Source: Bryoerythrophyllum caledonicum (Eukaryota > Streptophyta > Bryopsida > Pottiales > Pottiaceae). From it: 64,000 bases of DNA. Both the position numbers and the translations under genes were made by a program. Of this stretch, positions 1 through 64,000 are shown piece after piece. Location: contig OZ020520.1 in NCBI GenBank assembly GCA_963971425.1, forward strand, positions 7,482,553 to 7,546,552, given 5' to 3'. The notes under the pieces were generated by a model that searched no databases, was not told the origin of the DNA, and saw nothing but the letters and a program-made list of their open reading frames with translations. The first letter of the stretch is position 1; the number at the start of each line of letters is the position of its first letter.

Positions 1-1350
1 AGGTATTTGTTCCCACAGAGAATCCTCGAGAAGTGCAAGACTAACAATATACCTATTGTCGTAGTCTAGTAGTTCGTAATTTTGAAAGTTAACTAAAATT
101 AACCTTAAGCGAGCCCACCTAACTAGATAGTTTCCAGGGGTTTTTATCGTGTGTCAAACTTTCTAAATCTAAAGACAATTCACACTTAATACCTCAGCAC
201 ATCATGGAGGATGGCTTCCCCGGTATCTCAGTGACCGGTAAGAAGTAACCACTAGTGTTTAGTTTAAACTCTGTTGTGCGACAGAGTAGTTATCCGGTAA
301 GTTTTTATAGTGCCCGGAAAGTCACTGCCCTCTGTTCTCACAATCAAGAAGCCACAATATCCACAATGTAACTCTACACCATAAAAAAGTTAAAAGGTTG
401 CAATAAGTTCACCGGCCTTCACAATCTACTAGAAAATAGTACCGGTAAACCGATCACGTAAAGCCAGATTCCAACTACAACCACACCCAATGAATCAAAC
501 AAGGAAGATACAAGAATAAAAACAGACCAATGCTAAGCAAATCACATAAGCAAGACATTTTTTGATAGGGATCAAAAGATCTCATCCACTGCAAGGATAG
601 AAACCGCGAAATATTCTGCACTTAGGCTTAGCTGGGATCTTTCCCAGTGTACCAAGAAAAGGGATGTCATCCCTCATTCCCACCAATCCCAACACTTTCC
701 ACTTAAGGGATGCTATCATAAATAGCAGTGGGCTTCCCAGATCCCATCCGGTAAGCAACTCTATCCGGTCCAACCGGTCTAAGGTTTTAAGTAGATCCCG
801 GATCTTACTCCACCATCTAGCATGGATATCCTACTCCCTTTGGAAGCCTTAACTCACATTTAATCACACAATATTCAACAAGCCACAATCTTGCACAACC
901 TAGCAAAGAACCATTAGGAGGACTCAACCCTCTCCACTCACACAAGTTGAATAAAAACTCTAGACACAAGCAAATCAACAAAGAAAAGAGTACTTAAACC
1001 AAAAGCCCAAGGCTCCTTAAGTATACAAAGGTCACTAGCTACCTTCCAAAACTAGATCCCCGAAAGGTAGAAAATGGCATCTAGATCCTAGAATTGAGGG
1101 TTGCCTAGTCACCAACGGATTACCGGTTGGACCGGTAAATCGGAAGACCTCCGGTCAGAGATCAATAAACATTCTCTAACAAAAGTAGGTAGCCGGAGAA
1201 AACACTCAAGTAGTAGTGACCGGGTGTACAATGGGGCTCCATCGACATCACTACTGTCACCCTAGCGTTAATCTAGCAACTTAGCAACATCCCATCAACC
1301 AATAGGACAAATCCACAATAACATAGAACAGATAACATAGGCTCAACCGG
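1..1350. other. No gene recognised
   Basis: No convincing coding region on either strand. The stretch is rich in short ACCGGT/CCGGT words (for example near 413, 446, 1124 and 1148), which also occur in the coding-like region that follows, so it may belong to the same unit. No terminal repeats or RNA genes were seen. Confidence 0.4.
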
Positions 1351-1355
1351 AAGAC

Positions 1356-3010
1356 TCATCCGAGAGAGTGGAATATCTCTCGGTTGATCCATAGGAGGAT
1401 TGATTGGAAGATTGGAAGTATCCACAGGTACATGGTCAAGGGAATCCACCAGAAGATTGGAATTTCAACCGGGAGGTCTACCGGTGGATTGGAAGTATCC
1501 ACCGGTATATTGGGAGTATCCACCGATACATGAGAAGTCTCCACCAAATCGACAAGCATAGCTATTGGAGACTCAAGCAAAGAATCCGTTTGTGAGAAAA
1601 AAAAATCAACTAGTTCCTTCCCCGGGAGGTTTGACCAGGAGGCCTCATTGCCTCTTATAGACTTTTACACCCCATTCCTTGAAAGATGGAGAATCCGCTC
1701 TACTCACTGGACATTGAGTGGGTGGATCACCATCTTCTGACGAAAGAATCGGTATACACAAATTTTCTTTTCTTCCGGGTTGGGCTCCATTCCTGCCTTG
1801 ATATGGTGGCACTGGTCGGTCCAACAAGTAACTTGGTTAGTGCGACCATAGTCTCTTGTGCCTTGACCTTTGTGTCAAGGTGCTTATTCTGGGATGTCCG
1901 GAGATTCTTCTTCACGTTGGTCAACTGTTCCCGGTCCTCCCGGACTGCAGCTAAAATATCTCCGGTGTTTTCTACTCCAAACACCTTCCAGAGAGCCCTC
2001 TAAAGACTCCTTGCCTCTAGGAGCTCCATCTCCATCTCCAAAATATCTTGGTTCCCATCCCGGAAGAACTTGGTAATGTTCCCCACCAGTATGAGATTCT
2101 TGGATGGCCGGGGTGGTGGTGGTGGTTTTCCCGTGAGACCGGGATGACCTACCCTCGTTTGAAAGTGCCTGAGATGATGACGCCTTCTGTGGGATTGCCC
2201 GTAACGCCAATCGTAGCTGAGTGTGTTGGGGAAAGGCTTGGGGAGCATGGTCCTTAGGAGCCATCCTTTGTCTCCAAACTCTCTTCTCTTCCGATTCTAG
2301 ACAATCATAATAGTCATACAAATGCATGAGGCATGGAGTCAAGAAGGTCTTGGAACATCCAACCTGTTGAATTGCCCGGAGCTGTGGCAAAATTGCTTCT
2401 TCCAACAAAAATCCCCAGTCCGGGAAGGAATCCTCGAAGAATGTTTGTATGTAGGTTGTGGCCAGCCGCGCTGTAATTCTTTCACGTCGGTTGGGGTGAA
2501 AGATTGGGTTTAAAAACTCAACCACCCTCCTCAACCGGTTGTTTGTGAATTGATGACTCTGGTAGCACTCCGATACATCGTAGGAGTTTGATAAGTACTT
2601 ATCCAGCAACTCCCTATTGACCCCGATATCCATCCCTCCTCTTCTTGAAAAGAGTACTCATTATGCTATACTTCTGTGGTCCATGTCCGAGTTTTAGCCC
2701 GGTAGACTCCCCGGGGTATCTCGAGAGGTAACAACTCTACAACTGCATATTCCTTCTCGAAGACCCACAGTTTCTCGTATAATCCCATGCAATCCATCCG
2801 GGTGAAGTCTTCTTCCAATTCTCCTCCTTACTCCGTCCCCTCCCACTTGTTAAGATCAATCTTAGGAAGCTTCATCGTCCCCGGTGGAGTCATGTTGTCC
2901 GGAATGTGCCAGTACTTCCACCAATCACCCTACCAACTTATCACAATTTTCGGTCCGGCCCGGAAAACACAAGTATACTGGGTAACTGGTGTACTTTCTC
3001 TAGAACACTT
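1356..3010 (-). pseudogene. Unrecognised coding-like region, probably part of an old mobile element
   Basis: The longest open stretch is 249 codons (2633 to 1884, minus). It begins MDIGVNRELLDKYL and contains SFPDWGFLLEE, and looks like real, compositionally complex protein. Upstream on the same strand, further coding-like sequence includes the phrases YWHIPDNMTPPGTMKLPKID and LYEKLWVFEKEYAVVELLP. Downstream, around 1,400-1,580, a Pro/Val/Asp-rich stretch repeats PVDTSNPPVD-like units. I do not recognise the family. The region is interrupted several times and is best read as a fossil, possibly the N-terminal part of a retroelement or of a plant mobile-domain gene. No protease, reverse transcriptase or integrase was found nearby, so the assignment stays open. 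Confidence 0.35.
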
Positions 3011-3502
3011 TTCTAGATTAACGAGGATGTAGGCATCTCGCATATCTAGTAACACAAGTAACAAAATAACATAACAATTAACCACTTCAAGCAAAAGATA
3101 TGACTGGAGAGAGAGAGAAACCTTTATCACCGTCTCTCTGTCTCGCGTGCACATACACACGAGTCGATGAGAATGAGGCCCCTGTACCCGTGTGCGTGTC
3201 TAATGCAGTGTCCGGAGCACGCCTCGCTTCGTCTAACTCGGCCCTTGTTTGGGACGGGACGGACCTCGACGGCCCGCACAACTCGATTCCCTCTGCTTTG
3301 TCGCGGCTCGTCATTCGGCTCTAGAGTCGCGGAGTGGAGCCCGGTTCTGGCCCTGGTCTAAAGCAACGGCGCGGTTGCGCATCGTCTCGTTGACCGCCAT
3401 GGGCGGCCCATCAACATGCATCCTGATCGGAACTCCGGTACCCGGCACCCCACTTGTCTAGTCTAACCTTAATCAGATCACTTTTGTTAATAGCACATTG
3501 TA
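3011..3502. other. No gene recognised; GC-rich patch
   Basis: The sequence turns GC-rich between about 3,150 and 3,460, with short open frames on both strands, none of which resembles a known protein. A (GA)n run sits near 3,108. Nothing else is supported. Confidence 0.3.
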
Positions 3503-3862
3503 GAAGAACTCCGGTCTTCGAAGGAGACCGGCATGAATATAGTGTTTGTTCATTCTCTTTATGAAGCATATGGCCATGGGACATAGGCTAGTGTAATAGG
3601 ATTACTCCCCCCTCTTGAGTATATTAAACACTTTTCTACACTAAGTGCTTCCCAACACTAATTGCCTTAGAGACAACCGACATGTTATCTCCTCCAAAGG
3701 CTTTGTGGGTCCCCGTGCAACGAGGCCTTGGGACCCCTACCATAATGGAGTGGACTATGGTGGTAGGCACCACGCCGGCAATAGGACTTGAACTCACAAC
3801 CACCTCACTGGTGTGCCATGACCCAAACCACTACATCAAGACCATGGTGCACACCTTGATAT
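3503..3862 (-). repeat. tRNA-derived SINE with LINE-derived 3' tail
   Basis: Read on the minus strand, the 5' end carries RNA polymerase III promoter boxes: an A box TGATGTAGTGG (complement of 3828-3838) and a B box GAGTTCAAGTCC (complement of 3784-3795). Their spacing of about 55 nt is that of a tRNA gene. The 3' part (about 3,640 to 3,503) resembles the last ~140 nt of the LINE family at 20.5-60 kb: a CTC-AGAGGGGGAGTA block, a GGCCAT block, then GAACAAACACTATATTCA. It ends in the same terminal hairpin (3511-3531, loop GAA) and a short TTC tail. SINEs with such tails are known to borrow the partner LINE's reverse transcriptase. A target duplication was not found. The tRNA of origin could not be named. 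Confidence 0.75.
3511..3531 (-). other. 3'-terminal hairpin of the SINE
   Basis: Arms CCGGTCTTC and GGAGACCGG-type (plus-strand reading) pair around a GAA loop, with one wobble pair. This is the same structure as at the ends of L1, L2 and L3. Confidence 0.7.
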
Positions 3863-4029
3863 TATCACCCAAACCCTTGATACTATCTCTTTTTCCTCAA
3901 AATTTGTAGTGTAAGTCTGACAATATCAAAAAGTGGATGGATGAAATAGATTTGTGAGATGGAAGATCCAAGATTTTCCAAGAATCCATCTTGATCTCAA
4001 TGAAACTTTATGCTGAGAAACCTTTAGTA

Positions 4030-4140
4030 CTAGTTTATGGACCCGTTGTTCCCAACGGGCACGGGCAACCTATATATATATTATTATATTTGCACCGGCA
4101 CGGACGCGCATTGAGCATGCGGGGTGCCAGATGTGATTTT
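4030..4140 (-). mobile_element. Helitron 3' end
   Basis: On the minus strand the sequence runs: AT-rich stretch (TATATATA near 4,072), a CCCGTTG / CAACGGG hairpin (4042-4048 with 4053-4059, 4-nt loop), eight further bases, then CTAG (4033-4030) followed by T. A 3' hairpin a few bases before CTRR, with insertion between A and T, is the known signature of Helitron 3' termini. The GC-rich block just inside (4,092-4,130) is also typical of plant Helitron ends. The 5' end (TC after A) was not located, so length and cargo are unknown. No Rep/helicase gene was seen. Confidence 0.5.
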
Positions 4141-4335
4141 TTTTTTGTTTTTTCAAGAGGATTCTAACGGATTACGGTACATCTTCTAACTCGTCGTGAT
4201 GCAAATGTTATGAGCAATTTTGTTAGGCTGATTTTTTTCACTTTTAACACTAAATGTAAACAAATTGACATTTAGTGAAAGTCAGGTCATAGGGGTAGTT
4301 ACACTATTGGTGCCATATCACTAATGAACATTATT

Positions 4336-5221
4336 AGTTGTAGTTATCCTCGGGCCGGGGATAACTCCACTTTCAGAAATGAAAGTCATCCTCGGCGCGA
4401 GGATAACTTCACTTCAAAACACTAATTATCCTCGGCCCGGAGATAACTACACTTCAAAACACAAGTTATCCTTGACCCGGGGATAACTACACTTTCAGAA
4501 TTGAATGTTATTCTCGGCCCGGGGATACCTCCACTTTCACTAAATGAAAGTTATCCTCGGCCCGAGGATAACAACACTTCAAAACACTAGTTATCCTCGG
4601 CCCGGGGATAACTCCACTTTCAGAAATTAATGTTATCCCCGGCCCGGGGATAGCTCTACTTTCAAAAATAAAAGTTATCCTCGGGCCGGGGATAACTCCA
4701 CCTTCGGAAATTAATATTATCCTCGGCCCGGGGATAACTACACTTTCAATAAATGAAAGTTATCCTCGGCCCGAGGATAACTACACTTAAAAACACTAGT
4801 TATCCTCGGCCTAGGGATAACTACACTTTGAGAAATGGATGTTGTCCTCGAGATGGGGATATCTCCACTTTTAAAAATGAAAGTTCTCCTCGGCCCGGGG
4901 ATAACTGCACTTTCAATAAATGAAAGTTATCCTCGGCCCGAGGATAACTACACTTGAAAACACTAGTTATCATCAACCCAGGAATAACTACACTTTCAGA
5001 ATTGAAAGTTATCCTCGGCCCAGGGATAACTGCACTTTCAAAAATGAAATTTATCCTCAGGCCGGGGATACCTCCACTTAAAATAAATGAAAGTTATTCT
5101 CGGCCCGGGGATAACTCCACTTCATAACACTAGTTATCCTCAGGACGGGGATAACTCCACTTTCAGAAATGAAAGTTATCCTCGACCCGAGGATAACTCC
5201 TCTTTCACTAAATGAAAGTTA
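4336..5221. repeat. Palindromic tandem array, about 21 units of ~42 bp
   Basis: Each unit contains a near-perfect palindrome, best copies TTATCCTCGG-C-CCGAGGATAA, joined by a second short palindrome, ACTTTCA-(4-5 nt)-TGAAAGT, or by the variant ACTTCAAAACACTAG. Spacer types recur in a set order: a unit with an AAATGAAA spacer followed by one ending AAAACACTA is found near 4,530, 4,740 and 4,910, so there is a higher-order repeat of 4-5 units. No open frame crosses it. Such DNA can extrude cruciforms. The array may be a minisatellite within the neighbouring element. Confidence 0.9.
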
Positions 5222-5364
5222 ACCACTTCAAGTCGTCATTATCAATCTCCTCAGCTGTATTCTCAACATTGTTTCTTTAGTTTTATTTGTGCAGACCTGA
5301 AGAACATAGGCCGGAGCGCGCAATGCATGTGCTTGTGTTTTGAATTTAAATTCAAACTAATGGC

Positions 5365-5380
5365 TTCTACGGCTATAAAT
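5365..5380 (+). promoter_or_regulatory. Possible TATA box
   Basis: GGCTATAAATAGGG is a near-consensus plant TATA element. It lies about 200-600 bp upstream of the recombinase coding region on the same strand and could be its promoter. Confidence 0.4.
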
Positions 5381-5654
5381 AGGGAGTTTCAATCTCTAGC
5401 TTTTAGTTTCTTATATGTCTTTCTAGTTGCTACATTTCAGTGTACTTACTGCCGGAGTGATTCTCTTGAATTTGTAGCATTTTTCAATGCTTTTTTGAAT
5501 CACGATGGCACGTTTGTTTGGCATTCGAGAGAGATTTTGTTTTCAGAGGTTTCTAGTGATGCAGTCACCTAGTTTTAGCTTAGGCTTCAGCCCCCCAGCG
5601 AAGAAGCGACGATCTAAGAAATGTCTGACTTTTTAGAATTCTCATGATTCAGGG

Positions 5655-8245
5655 TTGATGTTAGGGATATTGAGTGGTGCTCTAGATCCTTCTAATGTTG
5701 TAGATGTGTCCGCCGAACTTCTTTCTTCTATTTTCCCGTCGACACCATCATTCCTCCCTGACACAGGAATTGACAATGAAGATGTTGAGAGCACAGCGTC
5801 TGTCGCAAATGATAAGTGGTTCCAAAATCGTTTTAACAAATTTCTTGGACACATTAATCATACTCCTTTGAATCCCTGAGTCAATGTTTATGTACACTTA
5901 GGAGGAGCTTGGTACTGATCTGCTGCCTTGTTCCTTTAAGTGTTTGTTGAAGAAGGATGGACATAGGTATCCTTAGACTCGTTAAATCAACAACCTGCTC
6001 AACACCTGCCAGCGTATTTTGCGTAAGCACCAACGATCTGAACTTCCTTCAAGATTAGCTGCAGGTTCACCTATCTTACCTCAATTAAATATGCGGATCA
6101 ATCCATTGTTTTCTCGAACAGTGGATTGCTTTGAGTATGGAATGCGGAATTCAGTCGAAGAGCAAGGTAATATGCCGAGGCAAAAGGTAGATATATTCTC
6201 TGTATTTGAAGAACGTCTCATTCTTGATCATCTAGAGCATTCAATCCACCATCACTTTGGATTGCAAAAGCGTTGGGCGTCTTTTTGCTGTAGTAAGTTC
6301 ATTGTCCGCGGTCAAGGTGAACTGCACAAGCTAGAGGTCGGACAATTTTCTGAAGTGGTTGTTAATAATGTTCCAACAATTTGGTAAGCTTTCTTGTGTT
6401 TTTTTATTCTAGTTTTTTTCAATTTAGTTAGATGCTCATATTTTAAATTTTTATGTCAGATCTTAATTCAGAATAGTATATTTACTTTGAGCTTGTTGCT
6501 TTTGATTTTTTGTAGTTACGTGGAAACAGATTCCAAGAACAACCACGTGGATTTATGGCATACGCAACAAGAGGATTTTTGAGAGCCGTGTTACTCCAAT
6601 AATCCTGATGTAGTTGCTTGTTAACATGCCTTGATGGCTCACATGCCGCCTGTTGGGAAAAATAGTCACATGTTCCTGCAGCCGATTTCTAATCTTGTTG
6701 GTATGACTTGGTATAAGCAAAACGTGAATGTTTCCAAGGCCGTTTTGTCCACTTATGTAGCCTCTATGGCTGCGCGAGTTGGTTTTCGTGGTGATTATAC
6801 CAACAAGTCATGTAGATCCACGGCTATTTCTTGTATGATTGCTAGCGGAGTTCCTGAGGAAGTAATAGTAACTGTAACCGGCTACAAAAATCCGAAGAGC
6901 CTAAAGCGTTACTATCGTACAACGATTGTGACGCACATTTCGGCGCAACAAGCTTCTCATTAGAATGTAGGTGTACCCTATCAAGATATTCTTGCTCAGA
7001 GTATGGATTTCTCGAGAAGGAGAAATGGATTTTGGCAAGGTGGTAGTATCATTCTAAACCTGTCTCAGTTGTTTAACAATTGCTTAAGTTAGAGTCAAAG
7101 TACTTCCCATTCTGAAGAAAGTTGTGGTAGAGATTTTTCTGATTCTGTTGCTGCCTCGTTGTTCCAATCCAATCATGCTCGGCATTTAGATAAATGTCTG
7201 TTTGATAGTGGTGATCATCTTGTTGTATGTCCTGGGGATCCGGTTAATGAGCGGTGGGATCAATTAGATTTCCATTTTCCTTTGAGGTCACGCTTGTCTT
7301 CCAAGAATCCTCATGACTCTATTGATAGGTCTCCTATCCAATGCTCTGACCTTGTTGCTTCTACTAGTAAGAATCGTCTTTCTAGATATGAGAGAAACCT
7401 CATTATAGCACAGTAGAAACGAGTTTTGAGTTCTCATTCTTTTGAGATATTTACAACTATTCTTCACGGTATGCAAAGAAATTCTAAAGATTTTGCTTGT
7501 GTTCAGCCTTTTAAGTCTAGTCGTTCTTTCTCTATATCTAGTGGAGATTATAGAAAGAGAAAAGAGAGTGAAACTGCTTTAATGTATGAGCAGATAAAGA
7601 GAGAGTCAGCTTGTGCAAAGGCTGGTTGGGATTGTGAGAGTATTTTCAATTTTGGCTTGTTTTTCTGACGATTTAAATGGTGTGGACAACGTTGCAGCTG
7701 CTCCCACAGATATCATGGTTGCTCAGCCGAATGCTCCTTGGATACCTCAACCGAACGCTCCTCGGATTCCTAGCCGAATGCTCCATAGATTCTTCAACTG
7801 CATGCTCCTCAGATTCCTCAGCCTTTTGTGTCTCCTATTGCATCAAATGTTCAATCACGTCCTCTTCTGTCATCATGTGTTTCCCCTAGTGTTCCTGCCA
7901 TCTTAAGTGCACATGTACTGAGTGGTAATATGCTTCCACAGAAGTGTGTTCCTGCCGTTAGCAGTGAAGGTTTGTTGCGTAGTAGTAGTGTTCGTGCGCT
8001 GAATGAACAACCTCAAGCTAGACTGTGTGGATCAAAACTATCATTTCTCTGGTCCAATCCAATACTTTTTCAACATTGGAGGGATCAACTGTGATCCAAC
8101 TGTTCCTATTGGTGACTTTCTTACAAGTCTTTCACGTGTAGCATCTTCGCAAGGAGCAACAAGTATTGCTAAACCTGTTTTGCAAGCGGGATTGGAGGGT
8201 CTGGCGATATCCATGGAGGACAAGGCTGAGCAGTTTGGTATATGA
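5655..8245 (+). pseudogene. Crypton-like tyrosine recombinase gene (DUF3504-like), decayed
   Basis: The core lies at about 5,900-6,960. Its segments match the order of DUF3504-type tyrosine recombinases: LLKKDGHRYP (N-terminal SAM-like part), then FIVRGQGELHKLEVGQF (first catalytic Arg region), YVETDSKNNH, and finally CRSTAISCMIASG ... VTGYKNPKSLKRYYR (C-terminal box with the Tyr). A good intron fits between about 6,385 and 6,515 (GTAAGC ... TTTTGTAG) and joins the second and third blocks. Downstream to 8,245 is Ser-rich coding-like sequence with a Pro-Asn-Ala-Pro repeat near 7,720-7,830. These recombinases move Crypton DNA transposons and have been domesticated in animals (ZMYM/QRICH-type genes). 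DIRS/Ngaro elements use related enzymes, but no reverse transcriptase is present here. The gene is broken in several places and only part of the catalytic signature remains. Confidence 0.6.
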
Positions 8246-8249
8246 TGGG

Positions 8250-8945
8250 TGCAGTTACTTGTTCATATTTTTTGAATCAGTTTACATATTTTTTGGAGCG
8301 GTGTAAACAACTCAGGAGTGGTGTTTTGATAATAGAGTTGAAAAATGATTAGAGTATTGACAAAGTGTAGGTTGCAGCAAGCTTTCCTGGATGGAGTCAG
8401 CCGGGTTTTAAGGCGTTGAGCCTCACTTCAGTACAAAACTTCAAATTTTGAATTCAAAGTTTGCATTCAAAATATAAATCCAATTGTGTTCTGTAATAAT
8501 TTGAATTGAAAATTTGCGGAACTCAGTTTGTCTTATGTGGTAAAATTCAGCAAAGTGAAAAATTGGAGGACAGCCCTCTATCATACCATAATGTCATCTC
8601 TCTCATCCAATAGTTCGATGACAGGTCACTTAATCTGGTCCTGGCCAGCACCACGGTATCGTAACCTCTCTTTTGTCATAAAGTCATCATAATGGTGGTC
8701 AATCAAATTATGCTAGATTAAAAAGACGTACACATCGTAAGTGCAGTTCGAACAGTGCACTACGCTTTTTGATTTATAACAGTGAGATGTTGTAAGCGTG
8801 CATATAGCTGGCTTACATCCTCTGGATAGCGAACATGGTTGAACGTCTCGGAGTACTAAAAATGAAGTGAAAATGTACAAAGAATGAAATGAAACTAAAA
8901 ATGTAATGAACTATAAATGAAACGAACTGAAAACTAAATCCTGCA
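8250..8945. other. Intergenic, AT-rich
   Basis: No coding region, RNA gene or clear repeat. It includes the 3' flank of the F-box gene, which would be transcribed from the right. Confidence 0.4.
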
Positions 8946-8947
8946 TA

Positions 8948-10123
8948 CTACTGAGGAGGCATCACACGGAACTCAAGATGTGAAATATGTCCAACAAAGA
9001 TAATGTGGCCAACTGCTGCGAAATCAAAATTTCTATAGAGAAAACCGGGCATTGGGGCCCAGATGTTCCGCACCACGTCCCACTGCAACCGACGGCCAGC
9101 CAAACTTGTCATGATGACGGTATCTCCACATCCAATAGCCACCGCCGGATAGAGCGCAGGAATATACAGTCTACGTAAATAACGATGCGCCGCAGAGAGA
9201 ATCGGGGGATCCAGGAGGATCAAGTGCGGCTCCGTAGGTGAAATCTTCCACACTCTGAGAGGAAGCTCAGCACTGGCAAACCGCACTAGTAACAAGGAAG
9301 CCCGAGTTGCCACCAACTGAAAGTGAAATCTCACCTGTGGCTGAGGCAGCAAGGAAATATCAATGCGGAACCACACATCTACTCTGTCCAAGGCACATGA
9401 GCGGAGCTCATGGCGACTCTTCTCGTCGAAGAAGAGTGCGTATAGAACACCACTCATGATAACACATGAGAGAGGGCACCGCACGGCCCCCGGCACATCA
9501 CAAACTCTCGTCCAGAGCTTCACCTTCGAATCGTACATTGTGACTCGCACCGGCTCCAAGTGGCTCGTATGAAGGAGGACGATCCGGTACTGCAGACTCG
9601 CCGCATCGACCACCATCGCAGCAACAACGTGATGACCAACACCAGGCGGCGGCGGAACCTGGTGGTAACTCCTCGAAACGGGGTTGCAGACGACGTGGCG
9701 GGGATTGCGGCTGGTGTCGTCAGGTGTGTAGACAGCATAGATGAGGCCTCCGTCCGTAGCTAATGTGCACCTACTAAATCTCATCCGCCGTGCACCACGA
9801 ACCAGGGTGAGCCGGATGAACCAGTCGGACACAAAGCGAATAGTATGGGTGGCTGGGACGTGCACGACCTGCCATTTATACTCCTCCCTCACTCTCGAAG
9901 TCCAAGCCTGAAGATGCACGGCAGGAGTATTCATCCTAACAACAGTCAGTATGTATGAGCCTTCGGAGGGCTTTGGTTTGAATCCCGGTAACCCTGCAAT
10001 CACCCGATCCCAGTCCTTTGATACTGTACGCCAGAAGCGCACTCTCTCCCCAGGAAGACGACGGAGAACCTCCTCCTTCAGCTCAATATATAGATCGTCC
10101 CATAACGTCCTAGAAGGCGGCAT
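8948..10123 (-). CDS. F-box protein, kelch/beta-propeller-type C-terminus likely
   Basis: A single intact 391-codon exon. The N-terminus (residues ~10-50) is an F-box: LPGERVRFWRTVSKDWDRVI fits the conserved Leu-Pro ... Val-Ser-Lys-x-Trp core that binds SKP1. The rest lacks strong kelch signatures, but it has spaced aromatic strands (for example VKLWTRVCDVPG, VWKISPTEPHL, WDVVRNIWAPMPGF) as in plant F-box/kelch or FBA-type propellers, which recruit substrates to SCF ubiquitin ligases. I chose the first ATG (10121-10123) because the F-box follows within ten residues. It is the only full-length host-type gene in the window. The target is unknown. The gene lies between a transposon fossil and a repeat cluster. 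Confidence 0.75.
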   Translation of the reverse strand: MPPSRTLWDDLYIELKEEVLRRLPGERVRFWRTVSKDWDRVIAGLPGFKPKPSEGSYILTVVRMNTPAVHLQAWTSRVREEYKWQVVHVPATHTIRFVSDWFIRLTLVRGARRMRFSRCTLATDGGLIYAVYTPDDTSRNPRHVVCNPVSRSYHQVPPPPGVGHHVVAAMVVDAASLQYRIVLLHTSHLEPVRVTMYDSKVKLWTRVCDVPGAVRCPLSCVIMSGVLYALFFDEKSRHELRSCALDRVDVWFRIDISLLPQPQVRFHFQLVATRASLLLVRFASAELPLRVWKISPTEPHLILLDPPILSAAHRYLRRLYIPALYPAVAIGCGDTVIMTSLAGRRLQWDVVRNIWAPMPGFLYRNFDFAAVGHIIFVGHISHLEFRVMPPQ

Positions 10124-10347
10124 GGTGCTTAACTCTCCAACTCCAGCAGACCCGTGCGGAAAGTAAAAACAACATTAAATTAGTGCATCAACCTCAACAT
10201 GAGCTACAAGACACACTATAATGTAGTCATTCTGTGAAGTTAGACACTGTATTGGCAACTTCAACTAATATACCATTCAGTACTATTTGACAAATAGGAT
10301 TGTTTGCTTCTACTAATGACAATTCAGAATTAACTTTTGACTATCAG

Positions 10348-11232
10348 AGCACTTACAAGATCAGCAAACAAAACCAGCTACATGCAGGTCTAAAAGAAGA
10401 CCATATCATGAAATAATGCAGTACAATGAGAATCGTTTCACAACACTCGCTCACCGACTGCCTCAGGAGTGTCGCCTAGTTCCGCGATACTATATAAACC
10501 CAATACCAATACAAATCTCTTAGGTAGTAGCCTGAGGAAGGGATATTCAGTGATATCAAGCGCGTTAAATAACTCTGCTTCACAGAAACTACGTCCCTTT
10601 CAAGGCAGCATCGAAAGTGAGCTACGTAAACTACGTCCCTTTCAAGTTTGAAGGCAGTATCAGCATCAACAATGCAATACAATGAGAATTGTTTCACACC
10701 ACTCGCTCACCGACTGCCTCAGAAGTGTCGCCTAGTTCCGTGGTACTATAAACCCAATACCAATACAAATCACCGCGATATTGGTATTGGGTACTATTCG
10801 CTACTCAGTATTCATTATTCATGACTATTCAATATTCAGTAATGAAAGAAATCTGTCACATACCTGAAGCACGAAAGCAGTCGAAGAGAGTGAAAGAGTA
10901 GCGCCAATAACCACAACTCCGTCTATTGCTCAAATATCAACCTGGTAACACGCAAGAGCAAAAACCATTACTCCAGTGTGGAAGAAATCAAACTTACAAT
11001 CACAACGTAGAACTCCCTGGAGCACTTACAAGATCAGCAGACCAAACCAGCTACATGCAGGTCTAAAAAGAGACCATATCGTGAGATAATGCAGTACAAT
11101 GAGGATCGTTTCACAACATTCGCTCACCGACTGCCTCAGGGATGTCCCCTCGTTCCGCGATACCACATACCACATACCACATACCCAATACCAATGCAAA
11201 TCACCGCGATATTGGTATTGGGTACTATTAAT
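10348..11232. repeat. Three-copy dispersed repeat with palindromic end
   Basis: Copies lie at about 10,348-10,521, 10,669-10,797 and 11,021-11,232. All share TACAATGAGAATCGTTTCAC, then CTCGCTCACCGACTGCCTCA, then GTTCCGCG and CCCAATACCAATACAAATC. Two copies finish in an inverted repeat, ACCCAATACCAAT with ATTGGTATTGGGT (10752-10764 and 10780-10792; again near 11,188-11,225). The third copy also carries a CACATAC triplication. This may be one small element copied locally. No coding capacity was seen. Confidence 0.8.
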
Positions 11233-12235
11233 AGAACAGTACAATAATAACAGTATGATAAGGAGAACAGTAATACCGGGTATAATTTCCAACTTCCATG
11301 TCTACATTCAAGCTGATAGGTTTCATCCGTTTGTCGTGCTGTGCAGGGGTCAGGGCACACTGTGCCGGAGTACAAACCAGAGGAAGCAACTGTGGCATTC
11401 TTCCGGCGTTTCCTTTCAGCTAAGCCATTGTAAATATCTATCTTGGAAGTAGTGTTCGAACCGCTGTATCCCAAGTAGTGACATTTTAGTATCCTTCCTG
11501 CCAGCATTTTCACATGTTGAGCAAAAAACTCTTCAAGTGTTCCATTTGGTTTGAACATGAAAGGAGGCTCCTAGGCTATTAAATTGAAGCTATTTCAGCT
11601 TGCCCCATGAGGGTTGCTGACAAACATGGCCATTGACAGCGACTCTTTTCAGATTTGTGAGTATACTCCTCGTCCTCGGACGGAAGCTGCTGTCTCAAAT
11701 AATCTCGCTTCAATGAATCAATAGCAAGCTTGTGATCCTAGCCAACTTCACATAATCCTCGTTCATACCTCCACGCTGGTGCTTCACTGTGTAGAAACGG
11801 AATCAGGTTCAAACCTCCGTCCTGTCAACTGCACATTGTCCCGCTCACAACTTCATCTCACACAAACATGTACAGCAATATACTCGACAATGCCCTGCAA
11901 TCAGCCATGCAAAATTGCAAAATTGGACCTTTCCACCAGAGAACTGATCTAGTTGGGGAATGACAATTCCTGACACAAGGAACGTCAACAAAGCAATGCA
12001 AGAGCGTCCACAAGAATGCGAAAAAGCTGCGTGAGAATTATGCTCATGCCTGAACTGGGGAAAATCCTTGTCTAGTTTTATATCCTTGATGTATTCTCAT
12101 CCCAAGCCTGTGGACCAATTTTTATGAACACTATCACCCAAGCTTATAACGTATACCACAGTGAGCACATGCAGATTAATCCCCTGTATTCCCAGAAATT
12201 CTGTTCTCAGACTCCTTCGACAGTAAGATGTTGAC
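11233..12235 (-). other. Possible exons of a minus-strand gene, unresolved
   Basis: Two stretches look weakly coding on the minus strand: about 11,558-11,290 (begins MFKPNGTLEEFFAQHVKMLA) and about 11,745-11,650 (DHKLAIDSLKRDYLRQQLP). They lie downstream of the 12.24-12.72 kb coding region on the same strand and could be its later exons, but I could not define matching splice sites or a family. The remainder shows nothing recognisable. Confidence 0.2.
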
Positions 12236-12240
12236 GCTTG

Positions 12241-12720
12241 TTATGAAATTTTCTCCTCGCTCCCAAACCTCTCGCGCCGTTTCTTCATGTTCTGCTCAAT
12301 CAAGCTCAAGCCGCCGCCGCCGCTCTTCTGCTTCTCCTCTCCAGCCTTCACAACCTGCTCAAAAAGCTCCATCACATTCATCCCCGCCCTCTCCTCCATC
12401 TTCTTCCCGGCCTCCAACTGTTTCAATATAGCCGGCGAAACCTCCACCTCCACTCGCTCCTTTCGCTCCTACTTCTCCTCCTCCTCTCCATCGCCATCGC
12501 CGCCACTCCTCACACACAACCGCCGCCTGAAACCTCCACCTCTCCTCCCTAAACCCTGACCACACGCAACCCGGCCTGTCCGACTCCACTTCCTCCAATC
12601 CGAGACGCCTCTGGCAGACTGCAACGACACAAGCGCACCGCACCGCGACGACGACGCAGCAGCTGCAGCTGCGGCTATGGCGCAGGGTAGCACCCCCATT
12701 TGGCCACCACACTGGACCAT
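12241..12720 (-). pseudogene. Possible organelle-targeted protein, one in-frame stop
   Basis: One reading frame of 160 codons runs from ATG at 12720 to a stop at 12241, broken only by a TAG at 12469-12471. The first ~45 residues (CAIAAAAAAASSSRCGALVS) are Ala/Ser/Arg-rich with no acidic residues, as in chloroplast or mitochondrial transit peptides. The part after the stop is a charged helix-rich segment, ILKQLEAGKKMEERAGMNVM then LIEQNMKKRRERFGSEE. GC content is much higher than in the surroundings, typical of a real first exon. I do not recognise the family. Either it is a recent pseudogene, or the stop is a sequencing error or an allele. Translation from a downstream start would lose the targeting region. 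Confidence 0.4.
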
Positions 12721-13896
12721 TCCACGGCGGAAAAAAACAGTAAATAACAGGATTAGAAGAAAGCTTGCATCGCCATAGCTCCGCGCTAGTGCCGCGGACT
12801 CAAACCGCAGGAATTTGCGATCGGAATTGAAGGATTGCGAGCGACACGCGAAGAGAAACCTTCACAGGATTACAACTAAGAATACGAAATGGCGACGCAG
12901 TATCACACTAGTATCACCCGGGTCTCCTCCCGTATAGCCGATACGATGATATGATGATCTGGCGGATACTACGTGAGTTTGGAATGACTTACCTGCCCTA
13001 CCTACACTGATTTTGATGTTTAGTGTCATGGGCAGTAAATGACTTGTAAATGCCACAAGTTTTCACTCTGGATGAATATTTTTACCGACCATGTCCACCA
13101 TGATTCCCCTCTTTGAGTAGTAAGGTAGACGACCTGTTTCCGATCACCTTAAGCAATTCAGAATACTTCCGGTGGACTAACAAAGAGGCAAAAAAATTTG
13201 CAGTATAGGGAAATAGATTTGAAGAAGGTCACATATTTTTGAACAAATGTTGGGGCAATATTGAATTTACTATGAATTTTCAAAGTGAAGATTCTCTCCA
13301 ACCCGTTCTCGCAATATAGGCTGACCTATTTCCAAGAACTGTAAAACTAAATTTCGATATTGATGCTACTTCATATCAAGAACACATGATAACCAAAAAT
13401 CAAACTCTCTTGCTATTGGAACTGAACACCATGTGAATTTTATACTGCGCTAGTAAAACCTAAATGAATGTGAACCAAGCAGCCTGGTTCCAGGAGCATG
13501 AAACCCGGAGGTCGTCATGACCATTCCCTATTACCGGCCAGCCAGCTCCCCAATCCCACCTAGTTGGAATCCGAAACCAAATCCCATGGCCATTCGACTC
13601 CCGTGCACCCTGACCAAGCCCGCTCGGAGAACCTTTTCTCTCTTCTTCCCGCCCAACGGCCACGGCTGGTCAGCAACGTCTCCATGTTAGTGCTCTCTGC
13701 GAGGATGGAGTAGCCATGGTTGAGGATGCATGGTTGCAGCTAGATATGGGAGGGGGAATTGAGGCATGGCGCTCAAGTGGGGAAGCATGGCTGACGGCTG
13801 AGACGACAGCGTAGATTGCAGAGGTGCGCCAAACTGATGGAACGGGTGATTGAATACGAACTGACCATTGGAAGAAGATCCATATGCTGCGGGGTG

Positions 13897-16870
13897 TTAG
13901 TTGAAGAATGAGAAATCAGCTTGTTGCGCCTGCATGTCGACGTTGGGGCTCCTCACGTCCTCGCCGTTGCCACCTCGCACAAGGCGAGAGTCTGTTTGTC
14001 GGGCCTCTGCCCTCTCCGCCGCCGTGGAAACCTCTGGATGCCGCGACTCCCTCCTTCCAGGCGCCCTGGTGTTAGGGACATAGTCCGTAGAACCTTTTGG
14101 AACCTTCCAGAAGATACTTGGAACTCCATAGATCCTCTTAGAACCTTCTAGCATCTTGGTAGTTAACGGAAGCCTCTCGAGAAGCTTCTAGTTGATAGCG
14201 TTTGGTGGAAGTTGCTCGAGAAGCTTCCTATGTTAGTGGAAGCCTCTCGAAAAGTTTCTAGTTGATATCGTTTAGTGGAAGACTTCGCTCAAGAAGCTTC
14301 CTATGTTTGCGGAAGCCTCTCGAGAAGCTTCCTAGACTAGCGTATATATTGGGGTCGAGGCTAAAGGGTTTTTCAGTCTCGACAACACATCTCTAGGAGC
14401 TATATCTCACCTCTCTAGTGTTGTTCTTGTACTCGTCTGATTAATCTAGTTCTTATCAGTTCCTCCAGAACTTCTTGTTTAGATTTCTAGTCTGTATTCC
14501 GTGTCCTTGACACCTGGCCACCTTCAACGCGCGCTCATACTCGAGCAGCGTTGAGCGTCCGCTTTGATCCGCGCGGCCTCCTCCCGCTCGAGCGCCTTCG
14601 CACGCGCAGCCTCTTCGCGCTCATGCGCTTTCCTTGTCCGAGCTTCGGCCAATTGAACTGCGCGGGCTTCCCTCTACCGCCGCTCTTCTTCGCGTTCCAA
14701 GACCTTCCTCCGTTTCGTTTCTTCCCTCTCAATTTGATTTATTTCCTTCGCTCGGGCCTCTTCTTCCTTTTTCTCTTGCAATTATTCAACTGCGCTCACA
14801 TAAATATCAGATGTGGGCATGACGGACTTTGTGAACTCCACGATTGGGTCGATGAATCGTCGTCGTGGGGCTCTTGTTGTGATTGTAGGAAGCGTTAAAA
14901 AGCGCGTGATGGACTCCGGGTTGTTTACGGTGGGATGGAGCCCTACTACCTCCTCGACGATGGCGGGATCAGAGGTATCAACATCGACAAAAAAATGCGA
15001 TACACTGGAGGCGAGAACCTGGTCTAGCTCGGCTGCAATATCGACTTTTTCGGAACCAGGTAAGTGCTCCTTGGTACCACTCCCAACGGAGTCCGGTTGG
15101 TCGTGTTCATGGCCGTGATGTTGTTGGTCCAGTCTTTGTTTGTCGTCTTGCTCGTCGTATCCATGGTCGTCTTGCTCGTCGTCTTGCTGCTCGTAGGCTG
15201 CACTCGGCCCCAGATGAACATTCATGGCGTCCATATTAAAGGGTAAGATGTCGGTGCTAGCTACTAAAGCCTTTTTTGATGTTGTGGGGAGTTAATGCCC
15301 TCCTCAACGCCAATGATACCCAATGCGCAAGCGTCTGTTTTGTAGCAGGTTGGTTGAGGTTGCGAGAAGTCCAGAAATCTCTATACTCCTTGAAGAATGT
15401 CTTGAATGGCTTAAATACGCTCACGTCTAATGGCTGCATTGCATGAGATGTATCGTTTGGTAGAGTTAATATGTCAAGTCCGGCGTTGCGTGCTTCCTGA
15501 ACCACATCCAAAGTAATATGACTTGCATGACCATCAAGTATGAGCAAGTGTCTCTGATCAATAGAAATGCCATCCATCCGTCGCACACTTTCTATAAAGT
15601 GGGAAATCCAAGCACTGAAGAGATAGCTAGTCATCCAAGCTCTTGGTTGTATGGACATAGTAGCTCCTGGTTCACAATGTTCTATGTAATTTTGTCAAAA
15701 ACGCATGCCTTTGAACACATAAAATGATGGTATCTCTAATCCAGTTGCGTTCATGCAGACAAGAACCGAGAGTCATTCTCTCTGATTGGGAACAATCGAG
15801 TGGACACGACGAGAACCCCTACGCGCAATGACGATACCGCCGGCATTTCTTCCTGCTTGCACGCCCGTCTCATCACAGATCCACACGCGTTTTGGAGGAT
15901 ACATATGTAAGGTATACAAGTGATTTAAATTGTCATAAAAACTCTGCACATCTTCTTTGCATAATCCATTTGCCCTTGGTGCCTCTAGTGCTTGCGACAC
16001 CCTTAGTGTGAGGTCGGAATGCCGGTGCTTAAACCACAGTAACCAGCCATCCCCCGATATTCCATTCTTGAATGGCGTGACCCTATCCTTGGTTATTTCG
16101 AATACCTTCATTTTTAACGCAATGGGACTCTAATCGAGGCGTCTCTTACACATATTGAAGAGATACGCAACAATCAGCTCTTCTTCAGCCGGACTGAGCA
16201 CACCCGCAGGACCTCTCTTTCTGGACTTCCTCTCACCATAACACCACTCCCTGAATGTTGAATACGGAATGCCATGGCACTGGGAGGCTTGCCGCATGCT
16301 CATACCTTCATCATAAGCTGTAAGCGCTCGTGCCATTTGCTCCTCTGTCCATTGCTGATTTTTTTTTAACTTTCAGCTCCTCTCCTCAATGCTTGCTGTT
16401 GAGGTCATTGCTCACTACTTTGCAGCGTGTTGGTGTTCACAGGATCCGCCAGGTCGGTGATATCTTCCACGGATTGTGTCGATGTGGCTTGATGTTGGGT
16501 GCCGGCTCTCATGCTGCGATGACCATGGCTAGACAGTGGGTTGGTGAAAATGGATACACCCCTCGGAGTGAAACATCGACCCTATTGTATGCCGCCGAAT
16601 CCTTGGTTGTTGCCCTGCGTGGCCTTGGAGCGCTGCACCTTGCCCCGGAAGCCCACACTCTGCCCGCCCCCCAAGCCCTGCAATGATACAGCTCGAGCCC
16701 TCCGTGAATCTCTCAGTTCATGGACTGCCTATAGCGGTGTGTAGTCGAACTGGCGCTCTTCGGTGGAAGTCTCCTCATCACTCTAGCTATTGTCTCCATC
16801 CCACACTCCTAAACCGTCACCAATCTCTCGGTTGGGAGCAACCTCCTCATCGTTCTCCTCATCAGTAACT
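13897..16870 (-). pseudogene. Pogo-like transposase
   Basis: From upstream to downstream on the minus strand: an acidic N-terminal region (about 16,870-16,560, weak); a psq-type helix-turn-helix, SMRQASQCHGIPYSTFREW (~16,300-16,240); a CENP-B-like second DNA-binding part (KNGISGDGWLLWFKHRHSDL); and the DDE_1 catalytic core. All three catalytic aspartates are visible: in WICDETG, in LLILDGHASH and in QPLDVSVFKPFK, with 35 residues between the last two. A Gln/Asp/His-rich segment (15,234-15,050) and a Glu/Arg/Ala coiled coil (14,775-14,530) follow, then the tail beyond the LTR. The reading frame holds stops at 16130-16132 (TAG), 15773-15775 (TGA), 15695-15697 (TGA) and 14782-14784 (TAA), a frame change near 15,260 and others in the tail. 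It is therefore inactive but not ancient. Confidence 0.75.
14065..14517 (+). mobile_element. Solo LTR with 5-bp target duplication
   Basis: The LTR is 14070-14512 (443 bp). It begins TGTTAGGG and ends CTTGACA, and is flanked by the direct repeat CCTGG (14065-14069 and 14513-14517). It contains a TATATATT box near 14,343 and short AAGCTTC-type repeats in its U3-like half. TG...CA ends, a 5-bp duplication and no internal region fit a solo LTR left by recombination of an LTR retrotransposon, probably Copia or Gypsy. A full partner is not in this window. It is younger than the pogo-like element it sits in. Confidence 0.8.
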
Positions 16871-17596
16871 AGCATGTGATCACTTTCCTCATACTGCTCG
16901 TTTCTAGTGAAACTCTAAGGTGCCATGCTGCATCGTTGAATGGCACTCCTGAACTAAAAATTTTGAATACAAATCCACTCAATGCTATGTGGTTGAGAGT
17001 CGAAGCTTCAATGTTGTGTGCAAGATGTAGCTTGAGTGCCGGGCGCCCCATTGTCGCTCTCTTATTTACTTACTACCAAGATCTGGATCTTGATTTTTTG
17101 CTCAGAAGTGTCTAGATTACCATTAATTTCGGATTCAAGTGATTTTGTTAATTTTGTTGTGTCATGCTCAACCACTCTCACGCCAAATCTTGCACGCCCA
17201 AAGTTAGATCATCAACTGTGACGCCGCCCATTCCAGTTCATGCACATGATGGTTATCATAATAACTCGGTAACAAGTTTCCATTCTCGGCGCCAGCCATT
17301 TCATATAAAGAGGAAACCAACATCCTGTCATCGTGGAAACATGTTTTTGTCACCGTTTACGAATGAATTCAAAAATAATGCAAGCTAATTCACAGAAATA
17401 GGTCGCCCTATACTGCGTGATTTGGGGCCTGATCAGAAACAAGTCGTCTACCTTATAGATTGTTGAGCTCTTAGTAAAAATTTATATCAAAAGTAAAAAC
17501 TTCAGCATTTATAAGTCATTTATTGCCCATGAAACTAAACATCAAAATCGGTGTAGTATTCTTTCAGGTAGAGATGATCCGCCTTTCAGCGCAGAT

Positions 17597-18290
17597 CCCA
17601 CCATGCTCTTCTACTTGCAACCTGCACTGCATGCACCATCAGTCATGTTTTCCACAACATGGTTACATATCTTTGTCACAACCTTGAAAACCTCGTTGAA
17701 AAACCAGAGCCTATGTAGCAGACATGGTTAGTTTTCCGAGGATTCACAACTTACAGTCAACTACACTAAACAGTGAATATAGTGTAGAGGGATTACTGAT
17801 GTAGATCACCCACACTAATTTCCATCAAAGCATGTGCATGCCAAGTTCTTTTTGGGTATTTGTTCTCAAACAAGTGTGTGTCAGTCAACAATTGCATGTA
17901 AATTTGCAATTAGTGTAGGAAATTTCAAATAGTCTAGTCTACACTATATTCATGGAATGGTGAAATCATAGAATTTGCATGTTATGTGTGGCATTCATGA
18001 AGGGGTTGGAATACTAATTCTGTGCAACAGGCAGCTTCACTTAATAATCTTGCTGACTGGAGTCTGGAGCCTATGTCATGTGCCCATTGCCATGGTCAAG
18101 GGAATAGAATTAATGTTTGAAGTATGCTCATGTGAACGGCGTCCCCAGTTCTTACTTCCCGGTGCCCTCTCCCATCACTCTCCCATGGGTGAAGGAGTGA
18201 TCAAAGAACTACAGTACTATTAAGTTCGCAAGTTTCTCGTGATCTTCACCTATTTTTATCTTGTGTTGTTCATCATCATCGTTAGCCATA
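17597..18290. other. Non-coding; contains a 15-bp inverted repeat pair
   Basis: TGAATATAGTGTAGA at 17774-17788 is repeated exactly inverted at 17938-17952, about 150 bp apart, and could be the ends of a very small element. No genes were seen. Confidence 0.5.
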
Positions 18291-18295
18291 CATAA

Positions 18296-18666
18296 GAGCA
18301 TCTCCACCCGGAGACAGAGAACCACCAAATTGGAGTTTTGTGAGGTCAAAAAGTTGCACCCAACACCTCAAAACGGGAGTATTCGTGCATGGCACACCAA
18401 AATCTCCTTGGATGGGGGGAGTGCGCCATTTTTTGATGTTGGCGACACACCCATACCCTCGCGACACGTGGCACCATGTCATTGATGGCGACACGTGGTG
18501 CTGTGTCATTGGTGGTGGGAGGTGAAAGGTGAAAGCATTTTTGTGGGTTGAAAATTTAGGAACTTTGTGGTGGAGCTCTTATAACTCCAAACCCTAAACC
18601 ACTCCTGGCGTGGAGTAGATTTTCCGACCTAGCGTGGAAAATTCCACGCCAGGAGTGGAGATGCTC
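18296..18666. mobile_element. Harbinger/Tourist-like MITE
   Basis: Terminal inverted repeats GAGCATCTCCAC and GTGGAGATGCTC are flanked on both sides by TAA (18293-18295 and 18667-18669), the 3-bp duplication typical of PIF/Harbinger elements. Near the right end is a perfect 16-bp hairpin arm pair, CCACTCCTGGCGTGGA (18599-18614) with its complement (18643-18658). The element is 371 bp and encodes nothing. The tight match of ends suggests it is fairly young. Confidence 0.8.
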
Positions 18667-18669
18667 TAA

Positions 18670-19140
18670 CATAACCAAATCGTATTGACCATTCGGATTA
18701 TCAGTCTAAAACATAATAAGTTCACAAAAAATTAAAGTGTAAATTGGCAAATTTCAAACCTCCAGTAATTACACAGTTGTTTTGAATATGCTACACCTGT
18801 CCTCTACCTCAGAAAATTGGTGTGTAAGGAACTAAAATCATGCTTAACAAGATGGTAATGGATTTAAACCTTGTGTAGTGCAAAAATTTGACACCAAGTG
18901 AAGTCAAATTCTGCCGATACACTGAATGCAGGGAAGAAAATGAACCATTTGCTTAACTTCAAACACTATAATCTTTCAATCCATGCAGTCAAAGATTATG
19001 AAATTTTGTGAGTATGTTACTTTATAAGTCTTAATTGAGATCCTACGGTCAGAACTAGAAATCGAAGTTTTTGTTTCCTTCTTTATTCATTGCACTCAGC
19101 AGAAAACCTAGTTCTCTCAGAAACATCCGTGGGCACTAAA
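18670..19140. other. Non-coding spacer
   Basis: AT-rich sequence with no gene, repeat or RNA feature that I can support. Confidence 0.4.
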
Positions 19141-19143
19141 GGG

Positions 19144-20021
19144 TTAACTCCTAAAGGACAAGGCCTTATACTTCACCAAAACCACCCCAAAACTGCCACT
19201 TTGTAATGAGGTATTATTTGACTTATTTAGACAATTGATTACTATTTTCAACTGTAGGATCTTTAAAAAACTATAACAGAAAGACACCCAAAACATTTCG
19301 TAAACTTTGACTGTGCGCATTTGTAGATACATGCATTTGAAGGGTGCAAAATTATTTTTCTCTACTGTGCCCAAACATGATCAATGTACTTTGACTCAAG
19401 ATAATGGCATATTTTTCCCCTACATATTGCAAAAACTCAATGGATCTATATTCTACCCTTTGTTAGATCATTGCACGCCAAAAATCACAAGTATTGGAGG
19501 TGTTTACAATAAGAAAAATGGACTTGCAACGAGTAGGGGTATTAAAAGTGGCGCTTTATCTAAAAAAACAATTTCATTTTTTACATAAAGAAATAATTGT
19601 TGGATCTAAAATCAAAATGGTGAATAGAATAATTATGACTAATTTTAACTACAAAAAAAAAAATCAAAAAAGTAAAGTCCTTATTTGCTATGCGTTTTTA
19701 AGCAAAAACAATGAAGGTTTCTAAGAACTTTCCTTCAATACTACCCACCTCAAAAAAGTGCAATCGCCAACTCTGCAGTACCACCATTCATCTCTACAGC
19801 ACCTTGCCAAAATGCCAAAAGAGTCAAGCTTTTTATGTTTGAAGCACCATAACTTCTTCCCTATAGTCCAAAAAAACAAAAAGAAAAATTCCTCGCAAAG
19901 ATTACCCGTACTCCTATTCTCTCTATAAATTTCAAGAAATTATCTACAAAATTGGATTTTTAGGAACTTGGCCAAAATCGATTTGTTCCCCCGGGGAACA
20001 ATTTGTCCTTTAGGGGTTAAA
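19144..20021. mobile_element. Non-autonomous inverted-repeat element, 878 bp
   Basis: TTAACTCCTAAAGGACAA (19144-19161) is matched by its inverted copy with one change (20004-20021). Both flanks contain AAG, a possible short duplication, but this is not firm. The interior is AT-rich with short open frames that resemble nothing known. The length and the 18-bp ends fit a deletion derivative of a DNA transposon. The superfamily is unknown. Confidence 0.5.
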
Positions 20022-20525
20022 AGAGAAAAAGAACATTGATGGGAGGGGAAAACTCAAAATAAATTTAAATTATCTAAGAGCATCGCCAGCAGTGTCATTG
20101 TATGATGACGCAAAAACAAATCTCGCAGCAATCAGAAACCAATTGCTACCAAATTAACCTGAGCTTACCTTGGAGTGCTCTAGCTCATAGCAACCACTGC
20201 GTTGCATGTACAACATCTCCATGAACATCTGCAATCGTGAAAATGGAAATGGTTTAAAACCATCAAGAAAATGGTTCTTTGTAACTTTCCTTGTATTGAG
20301 TGGATCAACAGATTTTGACTTCACTCAGTATCAGTTCTTGTACTACACAAGGTCTAATTTTCTTACAATTGTGTTTAGCATGATGTTGGTTGCCTACACA
20401 CCAATTTGAGGGGAATAGAAAAGAAGTGTAGCATATTCAAAACAATTGTGCAAGGTGTGAAGGTTGAAAAATTTTGAAAAATTTCCATTTCACGTTTTGT
20501 TTGTTTGAAAACTCAATATGCTATA
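20022..20525. other. Spacer left of the LINE nest
   Basis: No gene. TAAGAGCATCGCCAGCAG at about 20,076-20,093 resembles one end of the MITE at 18.3 kb, but no partner end is present. Confidence 0.35.
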
Positions 20526-20537
20526 GAAGAAGAATAA

Positions 20538-20562
20538 CGCCCGCCTCCGAAGGAGGCCGGCG
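20538..20562 (-). other. L1 3'-terminal hairpin
   Basis: Eleven-position stem around a GAA loop (plus-strand reading) with one C/C mismatch; arms GCCTCC and GGAGGC adjoin the loop. It lies directly before the TTC-type tail. It is probably the structure in the RNA that the reverse transcriptase recognises. Confidence 0.75.
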
Positions 20563-20810
20563 TGAGTAGAGTGTCTCTTCGTTCCACTTACTAAGACCAT
20601 GCCCACTGGACAAGGAAAAGCAAGTTGGAACTACTCCCCTCTCTCAAGGATAGACACTATGTAACAAGTAGCCAAAGAACCACAAACCAACCAACCAACC
20701 AACCACCCATCTTTACCAAAGCAACTAGCGAACTAACCAACCACCAATCAAGCAAGCAATCACAAACCTTAGAACCAACTAGTTAGGATAAATCAAGGTG
20801 GGGGAAGAAT

Positions 20811-23800
20811 TTACGGGGGGTCCTGTGTATCGGGGAGGGTTTGGTTGTTTTTGATTTTGCGTTTATGCAGAAGAATGGACATGGCATGTTGAATAGCAAT
20901 GGTGTTAACGTTTTTAAAGGTGGTTTTAATTGTTTCAATGGGAATTTTGAAGACATTTTCAAGAGTGTTCATAGAGGGGATAAAGGAGGTGGCGCGAGCG
21001 CTAGATGTTATTACAATAGGGGGGTCCACATTCCACCCGAGAGCAATGATGTTGTCAATAAGGGGTTGGTATTTATCAATTTTATTTTGGATTGTTTCTG
21101 GGGAAAATCTATCGTTGCAATATGTGAATTCAATGAATTGAATGGTGTAATCTTGGTTGATGTTATCTAGTGGTGGGTCATTATATGGTAAACCTTTAAC
21201 ACAAAGAATGTCCGGTTTGAGCCGAGCGTTGCAATGACATCTTTGGGTCATGCATGAGCATGGGAGTAGCCACGGGGGGATCGTATTTTCTTGTGGGTTG
21301 TTATTAAAAGTGCCTGCGTTCATTAGTATAAAACATCTCGATTTATTGTAGGAGGTAATTAGTTTTCGGACTTCCCATACCGCTTTATTATGTCTTTTAA
21401 CAATTAGAGAGTGTATGTGGTGGTTTTGGCATTTGAGTAGAACATGAAGCCATGTGTCGGGGTCCGTTGAGGGGCATATAGGGCATGTTATGGATGGGAA
21501 TCTTTCTATTCCAAAGAAGAGTTGTTGCGAGCGTTTCCGATATACTGCCCAATACGGAATTTGATGAGGCATGTTATTTGCGAGTATGAGATGCTGGGGT
21601 TTTTCCAAAAGTTTGTAGAGAGTTCATTGTCTATGTCGTTATTGTTAGTCCATTTTTCTATGTTAGGAATATTTTCTGATATTGTATCAAGGTTGTTGTA
21701 GAGGTCTTGTTTTTTGAGATATTTGCCCAAAAATCTAATTGGGCCTTTGTCAGGGGTGTCTTCTTTGGAGGGCCATTCTTCTTTTTGAAAGTAGTATGGG
21801 GTAGCATGGGCATGCTCGTGTGGGTCTTTGGCATTTTTGTGTGTTTTTTCTCGGCCTTCTTTAGCTAATTTGTCTGCTTATTCGTTGCCATCAATGTTGG
21901 CATGGGCTCTCACTTTATGGAGGGTTGTGATATGTGTACGGTTTTGTAACATTTGGACCATTGATGTAATATGATTTTGTCGGGGTGGCTATTATGAAGG
22001 GTAGGGTGTGTTATTTGAGTGTTTATTAGGTAAAGTGCATTTATACAATCGGTGAATATATGTGCGGGTTCATTTTTGTATTTTGTTGTGATGATTTGTA
22101 TTGTTTTGTGAATGGCCATGAATTCTACTTTGAGTATATTTTGTAGTCCATGGAGTCTTTTGGCTAGTTTAATTTCCTTGGTAGAGTTATATATGCCATA
22201 TCCAGCTTTTTCTCTGCGCCAGGAGCCCGGGCTAACTTGTTCGGGTGGTTTAAAGGAGCCATCAGTGTAATAGCTGTGTGCTGGGTTAAATTTTGGTGTG
22301 GTATGAGTTGGGTAGTTTGGAAGAAGGGGAGGTGTGACGGAGTAGTTTATTGTATTGTTGATATAATTTAGTTTTGACCAATTTTTACTTTTGTTTACAG
22401 GGGTTTGTGTGGGTGTTGGTGGGACCATATTTGTGTAGGGTCTCTGTATGTACAGATTGTCTATTATGGAGGTGAGTTCCTCAATTTGTTCGAGGGAGCC
22501 AAAGGTTTGTTTTTGATGATGGACGCATAGCATTTGTAATGTAGATGGTTCAATTCGAGGTGTTTTGAGTTCGGGTGGAATAGTGGGTTCTTTGTATGGT
22601 ATTGTATCTGCTTGGAATAATGTAATGATATGGAAATCTGGAAATGGGTTTAAGTGTGGGTTATTGTTTTGGTACCAATTGTTGTTCGGTGTGATGATGA
22701 TTGTATTTGTGTTAATTGGATCTTGTTTGGCGGCAAGTCGAGCCCAATGTATTGCTTGTTCCATATCTTTCTCGTTGTGGGGGTGAGCTATACCATTTCC
22801 AATCCATTTATAGTCAAAGGCCTTTCCTAGGGATCCAAATATTTTGTCTCTTTCATAAGGTGAGTAGAATTCTTTTAGTTGGTAGAACATGTGACCGGGG
22901 AAGAAAAATATGATTGTTCAATGTTAAAGGATGAGATTAGTGAATCTAAAATGGGAGTGGGTATTGTGTATTGTGCATTTTTTAGGGGGTCAGTTTTTGG
23001 TATTCGGTATTTATACCTTTGGTATAACCAGATTAGTTCGGTTTCAAAGGATTGGGTCGTTGGTTCGATGTTTGTGGGGGTTTTTAATTTTGTATTGTAT
23101 TGCTTCCATAACCATTGGAGTCTAGTAATGGGGATGGTGTGTAAGTGTCGGCCATTTTCTTTATATAGATGTGCTTGATCGTTATCTATTAGAATTGTGT
23201 TTGAGGATGTAAGGATATCTTTTTCAGGGTTGCATTTGGTTGTGTAAATGTTTAAGATTGGAATAATTATGGGTGGTGTTACAGATCTTGAGTCTAAAAG
23301 TTGTTCTTGTGGGTGGTGGGCTTGGATAATATCTGAGTATGTTTTGTTTTAGGTTTTTTGGTAGTATTGTTTTAATTTTTCGGTATTATGTATGGAGGTA
23401 TTGGTGTCGTATCTTGGAAATAGGTCTCTTTGGGGGAGCCATTTACTGTATGTGTTATGATTGTATTGCCATTGGCATAGATATTTTGTGTAGGTGTTTT
23501 GTATGTTATTTGTGTCTATGTGTTGGATATGTTTATGATGTATGATGTTGTTAATGGGATATGTGGTAGGCTTCTTAGGAATGTGTGTTGGGGGGCGGAG
23601 ATGGTATGTATGTGTGGGGTTAGGGGGATTGATTGGTGTGGGAATATTTCTTGGGATGATGCTATTGTTGAGGGTGATGCATGGATTCTTAAGTATATGC
23701 GAGTATGGGTGTATATTACAAGAAGTATGACAGTGGTGGGGCATGTTGGGTGGCAAAATAGTTGTTTAGCAACATTTAGGGCACTTTTTACTAATTTGGT

Positions 23801-26800
23801 TGGGGTGAAGTGGTAGATTTTGAAGTCTTCATAGTTCATGATGTGTGTGCCGTTAGGTAGAGTAATTTGGATTAGTTCAAGAATATTTTTTGAGAGGAGT
23901 TTTTGTAGGAGCTTTTGGGAAAGTTGAGCATTGAGTGTGTTGTGGTTTAGTGTTTCTTGCCGCCATAGTATTTCAAGTGTTGTAGGGTTAATGAGGAAGT
24001 TTGGGAGTGTGCTTTTAAGGTGGACTTTGGCTATATGTTTTAATAAGAAGAATGTACGTGTTATTGGTGATCTTATACAGTCGTTTTTTTTAATTCTGGG
24101 TATGTTTTCGGCGCCACCGTATTGGGCAAGGATGTAATGAGTTAATCCATTATAAATTTTTCCAAGTCTACCTTTATCCTTTAAGGCATTTTGTAGTTGT
24201 TCACCTATACATTGGAGATATGCGTTTTTTAGGGAGAAGGCTTCAAGTCCAAATAGGTTATGTGGGAGTTGTGTTATTGTGTTTGACATACATTTTGGTA
24301 ATCCACATATGATTTTTTGTATGGCGATTATTTTTTGATCAAGTTTTTTGATGGCTGGCATAGAGTATGGTACACCATAAAAACTGTATGCCACACCTGG
24401 GCGTAGTACTGTATCAACCATTTTTATTTTTTGTTTCATAGTGGCCGGACATGTTGTTAGTTCTTTGCATTGTTTGATAAGCTTTGTGGTTGTAGTGTGA
24501 ATTTGAATTTTCCATTTTAGTGAGGGAACAAGATTTGTACCTAGATATATGTATGGTTCGTTTTGGTGTAGTATAGGAATTGGTTGGTTGCGGTAGTTGA
24601 TGTTAGCAGTTTGCATTAGGGCTTTGAAAGTGATAGGGTTCAATTTAGATTTGTTTGGGCATCCAGAAGGGGCACATTTTGGGACTCCCACATCCATGCC
24701 AGCCCATTTACAATATCTATCAATTTTATTGAGTTGTATTTGGATTGATTTGATTTTGTTAGTTATGGTGGTTAGATCATCGGCGTATGCGGCGGAGTTT
24801 ATTTTGACCTGTGATGTGCCAAAAGTGTATCCGTAATTGCCTCTTTCTAGCCATCTAAGTAGTGGTTCTAAAAATATAATGAATAAGTATGGGCTGAGGG
24901 TGTCCCCTTGTATAGTTCCTCTTTGGATGGGTATGGGTTTTGTTTTCCCAAAGTGTTCACCGGTATAACAGGTAGATGATTGAGAGTAGATGTTTCCAAC
25001 AAGTGTAGTTGCCTCTTTTGGGAATCCAAGGTCCATCATTATTGCTAGAAGTCTGGCATGGTCAATTGAGCCAAAGGCATTTTTGAAGTCCACGTATAGT
25101 ATGTATATATCTTGGTTAGTAAATTTTGCATCTTCTAGTGCGGCTATTATAGTTTGTATTTGTGGTGCGGTGCTTCTCTCTGCTCTAAATCCTTCTTGAT
25201 TGTCATGTAGGATTTTGAGTTTTTCGCCGTATGAGGATAGTATGGAGGTGAGTGTACTGGTAAAGAGTTTATATATTGTGTTAGCTAGTGCAATTGGCCT
25301 ATGGTTGGGTAGCTTGGACGGGTCTCCTTTTTTGTATAGTAAAATTGTTGTACTTGTTTTCCATGAGTTTGGTATTTGTTGTTGTTTATAACAGTGAGAG
25401 AAGAATAAGAATAGTAGTTTATGAAATCTTGGAGGCATGTTTTTGAGTATTGAGTTTGGTATGTGGTCTGGGCCTGGGGCTTTATTATTTCCAAGATTTT
25501 GAAGGCATGTGTCGTATGTGGCTCTGTTGAGGTATCATGTATTGGAATTTCTGGTTCGCCCCGTTTGTTAAGGATATATCAGTCCAGGTCATGCCATGGG
25601 TATTGGCGTACTGCACATGTACATTCTATTGTATGTTGTGGTTGGTAATTGCATGTTGGTACTGTTGGTCTATTGGTTTTTGTTTGTTGGTTAAATATTT
25701 CATTCGCAATGTCTTCGGGGCTAGTTAGTATATTATTATATTGATCTGTAATACAATCCATTGGTGGGGATTCAAAGTTTTTAAAAACTTTTTTGTTAAT
25801 TTTTTTTGGGCTGGTTTCGTGTAGTTGTCTGTATTTTGAGATGGCTTTTTTAATGTTTTCTTTGGTGTATTTTGTGATTATTTTCCGAGCTTGTATGTTG
25901 GCATTTTTTGCAATTAACGCGATATCTTTTATCCATGCATAGTGGGGAAGGTTCGGAGGCGGTGGGGTAGAGATTTGGATGTGTTGTAGAGTTAATAGTT
26001 CATTGTATATGGGGTGGTTACGCCATTGAGGGTTGTTTTTTACAATTCTAATGGTTTTGCGTATGGTATGGTATGTGGGTAAGTGTTGTTTCCAAGTTTT
26101 AGAAAGTTTGCGGGGTAGGTACCCGCCTTGTCGAGAAGTTATGTTTGTCATTTGAGGTATTGGGTTTGCTCTACATGTTTGTTCTAGTGTATCAAAGATT
26201 TTATTGATGAGTCTGTCTAGGGTGTGGCATGCTTCTTGCCATTGTGTTTGTGTTAATTGACTATTATTTTCAAGAGTGTTTATGAGGGGGTCTATTTGTA
26301 CGGAGTTTTCTTCGAAGAATTTTGTGTTGAATTTTTCTATGTTGGTTTTTGGGATGGGGTTTAGTATGCATATAGGGTCTTTGTTTGAGATTATAGGAGT
26401 TCTACTAATTAATGTGTTATTTGGTATGTGCAATTGTACGGGTGAGTGGTCGGAGTTGAGAATAATATCTTTGTTTGTTGTGGAGGTGCATTGTGTATTG
26501 TTGTTTGTATTTATATAGAATCCATCTATTAGACTCCAATCACTATAATTATAGCCACCTTGTCTAGAGAATTGTATATCGGTTTTAATGTAAGTGAAGT
26601 TTAAGTTTTTTGTGAAGCGTCGCCATTGGTAATCAATGTTTTGAGGGGGGGATGTGATGGTTTCCATTTTGGCGGCCAATTAGCGCTATGTCTCTGTTGA
26701 AGTCTCTGCATAATAGGTATGTATGATTGGGATTATTATTAATTTGGGATGTAATAGTGTTTTGTATATCTAAGAGAAATCTAGTATCTTTGGGATGGGA

Positions 26801-28000
26801 TGGCATATACATGTGAAAGATTAACCACGGTTGTAGCGGGTGATTATTGATTTTAATTATTTGAATGTATGGTGATATGCGCATTGGGGTAGGGATTTTG
26901 TTGATGTTGCCTGGGAATGTATATTTTTTGTGTATTAATGTAAGGAGGCCACCGCGGCCTGGTGTGTATGGTCTCCGTTGTTGCATGCATCTTGTAAGTG
27001 CATGTGTATTGTTAAAGATGAGTTTATAGTTTTGAAATAGATTTTGTATATATTTTGTAGATTTTGTGGCGGTTATTTTTGTTTCTTGTATAACTATGAG
27101 GGCCGGTGGTGTGTCTGTGTTTGTGACTAAAGTTTGTAAGCTAGGGAGGGCAGTGTTTAGTGAGGAGGCATTCCATGTGATTATGTATGTATTTTCTTGG
27201 TTTGATCTAATGTTTTGATTTTGAGGAGGAATGTAGGGAAGAGGTGGGGGTGGGTGGGTGTATTCTGGTATAGGGTCTAGACATTTTAGTGATTCATTTA
27301 TGAGGTTGTTAGGGAGGTAAGGGAATTTTAGTTTTATTATATCATTTGGGGGTGGTATGTTTTGACTGTGTAAGAAGTCGTATAGTCTTTTATGTATTGA
27401 GTTCTCATGGCTTATAATATTTTGGTTGTCTTCAAGAAACTTTGTATACGGGTGCGGAATGTGAATGTGTGGCTCTAGTGGGTTTTGTAGGTTTAGTAAC
27501 TTTTGTAGAAGTGTATTGGTTCATGTAATTGTGTTCAAATTTTGTGGATTTAGGAGATGGTTGCATTCATCTATGTGTGGATGAGTAGTGATTATTAGTG
27601 CATATAGGATATGAGGTGGTGGATGCATATTTTTTTGTTGTATGTATTGGGCAATGTATGGGTGTGTATTGTTATGTGCGTGGTGAAGTGTATGTGTGTT
27701 TTTTAAGAGAGGTGCGAAGGATTTTGCAATGTGTCCATATTCCGGTTGTAATTTTACAGTATTAGGTATGAAGAATAGTTTGGCATTTTTCTTATGTGAT
27801 GTAGGGTGTATTTTTAGTATGTTGGGCATGGGTCCCAGGTTGGTTTCTATGTCTCCTCCTAGAAGTAGTAGGAGTTTGTTATATGTATGTTTATCGTTGT
27901 ATTTTAAAGTTTTTTCTCTTTTTTTACTTCTTTGGGACTTTGCTATGTTATGAAGGTCTTGTTTGTTTGAGGGGAGGTGGATGTTTGTATTTTGCATGTG
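20811..28000 (-). pseudogene. L1 ORF2 polyprotein (EN-RT-RNase H-PD/ExK-like)
   Basis: Domains in order: a 2A-like motif with one change, GGDIETNLGP (27859-27830); AP-type endonuclease (FNRDIALIGRQNGN near 26,690; LNSDHSPVQLH near 26,450); reverse transcriptase (DFKNAFGSIDHARLL near 25,080; YADDL near 24,785); RNase H (YYTDGSFK near 22,260; FTDCINALY near 22,045); a CPICPSTDPDTWLHVLLKC knuckle (~21,490-21,435); and a C-terminal KPDIL ... FIEFTY domain (~21,210-21,110). The frame is broken at several places (for instance near 27,500, 26,660, 25,500, 22,900 and 21,740). The RT stretch of 640 codons (25,438-23,516) is the best preserved. It would copy the element's RNA at nicked target DNA, but this copy is dead. 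Confidence 0.85.
27830..27859 (-). other. 2A-like motif of L1
   Basis: Codes GGDIETNLGP just after LLLLL. The critical Pro before Gly-Pro is Leu in this copy, which should abolish ribosome skipping if it was functional. Confidence 0.7.
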
Positions 28001-28712
28001 ATATGAATTTCTTGTTATTCATACATTTTGTTGTGAGTGTGATTGTATTTATCTTTAACTTTTTTTGTGTCCATGTGTTGTTTTGCGTAGTTGTTTTTGT
28101 TGTATTAATGATGTATAGGTGTGTGTGTGTCTTTGTTTGTGTATTTTTGTGGTTGTGTTTGGATTTCCGTACGTGTGATTATTGTGTGTAAAGATATTTG
28201 TATATGGGTTTATGTTGGTATTTGAGGGGGTATTTAATTTATTTTTATATGTAGTTGTGTTAGTATTTATGTTGGAATTTATACTCTTGTTAGTTTTTAT
28301 GTTTGTATTAGTATGTATTTCAGTTTTTATACTGGTGTTAGTACTAGTATTCGCATGGAATTTGTTATATGTAAGTTTGGCGTTGTATTTTAACGTTTCT
28401 CCTTTCTTTGTAATTCTTTGGGGCTTTATTATGTTGTGAGGGTCTTGTTTGTTGAGGGGGAGGTGGATGTTTGTATTTTGTATGTGTGAAATGAATTTCT
28501 TGTTATTAATACATTTTGTTGTGAGTGGAATTATATTTATCTTTAGTTTTTTATTTGTCCATTTGTTGTTTTGCGTAGTTGTTTTTGTTTTATTAATGAT
28601 GTATAGGTGCATGTATGTTTGTTTGTTTGTTTTTGTGGTTTTGTTTGACTTTTGTATGTGTGATTACTGTGTACAAGGATATTTCTACATGGTTTTATGT
28701 TGGTATTTGGGG
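27960..28712 (-). repeat. L1 linker: tandem ~490-bp units
   Basis: The block at about 27,965-28,200 is repeated at about 28,445-28,690: both carry TTTTGTTGTGAGTG, then TGTTTTGCGTAGTTGTTTTTG and TTAATGATGTATAGGTG. A further unit continues beyond L2 at 55,891-56,050. Translated on the minus strand, the interposed parts read as Thr/Asn/Lys-rich repeats (TNTNTTTYKNKLNTPSNTN). The last unit runs directly into the 2A-like motif. Confidence 0.7.
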
Positions 28713-30897
28713 AAGCGCCAATTGCTAGTATGATACTGAACAGCACGAGGATGTGTAGAGAGTGAGCTATGTATTTCGTGGTGAGGGGAGGCACATGGAC
28801 TTAGTCTTGAGATCTTGGAGTATGTGCAGTAAGGAGGTGGCTGGCCTTACTGAGAGTCCACATGGTCTGAAATCTAGACGTTGGTGTGGCTTGAGAGGCA
28901 GATCATTTGTTGGCAGAGTTCAGTACACCAGATCTCGAACTTTTAGAGATGTTAGACAAATCTTTGAAAGCGATCTATGCAAAGATCATGGGAAACTAAT
29001 CTGAAGCATGGGAAACTAGTGTTGTTGCACAGATCAGGACCCATTGACGCTCCACATCTCTAGATCCGCCCAAATTGAGTGTAGTAGATCGAGATGTGCG
29101 CCCACCACCTAGTCCTTGAACCTTCCCGATCCACGATCCAATCATACCAAGAGATTGAGCAATACAGGGAGCCAACAGCCATACTAGGACACACGCACTC
29201 AACCATTCCTTGGAGGCAAATTCTATGTCAACACTTACAGGCTATCTCTAACCTTCTCCACACTTTTTTGTTCTAACATTTATTAGGTATTATCACTTCC
29301 ACATTATCACCATGGCCTCATAGGAAAATACATACTCTACAAAACAAAGCTTACATCATTTGTTCAAGGATCTTATGCACTAGATTTGGAGGACAACGAC
29401 GCAGGAAAACCTCTGGAGTCAAGCCCAACACAACACAACATCCAGATTTGCCTCAAGACAACCACAAAACAATAAATCAGGTTATCTCTACCCATCTCCA
29501 TTTCTTTTCTGTTATAGACTTTTTTATATCTAGAAACACATTACACATCACTACATCCACACTCATCAGCTATAGTGCACCAAAACCCCACCAATACACC
29601 ATGCGCACACAAATCTGCACAAAAAACCTAACCCTAAACTATACTAAATTCATTCACACGCGGAAGCGCTCGCAAATATTTCCAGATCTAGATCTACTTG
29701 TGCAGAATCAGCAAACTTGTACACAGGAGCCACTCCGCGCGCACCCACAACTAATCTGCACCAAAAGAACAATCCTACAGAGCATCAGCAACAAAAACAA
29801 CAACTTGGAGGTGATCTGCGACAAAGGACCAGCAGTAAGGATGTCACAGCACATTCGCAAGCACACCAAGCGCACAAGCAGACGAAAACAAGATCATACC
29901 AGGTGAGTAAAAACGTAAAACCCTCCATTTCTTGCACACCCACACGCCACAGATCTCCTCACTCTTCACCTGATCTCACATCCCTCCCTGTCTACCCTCT
30001 CTCCCCACCCTACCTCTCCCTCTTTCCATCTTTCACTTTTCCCCGCCCCCCTCCCAAGCCGATTATAGCCCCCCCTCTACCCCATCTCCCCAGCATAGAC
30101 AAGAATTCCGTAGCCCCTCCCCTCCCGAAAACCCTCAGCACCCCCCCACTCACTAAGAAGCCTAATACACAAAGCAGTAATCCCACCCGACTAGACACCA
30201 ACTCCCCTCACAGACTAAGCCCCTACGAGTACCCCCCCTTATCCCCCCTTGCCTCGAACCAGGCTCCTCCGAATCCCACCCCCTGATGCCCTCCCTCACA
30301 CCCAATCCCCCTGCTTCCGCCCCCACATACAACCCCGCTGCTCCCTTCTTGCCCAAACTACACTTCCCTCCCCACCCCAAACTGCCTCCCCCCTCACAGA
30401 TTGAGTACCTCCCGTCCCCGACTCAAAACCCTCCCTCTCAATACACCCCCTCATAGACTGAGTACCTCCCCTCTCCGGCTCAAAACCCTCCCTCTCAATA
30501 GAGAAACTTCCCCATCCAGTTCGGAAACCCTCCCTCTCCGAAACTTAACCCTCCCTCACGGAACTCTGAACCCCCTTCCCCAGACTCCTCTCACCGAAAG
30601 ACCCAGATCAAACTGCAGCTTCCCACCCTCCCCTCGGAAGGCTAAACCCCAGCCCGCAGCGACCCCCCTTTCTGCAGTGACCTCCCCCGAGCCCAAACCC
30701 AACCTTCCCAGCGACACCAAGAACGGATGTTGCGACCCACCTAATCCCCCTTGCGACCTCCCCAAAGGTAATAGCGACCTACCTCTCTCCAAAAGAGACC
30801 TCCCTAACATCCACAGAGACCCCCCTCCCTCACATAACGACTTCCCCCCTCCACATAGCGACTTTCCCCCCTTCCATTACTTCACTGTAGACAAACC
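28713..30897 (+). other. L2 5' leader
   Basis: Holds the box CACACGCGGAAGCGCTCGCA (about 29,656-29,675), also present in the leaders of L1 (59,751-59,770, minus) and L3 (52,980-53,000, minus). From about 29,930 onward it becomes strongly pyrimidine-rich and repetitive. A ~70-bp unit with AAAACCCTCCCTCTCAATA occurs around 30,395-30,510, then repeated GCGACC(T/C) words follow at 30,658-30,870. It probably contains the internal promoter. An open frame continues through it (from 29,717, then from 30,401), but its composition follows the repeats. Confidence 0.6.
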
Positions 30898-32447
30898 AAT
30901 GAAGGGTAACACCAGGGATAGCTCCAGCACCCACATGGAGATAGAGGTCGTGGAGGACAACTCCACAGCGACCCCAACCACGAAGACATCAAGAAGGATG
31001 GACAAGGAAGGTGGGAGTAGCAAGAAAAGCAAGATATCCCCGAGACAAAAAGGTAAGATAATCTCCACACCAGAACTATGCTCCTTCAAATTTTGGATGG
31101 GCTTCCAAGCCATGGAAGCAATTGCAATTGAAGAGGGAGCTGAACCTTTATTTAGCGGTGAAACGGTGGAAGACATGGTCACTAGAGAGCTAAAACCGGA
31201 GGAGGTCAAGGAGGTAAGTATTGTAAGGGTAGCATTCCCCCGAATCCCACAAGTGCTATACCCGATGTCAAGGAAAGGGGAGGTTGGACAACACTTCAAC
31301 CTCACCCAAATTCCTTTCGACATCCCTACAAACGAGAACTCTGGTATGTCCCTAGACTTTCATGTTGGAATTCACTTCGAAATCCCAAAAACCCCTATTA
31401 TGCATGATGAGGTAAAGGAGATGGTCATTGCAAGGCTAAAAATGATGAACATTTCTCTTGGCAAACAATTAATTGATCCTATTGCTATTCAATGTCTAAG
31501 CATCAAACAAGGGAAGATTAAGGGAGTGTGGGCGGGAAGCATTAAGTTACACTTGCTCAAACCCGAGGTAGATGGATTGATGTTACTTAAAGGCATTAGA
31601 CCCTTTATTCTTAAAATTGAGGGAAAATTAGTTGTTGGCAAAGTTTGCAAAGCCTATCAAGGCATTTCTAAAGGTACAAACCTCTCCATGAAGGTTAAAA
31701 GTGATGCATTGAAGGATATCACAGCTCAAATACTCTTCAAGGAAGTACTCGAAGATAGCTTCCGCCGAGGATTTGAATTTGAACTAACGGGAGTGCTAAA
31801 GAAATATGAAGACTCCCACACCTTCCTCATTACTACTACCCCCAAACAAGTGAAGAAAATCCTCCTCCACCAAGCAACCGCACAACACGAAGTATTGGAA
31901 ACAAGGCAAGTGATCGAAGTCAATGGACCAAAAGGTAAACCCGAAACTAAAGCTAAAAAAGATGCACTAACCCTAACCCTATCTCCCCTCCCCATTCACT
32001 TGGATATAGTGCACACCACCCATGAGATTTATAAAGTCATGGGTGGAGCAAATGTCTGCTCTATATCGTTCCACAAAGATAATGGCACTAGCCATAATGG
32101 CAATGCCAATATTCTATGCGCTAACCCTATTGTGTATAGGACCTTTGTGAGGAAAACTCACATCATTGGAGGTAACTATGTGGATTTTGCACCCCACCGA
32201 CGTAGCTTGGAAGGAGACACCCCTCCCACCATGGAAGAAATCAAATCCTTTGGATTTGATGACATCAACAAGGCCATTGTCAACACCATGACCACCTTCC
32301 AAACACAAGAAAAGACCAACAATGTGACCAAGGAAGAACTAGTGATACTTTTGGAAGAAAACAACAAGAAAATTTAGGAGGAGAATAAAGAATACGCCGA
32401 TATGAAGAGCGAGGAGTTGAAGAAACAAATGGCAAGTGTGCAAGAAT

Positions 32448-32560
32448 AGGGGTAGTCACAGTGCGTGGGAGTGGAGAGAGTCTCTCCACGGAGAACTTCT
32501 CCCACCTGGTTCCCCGGGACCAATGGGGAGAGTTCTCCACTCCCCACAACTGTGACGACC
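32448..32560. repeat. Left terminal fold-back of the Pack-type element
   Basis: GTCACAGT-GTGGG-AGTGGAGA at 32455-32477 pairs with TCTCCACTCCCCAC-ACTGTGAC at 32533-32556, so the left end contains the terminus in both orientations. Confidence 0.75.
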
Positions 32561-33261
32561 CATAAAGCATGCTTGTGAAGAAAGGCCCTGCTAATGAGAA
32601 GAGTTTACTGACAAGTGAAAGCCATCCGTGGTGGTACAGTAGCTTGTTCAAGGACGTGGTATTGACGTGCAAGGCTTACTCAAACAATTCAATGTTGTAA
32701 GCATGTAATTCAAACACAATGCTACTGTAGAAATGATGAAGTTTTTTTCCCCCGTTGCCCGACAATGTGTTAAAATGTTTGACTTGGAATAAAATGCCTT
32801 TTTACACTAAAGACAAGATTTTTTTAAAAAAATTCCAGAAAAGAAAATATTCTTTATATGTGTGAAAAATCTCAATGTCAATAGAAACTTTTGTCAAAAA
32901 TTTTGGAGGTGCCCGGTGTCCCCACTTTTGGCTTTAAGTGGTACTAACTTTCAAACCAGAAATCCAAAAAATAATATACATTTCAGAGAAAAATGATTTC
33001 CAGAGACGATTTTTCGTCTTCCATCATAGTGACTAAATTATGCACACATTTTCAACAATGACAAAACAGAGTTGTAGACATGTGTTTATACGTCCATATA
33101 TTCACAAGCAAGAAAAAATTCTCAGGATCACCTCATAATATGGTTCAGAACATTCTCTCAGGATTTGGAAACGTTCGTCTGCCAAACGCAGATCATTATG
33201 TTGGAATGCTGCCAACCGCTTGTTCACATAAAATTGTTGATACTACAATCCAACGAGAACC

Positions 33262-33312
33262 AACAAGAACTCTGGTCTCCAAAATAATCCGGCATGAACA
33301 AAGTGACTGTTC
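33262..33312 (-). repeat. Possible relic of the LINE/SINE 3' tail
   Basis: AGAACTCTGGTCTCC, then CCGGCATGAACAAAGTG, resembles the SINE tail at 3,505-3,545 (AGAACTCCGGTC ... CCGGCATGAATATAGTG). Nothing of the body remains, so this could be chance. Confidence 0.35.
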
Positions 33313-33393
33313 TACAAAAGGTGAGCGGTATAAAATTAGAACACAATCTAGAACCCGTGACCAATGATCAGAACAATCTGCATGAAAATGAGA

Positions 33394-33957
33394 TCAGAGG
33401 CTGCTCTTCTTCGCTGCAGGGTCGAAGACCGGAAACTCCAGCAAGCCCTTGCACTGGTTCCTAGGGAATATGGGGCACTCGATGGGAGTGGACCCATCCG
33501 TGGCCACGCAAATGTACATCTGGTACAGCTGCTTGTTGCCCTGCTCGTCCTTGTTGCACTCCACTCCTGGAAGGTGGCCATTCAGGGCGCTGCCGATGGC
33601 CCTCCGGATGTCCTCGATTTGGTAATGAGAACCGTTTGGAACTATGCCTACACACATAAATCAACGCAGTTGAATCAATCCTAACGAGCGAATAGATGCT
33701 GAACCAGCCTGGTAACTCCTCGACAAGCAATATATAGAGCTACAAAGTCAGGCAAAGCTCTGAAACTCCTGCATGCTCTTCCGGTGCATCATTGGACTAA
33801 GATTGGAATGGTGATTCAACAACTGCTTGTGATGTTTTCTCATGACAGCCATTACTGAGGCATCAATACAATTTTCTAAATATCTAATCACTCGAGACTT
33901 CACTTACTAGAATAAAACACAGTGTAATAGAACTTGTCAATGCTCTCCCTGATTTGC
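33394..33957 (-). pseudogene. RNase T2 gene fragment (3' exons) inside the transposon
   Basis: The last exon (33647-33394) codes IVPNGSHYQIEDIRRAIG, then LPGVECNKDEQGNKQLYQMY and ICVATDGSTPIECPIFP, then KGLLEFPVFD. This is the C-terminus of plant secreted RNase T2 (S-like RNases), with its conserved cysteines. The preceding exon (33957-33908) codes QIRESIDKFYYTVFYS and joins in phase across an intron with GTAAGT/TAG borders (33,648-33,907). The N-terminal exons with the two catalytic His boxes are absent from the element, so this is a captured 3' piece without enzyme activity. The exons show no stop, so capture was recent or selection persisted. Confidence 0.8.
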
Positions 33958-34149
33958 CTGCAAATCAAATATTCAGATTACTCAGTTACAAATAATATTC
34001 CGACAGAAATGAAGAGAAGTGAGGGAGACAAACGAAAGGGCTTTTAAAAGTGACCTACTGACTCGGAGAATCACAAGCAATGAGCACGCCATGTGTTGGC
34101 CCACGCACATGGCTGGAAGGTATCTCCCTAACATCCAATTCATGCAGGC

Positions 34150-34490
34150 TATGACATGAAGAACATGAAAATGAACACAGAATGCTCCCATCCAGAAACA
34201 CAGTTCATGAAAATGAACACACAATGAACACACAATGAACACACTTCATGAAAATGAACACACAATGCTCCCATCCAGAATTAAGGTGAGCATGAGTGAA
34301 AGTTGTCTGCATCAGTGAAAGTTGTCTGCATCAGTGAAAGTTGTCTGCAAGCAAAAAAAAATGATACCCTAGGAATCAGTGGAAGCAAAACATTGTTGAT
34401 TAAAGCGACATTGAATTAAGGTGAGCATCCGAATTAAGCTGAGCATCAAATTAAGCGACATCAAATTAAGCTGAGCATCCAAATTAACGC
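34150..34490. repeat. Short tandem repeats within the transposon
   Basis: Three patterns stand side by side: ATGAAAATGAACACACA (34,165-34,270), GCATCAGTGAAAGTTGTCT in three copies (34,288-34,350), and AATTAAGCTGAGCATC-type units (34,394-34,485). Confidence 0.85.
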
Positions 34491-34990
34491 AATCATGACA
34501 TTCACGAAACCCTAAATCAGCGTACTTCCAACACAGGAATTGGAGTTGAAGGGGAATAAAAAAACCTGGTGGTTTGTTCTCAATCCGCAAGCCCCGACGC
34601 CAAGCTCCGACTCCAACCTCCGACCTGAAGCTCTGACTCCAAGTTCCGAGGAGACGGCCGTAAAAAAAAAGTGGGGACGGTGGGAGTGAAGAGACAGGTG
34701 AAACTTAGAGCTAGAAGGTGAAAAAATTCGCACGCGAAACCTTCTCACAGGCTTCTCTTCACCTCCGGAGCAAGAGAGACAACCATGCGAACCATTCACA
34801 AGATAAGTATATTCGCTTGCGGGGGCGTCCGAGAAAGCCACTCTCGTCCAGCCACGTTCGCAGCAGGTGGAGAAAGTTTCTCATTCTCACGCACTCTGAC
34901 TACCCCTAATCTATGAAGGCCGCCCTTGCCACACTACAAGTCACGGCAAGCACTATGTCCACCCCAATGCTTGAAGATGGAAGGCCAAAC

Positions 34991-36250
34991 TAGATAGGTA
35001 CAAAGACTACATACTAATATATAGAAACCGTATAGTAAAACATACCCATAGGGTACTACATATAGTATTTAAGCAATACTCCAAAAAAATAGTAGTACGC
35101 AAGTATGCCAACACAAAATACAAAATACAAATATACTATACAAAATACAATCATTGTATTCAATACCACATTCAATACAAATACTATACCAAATACCTCA
35201 AAGACTACTATACAAAAAACTACTATACCCCATATAGTACAATAAACATAAGAAAACATTATAAATTATGCACAAGAATTGAGTTGACACAATATTATAC
35301 GACATTTAGTATAAATGACATAAATACTGATACAAATACGAGTACATACGCTGCTACTAGCACAAATACCAATACATACGCTGATATGTGTATTCATACA
35401 TGTACTAGTACGTACACTAGTGAGTATACTGATACGTATACTGGGATATATATTGGTACGTACACTGATAAAAATACTGATACAAACTTTAAAAAAATCG
35501 ATACAAATACTAATACAAATACTGGTACAAATACTGGGCCGAATACTAACATAAATACTAACAAGAATAGTGGCACAAATACCAAGATAAATATTAAGGC
35601 ACATACTAACACAAATATATGTGTGAATACTAGTATAAAAACAAACATAACTACATATACACACACATACACAAAAACAACCACACACCATCAAAAAAAC
35701 ATACACACATACAAAGATGAATACATACAATCAAATAAACAACAAATCAAATATCAAAGCCACACACAAAAACAAAAAATCCTAAAACAAGACAAAAAAC
35801 CCACCTACTACAAAATACTAACACTAAACATGAACACTAACATAAAATTAAACCCAACTACAAATACACACACATATACAAAAACAACCACATACCATCA
35901 AAAAAATACACACATACACATATACAAAGACGAATACATACAATCGAATAAACAAAATAATAATAATAATAATAAAAAACCACAGCCACATACAAAAACA
36001 AAAATAATAATAATAAAAATAATAATAATAAATCTAAAACATAACAAAAAACTCACCTACCAAAAAATACTAAGAATGAATACGAATATAAAAACAAACA
36101 CAACTACATATACACAGACAACCACACACCATCAAATAAACATATACATACATACATACAAAGACGAATACATACAATGAAATCAACATCAAAGCCACAT
36201 ACAAAAACAAAAAAACCCCAAAACAAAACAAAAAACCCACCTACTACAAA
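34991..36250 (+). repeat. L2 linker, Thr/Asn-rich coding-like repeats
   Basis: An AT-rich stretch to ~35,290 is followed by ACAAATACTNAT-type repeats (35,320-35,650) and then ~200-bp units that each end in (K)KPTYYKIL-like codons (near 35,800, 36,050 and 36,240). The last unit passes straight into the 2A-like motif. A 298-codon open frame covers most of it (35,284-36,180), but its content (TNTN, YTHTYTK) mirrors the DNA repeat. Confidence 0.7.
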
Positions 36251-39200
36251 ATACTAATACTAATTGGAGGAGACATAGAGACTAACCCAGGACCCATGCC
36301 AAACATACAAAAACGACACCCCGCCTCGCACAAAAAAAATGCCAACACATACTTTATACCTAACACCATAAAACTACAACCCGAATACAAACACATCGCC
36401 CAAAAATTTGCCCCCCTTCTTAAAACCACACACACAACACACCAAAAATATAATGACACATACACATACATTGCCATATATATAAACCAACATAAGGAAC
36501 ATCCTCCATCCCACATTCTATATGCCCTAGTCATTACTACACACCCCAACGTAGACCTCTGCAACCAACTCCTAAACACTCAAAATCAAAACATAACCCA
36601 ATGGATTAATACACTCCTACACACTCTACATAATCTACAAAACCCGCCCGAAAGACACATTAACACCCCACATCTGTACACAACTTTTCTTAAAACCAAC
36701 CTAAACATCATAAACCATAACACATCCATAAACAAAGAATTATATGACTTCATACATAACCAAAATACACCCCCATCCAATGACACGATAAAAAAAAAAT
36801 TCCCCTACCTCCCAAATACAATCATAAATGAGTCACTAAAATGCCTCGACCCCCTCCCAGAATACACACACCCCCCCCACCGCCGAACCACATCCCACCA
36901 TCATACCATAACCCACACATGAACAACAACAACACAAACATAATAACATGGAACGCCTCATCCCTAAATACCGCACTCCCAAACTTACAAAACATCATTA
37001 TACACACTAACACACCACCAACATTCATAGTCATACAAGAATCAAAATTATCGGCCAAAAAATCCACAAAATACATACATAGGCTATTCCCAGATTTCAA
37101 ACTTATCTTCAATAATACACATGCCCTAACACGGTGCATACAACAAAGAAGGCCGTATACACCGGGCCGTGGGGGTCTCCTCACTCTCATACACAAAAAC
37201 TACGCCTTCCCGGGCAATGTCAAAAAAATTCTCACCCCAATGAACATATCCCCATACCTCCAGACTATAGAAATTTCCAATCACCCACTACAACCATGGC
37301 TAATCCACCACTTATACATGCCATCCCACCCCGAAGACATTAGACTCACCGAAGACATCAAAACTAACATCACCACCCATATTACCAACAACCTTAACCA
37401 CAACCACATCTTATGTGGCGACTTCAATAGAGACATTGCCCTCATAGGGAGACAAAACGGAAATCAACTCACACCACCACAAATAATAGACCTTCAATGG
37501 AAAGAATTTACAGAAACCCTAAATTTTAATTATATTCCCACAAACACTACATACTCTAGACAAGGAGGATACAACTATAGCAACTAGAGCCTAATTGATG
37601 GATTCTACATCCGTGCAAATAACCATACTACATTTACTTCCACAACAAATAATAACATCCATCTGAACTCCGATCACTCACCTATACAACTCCACATCTC
37701 AAACAACACATTTATAAACCGTACACCAACCAACACACACAATGACTACATACGTATCCTCAACCCCATCCCACAAAACAACATAGAATCATTTAATATA
37801 AAATTCTTCGAAGAAAACTCACTACGCATTAACTGCCTAATAAATGAATTAGAATCTAATAACCATCTCTTCCAAACGCAATGGCAAAAAGCTTGTCACA
37901 CCCTAGATACACTTGACATCAACAATATAACCACCACAATTGAACAAACCTGCAAAGCCCAACCCATACCACAAATGACAAATCGAACATCACAACAAGG
38001 CGGATATTTACCCCGTAAATTATCCAAAGCATGGAAACAACACCTAAACATCTATCACACTATACGCAAAACCATAAGAACCGTAAATAACAACCCCCAA
38101 TGGCGAAATCACCCTATCCTTAATGAACTACAAAACCTTCTAGACACACAAATCCCTAATCCACCCCCTATACACTTACCTCACGACACATATATAAAAA
38201 ACATAGTACTAATTGCAAAAACCGCCAACATACAAGCCCGAAAAATCACCACCAAACATACCCAAGAAAACATCCGAAAAGCCATCTCCAAATATAGACA
38301 ACTATATGAAATTAGCCCCAAGAAAATAAACAAAAGAATATTCAAAACTATGGAGTCCCCACCACTAGATTGCATCACCGACCAATATAATAATATACTA
38401 ACTAGCCCAGAAGACATCACAAACGAAATATTTAACCAACAAACAAAAAACAACACACCTACAGTAAACACATGCAACTATCAACCGGACCACCACTCTA
38501 CATGCACATGCGCAGTAAGACAATATCCATGGCATGACCTAGATGGATTCACATTTGAAAAAAGAGGAGACTCGGAAACCCCGCTACACACATACTTTAA
38601 TCAAGCCACATATGACACTTGCCTACGTAACCTAGGTAATAATAAAGCCCCCGGACCAAACCGCATACCGAACTCTATCCTAAAAAATATGCCCCAAGGT
38701 TCCATAAACTACTAAATCTCTTCTTCTCCCACTGCTATAAACAAAAACAGATCCCTACTTCATGGAAAACAAGCGCAACAATCCTATTATACAAAAAAGG
38801 AGACCCTTCATGCTACCGAACCATATTCCTATTGCATTAGCCAATACCATCTATAAACTATTTACGAGCACAACCACATCAATACTATCATCATATGGTG
38901 AAAACACAAAATACTACACGATAGTCAAGAGGGGTTCCGCGCAGAAAGAAGCACTGCTTAACAAATCCAAACAATAATAGCCGCAATAGAAGATGCACGA
39001 TTTACAAACCAAGACATATTTATATTATATGTTGACTTTAAAAATGCCTTCGGCTCTATTGACCACGCTAGACTTTTAGCCATAATGACGGACCTTGGAT
39101 ACCCCAAAGACGCCGCCGCACTAGTGGAAAATATATACTCTGAATCCTCAACCTCCTACATAGGAGAACACTTTGGTAAAACTAAATCCATAGCCATCCA

Positions 39201-41542
39201 AAGGGGAACAATACAAGGAGATACCCTAAGCCCATATTTGTTCATCATATTTCTAGAACCACTACTTAGATGGCTAGATAGAGGCAACAATGGATACACA
39301 TTCGGGACATCACAAACCACCATCAACTCTACGGCATGCGCAGACGACCTTGCAGCCATAACCAACAAAATCAACGCAATAAAAATACAACTTAACAAAA
39401 TAGACAGGTACTGCAGTTGGATAGGTATGGATGTAGGGGTCCCAAAATGTGCCATCACTAGATGCCCAAATAAATCAAAAACAAACCCCACCGCATTCAA
39501 AGCCCTAATACAAACCTCTAATATTCATTACCGAAACCAACAAATACCCGTACTACACCAAAACAAATCATACACATATTTAGGAATAAGTCTCGTCCCC
39601 TCCCTAAAATGGAAAACCCAAATACATGCCACCACCACAAAATTAATCAAACAATGTAAAGAACTAGTAGCTTGTTCGGCTACTGTGAAACAAAAGATAA
39701 AAATGATCGACACAGTTTTAAGACCGGGCGTGGCATACAGCTTCTACGCGGTACCATACTCAATGCCCGCCATAAAAAAACTAGACCAAAAAATAACTAC
39801 CACACAAAAAACCGTATGCGGCATGCCAAAATGTATGTCTAATACAATATCCCAACTACCACACATCCTCTTTGGACTAGAAGCCTTCTCACTAAAAAAT
39901 GCATACCTTAGATGCATAGGAGAACAACTACAGAACGCTCTAAATGACACTGGTAGACTTGGGAAAATATACAGGGGTCTAACACATCACATCCTCGCCC
40001 AATATGGGGGGGCCGAAAACATACTTAGAATTAAAAAGACAAGTTGTACAAGATCACCAATAACACGTACCTTCTTCCTACTTAAACATGTAGCAAAAGT
40101 CCACCTAAAAAGTACTCTCCCTAACTTTCTTATAGAACCAACAACACTAGAAAAATCTAGGACTCTTGAAACACAAAGCCATAATACACTCAACACACAA
40201 TTATCTCAAAAGTTATTTCAAAAACTCCTATCAAAAAATATCTACGAACTAAAACAAATCTTCCTACCTAACGGAACACACATCATGAACAATGATGAAT
40301 TTAAAACCTACCACTTCACCCCATCAAAACTAATTAAAAGTGCCCTCAAAATCGCACGACAACTCTTTTGCCACCCAATATACCCCCCTCCACCCAATAC
40401 CCATACCAATACAAATATATACTCCTATACATTTAAAGACCCTTTCATCACCATAAACAACGACATCATCCCAAGAAACTCCCCCCCACAACCAATACAC
40501 CCTTCCCACTCCCACTCTCACCACCTCCTCCCCCCAAACCACATCCTAAAAAACCCCACCACATATCCCATTAACAACATTATACACCACGAATACAAGG
40601 AAAAAATAGATAAAAACCAAATCAAAAACAACTACACTAGATATCTATGCCAATGGACTCACAATAACCACACCTACAATAAATGGCTCCCTCAAAGAAA
40701 CCTCTTCCCAAGACACAACCAAAACACCATTACACATAATACAAATAAATTGACACAATACTACCAAAAAATTCAACACAAATTCTACACCGAAATTATC
40801 CGAGCTCACCACCTACAAACTCAACCACAAGACACAAGGTCCGTCACCCCACCCATAATAATCCCCCTACTAAACATCTACACAACGGAATGCAACCCTG
40901 AAAACAACATTCTCACCACATCTAATACAATTAGAATTGACAAAGACCAAGCACACTTATACGAAGAAGATGGACGACACCTCTTCACCATCCCAATTAC
41001 TAGGCTCACATGGTTATGGAATCAATACAATACTAAACTACAAACCCCTACAAACATTGAACCAACAACCCAACCATTTGAAGCCGAAGTCATATGGCTA
41101 TACCAAAGATACAAATATAGAATACCAAAAAATAACCCCCTTAAACTTACACAATATATACTACCCATACCTATACTAAACTCATTAATCTCCACATTCA
41201 ACATCCAACACTCATACTTCTCCTCCCCCGTCACATGCTCCACCAATCTCAACAAATTTTATTCCCCCTTTGAAAGAGATAAAATATTCGGATCACTAGG
41301 CAAAGCCTTTTACCACAAATGGATAGGTAATGGTATGGCCCACCCACACAATGAAGAAAAAACACAAAAAATACTACATTGGGCCCGCCTCGCAGCCAAA
41401 CATGACCCAAACCACACCTCCACCCTAATCATAATCCCTGACAAAAACTGGTATCAAAACCCTAACCCACACTCGGGCCCCTTTCCCGACACACACATCA
41501 TTGCACTATTTGAAGCGAACTCAATAACATACGAAGAACCCA
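36222..41542 (+). pseudogene. L2 ORF2, N-terminal part
   Basis: From the 2A motif through an N-terminal domain of unknown role (MPNIQKRHPASHKKN, ~36,296-36,860), AP-type endonuclease (NASSLNTALPNLQNII near 36,950; CGDFNRDIALIGRQN near 37,420) and reverse transcriptase (DFKNAFGSIDHARLL near 39,045) to the post-RT region. The catalytic box reads ACADDL near 39,340, where relatives have AYADDL. The frame changes near 36,900, 37,590, 38,715 and 38,970, and an 832-codon stretch (39,085 on) then stays open to the L3 insertion point. Protein identity to L1 looks lower here than after 53.8 kb. Confidence 0.8.
36266..36295 (+). other. 2A-like motif of L2
   Basis: Codes GGDIETNPGP, followed by MPN. 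It fits the D-(V/I)-E-x-N-P-G-P consensus of 2A peptides, at which ribosomes release the chain between Gly and Pro and go on. It lies near the start of ORF2. Confidence 0.8.
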
Positions 41543-41551
41543 GAAGAAGAA

Positions 41552-41576
41552 CGTCGGTTCCCGAAGAGAACCGGCG
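41552..41576 (-). other. L3 3'-terminal hairpin
   Basis: Stem with loop GAA; arm GGTTC pairs with GAACC, whereas the SINE has GGTCT with AGACC. Two base pairs have thus changed on both sides together, which supports a functional RNA structure. Confidence 0.75.
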
Positions 41577-41788
41577 TGAATAAAGTGTTTGTTTGTTCCA
41601 CTGCAAAGACCATGCCCACCGACAAGGAATTAGCGAACTGGAACTACTTCCCCCTTTCGAGGGTAGACATTATGTGACGAGTAGCCAGAAACCAACCAAC
41701 AACGACCAACCACGACCACCCTAATCTAAACAACAAAAAGCAAAACCACACAGGCAGCCAACCAGGAAGAGACAAGGTGGCAAAGTTT

Positions 41789-44700
41789 CTAAGGTGGGTC
41801 TTGCGTATCACGGAGGACTTGGTTATTTTCGATTTTGCGTTTATGTAGTAAAATAGACATGGCATGTTGAATAGCGATGGTGTTGATGTTTTTAAAGGTA
41901 GTTTTAATTGTATCAATGGGTATCTTGAAGGTATCTTCAAGAGTTTTCATAGATGGGATAAAGGTGGTGGCACGAGCGCCGGATGTGATAACAATAAGGG
42001 GGTCCACTTTCCAACCGAGGGCAATGATGTCGTTTATGAAGGGTTGGTATTTATCTATTTTGTTTTGTATTGTTTCTGGGGAGAATCTATTGTTGCAATA
42101 TGTAAATTCGATGAATTGAATGGTGTAGTCTTGGTTGATGTTCTCGGGTGGTGGGTCATTGTATGGTAAGCCTTTGACACAAAGAATGTCAGGTTTGAGC
42201 CTAGCGTTGCAGTGACATCTTTGGGTCATACATGAGCATGGAAGTAGCCATGGGGGGACCGTGTTTTCTTGTGGATTGTTATTAAAAGTGCCGGCGTTCA
42301 TTAGTATGAAACATCTCGATTTTTTGTAGGAGGTGATTAGTTTTCGTACTTCCCATACCGCTTCATTATGTCTTTTGATAATTAGAGAGTGAATGTGGTG
42401 GTTTTGGCATTTGAGTAGTACATGAAGCCATGTGTCGGGGTCCGTTGAGGGGCATATGGGGGATGTTATGGATGGAAATCTTTCTATTCCAAAGAAGAGT
42501 TGTTTGTGAGCGTTTCCCATATACTGACCCGTACGGAATTTAATGAGGCATGTTATTTGTGAGTCTGAGATGATGGGGTTTTTCCAAAAGTTTGTAGAGA
42601 GTTCATTATCTATGTCGTTATTGTTAGTCCATTTTTCTATGTTAGGAATATTTTCTGAGATTGTGTCCAGGTTGTTGTAGAGGTCTTGTTTTTTGAGATA
42701 TTTGCCCAGAAATCTGATTGGGCCTTTGTCGGGGGTATCTTCTTTGGAAGGCCAATCTTCTTTTTGAAAGTAGTATGGGGTGGCATGGGCATGTTCGTGA
42801 GGGTCTTTGGCGTTTTTGTGTGTTTTTTCTCGGCCTTCTTTTGCAAGCTTGTCTGCTTGTTTGTTGCCATCAATGTTGGCATGGGCTCTTACTTTGTGAA
42901 GGGTTGTGATTTGTGTACGGTTTGGTAACATTTGTACCATTGATGTTAATATGGTTTGGTCGGGGTGGCTATTGTGAAGGGTAGGGTGTGTTATTTGAGT
43001 ATTAAGTAGGTAGAGTGCGTTTATACAATCGGTGAATATATGTGCGGGTTCATCATTGTATTTTGTTGTGATGATTTGTAGTGTTTTGTGAATGGCCATT
43101 AGTTCTGCTCTGAGTATATTTTGGAGTCCATGGAGTCTTTTGGCTAGCATGATTTCTTTGATAGAGTTGTAGATGCCATAGCCAGCTTTTTCTCTTCTCC
43201 AAGATCCTAGACTAATTTGTTCTGGTGGTTTAAAGGAGCCATCGGTGTAGTAACTGTATGCGGGGTTAAATTTTGGTGTGGTGTGATTTGGATAGTTTGG
43301 AAGGGGGGGCGATGTGACTAGGTAGTATAGTGTATTGTTGATATAGTTTAGTTTTGACCAATTTTTACTACGGTTAACAGGGGTTTGTGGGGGTGTCGGT
43401 GAGGTCAGTTTTGTGTATGATTTTTGTATATTTAAATTTTCTGCTATGGAGGTAAGTTCGGCAAGTTGCTCAAGGGTGCCAAGGGTTTGATTTTGATGGT
43501 GGGCACATAGTATTGGTAGTGTAGATGGCTCGATTCGGGGTTTGTTTAGCTCGGGTGGGATGGTAGGTTCTTCGTATGGTATTGAGTCTGCTTCGAATAT
43601 TGCAATGATATGGGAGTCTGGGAATGGGTTTGAGTGTTGGTTGTTGTTTTGGTACCACTTGTTGTTTGGTATGATGATGATCGTGTTAGTATTAATTGGA
43701 TCATTTTTGGCGGCGAGTCGAGCCCAGTGTAGTGTTTGTTCTATCTCTTTCTCATTGTGGGGGTGAGCTATCCTTTTACCGGTCCATTTGTAGTCAAAGG
43801 CTTTTCCCAAGGATCCGAATATTTTGTCTCTTTCAAAGGGTGAGTAAAATTTTTTTAGTTTTATGGAGCAGGTGACTAGAGAGGAAAAATATGATTGTTC
43901 TATGTGAAAGTTTGAGATTAGTGAGTCTAAAATGGGTGTGGATATTGTGTATTGCGCATTTTTGAGGGGGTTGTTTTTTGGTATTCGGTATCTATACCTT
44001 TGGTAGAGCCAGATTAGTTCGGTTTCAAAGGGTTGGGTCTTTGGTTCGATGTATGTAGGAGTTTGTAGTTTTGTGTTGTATTGATTCCAGAACCAATGAA
44101 GTCTAGTGACGGGGATAGTGTGTAAATGTCGGCCATTTTCTTCGTAAAGATGTGCTTGGTTATTGTCAATTTTGATTGTGTTTGAGAATGCAAGGATGTC
44201 ATTTTCAGGGTTGCATTCTGATGTATGTATTTTTAGGAGTGGAATAATTATTGGTGGTGTTACAGATCTTGAGTCTGGGGATTGTTCGTGGGGGTGGTGA
44301 GCTAAGATGACATCTCAGTAAAAAAAAATTGAGTTTTTTGGTAGTATTGTTTTAGTTTTTCGATGTTTTGTGTGGAGGTGTTGGTGTTATGTCGAGGGAA
44401 AAGGGCTCTTTGGGGGAGCCATTTGTTGTATGTGTTGTCATTATGATGCCATTGGCACAGATATTTTGTGTAGGTATTTTGTATATTATTTGTATCTTTG
44501 TGTTGGATGTGTTTATGGTGTATAATGTTACTAATGGGGTAGTTGGTAGGACTTTTGGGGATGAATGTTGGAGGTCGGGGGTGATGTGGGTGAGGAGGGT
44601 GGGGGGGGGATAGATTGGTGGGGGGATGTTTCTTGGGGTGATGTTATTGTTGATTGTGATGAATGGTTCTAGAAGTATATGGGAGTATGGGTGTATATTG

Positions 44701-47700
44701 CAAGGAGGAGGGCATGTGGTGGGACATGTTGGGTGGCAAAAGAGTTGTTTGGCAATGTTTAGAGCACTTTTTAGTAATTTGGATGGGGTGAGGTGGTATG
44801 TTTTGAAGTCCTCATTGTTCATGATGTGTGTGCCATTGGGTAGAGTAATTTGGCTTAGTTTAAAGATATTTTTTTAGAGGAGTTTTTGTAGAAGTTTTTG
44901 GGAGAGGTGGGTATTTATTGTGTTGTGGTTCAATGTCTCTTGTTGCCATATCATTTCTAGTGATGTAGGGTTAATGAGGAAGTTTGGGAGCGTACTTTTA
45001 AGGTGGATTTTAGCTATGTATTTTAACAAGAAGAATGTTCGTGTTATAGGAGATCTTAAGCAGTCACTTTTTTTAATTCTAGGTATGTTTTCAGCACCTC
45101 CATATTGGGCAAAGACATAATGGGTGAGTCCGTTGTATATTTTTCCAAGTCTACCTTTATCATTTAAGGCATTTTGTAGTTGTTCACCTATACAACAAAG
45201 ATATGGGTTTTTAAGGGAGAAAGCTTCTAGCCCAAATAGGTTGTGTGGGAGTTGGGTAATTGCATTTGACATGCATTTTGGTAATCCACATATTGTTTTT
45301 TGTATGGCTATTATTTTTTTGTCCAGTTTTTTGATGGCAAGCATAGAATATGGTACACCGTAGAAACTATATGCCACGCCTGGGCGTGTTACAGTATCCA
45401 CCATTTTTATTTTTTGTTTCATGGTGGCCGGACATGTTGTTAGTTCATTGCATTGTTTGATAAGTTTTGTTGTTGTATGGATTTGGATTTTCCATTTTAG
45501 AGATGGGACAAGATTGGTACCTAGGTATATGTATGGTTTGTTTTGATGTAGTATAGGGATTGGTCGATTGCGATAACTGATGTTAGAAGCTTGCATTAAT
45601 GCTTTGAAAGTGGTAGGGTTTAGTTTGGATTTATTTGGGCATCCTGTAGCGGCACATTTTGGGACTCCTACGTCCATACCGGTCCATTTACAATATCTAT
45701 CAATTTTATCTAGTTGTGTTTGAATAGATTTAATTTTGTTGGTTATGGTGGCTAGGTCATCCGCGTATGCGGCAGAGTTTATTGTGACTTGTGATGTGCC
45801 AAAAGTGTATCCATTGTTGCCTCGTTCTAGCCATCTGAGTAGTGGTTCTAGGAATATAATGAATAGGTATGGGCTAAGGGTATCCCCTTGTATAGTCCCC
45901 CTTTGAATGGGTATGGGTTTTGTTTTCCCGAAGTGTTCTCGGATATAGCAGGTGGACGATTGAGAGTATATGTTTCCTACAAGAGTAGTTGCATCTTTTG
46001 GGAATCCAAGGTCCATCATTATTGCTAGTAGTCTAGCATGGTCTATTGAGCCAAAGGCATTTTTGAAGTCAACATATAGTATGTATATATCTTGGTTTGT
46101 AAATCTTGCGTCTTCTAGTGCGGCTATTGTAGTTTGTATTTGTCGTGCGGTACTCCTTTCTGCTCTAAAACCTTCTTGGCTATCGTGTAGGATTTTGAAT
46201 TTTTCACCGTATGAAGATAGTATAGAGGTGAATGTACTAGTGAAGAGTTTATATATTGTGTTAGCTAGTGCAATTGGTCTATGGTTAGGTAGAATAGATG
46301 GGTCTCCTTTTTTGTAGAGTAGAATTGTTGTACTTGATTTCCAAGACGTTGGTATTTGTTTTTGTTTGTAGCATTGAGAGAAGAATAGGAATAATAGTTT
46401 ATGAAATCTTGGGGGCATGTTTTTGAGTATAGAGTTAGGTATGCGGTCTGGGCCTGGGGCTTTGTTGTTACCAAGGTTCCTGAGACATGTGTCGTATGTG
46501 GCTATATTAAAGTATTTATGTAGTGGGATTTCTGGTTTGCCGTGTTTGTCAAGAGTAAATCCATCAAGGTCATGCCATGGGTATTGGCGTACAACGCATG
46601 TGCATTCATTTGGATGTTGTGGTTGATAGTTACATGTTGGTACTGTTGGCCTATTACTTTTTGTTTGTTGGTTGAATATTTCATTCGCGATGTCTTCAGG
46701 GCTCGTTAGAATATTATTGTATTGGTTTGTGATACAGTCCATTGGCGGTGATTCAAGGTTCTTAAAGACTTTTCTGTTGATTTTTTTGGGGCTAATTTCA
46801 TACAGTTGTCTGTATTTTGAGATGGCTTTCTTAATGTTATCTTTGGCGTATGTTGAGGTTATTTTACGGGCTTGTGTGTTGGCATTTTCTGCAATTAGTG
46901 CAATGTCATTTATCCATGTATCGTGGGGTAGGTCCGGCGGTGGTGGACTGGGGATTTGGGTGTGTTGGAGGGTTAATAGTTCGTTGCATATGGGGTGATT
47001 ACGCCATTGGGGGTTGTTTTTTTACGATTCTAATGGTTTTCCTTATAATATGGTATGTAGTGAGGTGTTGTTTCCAAGTTTTTGAAAGTTTGCGGGGGAG
47101 ATACCCGCCTTGTTGAGAGGTTCTGTTTGTCATAATAGGTATTGGGTGAGCTTTACAAGTTTGTTCTATTGTGTCAGAGATTTTATTGATGAGTGTGTCT
47201 AGGACGTGGCATGCTTCTTGCCACTGTATTTGTGATAGTTGACTATTGTTTTTGAGGGTGTTTGTGAGAGAATCTATTTGCATGGAATTTTCTTCAAAAA
47301 ATTTTGTGTTGAATTTTTCTATGTTATCTTTTGGTATAGGGTTGAGTATTCGTATTGTGTCATTATTTGGTATTGTGGGAGTTCTGTTGATTAATGTGTT
47401 GTCTGGTATGTGCAGTCGTATGGGCGAGTGGTCCGAGTTGAGAGTATCATCAATGTTTGTTGTAGAGGTGTATTGTGTATTATTGTTTGTATTTATATAA
47501 AAACCGTCTATTAGACTCCAATCGCTGTAGTTGTATCCACCTTGTCTAGAGAATTGTGTGTCAGTGTGGATATAAGTGAAGTTCAGGTTTTCTGTGAAAT
47601 GACGCCATTGATAGTCAATGTTTAGAGGAGGGGTGCTGTGATTTACATTTTGGCGACCTATTAGCGCTATGTCTCTGTTGAAGTCTCCACATAGTATATA

Positions 47701-49116
47701 TGTATGATTAGGGTTATTATTAATTTGAGAAGTAATAGTATTTTGTATGTCTATGATATATCTAGTATCTTTGGGGTGGGATGGCATATACATGTGGAAG
47801 ATTAACCAAGGTTGTAGTGGGTGGTTAGTGATTTTGATTATTTGGATGTAAGGTGATATATGCATGGGGTAGGAATTTTGTTGATGTTGCCCGGGAAGGC
47901 ATATTTTTTGTGTATTAATGTGAGGAGTCCACCCCGACCTGGTGTGTATGGTCTTCTTTGTTGGATGCATCTAGTGAGTGTAAGTGTGTTGTTAAAGATG
48001 AGTTTATAGTCTTGAAATATATTTTGTAGATTTTGTGGCGGTAAGTTTTGTTTCCTGTATAACTATGAGGGTCGGTGGTGTGTCTGTGTTTGTGACTAAA
48101 TTTTGTAGACTAGGAAGGGCGGTGTTCAGTGAGGAGGCATTCCATGTGATTATGTATGTATCTTCTTGGTTTATATTGTTGTTTTGGTTTTGTGGAGGGA
48201 TGTCGGGAGGTGGTGGTGGGGGACGGGTGTATTTTGAAATAGGGTCTAAGCATTTTAATAATTCATTTATGAGGTTGTTGGGAAGGTACGGGAATTTTAG
48301 TTTTATTGTTTCATTAGAGGGAGGTATGTTTTGACTATGTAGAAAATCATATAGGTTTTTACGTATTGAGGTTTCATGGTTTATGATATTTTGGTTGTCA
48401 TCAAGAAACTTTATATAGGGGTGCGTGATGTGTATGTGACGTTCTGGGGGGTTTTCTAGGTTTATTAGAGTTTGTAGTAGTGTGTTGGTCCATGTGATTG
48501 TGTTTGAGTTTTGTGGGTTTAGGAGATAGTTGCATTCATCTATATGTGGATGTGTAGTGACTATTAGGGCATATAGGATGTAGGGTGGTGGGTGTGTATT
48601 TTTTTGTTGTATGTATTGGGCAATGTTTGGGTATGTAGTGTTTTGTATGTGGTGTAATGTATGTATATTTTTGAAGAAGGGTGCGAAGGTTTTTGTAATG
48701 TGTTTATATTCCGGTTGGAATTTTATGGTATTCGGTATAAAGTATAATTTGGCATTTTTCTTATGTGATGTAGGGTGTATTTTTAGTATATTAGGCATGG
48801 GTCCCGGGTTGGTCTCTATGTCTCCGCTTAAAAGTAGTAGTAGTTTTATGTGCTTGGGATTAGTGGTATGTTTTCTAGTAATTCCTTTTTGTGATATTGT
48901 TTGGTGTTTTCTATTGGTCTTAGAGTTGTATTTTTTTGGGATTTTATGTACCCCTTTGTTCTGGGGGGTTTTTGGATTTATATTTGTAGTTATGGCGAGC
49001 TTAGGGATATTGGTTGTATATCGGCTTTTTGGTGTTTTAGTTTTTATTTCTATATTATAGCATGGGATTATGTCTTGTCTTGTGGTTATGGTGGTAGTTT
49101 TGTTTTTGTTGTGCAT
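41789..49116 (-). pseudogene. L3 ORF2 polyprotein
   Basis: About 2,440 codons. The leader of ~110 residues ends in LLLLLSGDIETNPGP (48,843-48,799). Endonuclease: NASSLNTALPSLQNL (~48,150), CGDFNRDIALIGRQN (~47,690), LNSDHSPIRLH (~47,445). RT: DFKNAFGSIDHARLL (~46,065), AAYADDLAT (~45,770). RNase H with Asp-Glu-Asp-Asp all present: YYTDGSFK (~43,250), ILRAELMAIHK (~43,115), FTDCINALY (~43,040), DGNKQADKLA (~42,860). Zinc knuckle C-x2-C-x9-H-x4-C (~42,465-42,410). The C-terminal domain has KPDIL (42,195) and FIEFTYCNNRF (~42,110), then KIDKYQPFI, the layout of a PD-(D/E)XK nuclease. The frame changes near 48,000, 46,990, 44,870, 44,340 and 43,900; the last 673 codons are open. Confidence 0.85.
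48799..48828 (-). other. 2A-like motif of L3
   Basis: Codes SGDIETNPGP preceded by LLLLL, a full match to the 2A consensus including the hydrophobic run before it. It would release a ~114-residue leader from the rest of ORF2. Confidence 0.85.
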
Positions 49117-49795
49117 GTTATGTGTGGTTGTGTTTTTACGTGTTTTTTTGTTTTTATTTGCGTTTGTTTTTTGTTTATGTTTGTATTTTTGTGTTGTTTT
49201 TTCATGTTTATGTTATGGTGTAGCTTTTTGTTTATATTTGTTTGTTGTTTTTTTAATGTTTTGTGTATAGTTGTATATGTGCGTGTATTTATGCGCAAGT
49301 ACTTGTGTGTGTATTTATGATTTTTTGTCCTTTTTGTTTGTGTTTTTGTATATGTGTTTTTTGGAATTCTTAAGTATGTGGTTTTTTGTGTATTTGTTTG
49401 GGAATGTGTTATGGAATTGTATTTATGTTTGTGTGCTTGTATGTATGTGTTTATATAGTTTTTTGTACTTATTATTTGGTATTCGTAATTGGTATAGTAG
49501 GTGTAGTAGTTGGGGTAGTAGTCCTTATGGTGTATGTATTTTGTATGTAAAATATAGTATTTAGTATTTGTTTGGTATATGGTGAGGTATTTGGGTATTA
49601 TGTAGGCATCCCCGTAGTGTGTATTTTTATTTGTATAAAAAACCGTACAGTATTTGTATATAGTTTTGAAGTATGTAAGGATTTCTATGTGTATTGTACT
49701 AGTGAGGTAGTTTTATTTTCTACTAGTAGGATACAGTATGTGTAGGGTATTGAATACTAATTGGTAACTATGTATTACCTTGAGGTCTTTGAACT
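49117..49795 (-). other. L3 linker between ORF1 and ORF2
   Basis: GT-rich on the plus strand with TATTTGTAT-type short repeats. Read on the minus strand it gives Thr/Asn/Lys-rich codons (KKQHKNTNINKKQTQIKTKK). It is shorter and less regular than the linkers of L1 and L2. Confidence 0.6.
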
Positions 49796-51424
49796 TTACA
49801 TGTTTGGCGACCTATCTTCAAGTCTTGGGGGCATTCTTCCTTTCATGACTTGGAATGCAAGTCTTGTGGCATTCATGGCTTCCTCCATCTTGTCTAGGTG
49901 TTCCATCAAGGAGTTGTGGAGGGTGTCGGTGTACTTCTTGCTTTCTTCTATCACCTTCTTGTTGTTCTCTTCCAAGGCCTCCTTCAACTCTTTCTTGGTG
50001 ATGGCGGTGTCTTGTATCTTGAAGGTTGCCACGGTGTTGACCATGGCGGCATTGATGTCGTTGAAGCCAAATGCGTTGATTTGTTCCTCCGTGGGGGGTT
50101 GTGTGCCTTCCAAGCTCTTCCAATGTGGAGTGAAGTCTACAAAATTGTCGCCAATGTCGAAGTGTTTTCTAACAAATTGCTTGTATACTATTGGGTTAGC
50201 ACATTCCACGTTAGCTTTGCCATTGTGCCTACCTCCAATTTCCTTATGGAACCATATGGACTTAACATTATTCACTCCCATGATTTTTTGGATAGCACTA
50301 GTGACATCTTGCACATTCATGAGAAGGGGTAATGGAGAGAAGGTGAGGGATATTGCATCTTTCCTTGCCTTAGTCTCAGGGGTCATACGACCACCATTGT
50401 ATGCCTTCCTTGCCTTGATGACTTCGTGGTGGGTGGTGATGTGTTGAAGTTGGATCTTGGAGGCTTGTATAGGGGTGGTGGCGGCAATGAAGGCGTGGGG
50501 ATCTCCTTCTCCCTTGGTCACTCCCGTAATCTCATAGTCTTGGCCATGCTTGAAGCTGTTGATGAGGATGTCCTTGAAGAGTTGGTGTGCGGAAATACCT
50601 ATCAATGTGTCACTACGCACTTGCACGGAGAGGTTAGAAGCATTAGCAATTTGGGGGTAAGCTTTACATACTTTTCCAATGGTGTTTTGGTTGTTTATGT
50701 AAAGAATGAAAGGTCTAATTCCTTTGAACAACATGAGAGCATCGGTTCCGGGGTTAAATAAGTGAAGTTTGAACATGCCGATCCACACTCCCTTTTGCCC
50801 ACCTCTTTTAACACTATGACAACGTATATAGATTAGGTCCATAACTCCTTCTCCAAGTTTAATGTCCATGTTATCTAGTCTATGTGTTATCATTTTATGA
50901 ACATCATCATGCAATAGAATGGAAGGAGGGGGTTCAAAGTGGATAACCACGTGGAAACCATGTGCCAAACCTGTGGCACCGTAGACTTTGGTGTGTTGGG
51001 GAATCTGTGTGATGTTGTAGTGTTGCTCCTCGCTTCCCGCTCGTGCAATAGGATAGTAGAGCTGGGGAATCCTTGGATAGGCCACCTTTGACATCTTGAA
51101 CTCTTTGGCCTCGTGTTCCAGGAACCCTCTAGTCACCATGTCTTCCACCTTTTCGTCATATAGGAGTTCTTCTAGCCCTTCCTCGATTGCAAGGCGCTCC
51201 ATGTCTTCAAATCCTAGCCAAAACTTTAGAGACATGGTCATTGCGTTAAGGGGAGGGGATTGGCTTACCTCTTCCTCTGTGCTCCTGCTCTTCTTGGTGT
51301 TGCCATTTTTCTCCTCTGTGTTCTTTCTTATTCCTTTCTCTCTCCAATTTATTGTTGAACTTGTCCCCACTCCATCAATGTCCATGTTTTCCTCGAACCT
51401 AAGGTTTCGTTTTGTCATAGACAT
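49796..51424 (-). CDS. L3 ORF1 protein, intact
   Basis: 542 codons from ATG at 51424. The acidic N-terminus (FEENMDIDGVGTSS) is followed by a Lys/Glu-rich stretch (RKNTEEKNGNTKKSRSTEEE), then the family core from LKFWLGFEDMERLAIEEGLE. A domain with LTFSPLPLLMNVQDVTSAIQ, SIWFHKEIGGRHNGKANV and FVDFTPHWKSLEG follows. Its beta-alpha-beta spacing could be an RRM-like fold, which is common in LINE ORF1 proteins; this is my inference. The C-terminal ~90 residues (KELKEALEENNKKVIEESKK) should form a coiled coil, which would allow multimers. No CCHC knuckle is visible. It presumably coats the element RNA. Clear relatives are in L1 and L2. I know of no named family for it. Confidence 0.8.
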   Translation of the reverse strand: MSMTKRNLRFEENMDIDGVGTSSTINWREKGIRKNTEEKNGNTKKSRSTEEEVSQSPPLNAMTMSLKFWLGFEDMERLAIEEGLEELLYDEKVEDMVTRGFLEHEAKEFKMSKVAYPRIPQLYYPIARAGSEEQHYNITQIPQHTKVYGATGLAHGFHVVIHFEPPPSILLHDDVHKMITHRLDNMDIKLGEGVMDLIYIRCHSVKRGGQKGVWIGMFKLHLFNPGTDALMLFKGIRPFILYINNQNTIGKVCKAYPQIANASNLSVQVRSDTLIGISAHQLFKDILINSFKHGQDYEITGVTKGEGDPHAFIAATTPIQASKIQLQHITTHHEVIKARKAYNGGRMTPETKARKDAISLTFSPLPLLMNVQDVTSAIQKIMGVNNVKSIWFHKEIGGRHNGKANVECANPIVYKQFVRKHFDIGDNFVDFTPHWKSLEGTQPPTEEQINAFGFNDINAAMVNTVATFKIQDTAITKKELKEALEENNKKVIEESKKYTDTLHNSLMEHLDKMEEAMNATRLAFQVMKGRMPPRLEDRSPNM

Positions 51425-53811
51425 ATTATTATCACTACTTGTTGTCTTATTTATCTTGCTTTTAGAATTGTTAACAAAAAGGAAAGAAGGTGAGCAACGT
51501 ACCTTTTGAGGGGGCTTACCTTTAGTCTTGTATGGGAGGATTTGGCTCTCCTCAATAGGTCGCTAGATCACAGCGGTGGGTCGTTGGTTCCTCGCAGTGG
51601 GTCGCTGGCTCCTCACAGTGGGTCGATGTTTCCTCGCAGTGGGTCGCTGGCTCCTTGCAGTGGTTGCTGGCTCCTCTCAGTGGTCGCTGGGTCCTCGCAG
51701 TGGGTCGTTGGTTCTCCGGCAGCATGTCATTGTTCGTTGCTATGGTTCTCAGGCTCTCGGCAGTAGGTCGCAAAATTTTTTAGCAGTAGTCGTTGGCTCT
51801 TCTGCAGTAGATCCTGGCTCCATACAGTGGTTCGTTGGCTCTTGGCAGTAGGTCGCTGGTGAGAGAACCTGGCACGATTCTCAGGCACGAACGAACATGG
51901 CATGACGTGGTATGTTCCAGGCACGATGTAGTACTCTCAGTCTCGTGCAGGGGTTTGTGTAGTGTTGCTGGGCTGGCTGGGATCTCTTGCCGGTTCTCTC
52001 TCCTTGTGTGCTAGTCTTCTCCGAGGTCCTCTCTTTGCTGTGTTGGTCTTGCTCTTCTACGGTCTTGAGTTGGTGCTGCGTGTTGTGTACTTCTTCCTGA
52101 TCTCTAGTGAGCACTGTTCTTCTTCCCACCGTCTTTTGGAGTTGATGATGGTTGTTGAATGCCTTCGGCGCTTGTCTGGATCTCCTGATCGGGTTATGGC
52201 TGTTGAGTTCTCTGCTGATCTTGTGTCGTCACAGTTCGGGTGCGGGCTCATGTTCCTCGAGTTGGTTTCTTGTTCTTGTGTTGTTGATGATCTTGTGCCT
52301 TGTGCTTGGATTAGTGCTTGAGTTATTAGGTCTTGCTCTGTGCACCTTCTTGTCAAGTCAAGGGTATATGAGGCTTCGGGCCAAAGTCTGTACACATGAG
52401 TCGATGCACCTTCCTTTCGGGTCTGAGGAGTCTTGTTTTCGATGTCCGAGTTTGAGGACGGTACGCCTGAGTCAATGCACCTTCTGAACTGGCCTGAGGA
52501 GTCTTGTTATGATGTCCAAGTTGGAGGTCGGTACACCTGAGTCGATGGACCTTCCGAGCGGGACTGAGGAGTCTTGTTTCGATGTCAGGGTTGGAGGCTT
52601 ATCTCGGGGTCGGAATTTCCTTGTCAAAGTCGTTGGTCTTTCAAGTTCAGTTCTCCGGATCACGAGCTCTAGGATCTAACGTCAGGTTAATTTGTGTTGC
52701 AGGTGAAGAGGCGGCCCTGCTCAGCTCCCTTCTGTCCACTTTCCTGCTGTCCACTTCTCCCTGTTGTTGACGTCGACTGCTGCTGTGTCTCCGAGTGAGC
52801 TGGTCCAGCAGTGTTTTTTTGACTTATAGTGTCTCTGCGGGGGCTCTTCAATGCAGGTGTTCTTCACAGTGTTGGCGCTGATCTTCTCTTGGACATAATT
52901 CAAGTGTACGTGCAGGTCCGGAATGTGGGCTTGTGTACTTGGTCTTCCTTCTGCATACCTGTAGTTTTCCAGAGAAATTTGTGCAGCGCTTCCGCACACT
53001 ATTATAGATGTGTAACTTTCTATGTGTGTGCTAAGGGTTTATGTGATCTAGGGTTAGGTCAGCTTAGTAGTTATAGTCTAGTATTATCACTCTCAATGTT
53101 CTAATCTACTTATTAGGTTAAATCACTAAGAGACTTGTATTGCAAAGAGTGCTTTATCGGAGGTGTGTGGGCTATAGATCTAGTGTTAATGCAAGGATCT
53201 TAAAAGCAATTGTTTGAAAAACTTACTGCGGTAGGTGATACTTGTTGCTTGCTGCTGCTGTTGTGCCGTTCTCCAGGGTTGTGTGCTTTGTTGCTGCCTA
53301 CTGCTCTTGATGTGCTGAAGTGTTGTTGCTTCCTTCTACTGCTGGTGTGATTGTTCGCCAAAGTTGTGGATGCGCTGATTGTTGCTTGTAAGACTTGTCT
53401 TTCAATAATAAGGATGAATATCTAGGTTTTGGGGGGGTGCGACGACTAGTAAGGAGATCTGTAGATCTGGTATCTAACGCTCAGATCTGGGTGGATCTTG
53501 TTTGTAAGAGGTTAACTCAATCTATGTGCCAACACTTGCTCCCATGTTTCTCAGTAAACGCACATTATAGATCTAAGCCTCATTCACTCAAAAAAACCCC
53601 AGATCTGCACGTATGTGAGCTCTTTTCCAACACTATCTGCTTCCCAGACTCTCCTTTTCGAAACTCAAAAACTTGTGGTGAGCTCTCACCAAGGTCAGCC
53701 ACCTCTTGGTGCCCACAATCTTTGTTGTTCGAAACTAGCTCACACCTCCCCTCACCAGAAATTACGGAGCTCACTCAGTCTTCATTCTCCACTCCCTCTA
53801 ACGAATCCACC
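51425..53811 (-). other. L3 5' leader with two minisatellites
   Basis: GGTCGCTGGCTCCTCGCAGTG-like units repeat at about 51,560-51,870 (plus-strand reading; the complement gives the GCGACC words also seen in the L2 leader). Three units of 70-71 bp start at 52,390, 52,461 and 52,531 (GTACACCTGAGTCGATGCACC, then GAGGAGTCTTGTT). The conserved leader box GCGGAAGCGCT lies at about 52,985-52,995 (minus). No open frame of note. Confidence 0.6.
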
Positions 53812-55603
53812 CGAAGAACCCACTATCCCACTAGATCTAAAAAAGCCTAGAATTGAACCATCTACTCTACAAATAATATGCATCCACCACCAAAATCAAA
53901 CTCTGGGCACACAAAAACAACTAGAAGAACTCTCCTCCATAGCAAAGACTCTAAACATACACCGGATACTCACAAAATTGGCCCCACCAACGCCAATGCA
54001 AACACCCGTCAACAGTAACAAAAAATGGTCAAAACTACACTACAATAACAATACACTAAACTACACCCTAACACTCCCACCCCTCCCGGAGTATCAAACT
54101 AACACCTCACCTAAATTTAACCTCGCATATAGCTATTATACGGATGGCTCCTTCAAACCGCCAGAACAAATTAGCCCGGGGTCATGGCGCAGAGAAAAGG
54201 CCGGTTATGGAATATACAACGCTACGAAAGAAATCAAACTAGCCAAAAGACTACATGGACTACAAAATATCCTTAGAGCAGAACTAATGGCTATCTATAA
54301 AACGCTAGAGATCGTCTCAACAAAATATAACAATGAACCGGTACATATATTTACAGATTGTATTAACGCACTATATTTATTAAACACCCAAATAACACAT
54401 CCTACCCTCCATAATAGTCACCCCGACCAAATCATACTAGAATCAATGGTCCAAATGATACTAAAAAGAAGACAAATCACAACCCTCCACAAAGTCCGAG
54501 CCCATGCTAATATTGATGGCAATGAACAAGCGGATAACCTTGCAAAAGAAGGAAGAGAAAAATCACATAAAAAACACGCCCACGCCACCCCTTACTATTT
54601 CCAAAAAGAAGATTGGCCCTCCAAAGAAGACACCCCCGATGAAGGCCCGGTTAGATTCCTGAGCAAATACCTCAAAAAACAAGACCTACATAACAATCTT
54701 GACACAATCACAAACAACTTTCCTAACATAGAAAAATGGACTAACAACAATGACATAGACAATGAACTCTCTACAAATTTTTGGAAAAACCCCATCATCA
54801 CCGATTCACAAATAACATGCCTTATCAAATTCCGTACTGGTCAATACATGGGAAATGCCCGTAAACAACTTTTCTTTGGAATAGAAAGATTTCCATCCAC
54901 AACATGCCCCATATGCCCCTCAACGGACCCCAACACATGGCTACATGTTCTTCTCAAATGCCAAAACCACCACATACACTCCCTAATTGTTAAAAGACAT
55001 AACAAAGCCGTATGGGAAGTACGAAAACTAATCACCTCTCACAATAAATCGAGATGCTTTATACTAATGAATGCCGGTACTTTTAATAACAATCCACAAG
55101 AAAATACAGCCCCCCCCTAGCTACTCCCATGCTCATGTATGACCCAAAGATGTCACTGCAACGCTAGGCTCAAACCGGACATCCTTTGCGTTAAAGGTTT
55201 ACCATATAATGACCCACCACCCGATAACATTAACCAAGACTACACCATTCAATTCATTGAATTCACATATTGTAACGATAGATTTTCCCCGGAAACAATC
55301 CAAAATAAAATAGATAAATACCAACCCCTTATTGACGACATCATCGCCCTTGGATGGAATGTTGACCCCCTTATTGTAATCACATCCGGCGCTCGTGCCA
55401 CCACCTTTATGCCATCTTTGAAAACCCTAGAAGACACCTTCGAGATACCCATTGAAACAATTAAAACCTCCTTTAAAAACATTAATACCATAGCTATCCA
55501 ACATGCCATGTCCATTCTTCTACATAAATACAAAATCGAAAACAACCAAGCCCTCCCCGATACACAGGACCCCCCTTTAAATTCCTCCTCCGCATTGATT
55601 TAG
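53812..55603 (+). pseudogene. L2 ORF2, C-terminal part beyond L3
   Basis: Resumes at EEPTIPLDLKKPRIEPSTLQ exactly where the first part stops at 41,542. It contains RNase H (YYTDGSFKPPEQ at ~54,133; FTDCINALYLLN at ~54,350; AHANIDGNEQAD at ~54,510), the CPICPSTDPNTWLHVLLKC knuckle (~54,905-54,960) and the C-terminal KPDILC ... FIEFTYCNDR domain (~55,175-55,275). Only one stop (55118-55120) breaks it. This part is strikingly close to L1 and L3. Confidence 0.85.
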
Positions 55604-55826
55604 CATGACTAGTTGGTTCTGAGGTCTTTGACTAATTGCTTGGTTTGTGGTTGGTTCGTTGGCTAGTTACTTGGTTAGTGATTCGCTGGTTGGTTGGTTG
55701 GTTTTGTGATTCTTTGGCTACTTGTTACATAGTATCTACCCTCGAGAGAGGGAAGTAGTTCCAGCTTACTAATTCCTTGTCTAGTGGGCATGGTCTTAAT
55801 AGTGGAACGAACAGACACTTTATTCA
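55604..55826 (+). other. L2 3' untranslated region
   Basis: TTGGTTGG-type repeats, then CCTCGAGAGAGGGAAGTAGTT and GTGGGCATGGTC. These blocks are shared with L1 (20,562-20,800), L3 (41,577-41,790) and the SINE tail. Confidence 0.8.
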
Positions 55827-55877
55827 CGCTGGCCTCCTTTGGAGACCGGCGTTCTTCTTCTTCTTCTTCTTCTTCTT
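55827..55877 (+). other. L2 3'-terminal hairpin and (TTC)n tail
   Basis: Stem arms CGCTGGCCTCC and GGAGACCGGCG (55827-55851) around a TTT loop, followed by about eight TTC units to 55,877. A microsatellite tail in place of poly(A) is known in some LINE clades. Confidence 0.85.
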
Positions 55878-55890
55878 TTGGTATTTGGGG

Positions 55891-56395
55891 GGGTATTTGA
55901 TTTATTTTTATATGTAGTTGTGTTAGTATTTATCTTGGGATTTATACTAGTGTTGTTTTTTATGTTTGTGTTAGTATGTATTTCAGTATTTGTACTGGGG
56001 TTGATACTTGTAGTCGTATTTGTATAAATGTCCATATTTGTATCCAATACAATATATATATGTATTTGTATTTATATACATATTGTATATATAGTATCTA
56101 GTATAGTATTTGTATTTATTTTTTATTTTAATACAATATGGGTATACCATACGTAGACTGTATAATGTATATTCTGTGGGATACGTATCTATGTATGCTA
56201 ATATGTATTCTATCATGTATTCTACTATGTATATAACTATATATACAGTGTGCAATACTAGGAGTACTACCTTGTATACTACTATGTATTTTAATTTGTA
56301 TTGTGTATAGATATTGCAATCCCTAAGTATGTATATCTTATTTATAACGTGTATTGGTATGTATATAATACCTTTTTCCTTGCGGTCTTCATTCT
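55891..56395 (-). repeat. L1 linker, part upstream of L2
   Basis: AT-rich. 55,891-56,030 repeats the linker unit seen at 28,205-28,340 (TATTTTTATATGTAGTTGTG, then TTTTTTATGTTTGTGTTAG). The rest, to 56,380, is TAT/GTA-rich sequence without clear units. Confidence 0.7.
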
Positions 56396-58020
56396 TCACA
56401 TTTTGGACGGTCCATCTTCAATTCTTGGTGTGCACATGGCTTCGGTTAGTGCTTGCAATGATGCAAGAGTTGCACTCATCGTGTGTTGAATGCTAAGCAT
56501 TTGGGTCTTCAATTCTTCACTCTTCTTGTCCGCATAAGCTTGTGTTTCCAATCGCATTTTCTTGTTACTTTCTTCCACCGCGGTCTCCACTATGGCAAGG
56601 ATGTCGTTTTTCGTGATGTTCTTAGATGTCTCCTCCATTTTGAAGGCCTCCACGGTATTCACAATGGCTCTGTTAACGTCCGCAAAGCCAAATTCTTCAA
56701 CTTGTTCCTTGGTAGGAGGATCAATTCCATCAAGGCTTCTTCGATGTGGAGCGAAGTCCACGCAGTGCCCACCTAGCTTGATAACCTTGCCCACAAACTT
56801 CCTATATATTATAGCATTAGCACAATGGACATTGGCACTTCCATTGTGTCTATGTCCATTGTCACGATGGAACCAAATGTGGTTTATGTTACCCATTTCC
56901 ATAACCTTATAAATTCCAGCCCTAGTGTCTTCAACATTCATACGAATAGGCAATTGAGTTAGGGTTAGGGTAATGGCATCTTTCTTTGCCTTACTCTCCC
57001 GTATGTTGCCACTTGAGGATTCTCCTGTGTTGCCCGTTGGTTGGAGCATCTCGTGGTTGGTAGCAACTTGGTGTAGCTTAATCTTCGCCGCTTGTTGTGG
57101 AGTTGGTGCAATGATAAATGCATGACTCTCATCTTTTCCTTTCTGCACACTAGTTACTTCAAACTCAAGCCCATGGTTAAAACTATTGCGAAGGATGTCC
57201 ACTAAGAGAGAGTTGGCGGAAATGCCCTTGAGAGACTCACTTTTAATTTTTGTGGAAAGATTAGAGTTCCTTGCAATGGCATGATAACTCTTACGTACTT
57301 TTCCTATCACATATTGTTCATCTAACTTGAGGATGAAAGGTCTAAGACCTTTGAAGAGGCCTATGCCATCAACCTCGGGCTTGAGAAGGTGCAATTTAAT
57401 TGCACCCGCCCAAACCCCCTTCTTCCCTACGTTTTTCAAACTCATGCAAAGGATGGAAATAGGGTCAATAATCTCATTACCTACTTCAATTTTCATGAAT
57501 TTTAGCCTATCAATTACCATGGCTTTGACATCATCATGCATGAGGACAAGATTGCCTACCTCAAAGTGTATGGACACGTGGAAATCAAGGGCAAGTCCGG
57601 TAGTTTCACTTACCTGGATGTCGAATGGTATCTGGGTTATGTTGTAGTGTTGTCCAACCGCCTCCTTCCTTGCCCTAGGATATAGGGTTTGAGGAATTCG
57701 TGGGAAAGCTGGGGTTGCTAGTGTGATCTCTTTGGCCTCTATTTCTTTGACTCCTCTTGTTATAATATCGGGTATGGACTCATCATTGAATAGTGGCTCA
57801 AGACCTTCCTCCTTGGCCATATCCTCCATTACTTGAAATCCCAACCAAAATTTGAAGGGGGGCCATTGGATTCAAGAGTGAGCACCATACCTTCCTCATT
57901 GGAGCTCTTCTTTTTCTTGCTTGAGGAGGATACTCCATCTTTGTTCATCGTGGAGGCAATACTTGGGTGTCGCTTAAGATTTTCCCCGGTTGCTTCAATC
58001 TCCATGTCGTCATCATACAT
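56396..58020 (-). pseudogene. L1 ORF1
   Basis: Two overlapping open stretches: 58,020-57,829 (MYDDDMEIEATGENLKRHP ...) and 57,844-56,396 (482 codons). They join across one frame change near 57,840. The core is GFQVMEDMAKEEGLEPLFND, VWAGAIKLHLLKPEVDGIG, HIWFHRDNGHRHNGSANVH and HCVDFAPHRRSLDG; the C-terminus SATLASLQALTEAMCTPRIE matches the resumed end of L2 ORF1. A coiled coil precedes the end. It is close to L2 ORF1 and more distant from L3 ORF1. Confidence 0.8.
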
Positions 58021-60230
58021 TAGGATTCGTCTGCTGCCCCACTATTCCATATCTATGCTGTACTCATACACTTGTTTTGACGAGTTAGGATGTTCTACAC
58101 TAGGTTTTATGTATTTTGATTTTAGTTTGGAGCACTGGATTTTTTTGACTCTAGTGCAATTAGTTAGGGTTTTTGTTGTTTTTATTAGTTGTAAGAAATA
58201 TAAGTGAAAAACGTAAGAAGTAAGGGTAGAGTAACTTACTTGGCTTACCGAGTCGGTGTTGGAGGTAGTTGTGTTGTAATGGGAGGGAGTGGGGTTTCTG
58301 TGAGTGGGAGGGTAGGCCTCTACTGGGGGGAGGGAGGTCGCTATGGGAGGGAGAAGGGTCGCTGGCCTTGTGGGGGGGTCTCTCAACTAAAAAGGGGGGT
58401 CCCAACTTGGGGTTGGGGGGTCATAACTTGATATTGGGGGTTCGCAACTTTACTTGCAGGGGTCGCGAGTTCTCTTTTGGGGGTCAGAGCTTCTCTTTCC
58501 GGGGTAACAGCCTGGGTGTAGGAGATCGCAGCGCCAAGTTCTAGGGTGCGTAGGTAGGAATTCGGGGAGTCCAGGGGGGGTTTAGCCTGGTAGTCTGGAG
58601 GGGATGGGAGTGTGGTCATGGGGGGAGGGGAACATTGGGAGTCGAGAGAGGGAGAGTAAGAGCCTGGAGAGGGATAGTAGGAGTTGGGTGGGAGATATTG
58701 GGAGTTCAGGGAGGGACAGTAGGAGTCGGAGTCAGAGTCGGGAGAGGGGCTGTATGGGTTGGGACAGTATGGGTCGAGACTGTGTGAGTCTAGGCAGTAT
58801 GCATCGGAAAGGGAAGGGCGAGGTTCATTTGAGGGGTCAGGAGGGGAGGGACAGTATGAGTCGGGACAGTGTGGGTCGGGAGAGTATGAGTCGGGGAGAG
58901 AGGGGCAGTGTGAGTCGGGATAGTGTGGGTCGGGAGAGTATGAGTCGGGGAGAGAGGGGCAATGTAAGTCGGGACAGTGTGGGTCTGGAGAGTATGAGTC
59001 GGGGAGAGAGGGGCAGTGTGAGTCGGGACAGTGCAAGTTGGGAGAGTGTACATCTGGAAGAGAGGGGCGAGGAGTAGAGAAGAGATTAGGAAGGGAGAGA
59101 CAGTATGGGTCGGGACTGTCTAGGTCGGGCCTGTGTAGGTCGGGACAGTAGAAGTCGGGACAGTCTGAGTCGGGACAGCCTAAGTCGGGAAGGGAGGGGT
59201 GCGATGTAGATGAGGGATCAGGGAGGGAGGGGAGTGATTCAGATAGGGAGTCGAGGTTTAGGGTCGGGACGGGTATAGTTGGGGAGTCAGGAGGAGGGGG
59301 AGAGGCGGGGGTCGAGAGAGAGACAGCCTGGGGTTGGGAGAGGAGGGGAGATGCGGGGGTCGAGAGAGACAGTCTGGGGTTGAGAGGAGAGGGGTGGGGA
59401 GTGACAGGGAAGCAAAGGAATATAGGGCGATGAGGGGGTGTAGGTAGGATAGTGGTAAAGGGTAGAGCTGCAAAGAAAGTAAGCGTAGATATGGACGTGG
59501 GTGACTTATCGATGTACTGTATTGGTGTTGCTGGTTGCTCCTTGTTGCTGCGTCCTTGTCTGCGATGGTCTTGGTGTGGATGCCTCTTCGTGTTGTTGTG
59601 TTCTTGTGAGATCTTGTTGTTTTTGATGTTGAAGGAGTTGATGCAGATTTGTAGGCTGCTTTGTTGTTGTCTTGTAGTTTCTGGTGGCGTTTGTTTTAGC
59701 GCTGATGATGTGTGTTGTTGGTTGTCGATATATTTGTTTTTGCCAAAAAATTGCGAGGGCTTCCGCACACCAAGTGAGTTTTTACGAAAATAAAACCTAA
59801 TGCAACTAAGTGAGTGGCTATTGTAAGTGTTGGGCTTAGTAAGTATCTTGTGGTGTGTGTAGAGTGTTGTGAGAGAAAAACATGCAAATAATATCACCAC
59901 AATGAAGTATGCAGAACGAAAGGGGTGAGAAGTGGCTTGAATTAATATGACGCTACTGCCAGGCAGTAGAGCTTGTTTGTTGCGCTCTTGAATCTTGCTT
60001 TGTGTGATCTCGGATCAAGGAGTCGCAGTGATTCCGTGCAAGAAGGTAGATCTACCAACAGAGCCACAGATCTGGACAGCAAAGCACTAGGCTTTCATTC
60101 AAGTGTCAGATCGAGCTTCCAACACTAATGTCCCACGCTTCAGATCCTTACACAAGCTAACCTGCTATTGAATCTTTCCAGTTGCTCTCTTAATCCTAGA
60201 CCCAAGAACTTGACCATGTGAGCGGTCGGT
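58021..60230 (-). other. L1 5' leader with a long Pro/Ser-rich open frame
   Basis: On the minus strand a 505-codon frame (59,900-58,383) is open. Residues ~230-400 are repeats such as SLPDSYSPDPHCPD, reflecting a minisatellite at about 58,580-59,250 (GAGTCGGGACAGTGTGGGTC units within a ~60-bp higher-order unit). Closer to ORF1, GCGACC words recur (58,330-58,450 complement). The leader box TGCGGAAGCCCTCGCAA is at 59,770-59,751. Whether the frame is translated is unknown; it is not matched in L3. Confidence 0.5.
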
Positions 60231-61078
60231 GAGCAGTCGGCGTGAGCGGTGAGCAGAAAAGTTCCTTCTAATTTTTTAGTTTTTTTTCAATTTTGTTAAC
60301 TTTGAGGGCGGAAAGTCGTGGGTCTTTCTCAAGTACAATAATAAATTTTTGTCTTGTGACCCTATAACCGTGGTAGGATATTTACATTATACAAGAAAAA
60401 TAGACATTGTTAGTTGAAGTATATTTCCTATTGCCGTGGAATTAATGTTGTACAAATGCAATTGAAAAGCTCAAGGTAGTCAAATATACTAATGAAAGTG
60501 ATAAGAGATGCCCATTACCGCTGAAAAATCAAAATTGTGAGATGGTGAGAAAGTTCATTATTAGCAATGCCTTCACAAATGATATGGGACATCTGCATAT
60601 TTATATGTTTTGAAGATGGGAACTACAACAGGGCCGCTATGACTGGCATTTATGTGTAGTTGATAATAAAAGTCTTTCAAACTGATATTGATTGGGATCT
60701 TCTCCACTATCCTATGCTTCTCTTGTTAGGCATCACCATCCTATACTATAGGTGGACAAGGATGTAAATATTTATGTTCTAGTTGTGTCAATTGATGTTG
60801 TTTTTTTATTCTTTGCATTTAATTTCTTCTTACAACTCCATCTCCTGTATGTGGTATTACATACAAAACAAAAATTAAAAAAATTGCCCCTAAACAAGAT
60901 TTTATGAAAGTTAAACGTGTGAATTGTATCATTTGCCATAGAGTAATAGTGGCTAGGGAATCACAATACCGTGTATGATGCTAAAGAAGTTAGAACAAAG
61001 TACAAATATATGAATAAGATAGTAGAACAGTACTAGCAAACTAAGGCCACATAAATGACCACAACAATAATAGAAAAT
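60231..61078. other. AT-rich spacer
   Basis: No coding region or repeat. A (T)n tract and GCGGTGAGCAG duplicates lie at the junction with L1 (60,219-60,256). Confidence 0.4.
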
Positions 61079-62042
61079 CTATGTAGAATAACTTTCACTA
61101 CCCACTAGTGCCTCAACATCCATAAATTGATAAACGTCAGAGTTGAAACCACGATGTCTCTGAACTAATGGTGCAGAATGGAATGAAGCATAGGCACGAG
61201 TAATAGTCTCTACATATGATGGAAGCGTAAATGACTTTGGTAGAGAATAGGCGGAGCCCATCAATCTGCCAAACAACTAAATAGTTAAGTAATTATACTT
61301 TGTAAAAGGATTGAAATATCAAGACGGAAAAAACACTGAAATAATGAACTTACTTACTTAAACGGTTCTTTTTTGCCACCCGGCGAATCGGAACCTTATC
61401 TTCATCAAAGGCATCAATCGGTTTAGGTGGAGTTGATGAACTTGGTGACACTTGTCGAAGAGGACTAAAAAGGGCTTAAAAAATAAGTGGATAAGATTTA
61501 AAGCCAATAATATGTCGATGTAGCCTGCTTCCTACTCAAATAGTAGCTCGTGAACCCGGTAAAAAACATAGCAAGATTCAGAAAAATTGAACTCCGAATG
61601 AATTTAGAAAAATGTCAATTATAACAAGTGAGAGTTGCACCTTTAGCAACAGTGGCATCCAAAATAACTGAGCCTGGATTTCTAAAGGCTTCAACAAACA
61701 TCTGCATAAACCCTTCATCTTTTTCACAAGCTTCTCTCCATGGTACTGTACCGTTCATGGCTTGAGACTTAGAGGATGTATAGTTGAACAAAAGGTCGTC
61801 TTCTTTTAGATCAATACCAACCTTGGCTAGTTCCGGATCAACATGAATAGAGAAGGAAATTTCAATTGAATACGAAGAAAAGGAGGTGGGTTCCATCTTT
61901 CAAGCCATTTGGTCTTGATATGAGACTTCATCACCGAGGTAGAAAACATCCATAGTTTCTCCTGAGTCATTTCAGGCACCTCGTTATTCTCATAAGAAAC
62001 TCCAAGGCATTTTAAAAGAGGTGCCATTAACAACACCCCCAT
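61079..62042 (-). pseudogene. Methyltransferase-like gene, decayed
   Basis: The best piece (61,896-61,615) codes ELAKVGIDLKEDDLLF, then GTVPWREACEKDEGFMQMF and FRNPGSVILDATVAKGATL. The last part resembles the motif around the SAM-binding Gly-rich loop in a family of moss and other plant methyltransferase-like proteins that I recall as PWR-x2-EK ... VLDxTAxTGAS; this is from memory. Upstream, KTKWLERWNPPP lies in another frame, one base out (near 61,890). Downstream exon-like pieces are 61,474-61,358 (SPLRQVSPSSSTPPKPIDAF; GTAAGT after it) and 61,265-61,079 (GSAYSLPKSFTLPSYVETI). I could not match all splice phases. It is therefore either a pseudogene or a gene with an intron I did not resolve. 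Confidence 0.4.
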
Positions 62043-62755
62043 GGTAGTGATTGATAAGTCAATTCTTATTATATCCTGCTATAGAATTTGTGACGTACAT
62101 TCAAACAGTGTGGCACGTTAAAAATTCAGCTTGGAGCAGTGTTTTATGCACGGATGAAATATGTCAAGAAAGAACTTCATTCATGCATAATTTTCTCGTC
62201 TTAACTCTATTTCTAATGTGTTACACCATTTCAGAATTGGCATCAAATTCTCAAGAGCGTGTTTGAGACCCCTGCCGACACCGGTTGTCCTTTGGCAGTG
62301 CCTACAAGAAACTCCGAGGCACATTTAAAAGGGGAGTGATGAATGACAACCCCTTGGTAGTGAATGATAAGTCTATTTAATTTCAACCATGCTATAGAGC
62401 TTATGAAGCGCATCCTAAATGGTGTCGAACGTTAAACATTGAGCTTGGAGCAGTGTTTTATGCGCGGATGAAGTATGTCAAGAAAGAACTTCATTCATGC
62501 ATAACTTCCTCATCCAAGCTCCATTTTTAATGTGCCATATCATTTTAGAAATGGCATCAAATTCTCAAGAGCGTATTTGAGACCCCCGCCGGCACCGGCG
62601 ACCCTTTGGAAGTGCTTACACAGAACTTCATTCATAGACAACTCTCTCATCCGAGCTCCATTTTTAATGTGCCATACCATTTTAGAAATGGCATCAAATT
62701 CTTAAGAGTGTGCTCTAGACCTCCGCCGGCACGGGCGACCCCTTCCACATCGAAT
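61989..62755. repeat. Tandem duplication, ~312-bp period, 2.4 copies
   Basis: AGAAACTCC-AGGCA at 61,995 recurs at 62,307. GCTTGGAGCAGTGTTTTATG and AAGAACTTCATTCATGCATAA follow in both units, and a third partial unit starts near 62,600. The first unit overlaps the end of the methyltransferase-like coding piece, so the duplication may have started from that gene's exon. Confidence 0.85.
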
Positions 62756-62940
62756 TCCGCACCTCATTCTGTGTAGTTTGAGATCCTCGTCGGCACCGGC
62801 GACCCCCTCCTCTGTGCATTTTGGCACATCATTCTGTGAAGGTTGAGATCCTCACGGGCACCGACGGCCCCCAACACGGCCAGTTTCCGCACACCATTCA
62901 CTCGCACTCGTAATCCTCGCCGGCACAGCTGTGTCTAGAC
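62262..62940. repeat. CGCCGGCACCGGCGACCCC motif repeats
   Basis: Six related GC-rich blocks at about 62,270, 62,582, 62,730, 62,792, 62,850 and 62,920. The last four are spaced 58-70 bp. Each has an internal palindrome CGCCGG-CACCGGCG. They follow GAGACCC or GAGATCCTC each time. Confidence 0.75.
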
Positions 62941-63118
62941 TACTGCGAGTTTTGTTTCTTCAAACCCTAAATGTATACTCCGACTTGTGATTCCTGGCAT
63001 GTATCGCAAAAACTAGAGGTCCGGCAGGGATAGACGAAGGTTGCTTCTGATGCTGGGGTTCTCGGAGGTTAAGCTCACTTGTGACAAAGTCAGAATGGAG
63101 AGATCTTGGGATACTCAC

Positions 63119-63909
63119 CTGCAACTGCCGAGTTGGGAGCTTGAGTGTCGTCCTCAGCATCATGTTTGCTCCCGTCCTCCTTGTCATTCAACGCGCTCAA
63201 GTTCATGTCGTCACAATCTCCGTCGTAAATCTTTTCCTCACAACACGTAATCGATGGCTGCTCCTCCTGCATTGCAATTCTCAAATGTGAAAGAGACTAA
63301 ACTGAGCTACAGATCCAATGAAAATAAGAGGGATTTAGGATTTCAAATCTTCATATTTGCAAATTTCCAAAAGTACCAAATTAAGTTGCACATCTTGATT
63401 CAGGTCAAAATCACATCAAGGTAGATGTACCGTACAATCGTCATCTTATCCATATAGCTGACGTGATTAACTCATTTAGATCCTCGTTACTGGCACATTT
63501 CACTTGCACATTTAGATCCTTATTACGGTTTAGTTGTACACAATGGTAGTCAAATAGAAGTTACAAGCATGTGATCGTTAAATCATGTCAATTGCTTTGG
63601 TTTTACTTGTGTAACGCATTAGAATACCATTTAGTCATCAAATTGTTTTAAATAGTTCAATGAACTATCAAATGAATATATGGGCCTTATCATTCTATAA
63701 CCTTTCAATGTCAGAAGGTGCAACTATCAGCCACAATATTCTATATGAAAAATGTTGTATTTTAACAAGATATGATGTCGTTTTTTACCAACAATATGTT
63801 GAAATGACGTCTATTAAATAAGAAATATTGAAGTATTATTGAGATCACATACCAAATGTCCACAGTGATGATTGCCCTCATCCTCCTCGTCTTGCATGTC
63901 GTCGTTCAT
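63119..63909 (-). CDS. Two acidic exons of an unrecognised gene
   Basis: Exon 63,909-63,853 begins ATG and codes MNDDMQDEEDEGNHHCGHL, with GTATGTG after it. Exon 63,266-63,119 codes EEQPSITCCEEKIYDGDCDD, then MNLSALNDKEDGSKHDAED. It has a GCAG acceptor and a GTGAGT donor, and the phases match (0 to 0). The intron of 586 bp is AT-rich. Further exons downstream would lie in the repeat region or in the methyltransferase-like pieces on the same strand, so these may be its N-terminus. No family recognised. Confidence 0.35.
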
Positions 63910-64000
63910 TTAAATTGTTGGCAATCGACCAACCTCTCCGATACTTGGCAAACTTAAACTTGCACCGATTTCAAAGGATAGGACACGCGGAGTATCTCCT

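Follow-up and report, generated by a model that had tools for sequence, protein, structure and literature searches.

A putative StopGo/2A peptide at the N-terminal boundary of ORF2 in a land-plant LINE

The window (the whole stretch of 64,000 nucleotides analysed here) contains three copies, L1, L2 and L3, of one kind of LINE with separate ORF1-like frames (Table 1). The initial annotation had placed a 2A-like ribosome-skipping motif at the start of ORF2, and translation of the minus strand showed an exact match to D(V/I)ExNPGP in L3. The motif of L2, the hydrophobic run before the motif (HIKLLLLL in L3 and KILILI in L2) and the Thr/Asn-rich leader of L3, which on translation is rich in Thr, Asn and Lys, also proved to be as first read. 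Downstream of the motif and in the same direction are domains for endonuclease, reverse transcriptase, PCIF1_WW and RNase H, in agreement with its position at the ORF2 start. L1 reads GGDIETNLGP, with NLGP instead of NPGP, as had been reported. The pattern search of the window with up to two mismatches returned three matches (two exact, and L1 with one mismatch), compared with 0.08 expected.

ORF2 is interrupted in all three copies of the window, and L1 contains an in-frame stop in addition to NLGP. Because all three are frame-broken, activity cannot be judged from them; open frames do exist in identical young copies at other places of the genome. The NLGP of L1 is plausibly a loss of function, as p17 is almost exclusively Pro in the StopGo peptides of a 2026 survey, as excerpted (PMC12846837). 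The window also encodes a protein at 8948-10174 (-) with a weak match, below the curated cut-off, to a plant F-box At3g26010-like beta-propeller.

Table 1. Positions of the LINE copies and their parts in the window
Feature	Position	Strand	Remark
L3 motif SGDIETNPGP (core DIETNPGP, 48799-48822)	48799..48828	(-)	exact match to D(V/I)ExNPGP
L3 putative 2A upstream context (TTNPKHIKLLLLL), where amino-acid constraint appears to begin	48829..48867	(-)	
L3 leader rich in Thr, Asn and Lys, in frame with ORF2 and open as far as the preceding stop; no constraint detected on its sequence	48868..49212	(-)	
L3 conserved all-alpha domain, start of ORF2p (MPNILK...), immediately past NPGP	48223..48798	(-)	
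L3 ORF2 piece, APE-type endonuclease	46999..47970	(-)	PF14529 E 3.2e-5, below curated cut-off
L3 ORF2 piece, reverse transcriptase	44874..47021	(-)	PF00078 E 3e-27; nearest solved relative R2
L3 ORF2 C-terminal piece: PCIF1_WW, RNase H, Cys/His-rich	41789..44314	(-)	PF12237 8.8e-10, PF00075 4.8e-12
L3 ORF1, separate frame, stop 976 nt before motif	49796..51562	(-)	
L2 motif GGDIETNPGP	36266..36295	(+)	
L2 ORF2, several pieces, frame-broken copy	36140..41583	(+)	
L2 endonuclease piece	36832-37587	(+)	PF03372 24.7 bits vs cut-off 24.5
L2 ORF1, stop-to-stop frame	30287..32377	(+)	similar sequence upstream of motif in many fetched loci
L1 DIETNLGP variant, CTG replacing Pro codon	27831..27853	(-)	
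L1 ORF2, broken copy, seven open pieces of at least 150 codons	20811..28018	(-)	
Fourth copy, 5'-truncated: RNase H and C-terminal part	53558..55603	(+)	C-terminal part 90% identical to that of L3
Further ORF1 copy	56396..57871	(-)	

The motif adjoins a conserved block, MPNIL..HP..HK. The model of the first domain of ORF2 had a pLDDT of 85, and the domain gave no PDB match at E 0.001 or better and no convincing Pfam match. The ORF after the motif encodes both an APE-type endonuclease and a reverse transcriptase. PF14529 scored 38.5 bits, over its cut-off, in the relative P0095, and PF00078 was found in both L2 and L3. Among solved structures, the reverse transcriptase is nearer to R2 (6e-31), which ranks first, than to human L1 (5e-20), which ranks next.

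PCIF1_WW (PF12237), which is unusual for a LINE, was found at 41789-44314 (-) and 38962-41583 (+) of the window. A weak chromo-like match, below its cut-off, lies between the reverse transcriptase and PCIF1_WW in 38962-41583 (+). This APE-bearing element also has a C-terminal stretch, KPD...IEFTYCNDRF...K..KY (41792-42517 (-) and copies), which we take to resemble a restriction-like endonuclease signature. A possible C-terminal restriction-like endonuclease is seen as a sequence pattern only; the model had a pLDDT of 38.7, with no PDB profile match and no Pfam match over the cut-off. Searches for the loci of relatives elsewhere returned none in viral contigs (reverse transcriptase query and alignment A1 query) and none in genome contigs (alignment A1 query).

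ORF1 is a separate upstream frame in many older copies. The ORF1 stops of L012, L014, L016, L017, L022, L024, L026 and L3 were used, and the stop is premature in L021 and L023. The frame difference between ORF1 and the motif is 0, 1 or 2 across copies, and none of 58 leaders (57 homologs and L3) resembles the window ORF1s; an in-frame fusion of ORF1 to ORF2 through the 2A is therefore rejected as a general rule. A programmed frameshift from ORF1 is not supported: ORF1 and ORF2 overlap in L026, L017 and L012, with ORF2 in the -1 frame, but no canonical slippery site was seen by eye. A conserved sequence, AACTAATAGCGT(C/T)AAACAACGCT, with a potential small hairpin, lies right after the ORF1 stop in L021 and L024. 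It is also present in L012 and L026 up to the end of the printed sequence, with TGT for CGT in L026, and a few of its bases are different in L016.

The host is a land plant, as its LEAFY and LHC genes show. The chlorophyll a/b-binding family had 58 genome matches and was found in one of the 14 members of the control set (Synechococcus), and the LEAFY SAM domain was found in the genome (E 1.3e-27) and in 0/14 of the controls. The LHC protein of the genome is nearest to the PDB chains 8htu_U and 7xqp_a (470 and 469 bits), the polyprotein 9vfj aside, and the others score about 440 bits and below. We take 8htu_U and 7xqp_a to be from the moss Physcomitrium patens, the chains near 440 bits to be from seed plants, and those at or below 403 bits to include green algae. 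By LHC similarity, the host is probably moss-like. Contig C7 carries chlorophyll a/b-binding gene matches in both orientations, four of them within 9 kb (27705118-27714122).

The genome search covered 437,360,962 bases in 894 contigs. Absence of the motif from other copies in the genome, which the initial annotation had named as a ground for giving up the 2A reading, was not the case. The DNA pattern for DIExNPGP (GAYATNGARNNNAAYCCNGGNCC) had 1691 exact matches (865 + 826), and the reversed-pattern control had none (0 + 0). The first 100 places listed contained 45 different DNA words, 38 of which encode DIETNPG, and thus the peptide recurs and is not one recent DNA copy. The start of the MPN domain, or a one-residue variant of it, follows the motif at all 44 motif places read (42 in the genome and two in the window; locus L001 was left out, and L002 and L004-L008 were dropped as duplicates of L012-L017).

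Searches by the domain that follows the motif gave a similar picture. The domain as a protein query against the host genome returned 3825 candidates, of which the best 150 were taken, a sample that favours well-preserved copies. Eleven of these are on contig C1, and nine of the 11 lie within the range of the listed motif matches; the exact motif is located 24 nt upstream in eight of the nine, and the ninth reads DIETKPGP. The homolog set comprised 111 proteins, namely 109 found with the N-terminal ORF2 piece of L3, together with P0083 and P0095. They were aligned by the domain after the motif only, not by the motif itself; 90 of the 111 matched, and 67 extended upstream by 8 residues or more. 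Of these 67, 54 had the core (its third place being E or H), and the 13 without it were one- or two-residue variants (11) or out of frame (2). The column frequencies in 65 homologs were G 0.91, D 0.95, I 0.88, E 0.91, x 0.46, N 0.97, P 0.92, G 0.92 and P 0.97, and the mean over 93 columns of the following domain was 0.68. The value of 0.46 shows that the freely variable position of StopGo is variable in these LINEs too.

The residues before the core were compared with those of StopGo peptides. The hexapeptides preceding the core in the homologs are of the LLLLSG, IILLSG, ELLKCG and TLLQCG types. A survey of nearly 10,000 viral StopGo sequences describes, in its excerpted text, an LLLLSG-like class with (A/S/C)G before D at p12, and its motif 6 of this class was active in vitro (PMC12846837). 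Compared by eye, the upstream hexapeptides fit this class, and the core fits the StopGo/2A consensus (D/G/C/N)(V/I)ExNPGP; on both counts, and within the excerpt of PMC12846837, the 2A reading of the initial annotation is supported. His at p14, reported there as functional, recurs in this LINE lineage. The sub-lineage of P0095, P0244 and P0245 has Gln at p14, which lowered activity in other contexts according to the same excerpt (PMC12846837).

P0144, P0239 and P0240 each have a pair of intact 2A sites, arranged in series within a single frame at distances of 44, 140 and 159 residues, and locus L051 has two sites 510 nt apart. These serial sites indicate that multiple StopGo events are likely in some sub-lineages. 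Decayed second 2A sites were seen in L013, L054, P0162, P0180 and P0243. Some leaders, for example those of P0180 and P0243, include a still-open decayed second copy of the 2A and the domain.

The variant analysis located a boundary of amino-acid constraint upstream of the core. It used 39 of the 44 motif places in five families, and each variant was counted once. The omega-like ratio (observed to neutral, amino-acid-changing against silent) in the leader was 1.35 (-150..-105), 1.5 (-105..-75) and 1.05 (-75..-45), with the alignment beyond -75 loosened by indels. It was 0.50 (-45..-24) and 0.22 (-24..0) in the 2A tract, and 0.29 (+24..+75) downstream. The two inner bins (-45..0) differed from the three outer leader bins with a Fisher p of 1e-10, in which the counts are not independent, owing to relatedness among the copies of a family and between some of the clusters. 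The numbers of stops per bin from -150 to +75 were 13, 6, 4, 0, 0 and 3.

Pairwise pN/pS in four families (37 of the 44 places) was 0.37, 0.47, 0.11 and 0.26 for -45..0, and 0.17, 0.15, 0.12 and 0.43 downstream in the same families. The leader bins were mostly 0.57-1.20; the outliers, 0.44 and 4.00, both came from a single five-copy family of low complexity. The core had zero amino-acid change in this analysis because the copies were chosen by the core, and this value was not used as evidence. Judged by these ratios, amino-acid constraint sets in some 15 residues ahead of the Asp, roughly the length of a 2A peptide. PMC11512398, as excerpted, assigns 2A activity to a tract of about 25 residues.

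The leader lies upstream of this boundary, and its frame is kept open. In 44 copies, the ORF2 frame upstream of -45 had a median of 126.5 open codons, compared with 2 and 17 in the other frames, and it was the longest or equal in 35 of them. Stops per 200 codons were 4.2 in the ORF2 frame and 9.8 and 9.7 in the other frames. By cluster, the ORF2 frame was the longest in 9/9, with medians of 57-200 codons (maximum counted 200) compared with 4-32 in shuffles; a second frame was also open in two DIEK-form clusters (168.5 and 171 codons). Loci L020 and L022 have a long ORF2 yet a stop 17-26 codons before the motif. The median leader length across 63 motif occurrences in homolog proteins was 92 residues, and 50 of the 63 occurrences lie at least 45 residues into the protein, whose start is the choice of the gene caller. 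As far as these alignments tell, the leader sequence is without detectable constraint while its frame is kept open. An open frame with a free sequence is the pattern that a translated and then discarded leader would show.

In-frame AUGs were not enriched in the leader (85, 67 and 94 in frames 0, 1 and 2 of 45 copies). The spacer contained 1.5-6.3% G in nine copies, and its AUG depletion did not clearly exceed what composition predicts (lowest P among the nine, 0.05). Loci L026, L012 and L016 have no AUG from the ORF1 stop to the Met after NPGP. Short Arg/Pro motifs were seen by eye in leaders whose sequence is free elsewhere, at least twice in several of them. SA(Y/S)RPRH and near variants occur in the leaders of P0126, P0152, P0174, P0179, P0196, P0232, P0233 and P0238, and ARP(T/P)GLA occurs in those of P0176, P0177, P0180, P0181, P0205, P0209, P0221 and P0243. 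These motifs might serve as a signal in RNA or DNA and not as a peptide.

A young family was found among the best 150 of the 3825 domain matches, 33 of which share a score of 354.6 and a 3087-codon open frame. Five of its copies (on contigs C1, C2, C8 and C10) were 100% identical to a sixth over 1201 bp. The copy that was read has an intact motif and 739 codons upstream of it. The identity of these copies indicates that a LINE family carrying the intact motif spread recently. In this family, the 3.1 kb preceding the motif showed no ORF1 core and had similarity only to a Pro-rich repeat. The AUGs at -789, -765, -669, -657 and -513 are all in the ORF2 frame. An AUG nearer the motif, at -193, is out of frame (17 codons), and the AUGs from -1289 upstream open short frames. 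The Met after NPGP is in the context CCCAUGCC, with a pyrimidine at -3, which is a weak AUG context.

We consider it likely, from these comparisons of sequence, that the motif is a working StopGo/2A at the N-terminal boundary of ORF2 in a land-plant LINE, and that it detaches a disposable leader from ORF2p, whose N-terminus is thereby fixed. Ribosomes would reach ORF2 in frame through the leader. Once about 15 residues with the hydrophobic run and DIExNPG had been made, the Gly-Pro bond would fail to form. The leader would be released, and synthesis would continue to give an ORF2p beginning with Pro-Met-Pro-Asn. The leader sequence would be irrelevant and discarded, and nothing but the 2A tract and an open frame would be kept. 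For the youngest family, the in-frame AUG 789 nt upstream is a possible start of the leader.

The rival that survives best, which we regard as improbable, is that ribosomes scan or reinitiate through the G-poor spacer and start ORF2 at the AUG directly following NPGP, and that the 2A-like stretch is an untranslated relic. Among the homologs, 49 of 53 contexts have Met next to NPGP, and 18 database proteins are called from this Met. The low G content of the spacer, the absence of an AUG before this Met in three of the nine copies, and the lack of frame bias among leader AUGs are also consistent with such initiation. However, the 15 codons before the core are constrained at the amino-acid level (0.50 and 0.22) and the frame is kept open, neither of which is expected of untranslated sequence. 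The pyrimidine at -3 of this AUG in the young family, and the Arg, Pro, Ile or Leu that replaces the Met in a few relatives, further argue against it.

It is very unlikely that a conserved N-terminal motif of ORF2p merely resembles 2A and that the leader and ORF2p stay fused. The match to StopGo extends from the exact octapeptide to the variation that it permits (V/I, free x, H at p14) and to the Leu-rich (C/S)G context, and the leader ahead of the motif appears unconstrained, although the motif does adjoin the conserved MPNIL..HP..HK block. Still less likely is a partially active 2A for dual targeting, as in sea urchin NLRs, in which the unskipped product would keep the hydrophobic run as a signal. 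The run before the core and the precedent in PMC4981915 (in excerpt) would suit this arrangement, but the sea urchin NLR 2A is N-terminal in that text, whereas the motif here is mostly located well within the protein (50/63 occurrences, as given above). A chance or low-complexity artefact, to which the low complexity of the leader might point, is ruled out for practical purposes by the counts in the window (3 against 0.08 expected), in the genome (1691 against 0) and in the homologs (core in 54/67).

For the StopGo reading of this LINE, we tentatively speculate that the 2A may act as a clean-start device. Ribosomes might enter at no fixed place in a stop-free and unconstrained leader, which is nearly AUG-free in some families, and the 2A might then give the same N-terminus each time. 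Tandem 2A sites might yield a third product in some sub-lineages. On this view of the element, it could be the first natural StopGo of a land plant, and a recently active one.

Ribosome skipping by 2A peptides is known in viruses and in transposable elements of animals and trypanosomes. Odon et al. in 2013 reportedly linked 2A to one-ORF elements and are said to have named CR1, L2, Rex1, Crack and Ingi as the 2A clades; L1Tc is reportedly a 2A-bearing LINE (Heras et al., in 2006). Unlike such one-ORF elements, many copies here keep a separate ORF1, and the youngest family may fit the one-ORF link. Dualen/RandI LINEs have two endonucleases. These LINEs share with the present element an APE-type endonuclease, an RNase H, a reverse transcriptase closer to R2 than to human L1, and the KPD..E..K..KY C-terminal stretch, whereas a second endonuclease fold was not found here (poor model and no PDB profile match).

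2A peptides in non-LTR retrotransposons are established in trypanosomes and other species in the excerpts of PMC4981915 and PMC11512398. The present element has the same APE endonuclease and reverse transcriptase, the same D(V/I)ExNPGP early in the enzymatic ORF and the same Leu-rich context, and differs in its land-plant host and in the RNase H, PCIF1_WW and chromo-like stretch of ORF2. It shares the core octapeptide, the Leu-rich (C/S)G class and the tolerated variants with viral StopGo/2A (FMDV 2A and relatives), as far as the excerpt of PMC12846837 describes them. The upstream product of viral 2A is a functional protein, whereas here it is an apparently unconstrained leader. The sea urchin NLR 2A is likewise a non-viral 2A after a hydrophobic run and is functional in plant leaf cells, but it is N-terminal and doubles as a signal sequence, unlike the motif here (PMC4981915, in excerpt).

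StopGo is only rarely used by cellular organisms according to the 2026 survey, whose excerpted text reports no natural use by plant viruses, though StopGo is functional in plants (PMC12846837). The excerpt of PMC8623073 makes no mention of retrotransposons. No plant LINE with a 2A was among the matches listed in the literature searched, and earlier plant reports are possible. StopGo in LINEs is known; the plant host, the coexistence with ORF1 and the tandem sites look new.

For gene stacking, the finding would provide a natural set of 2A peptides borne by a plant, with variation at positions known to tolerate it. It would make LINE ORF2 expression in plants directly testable. It may also represent a 2A whose upstream product appears to be waste.
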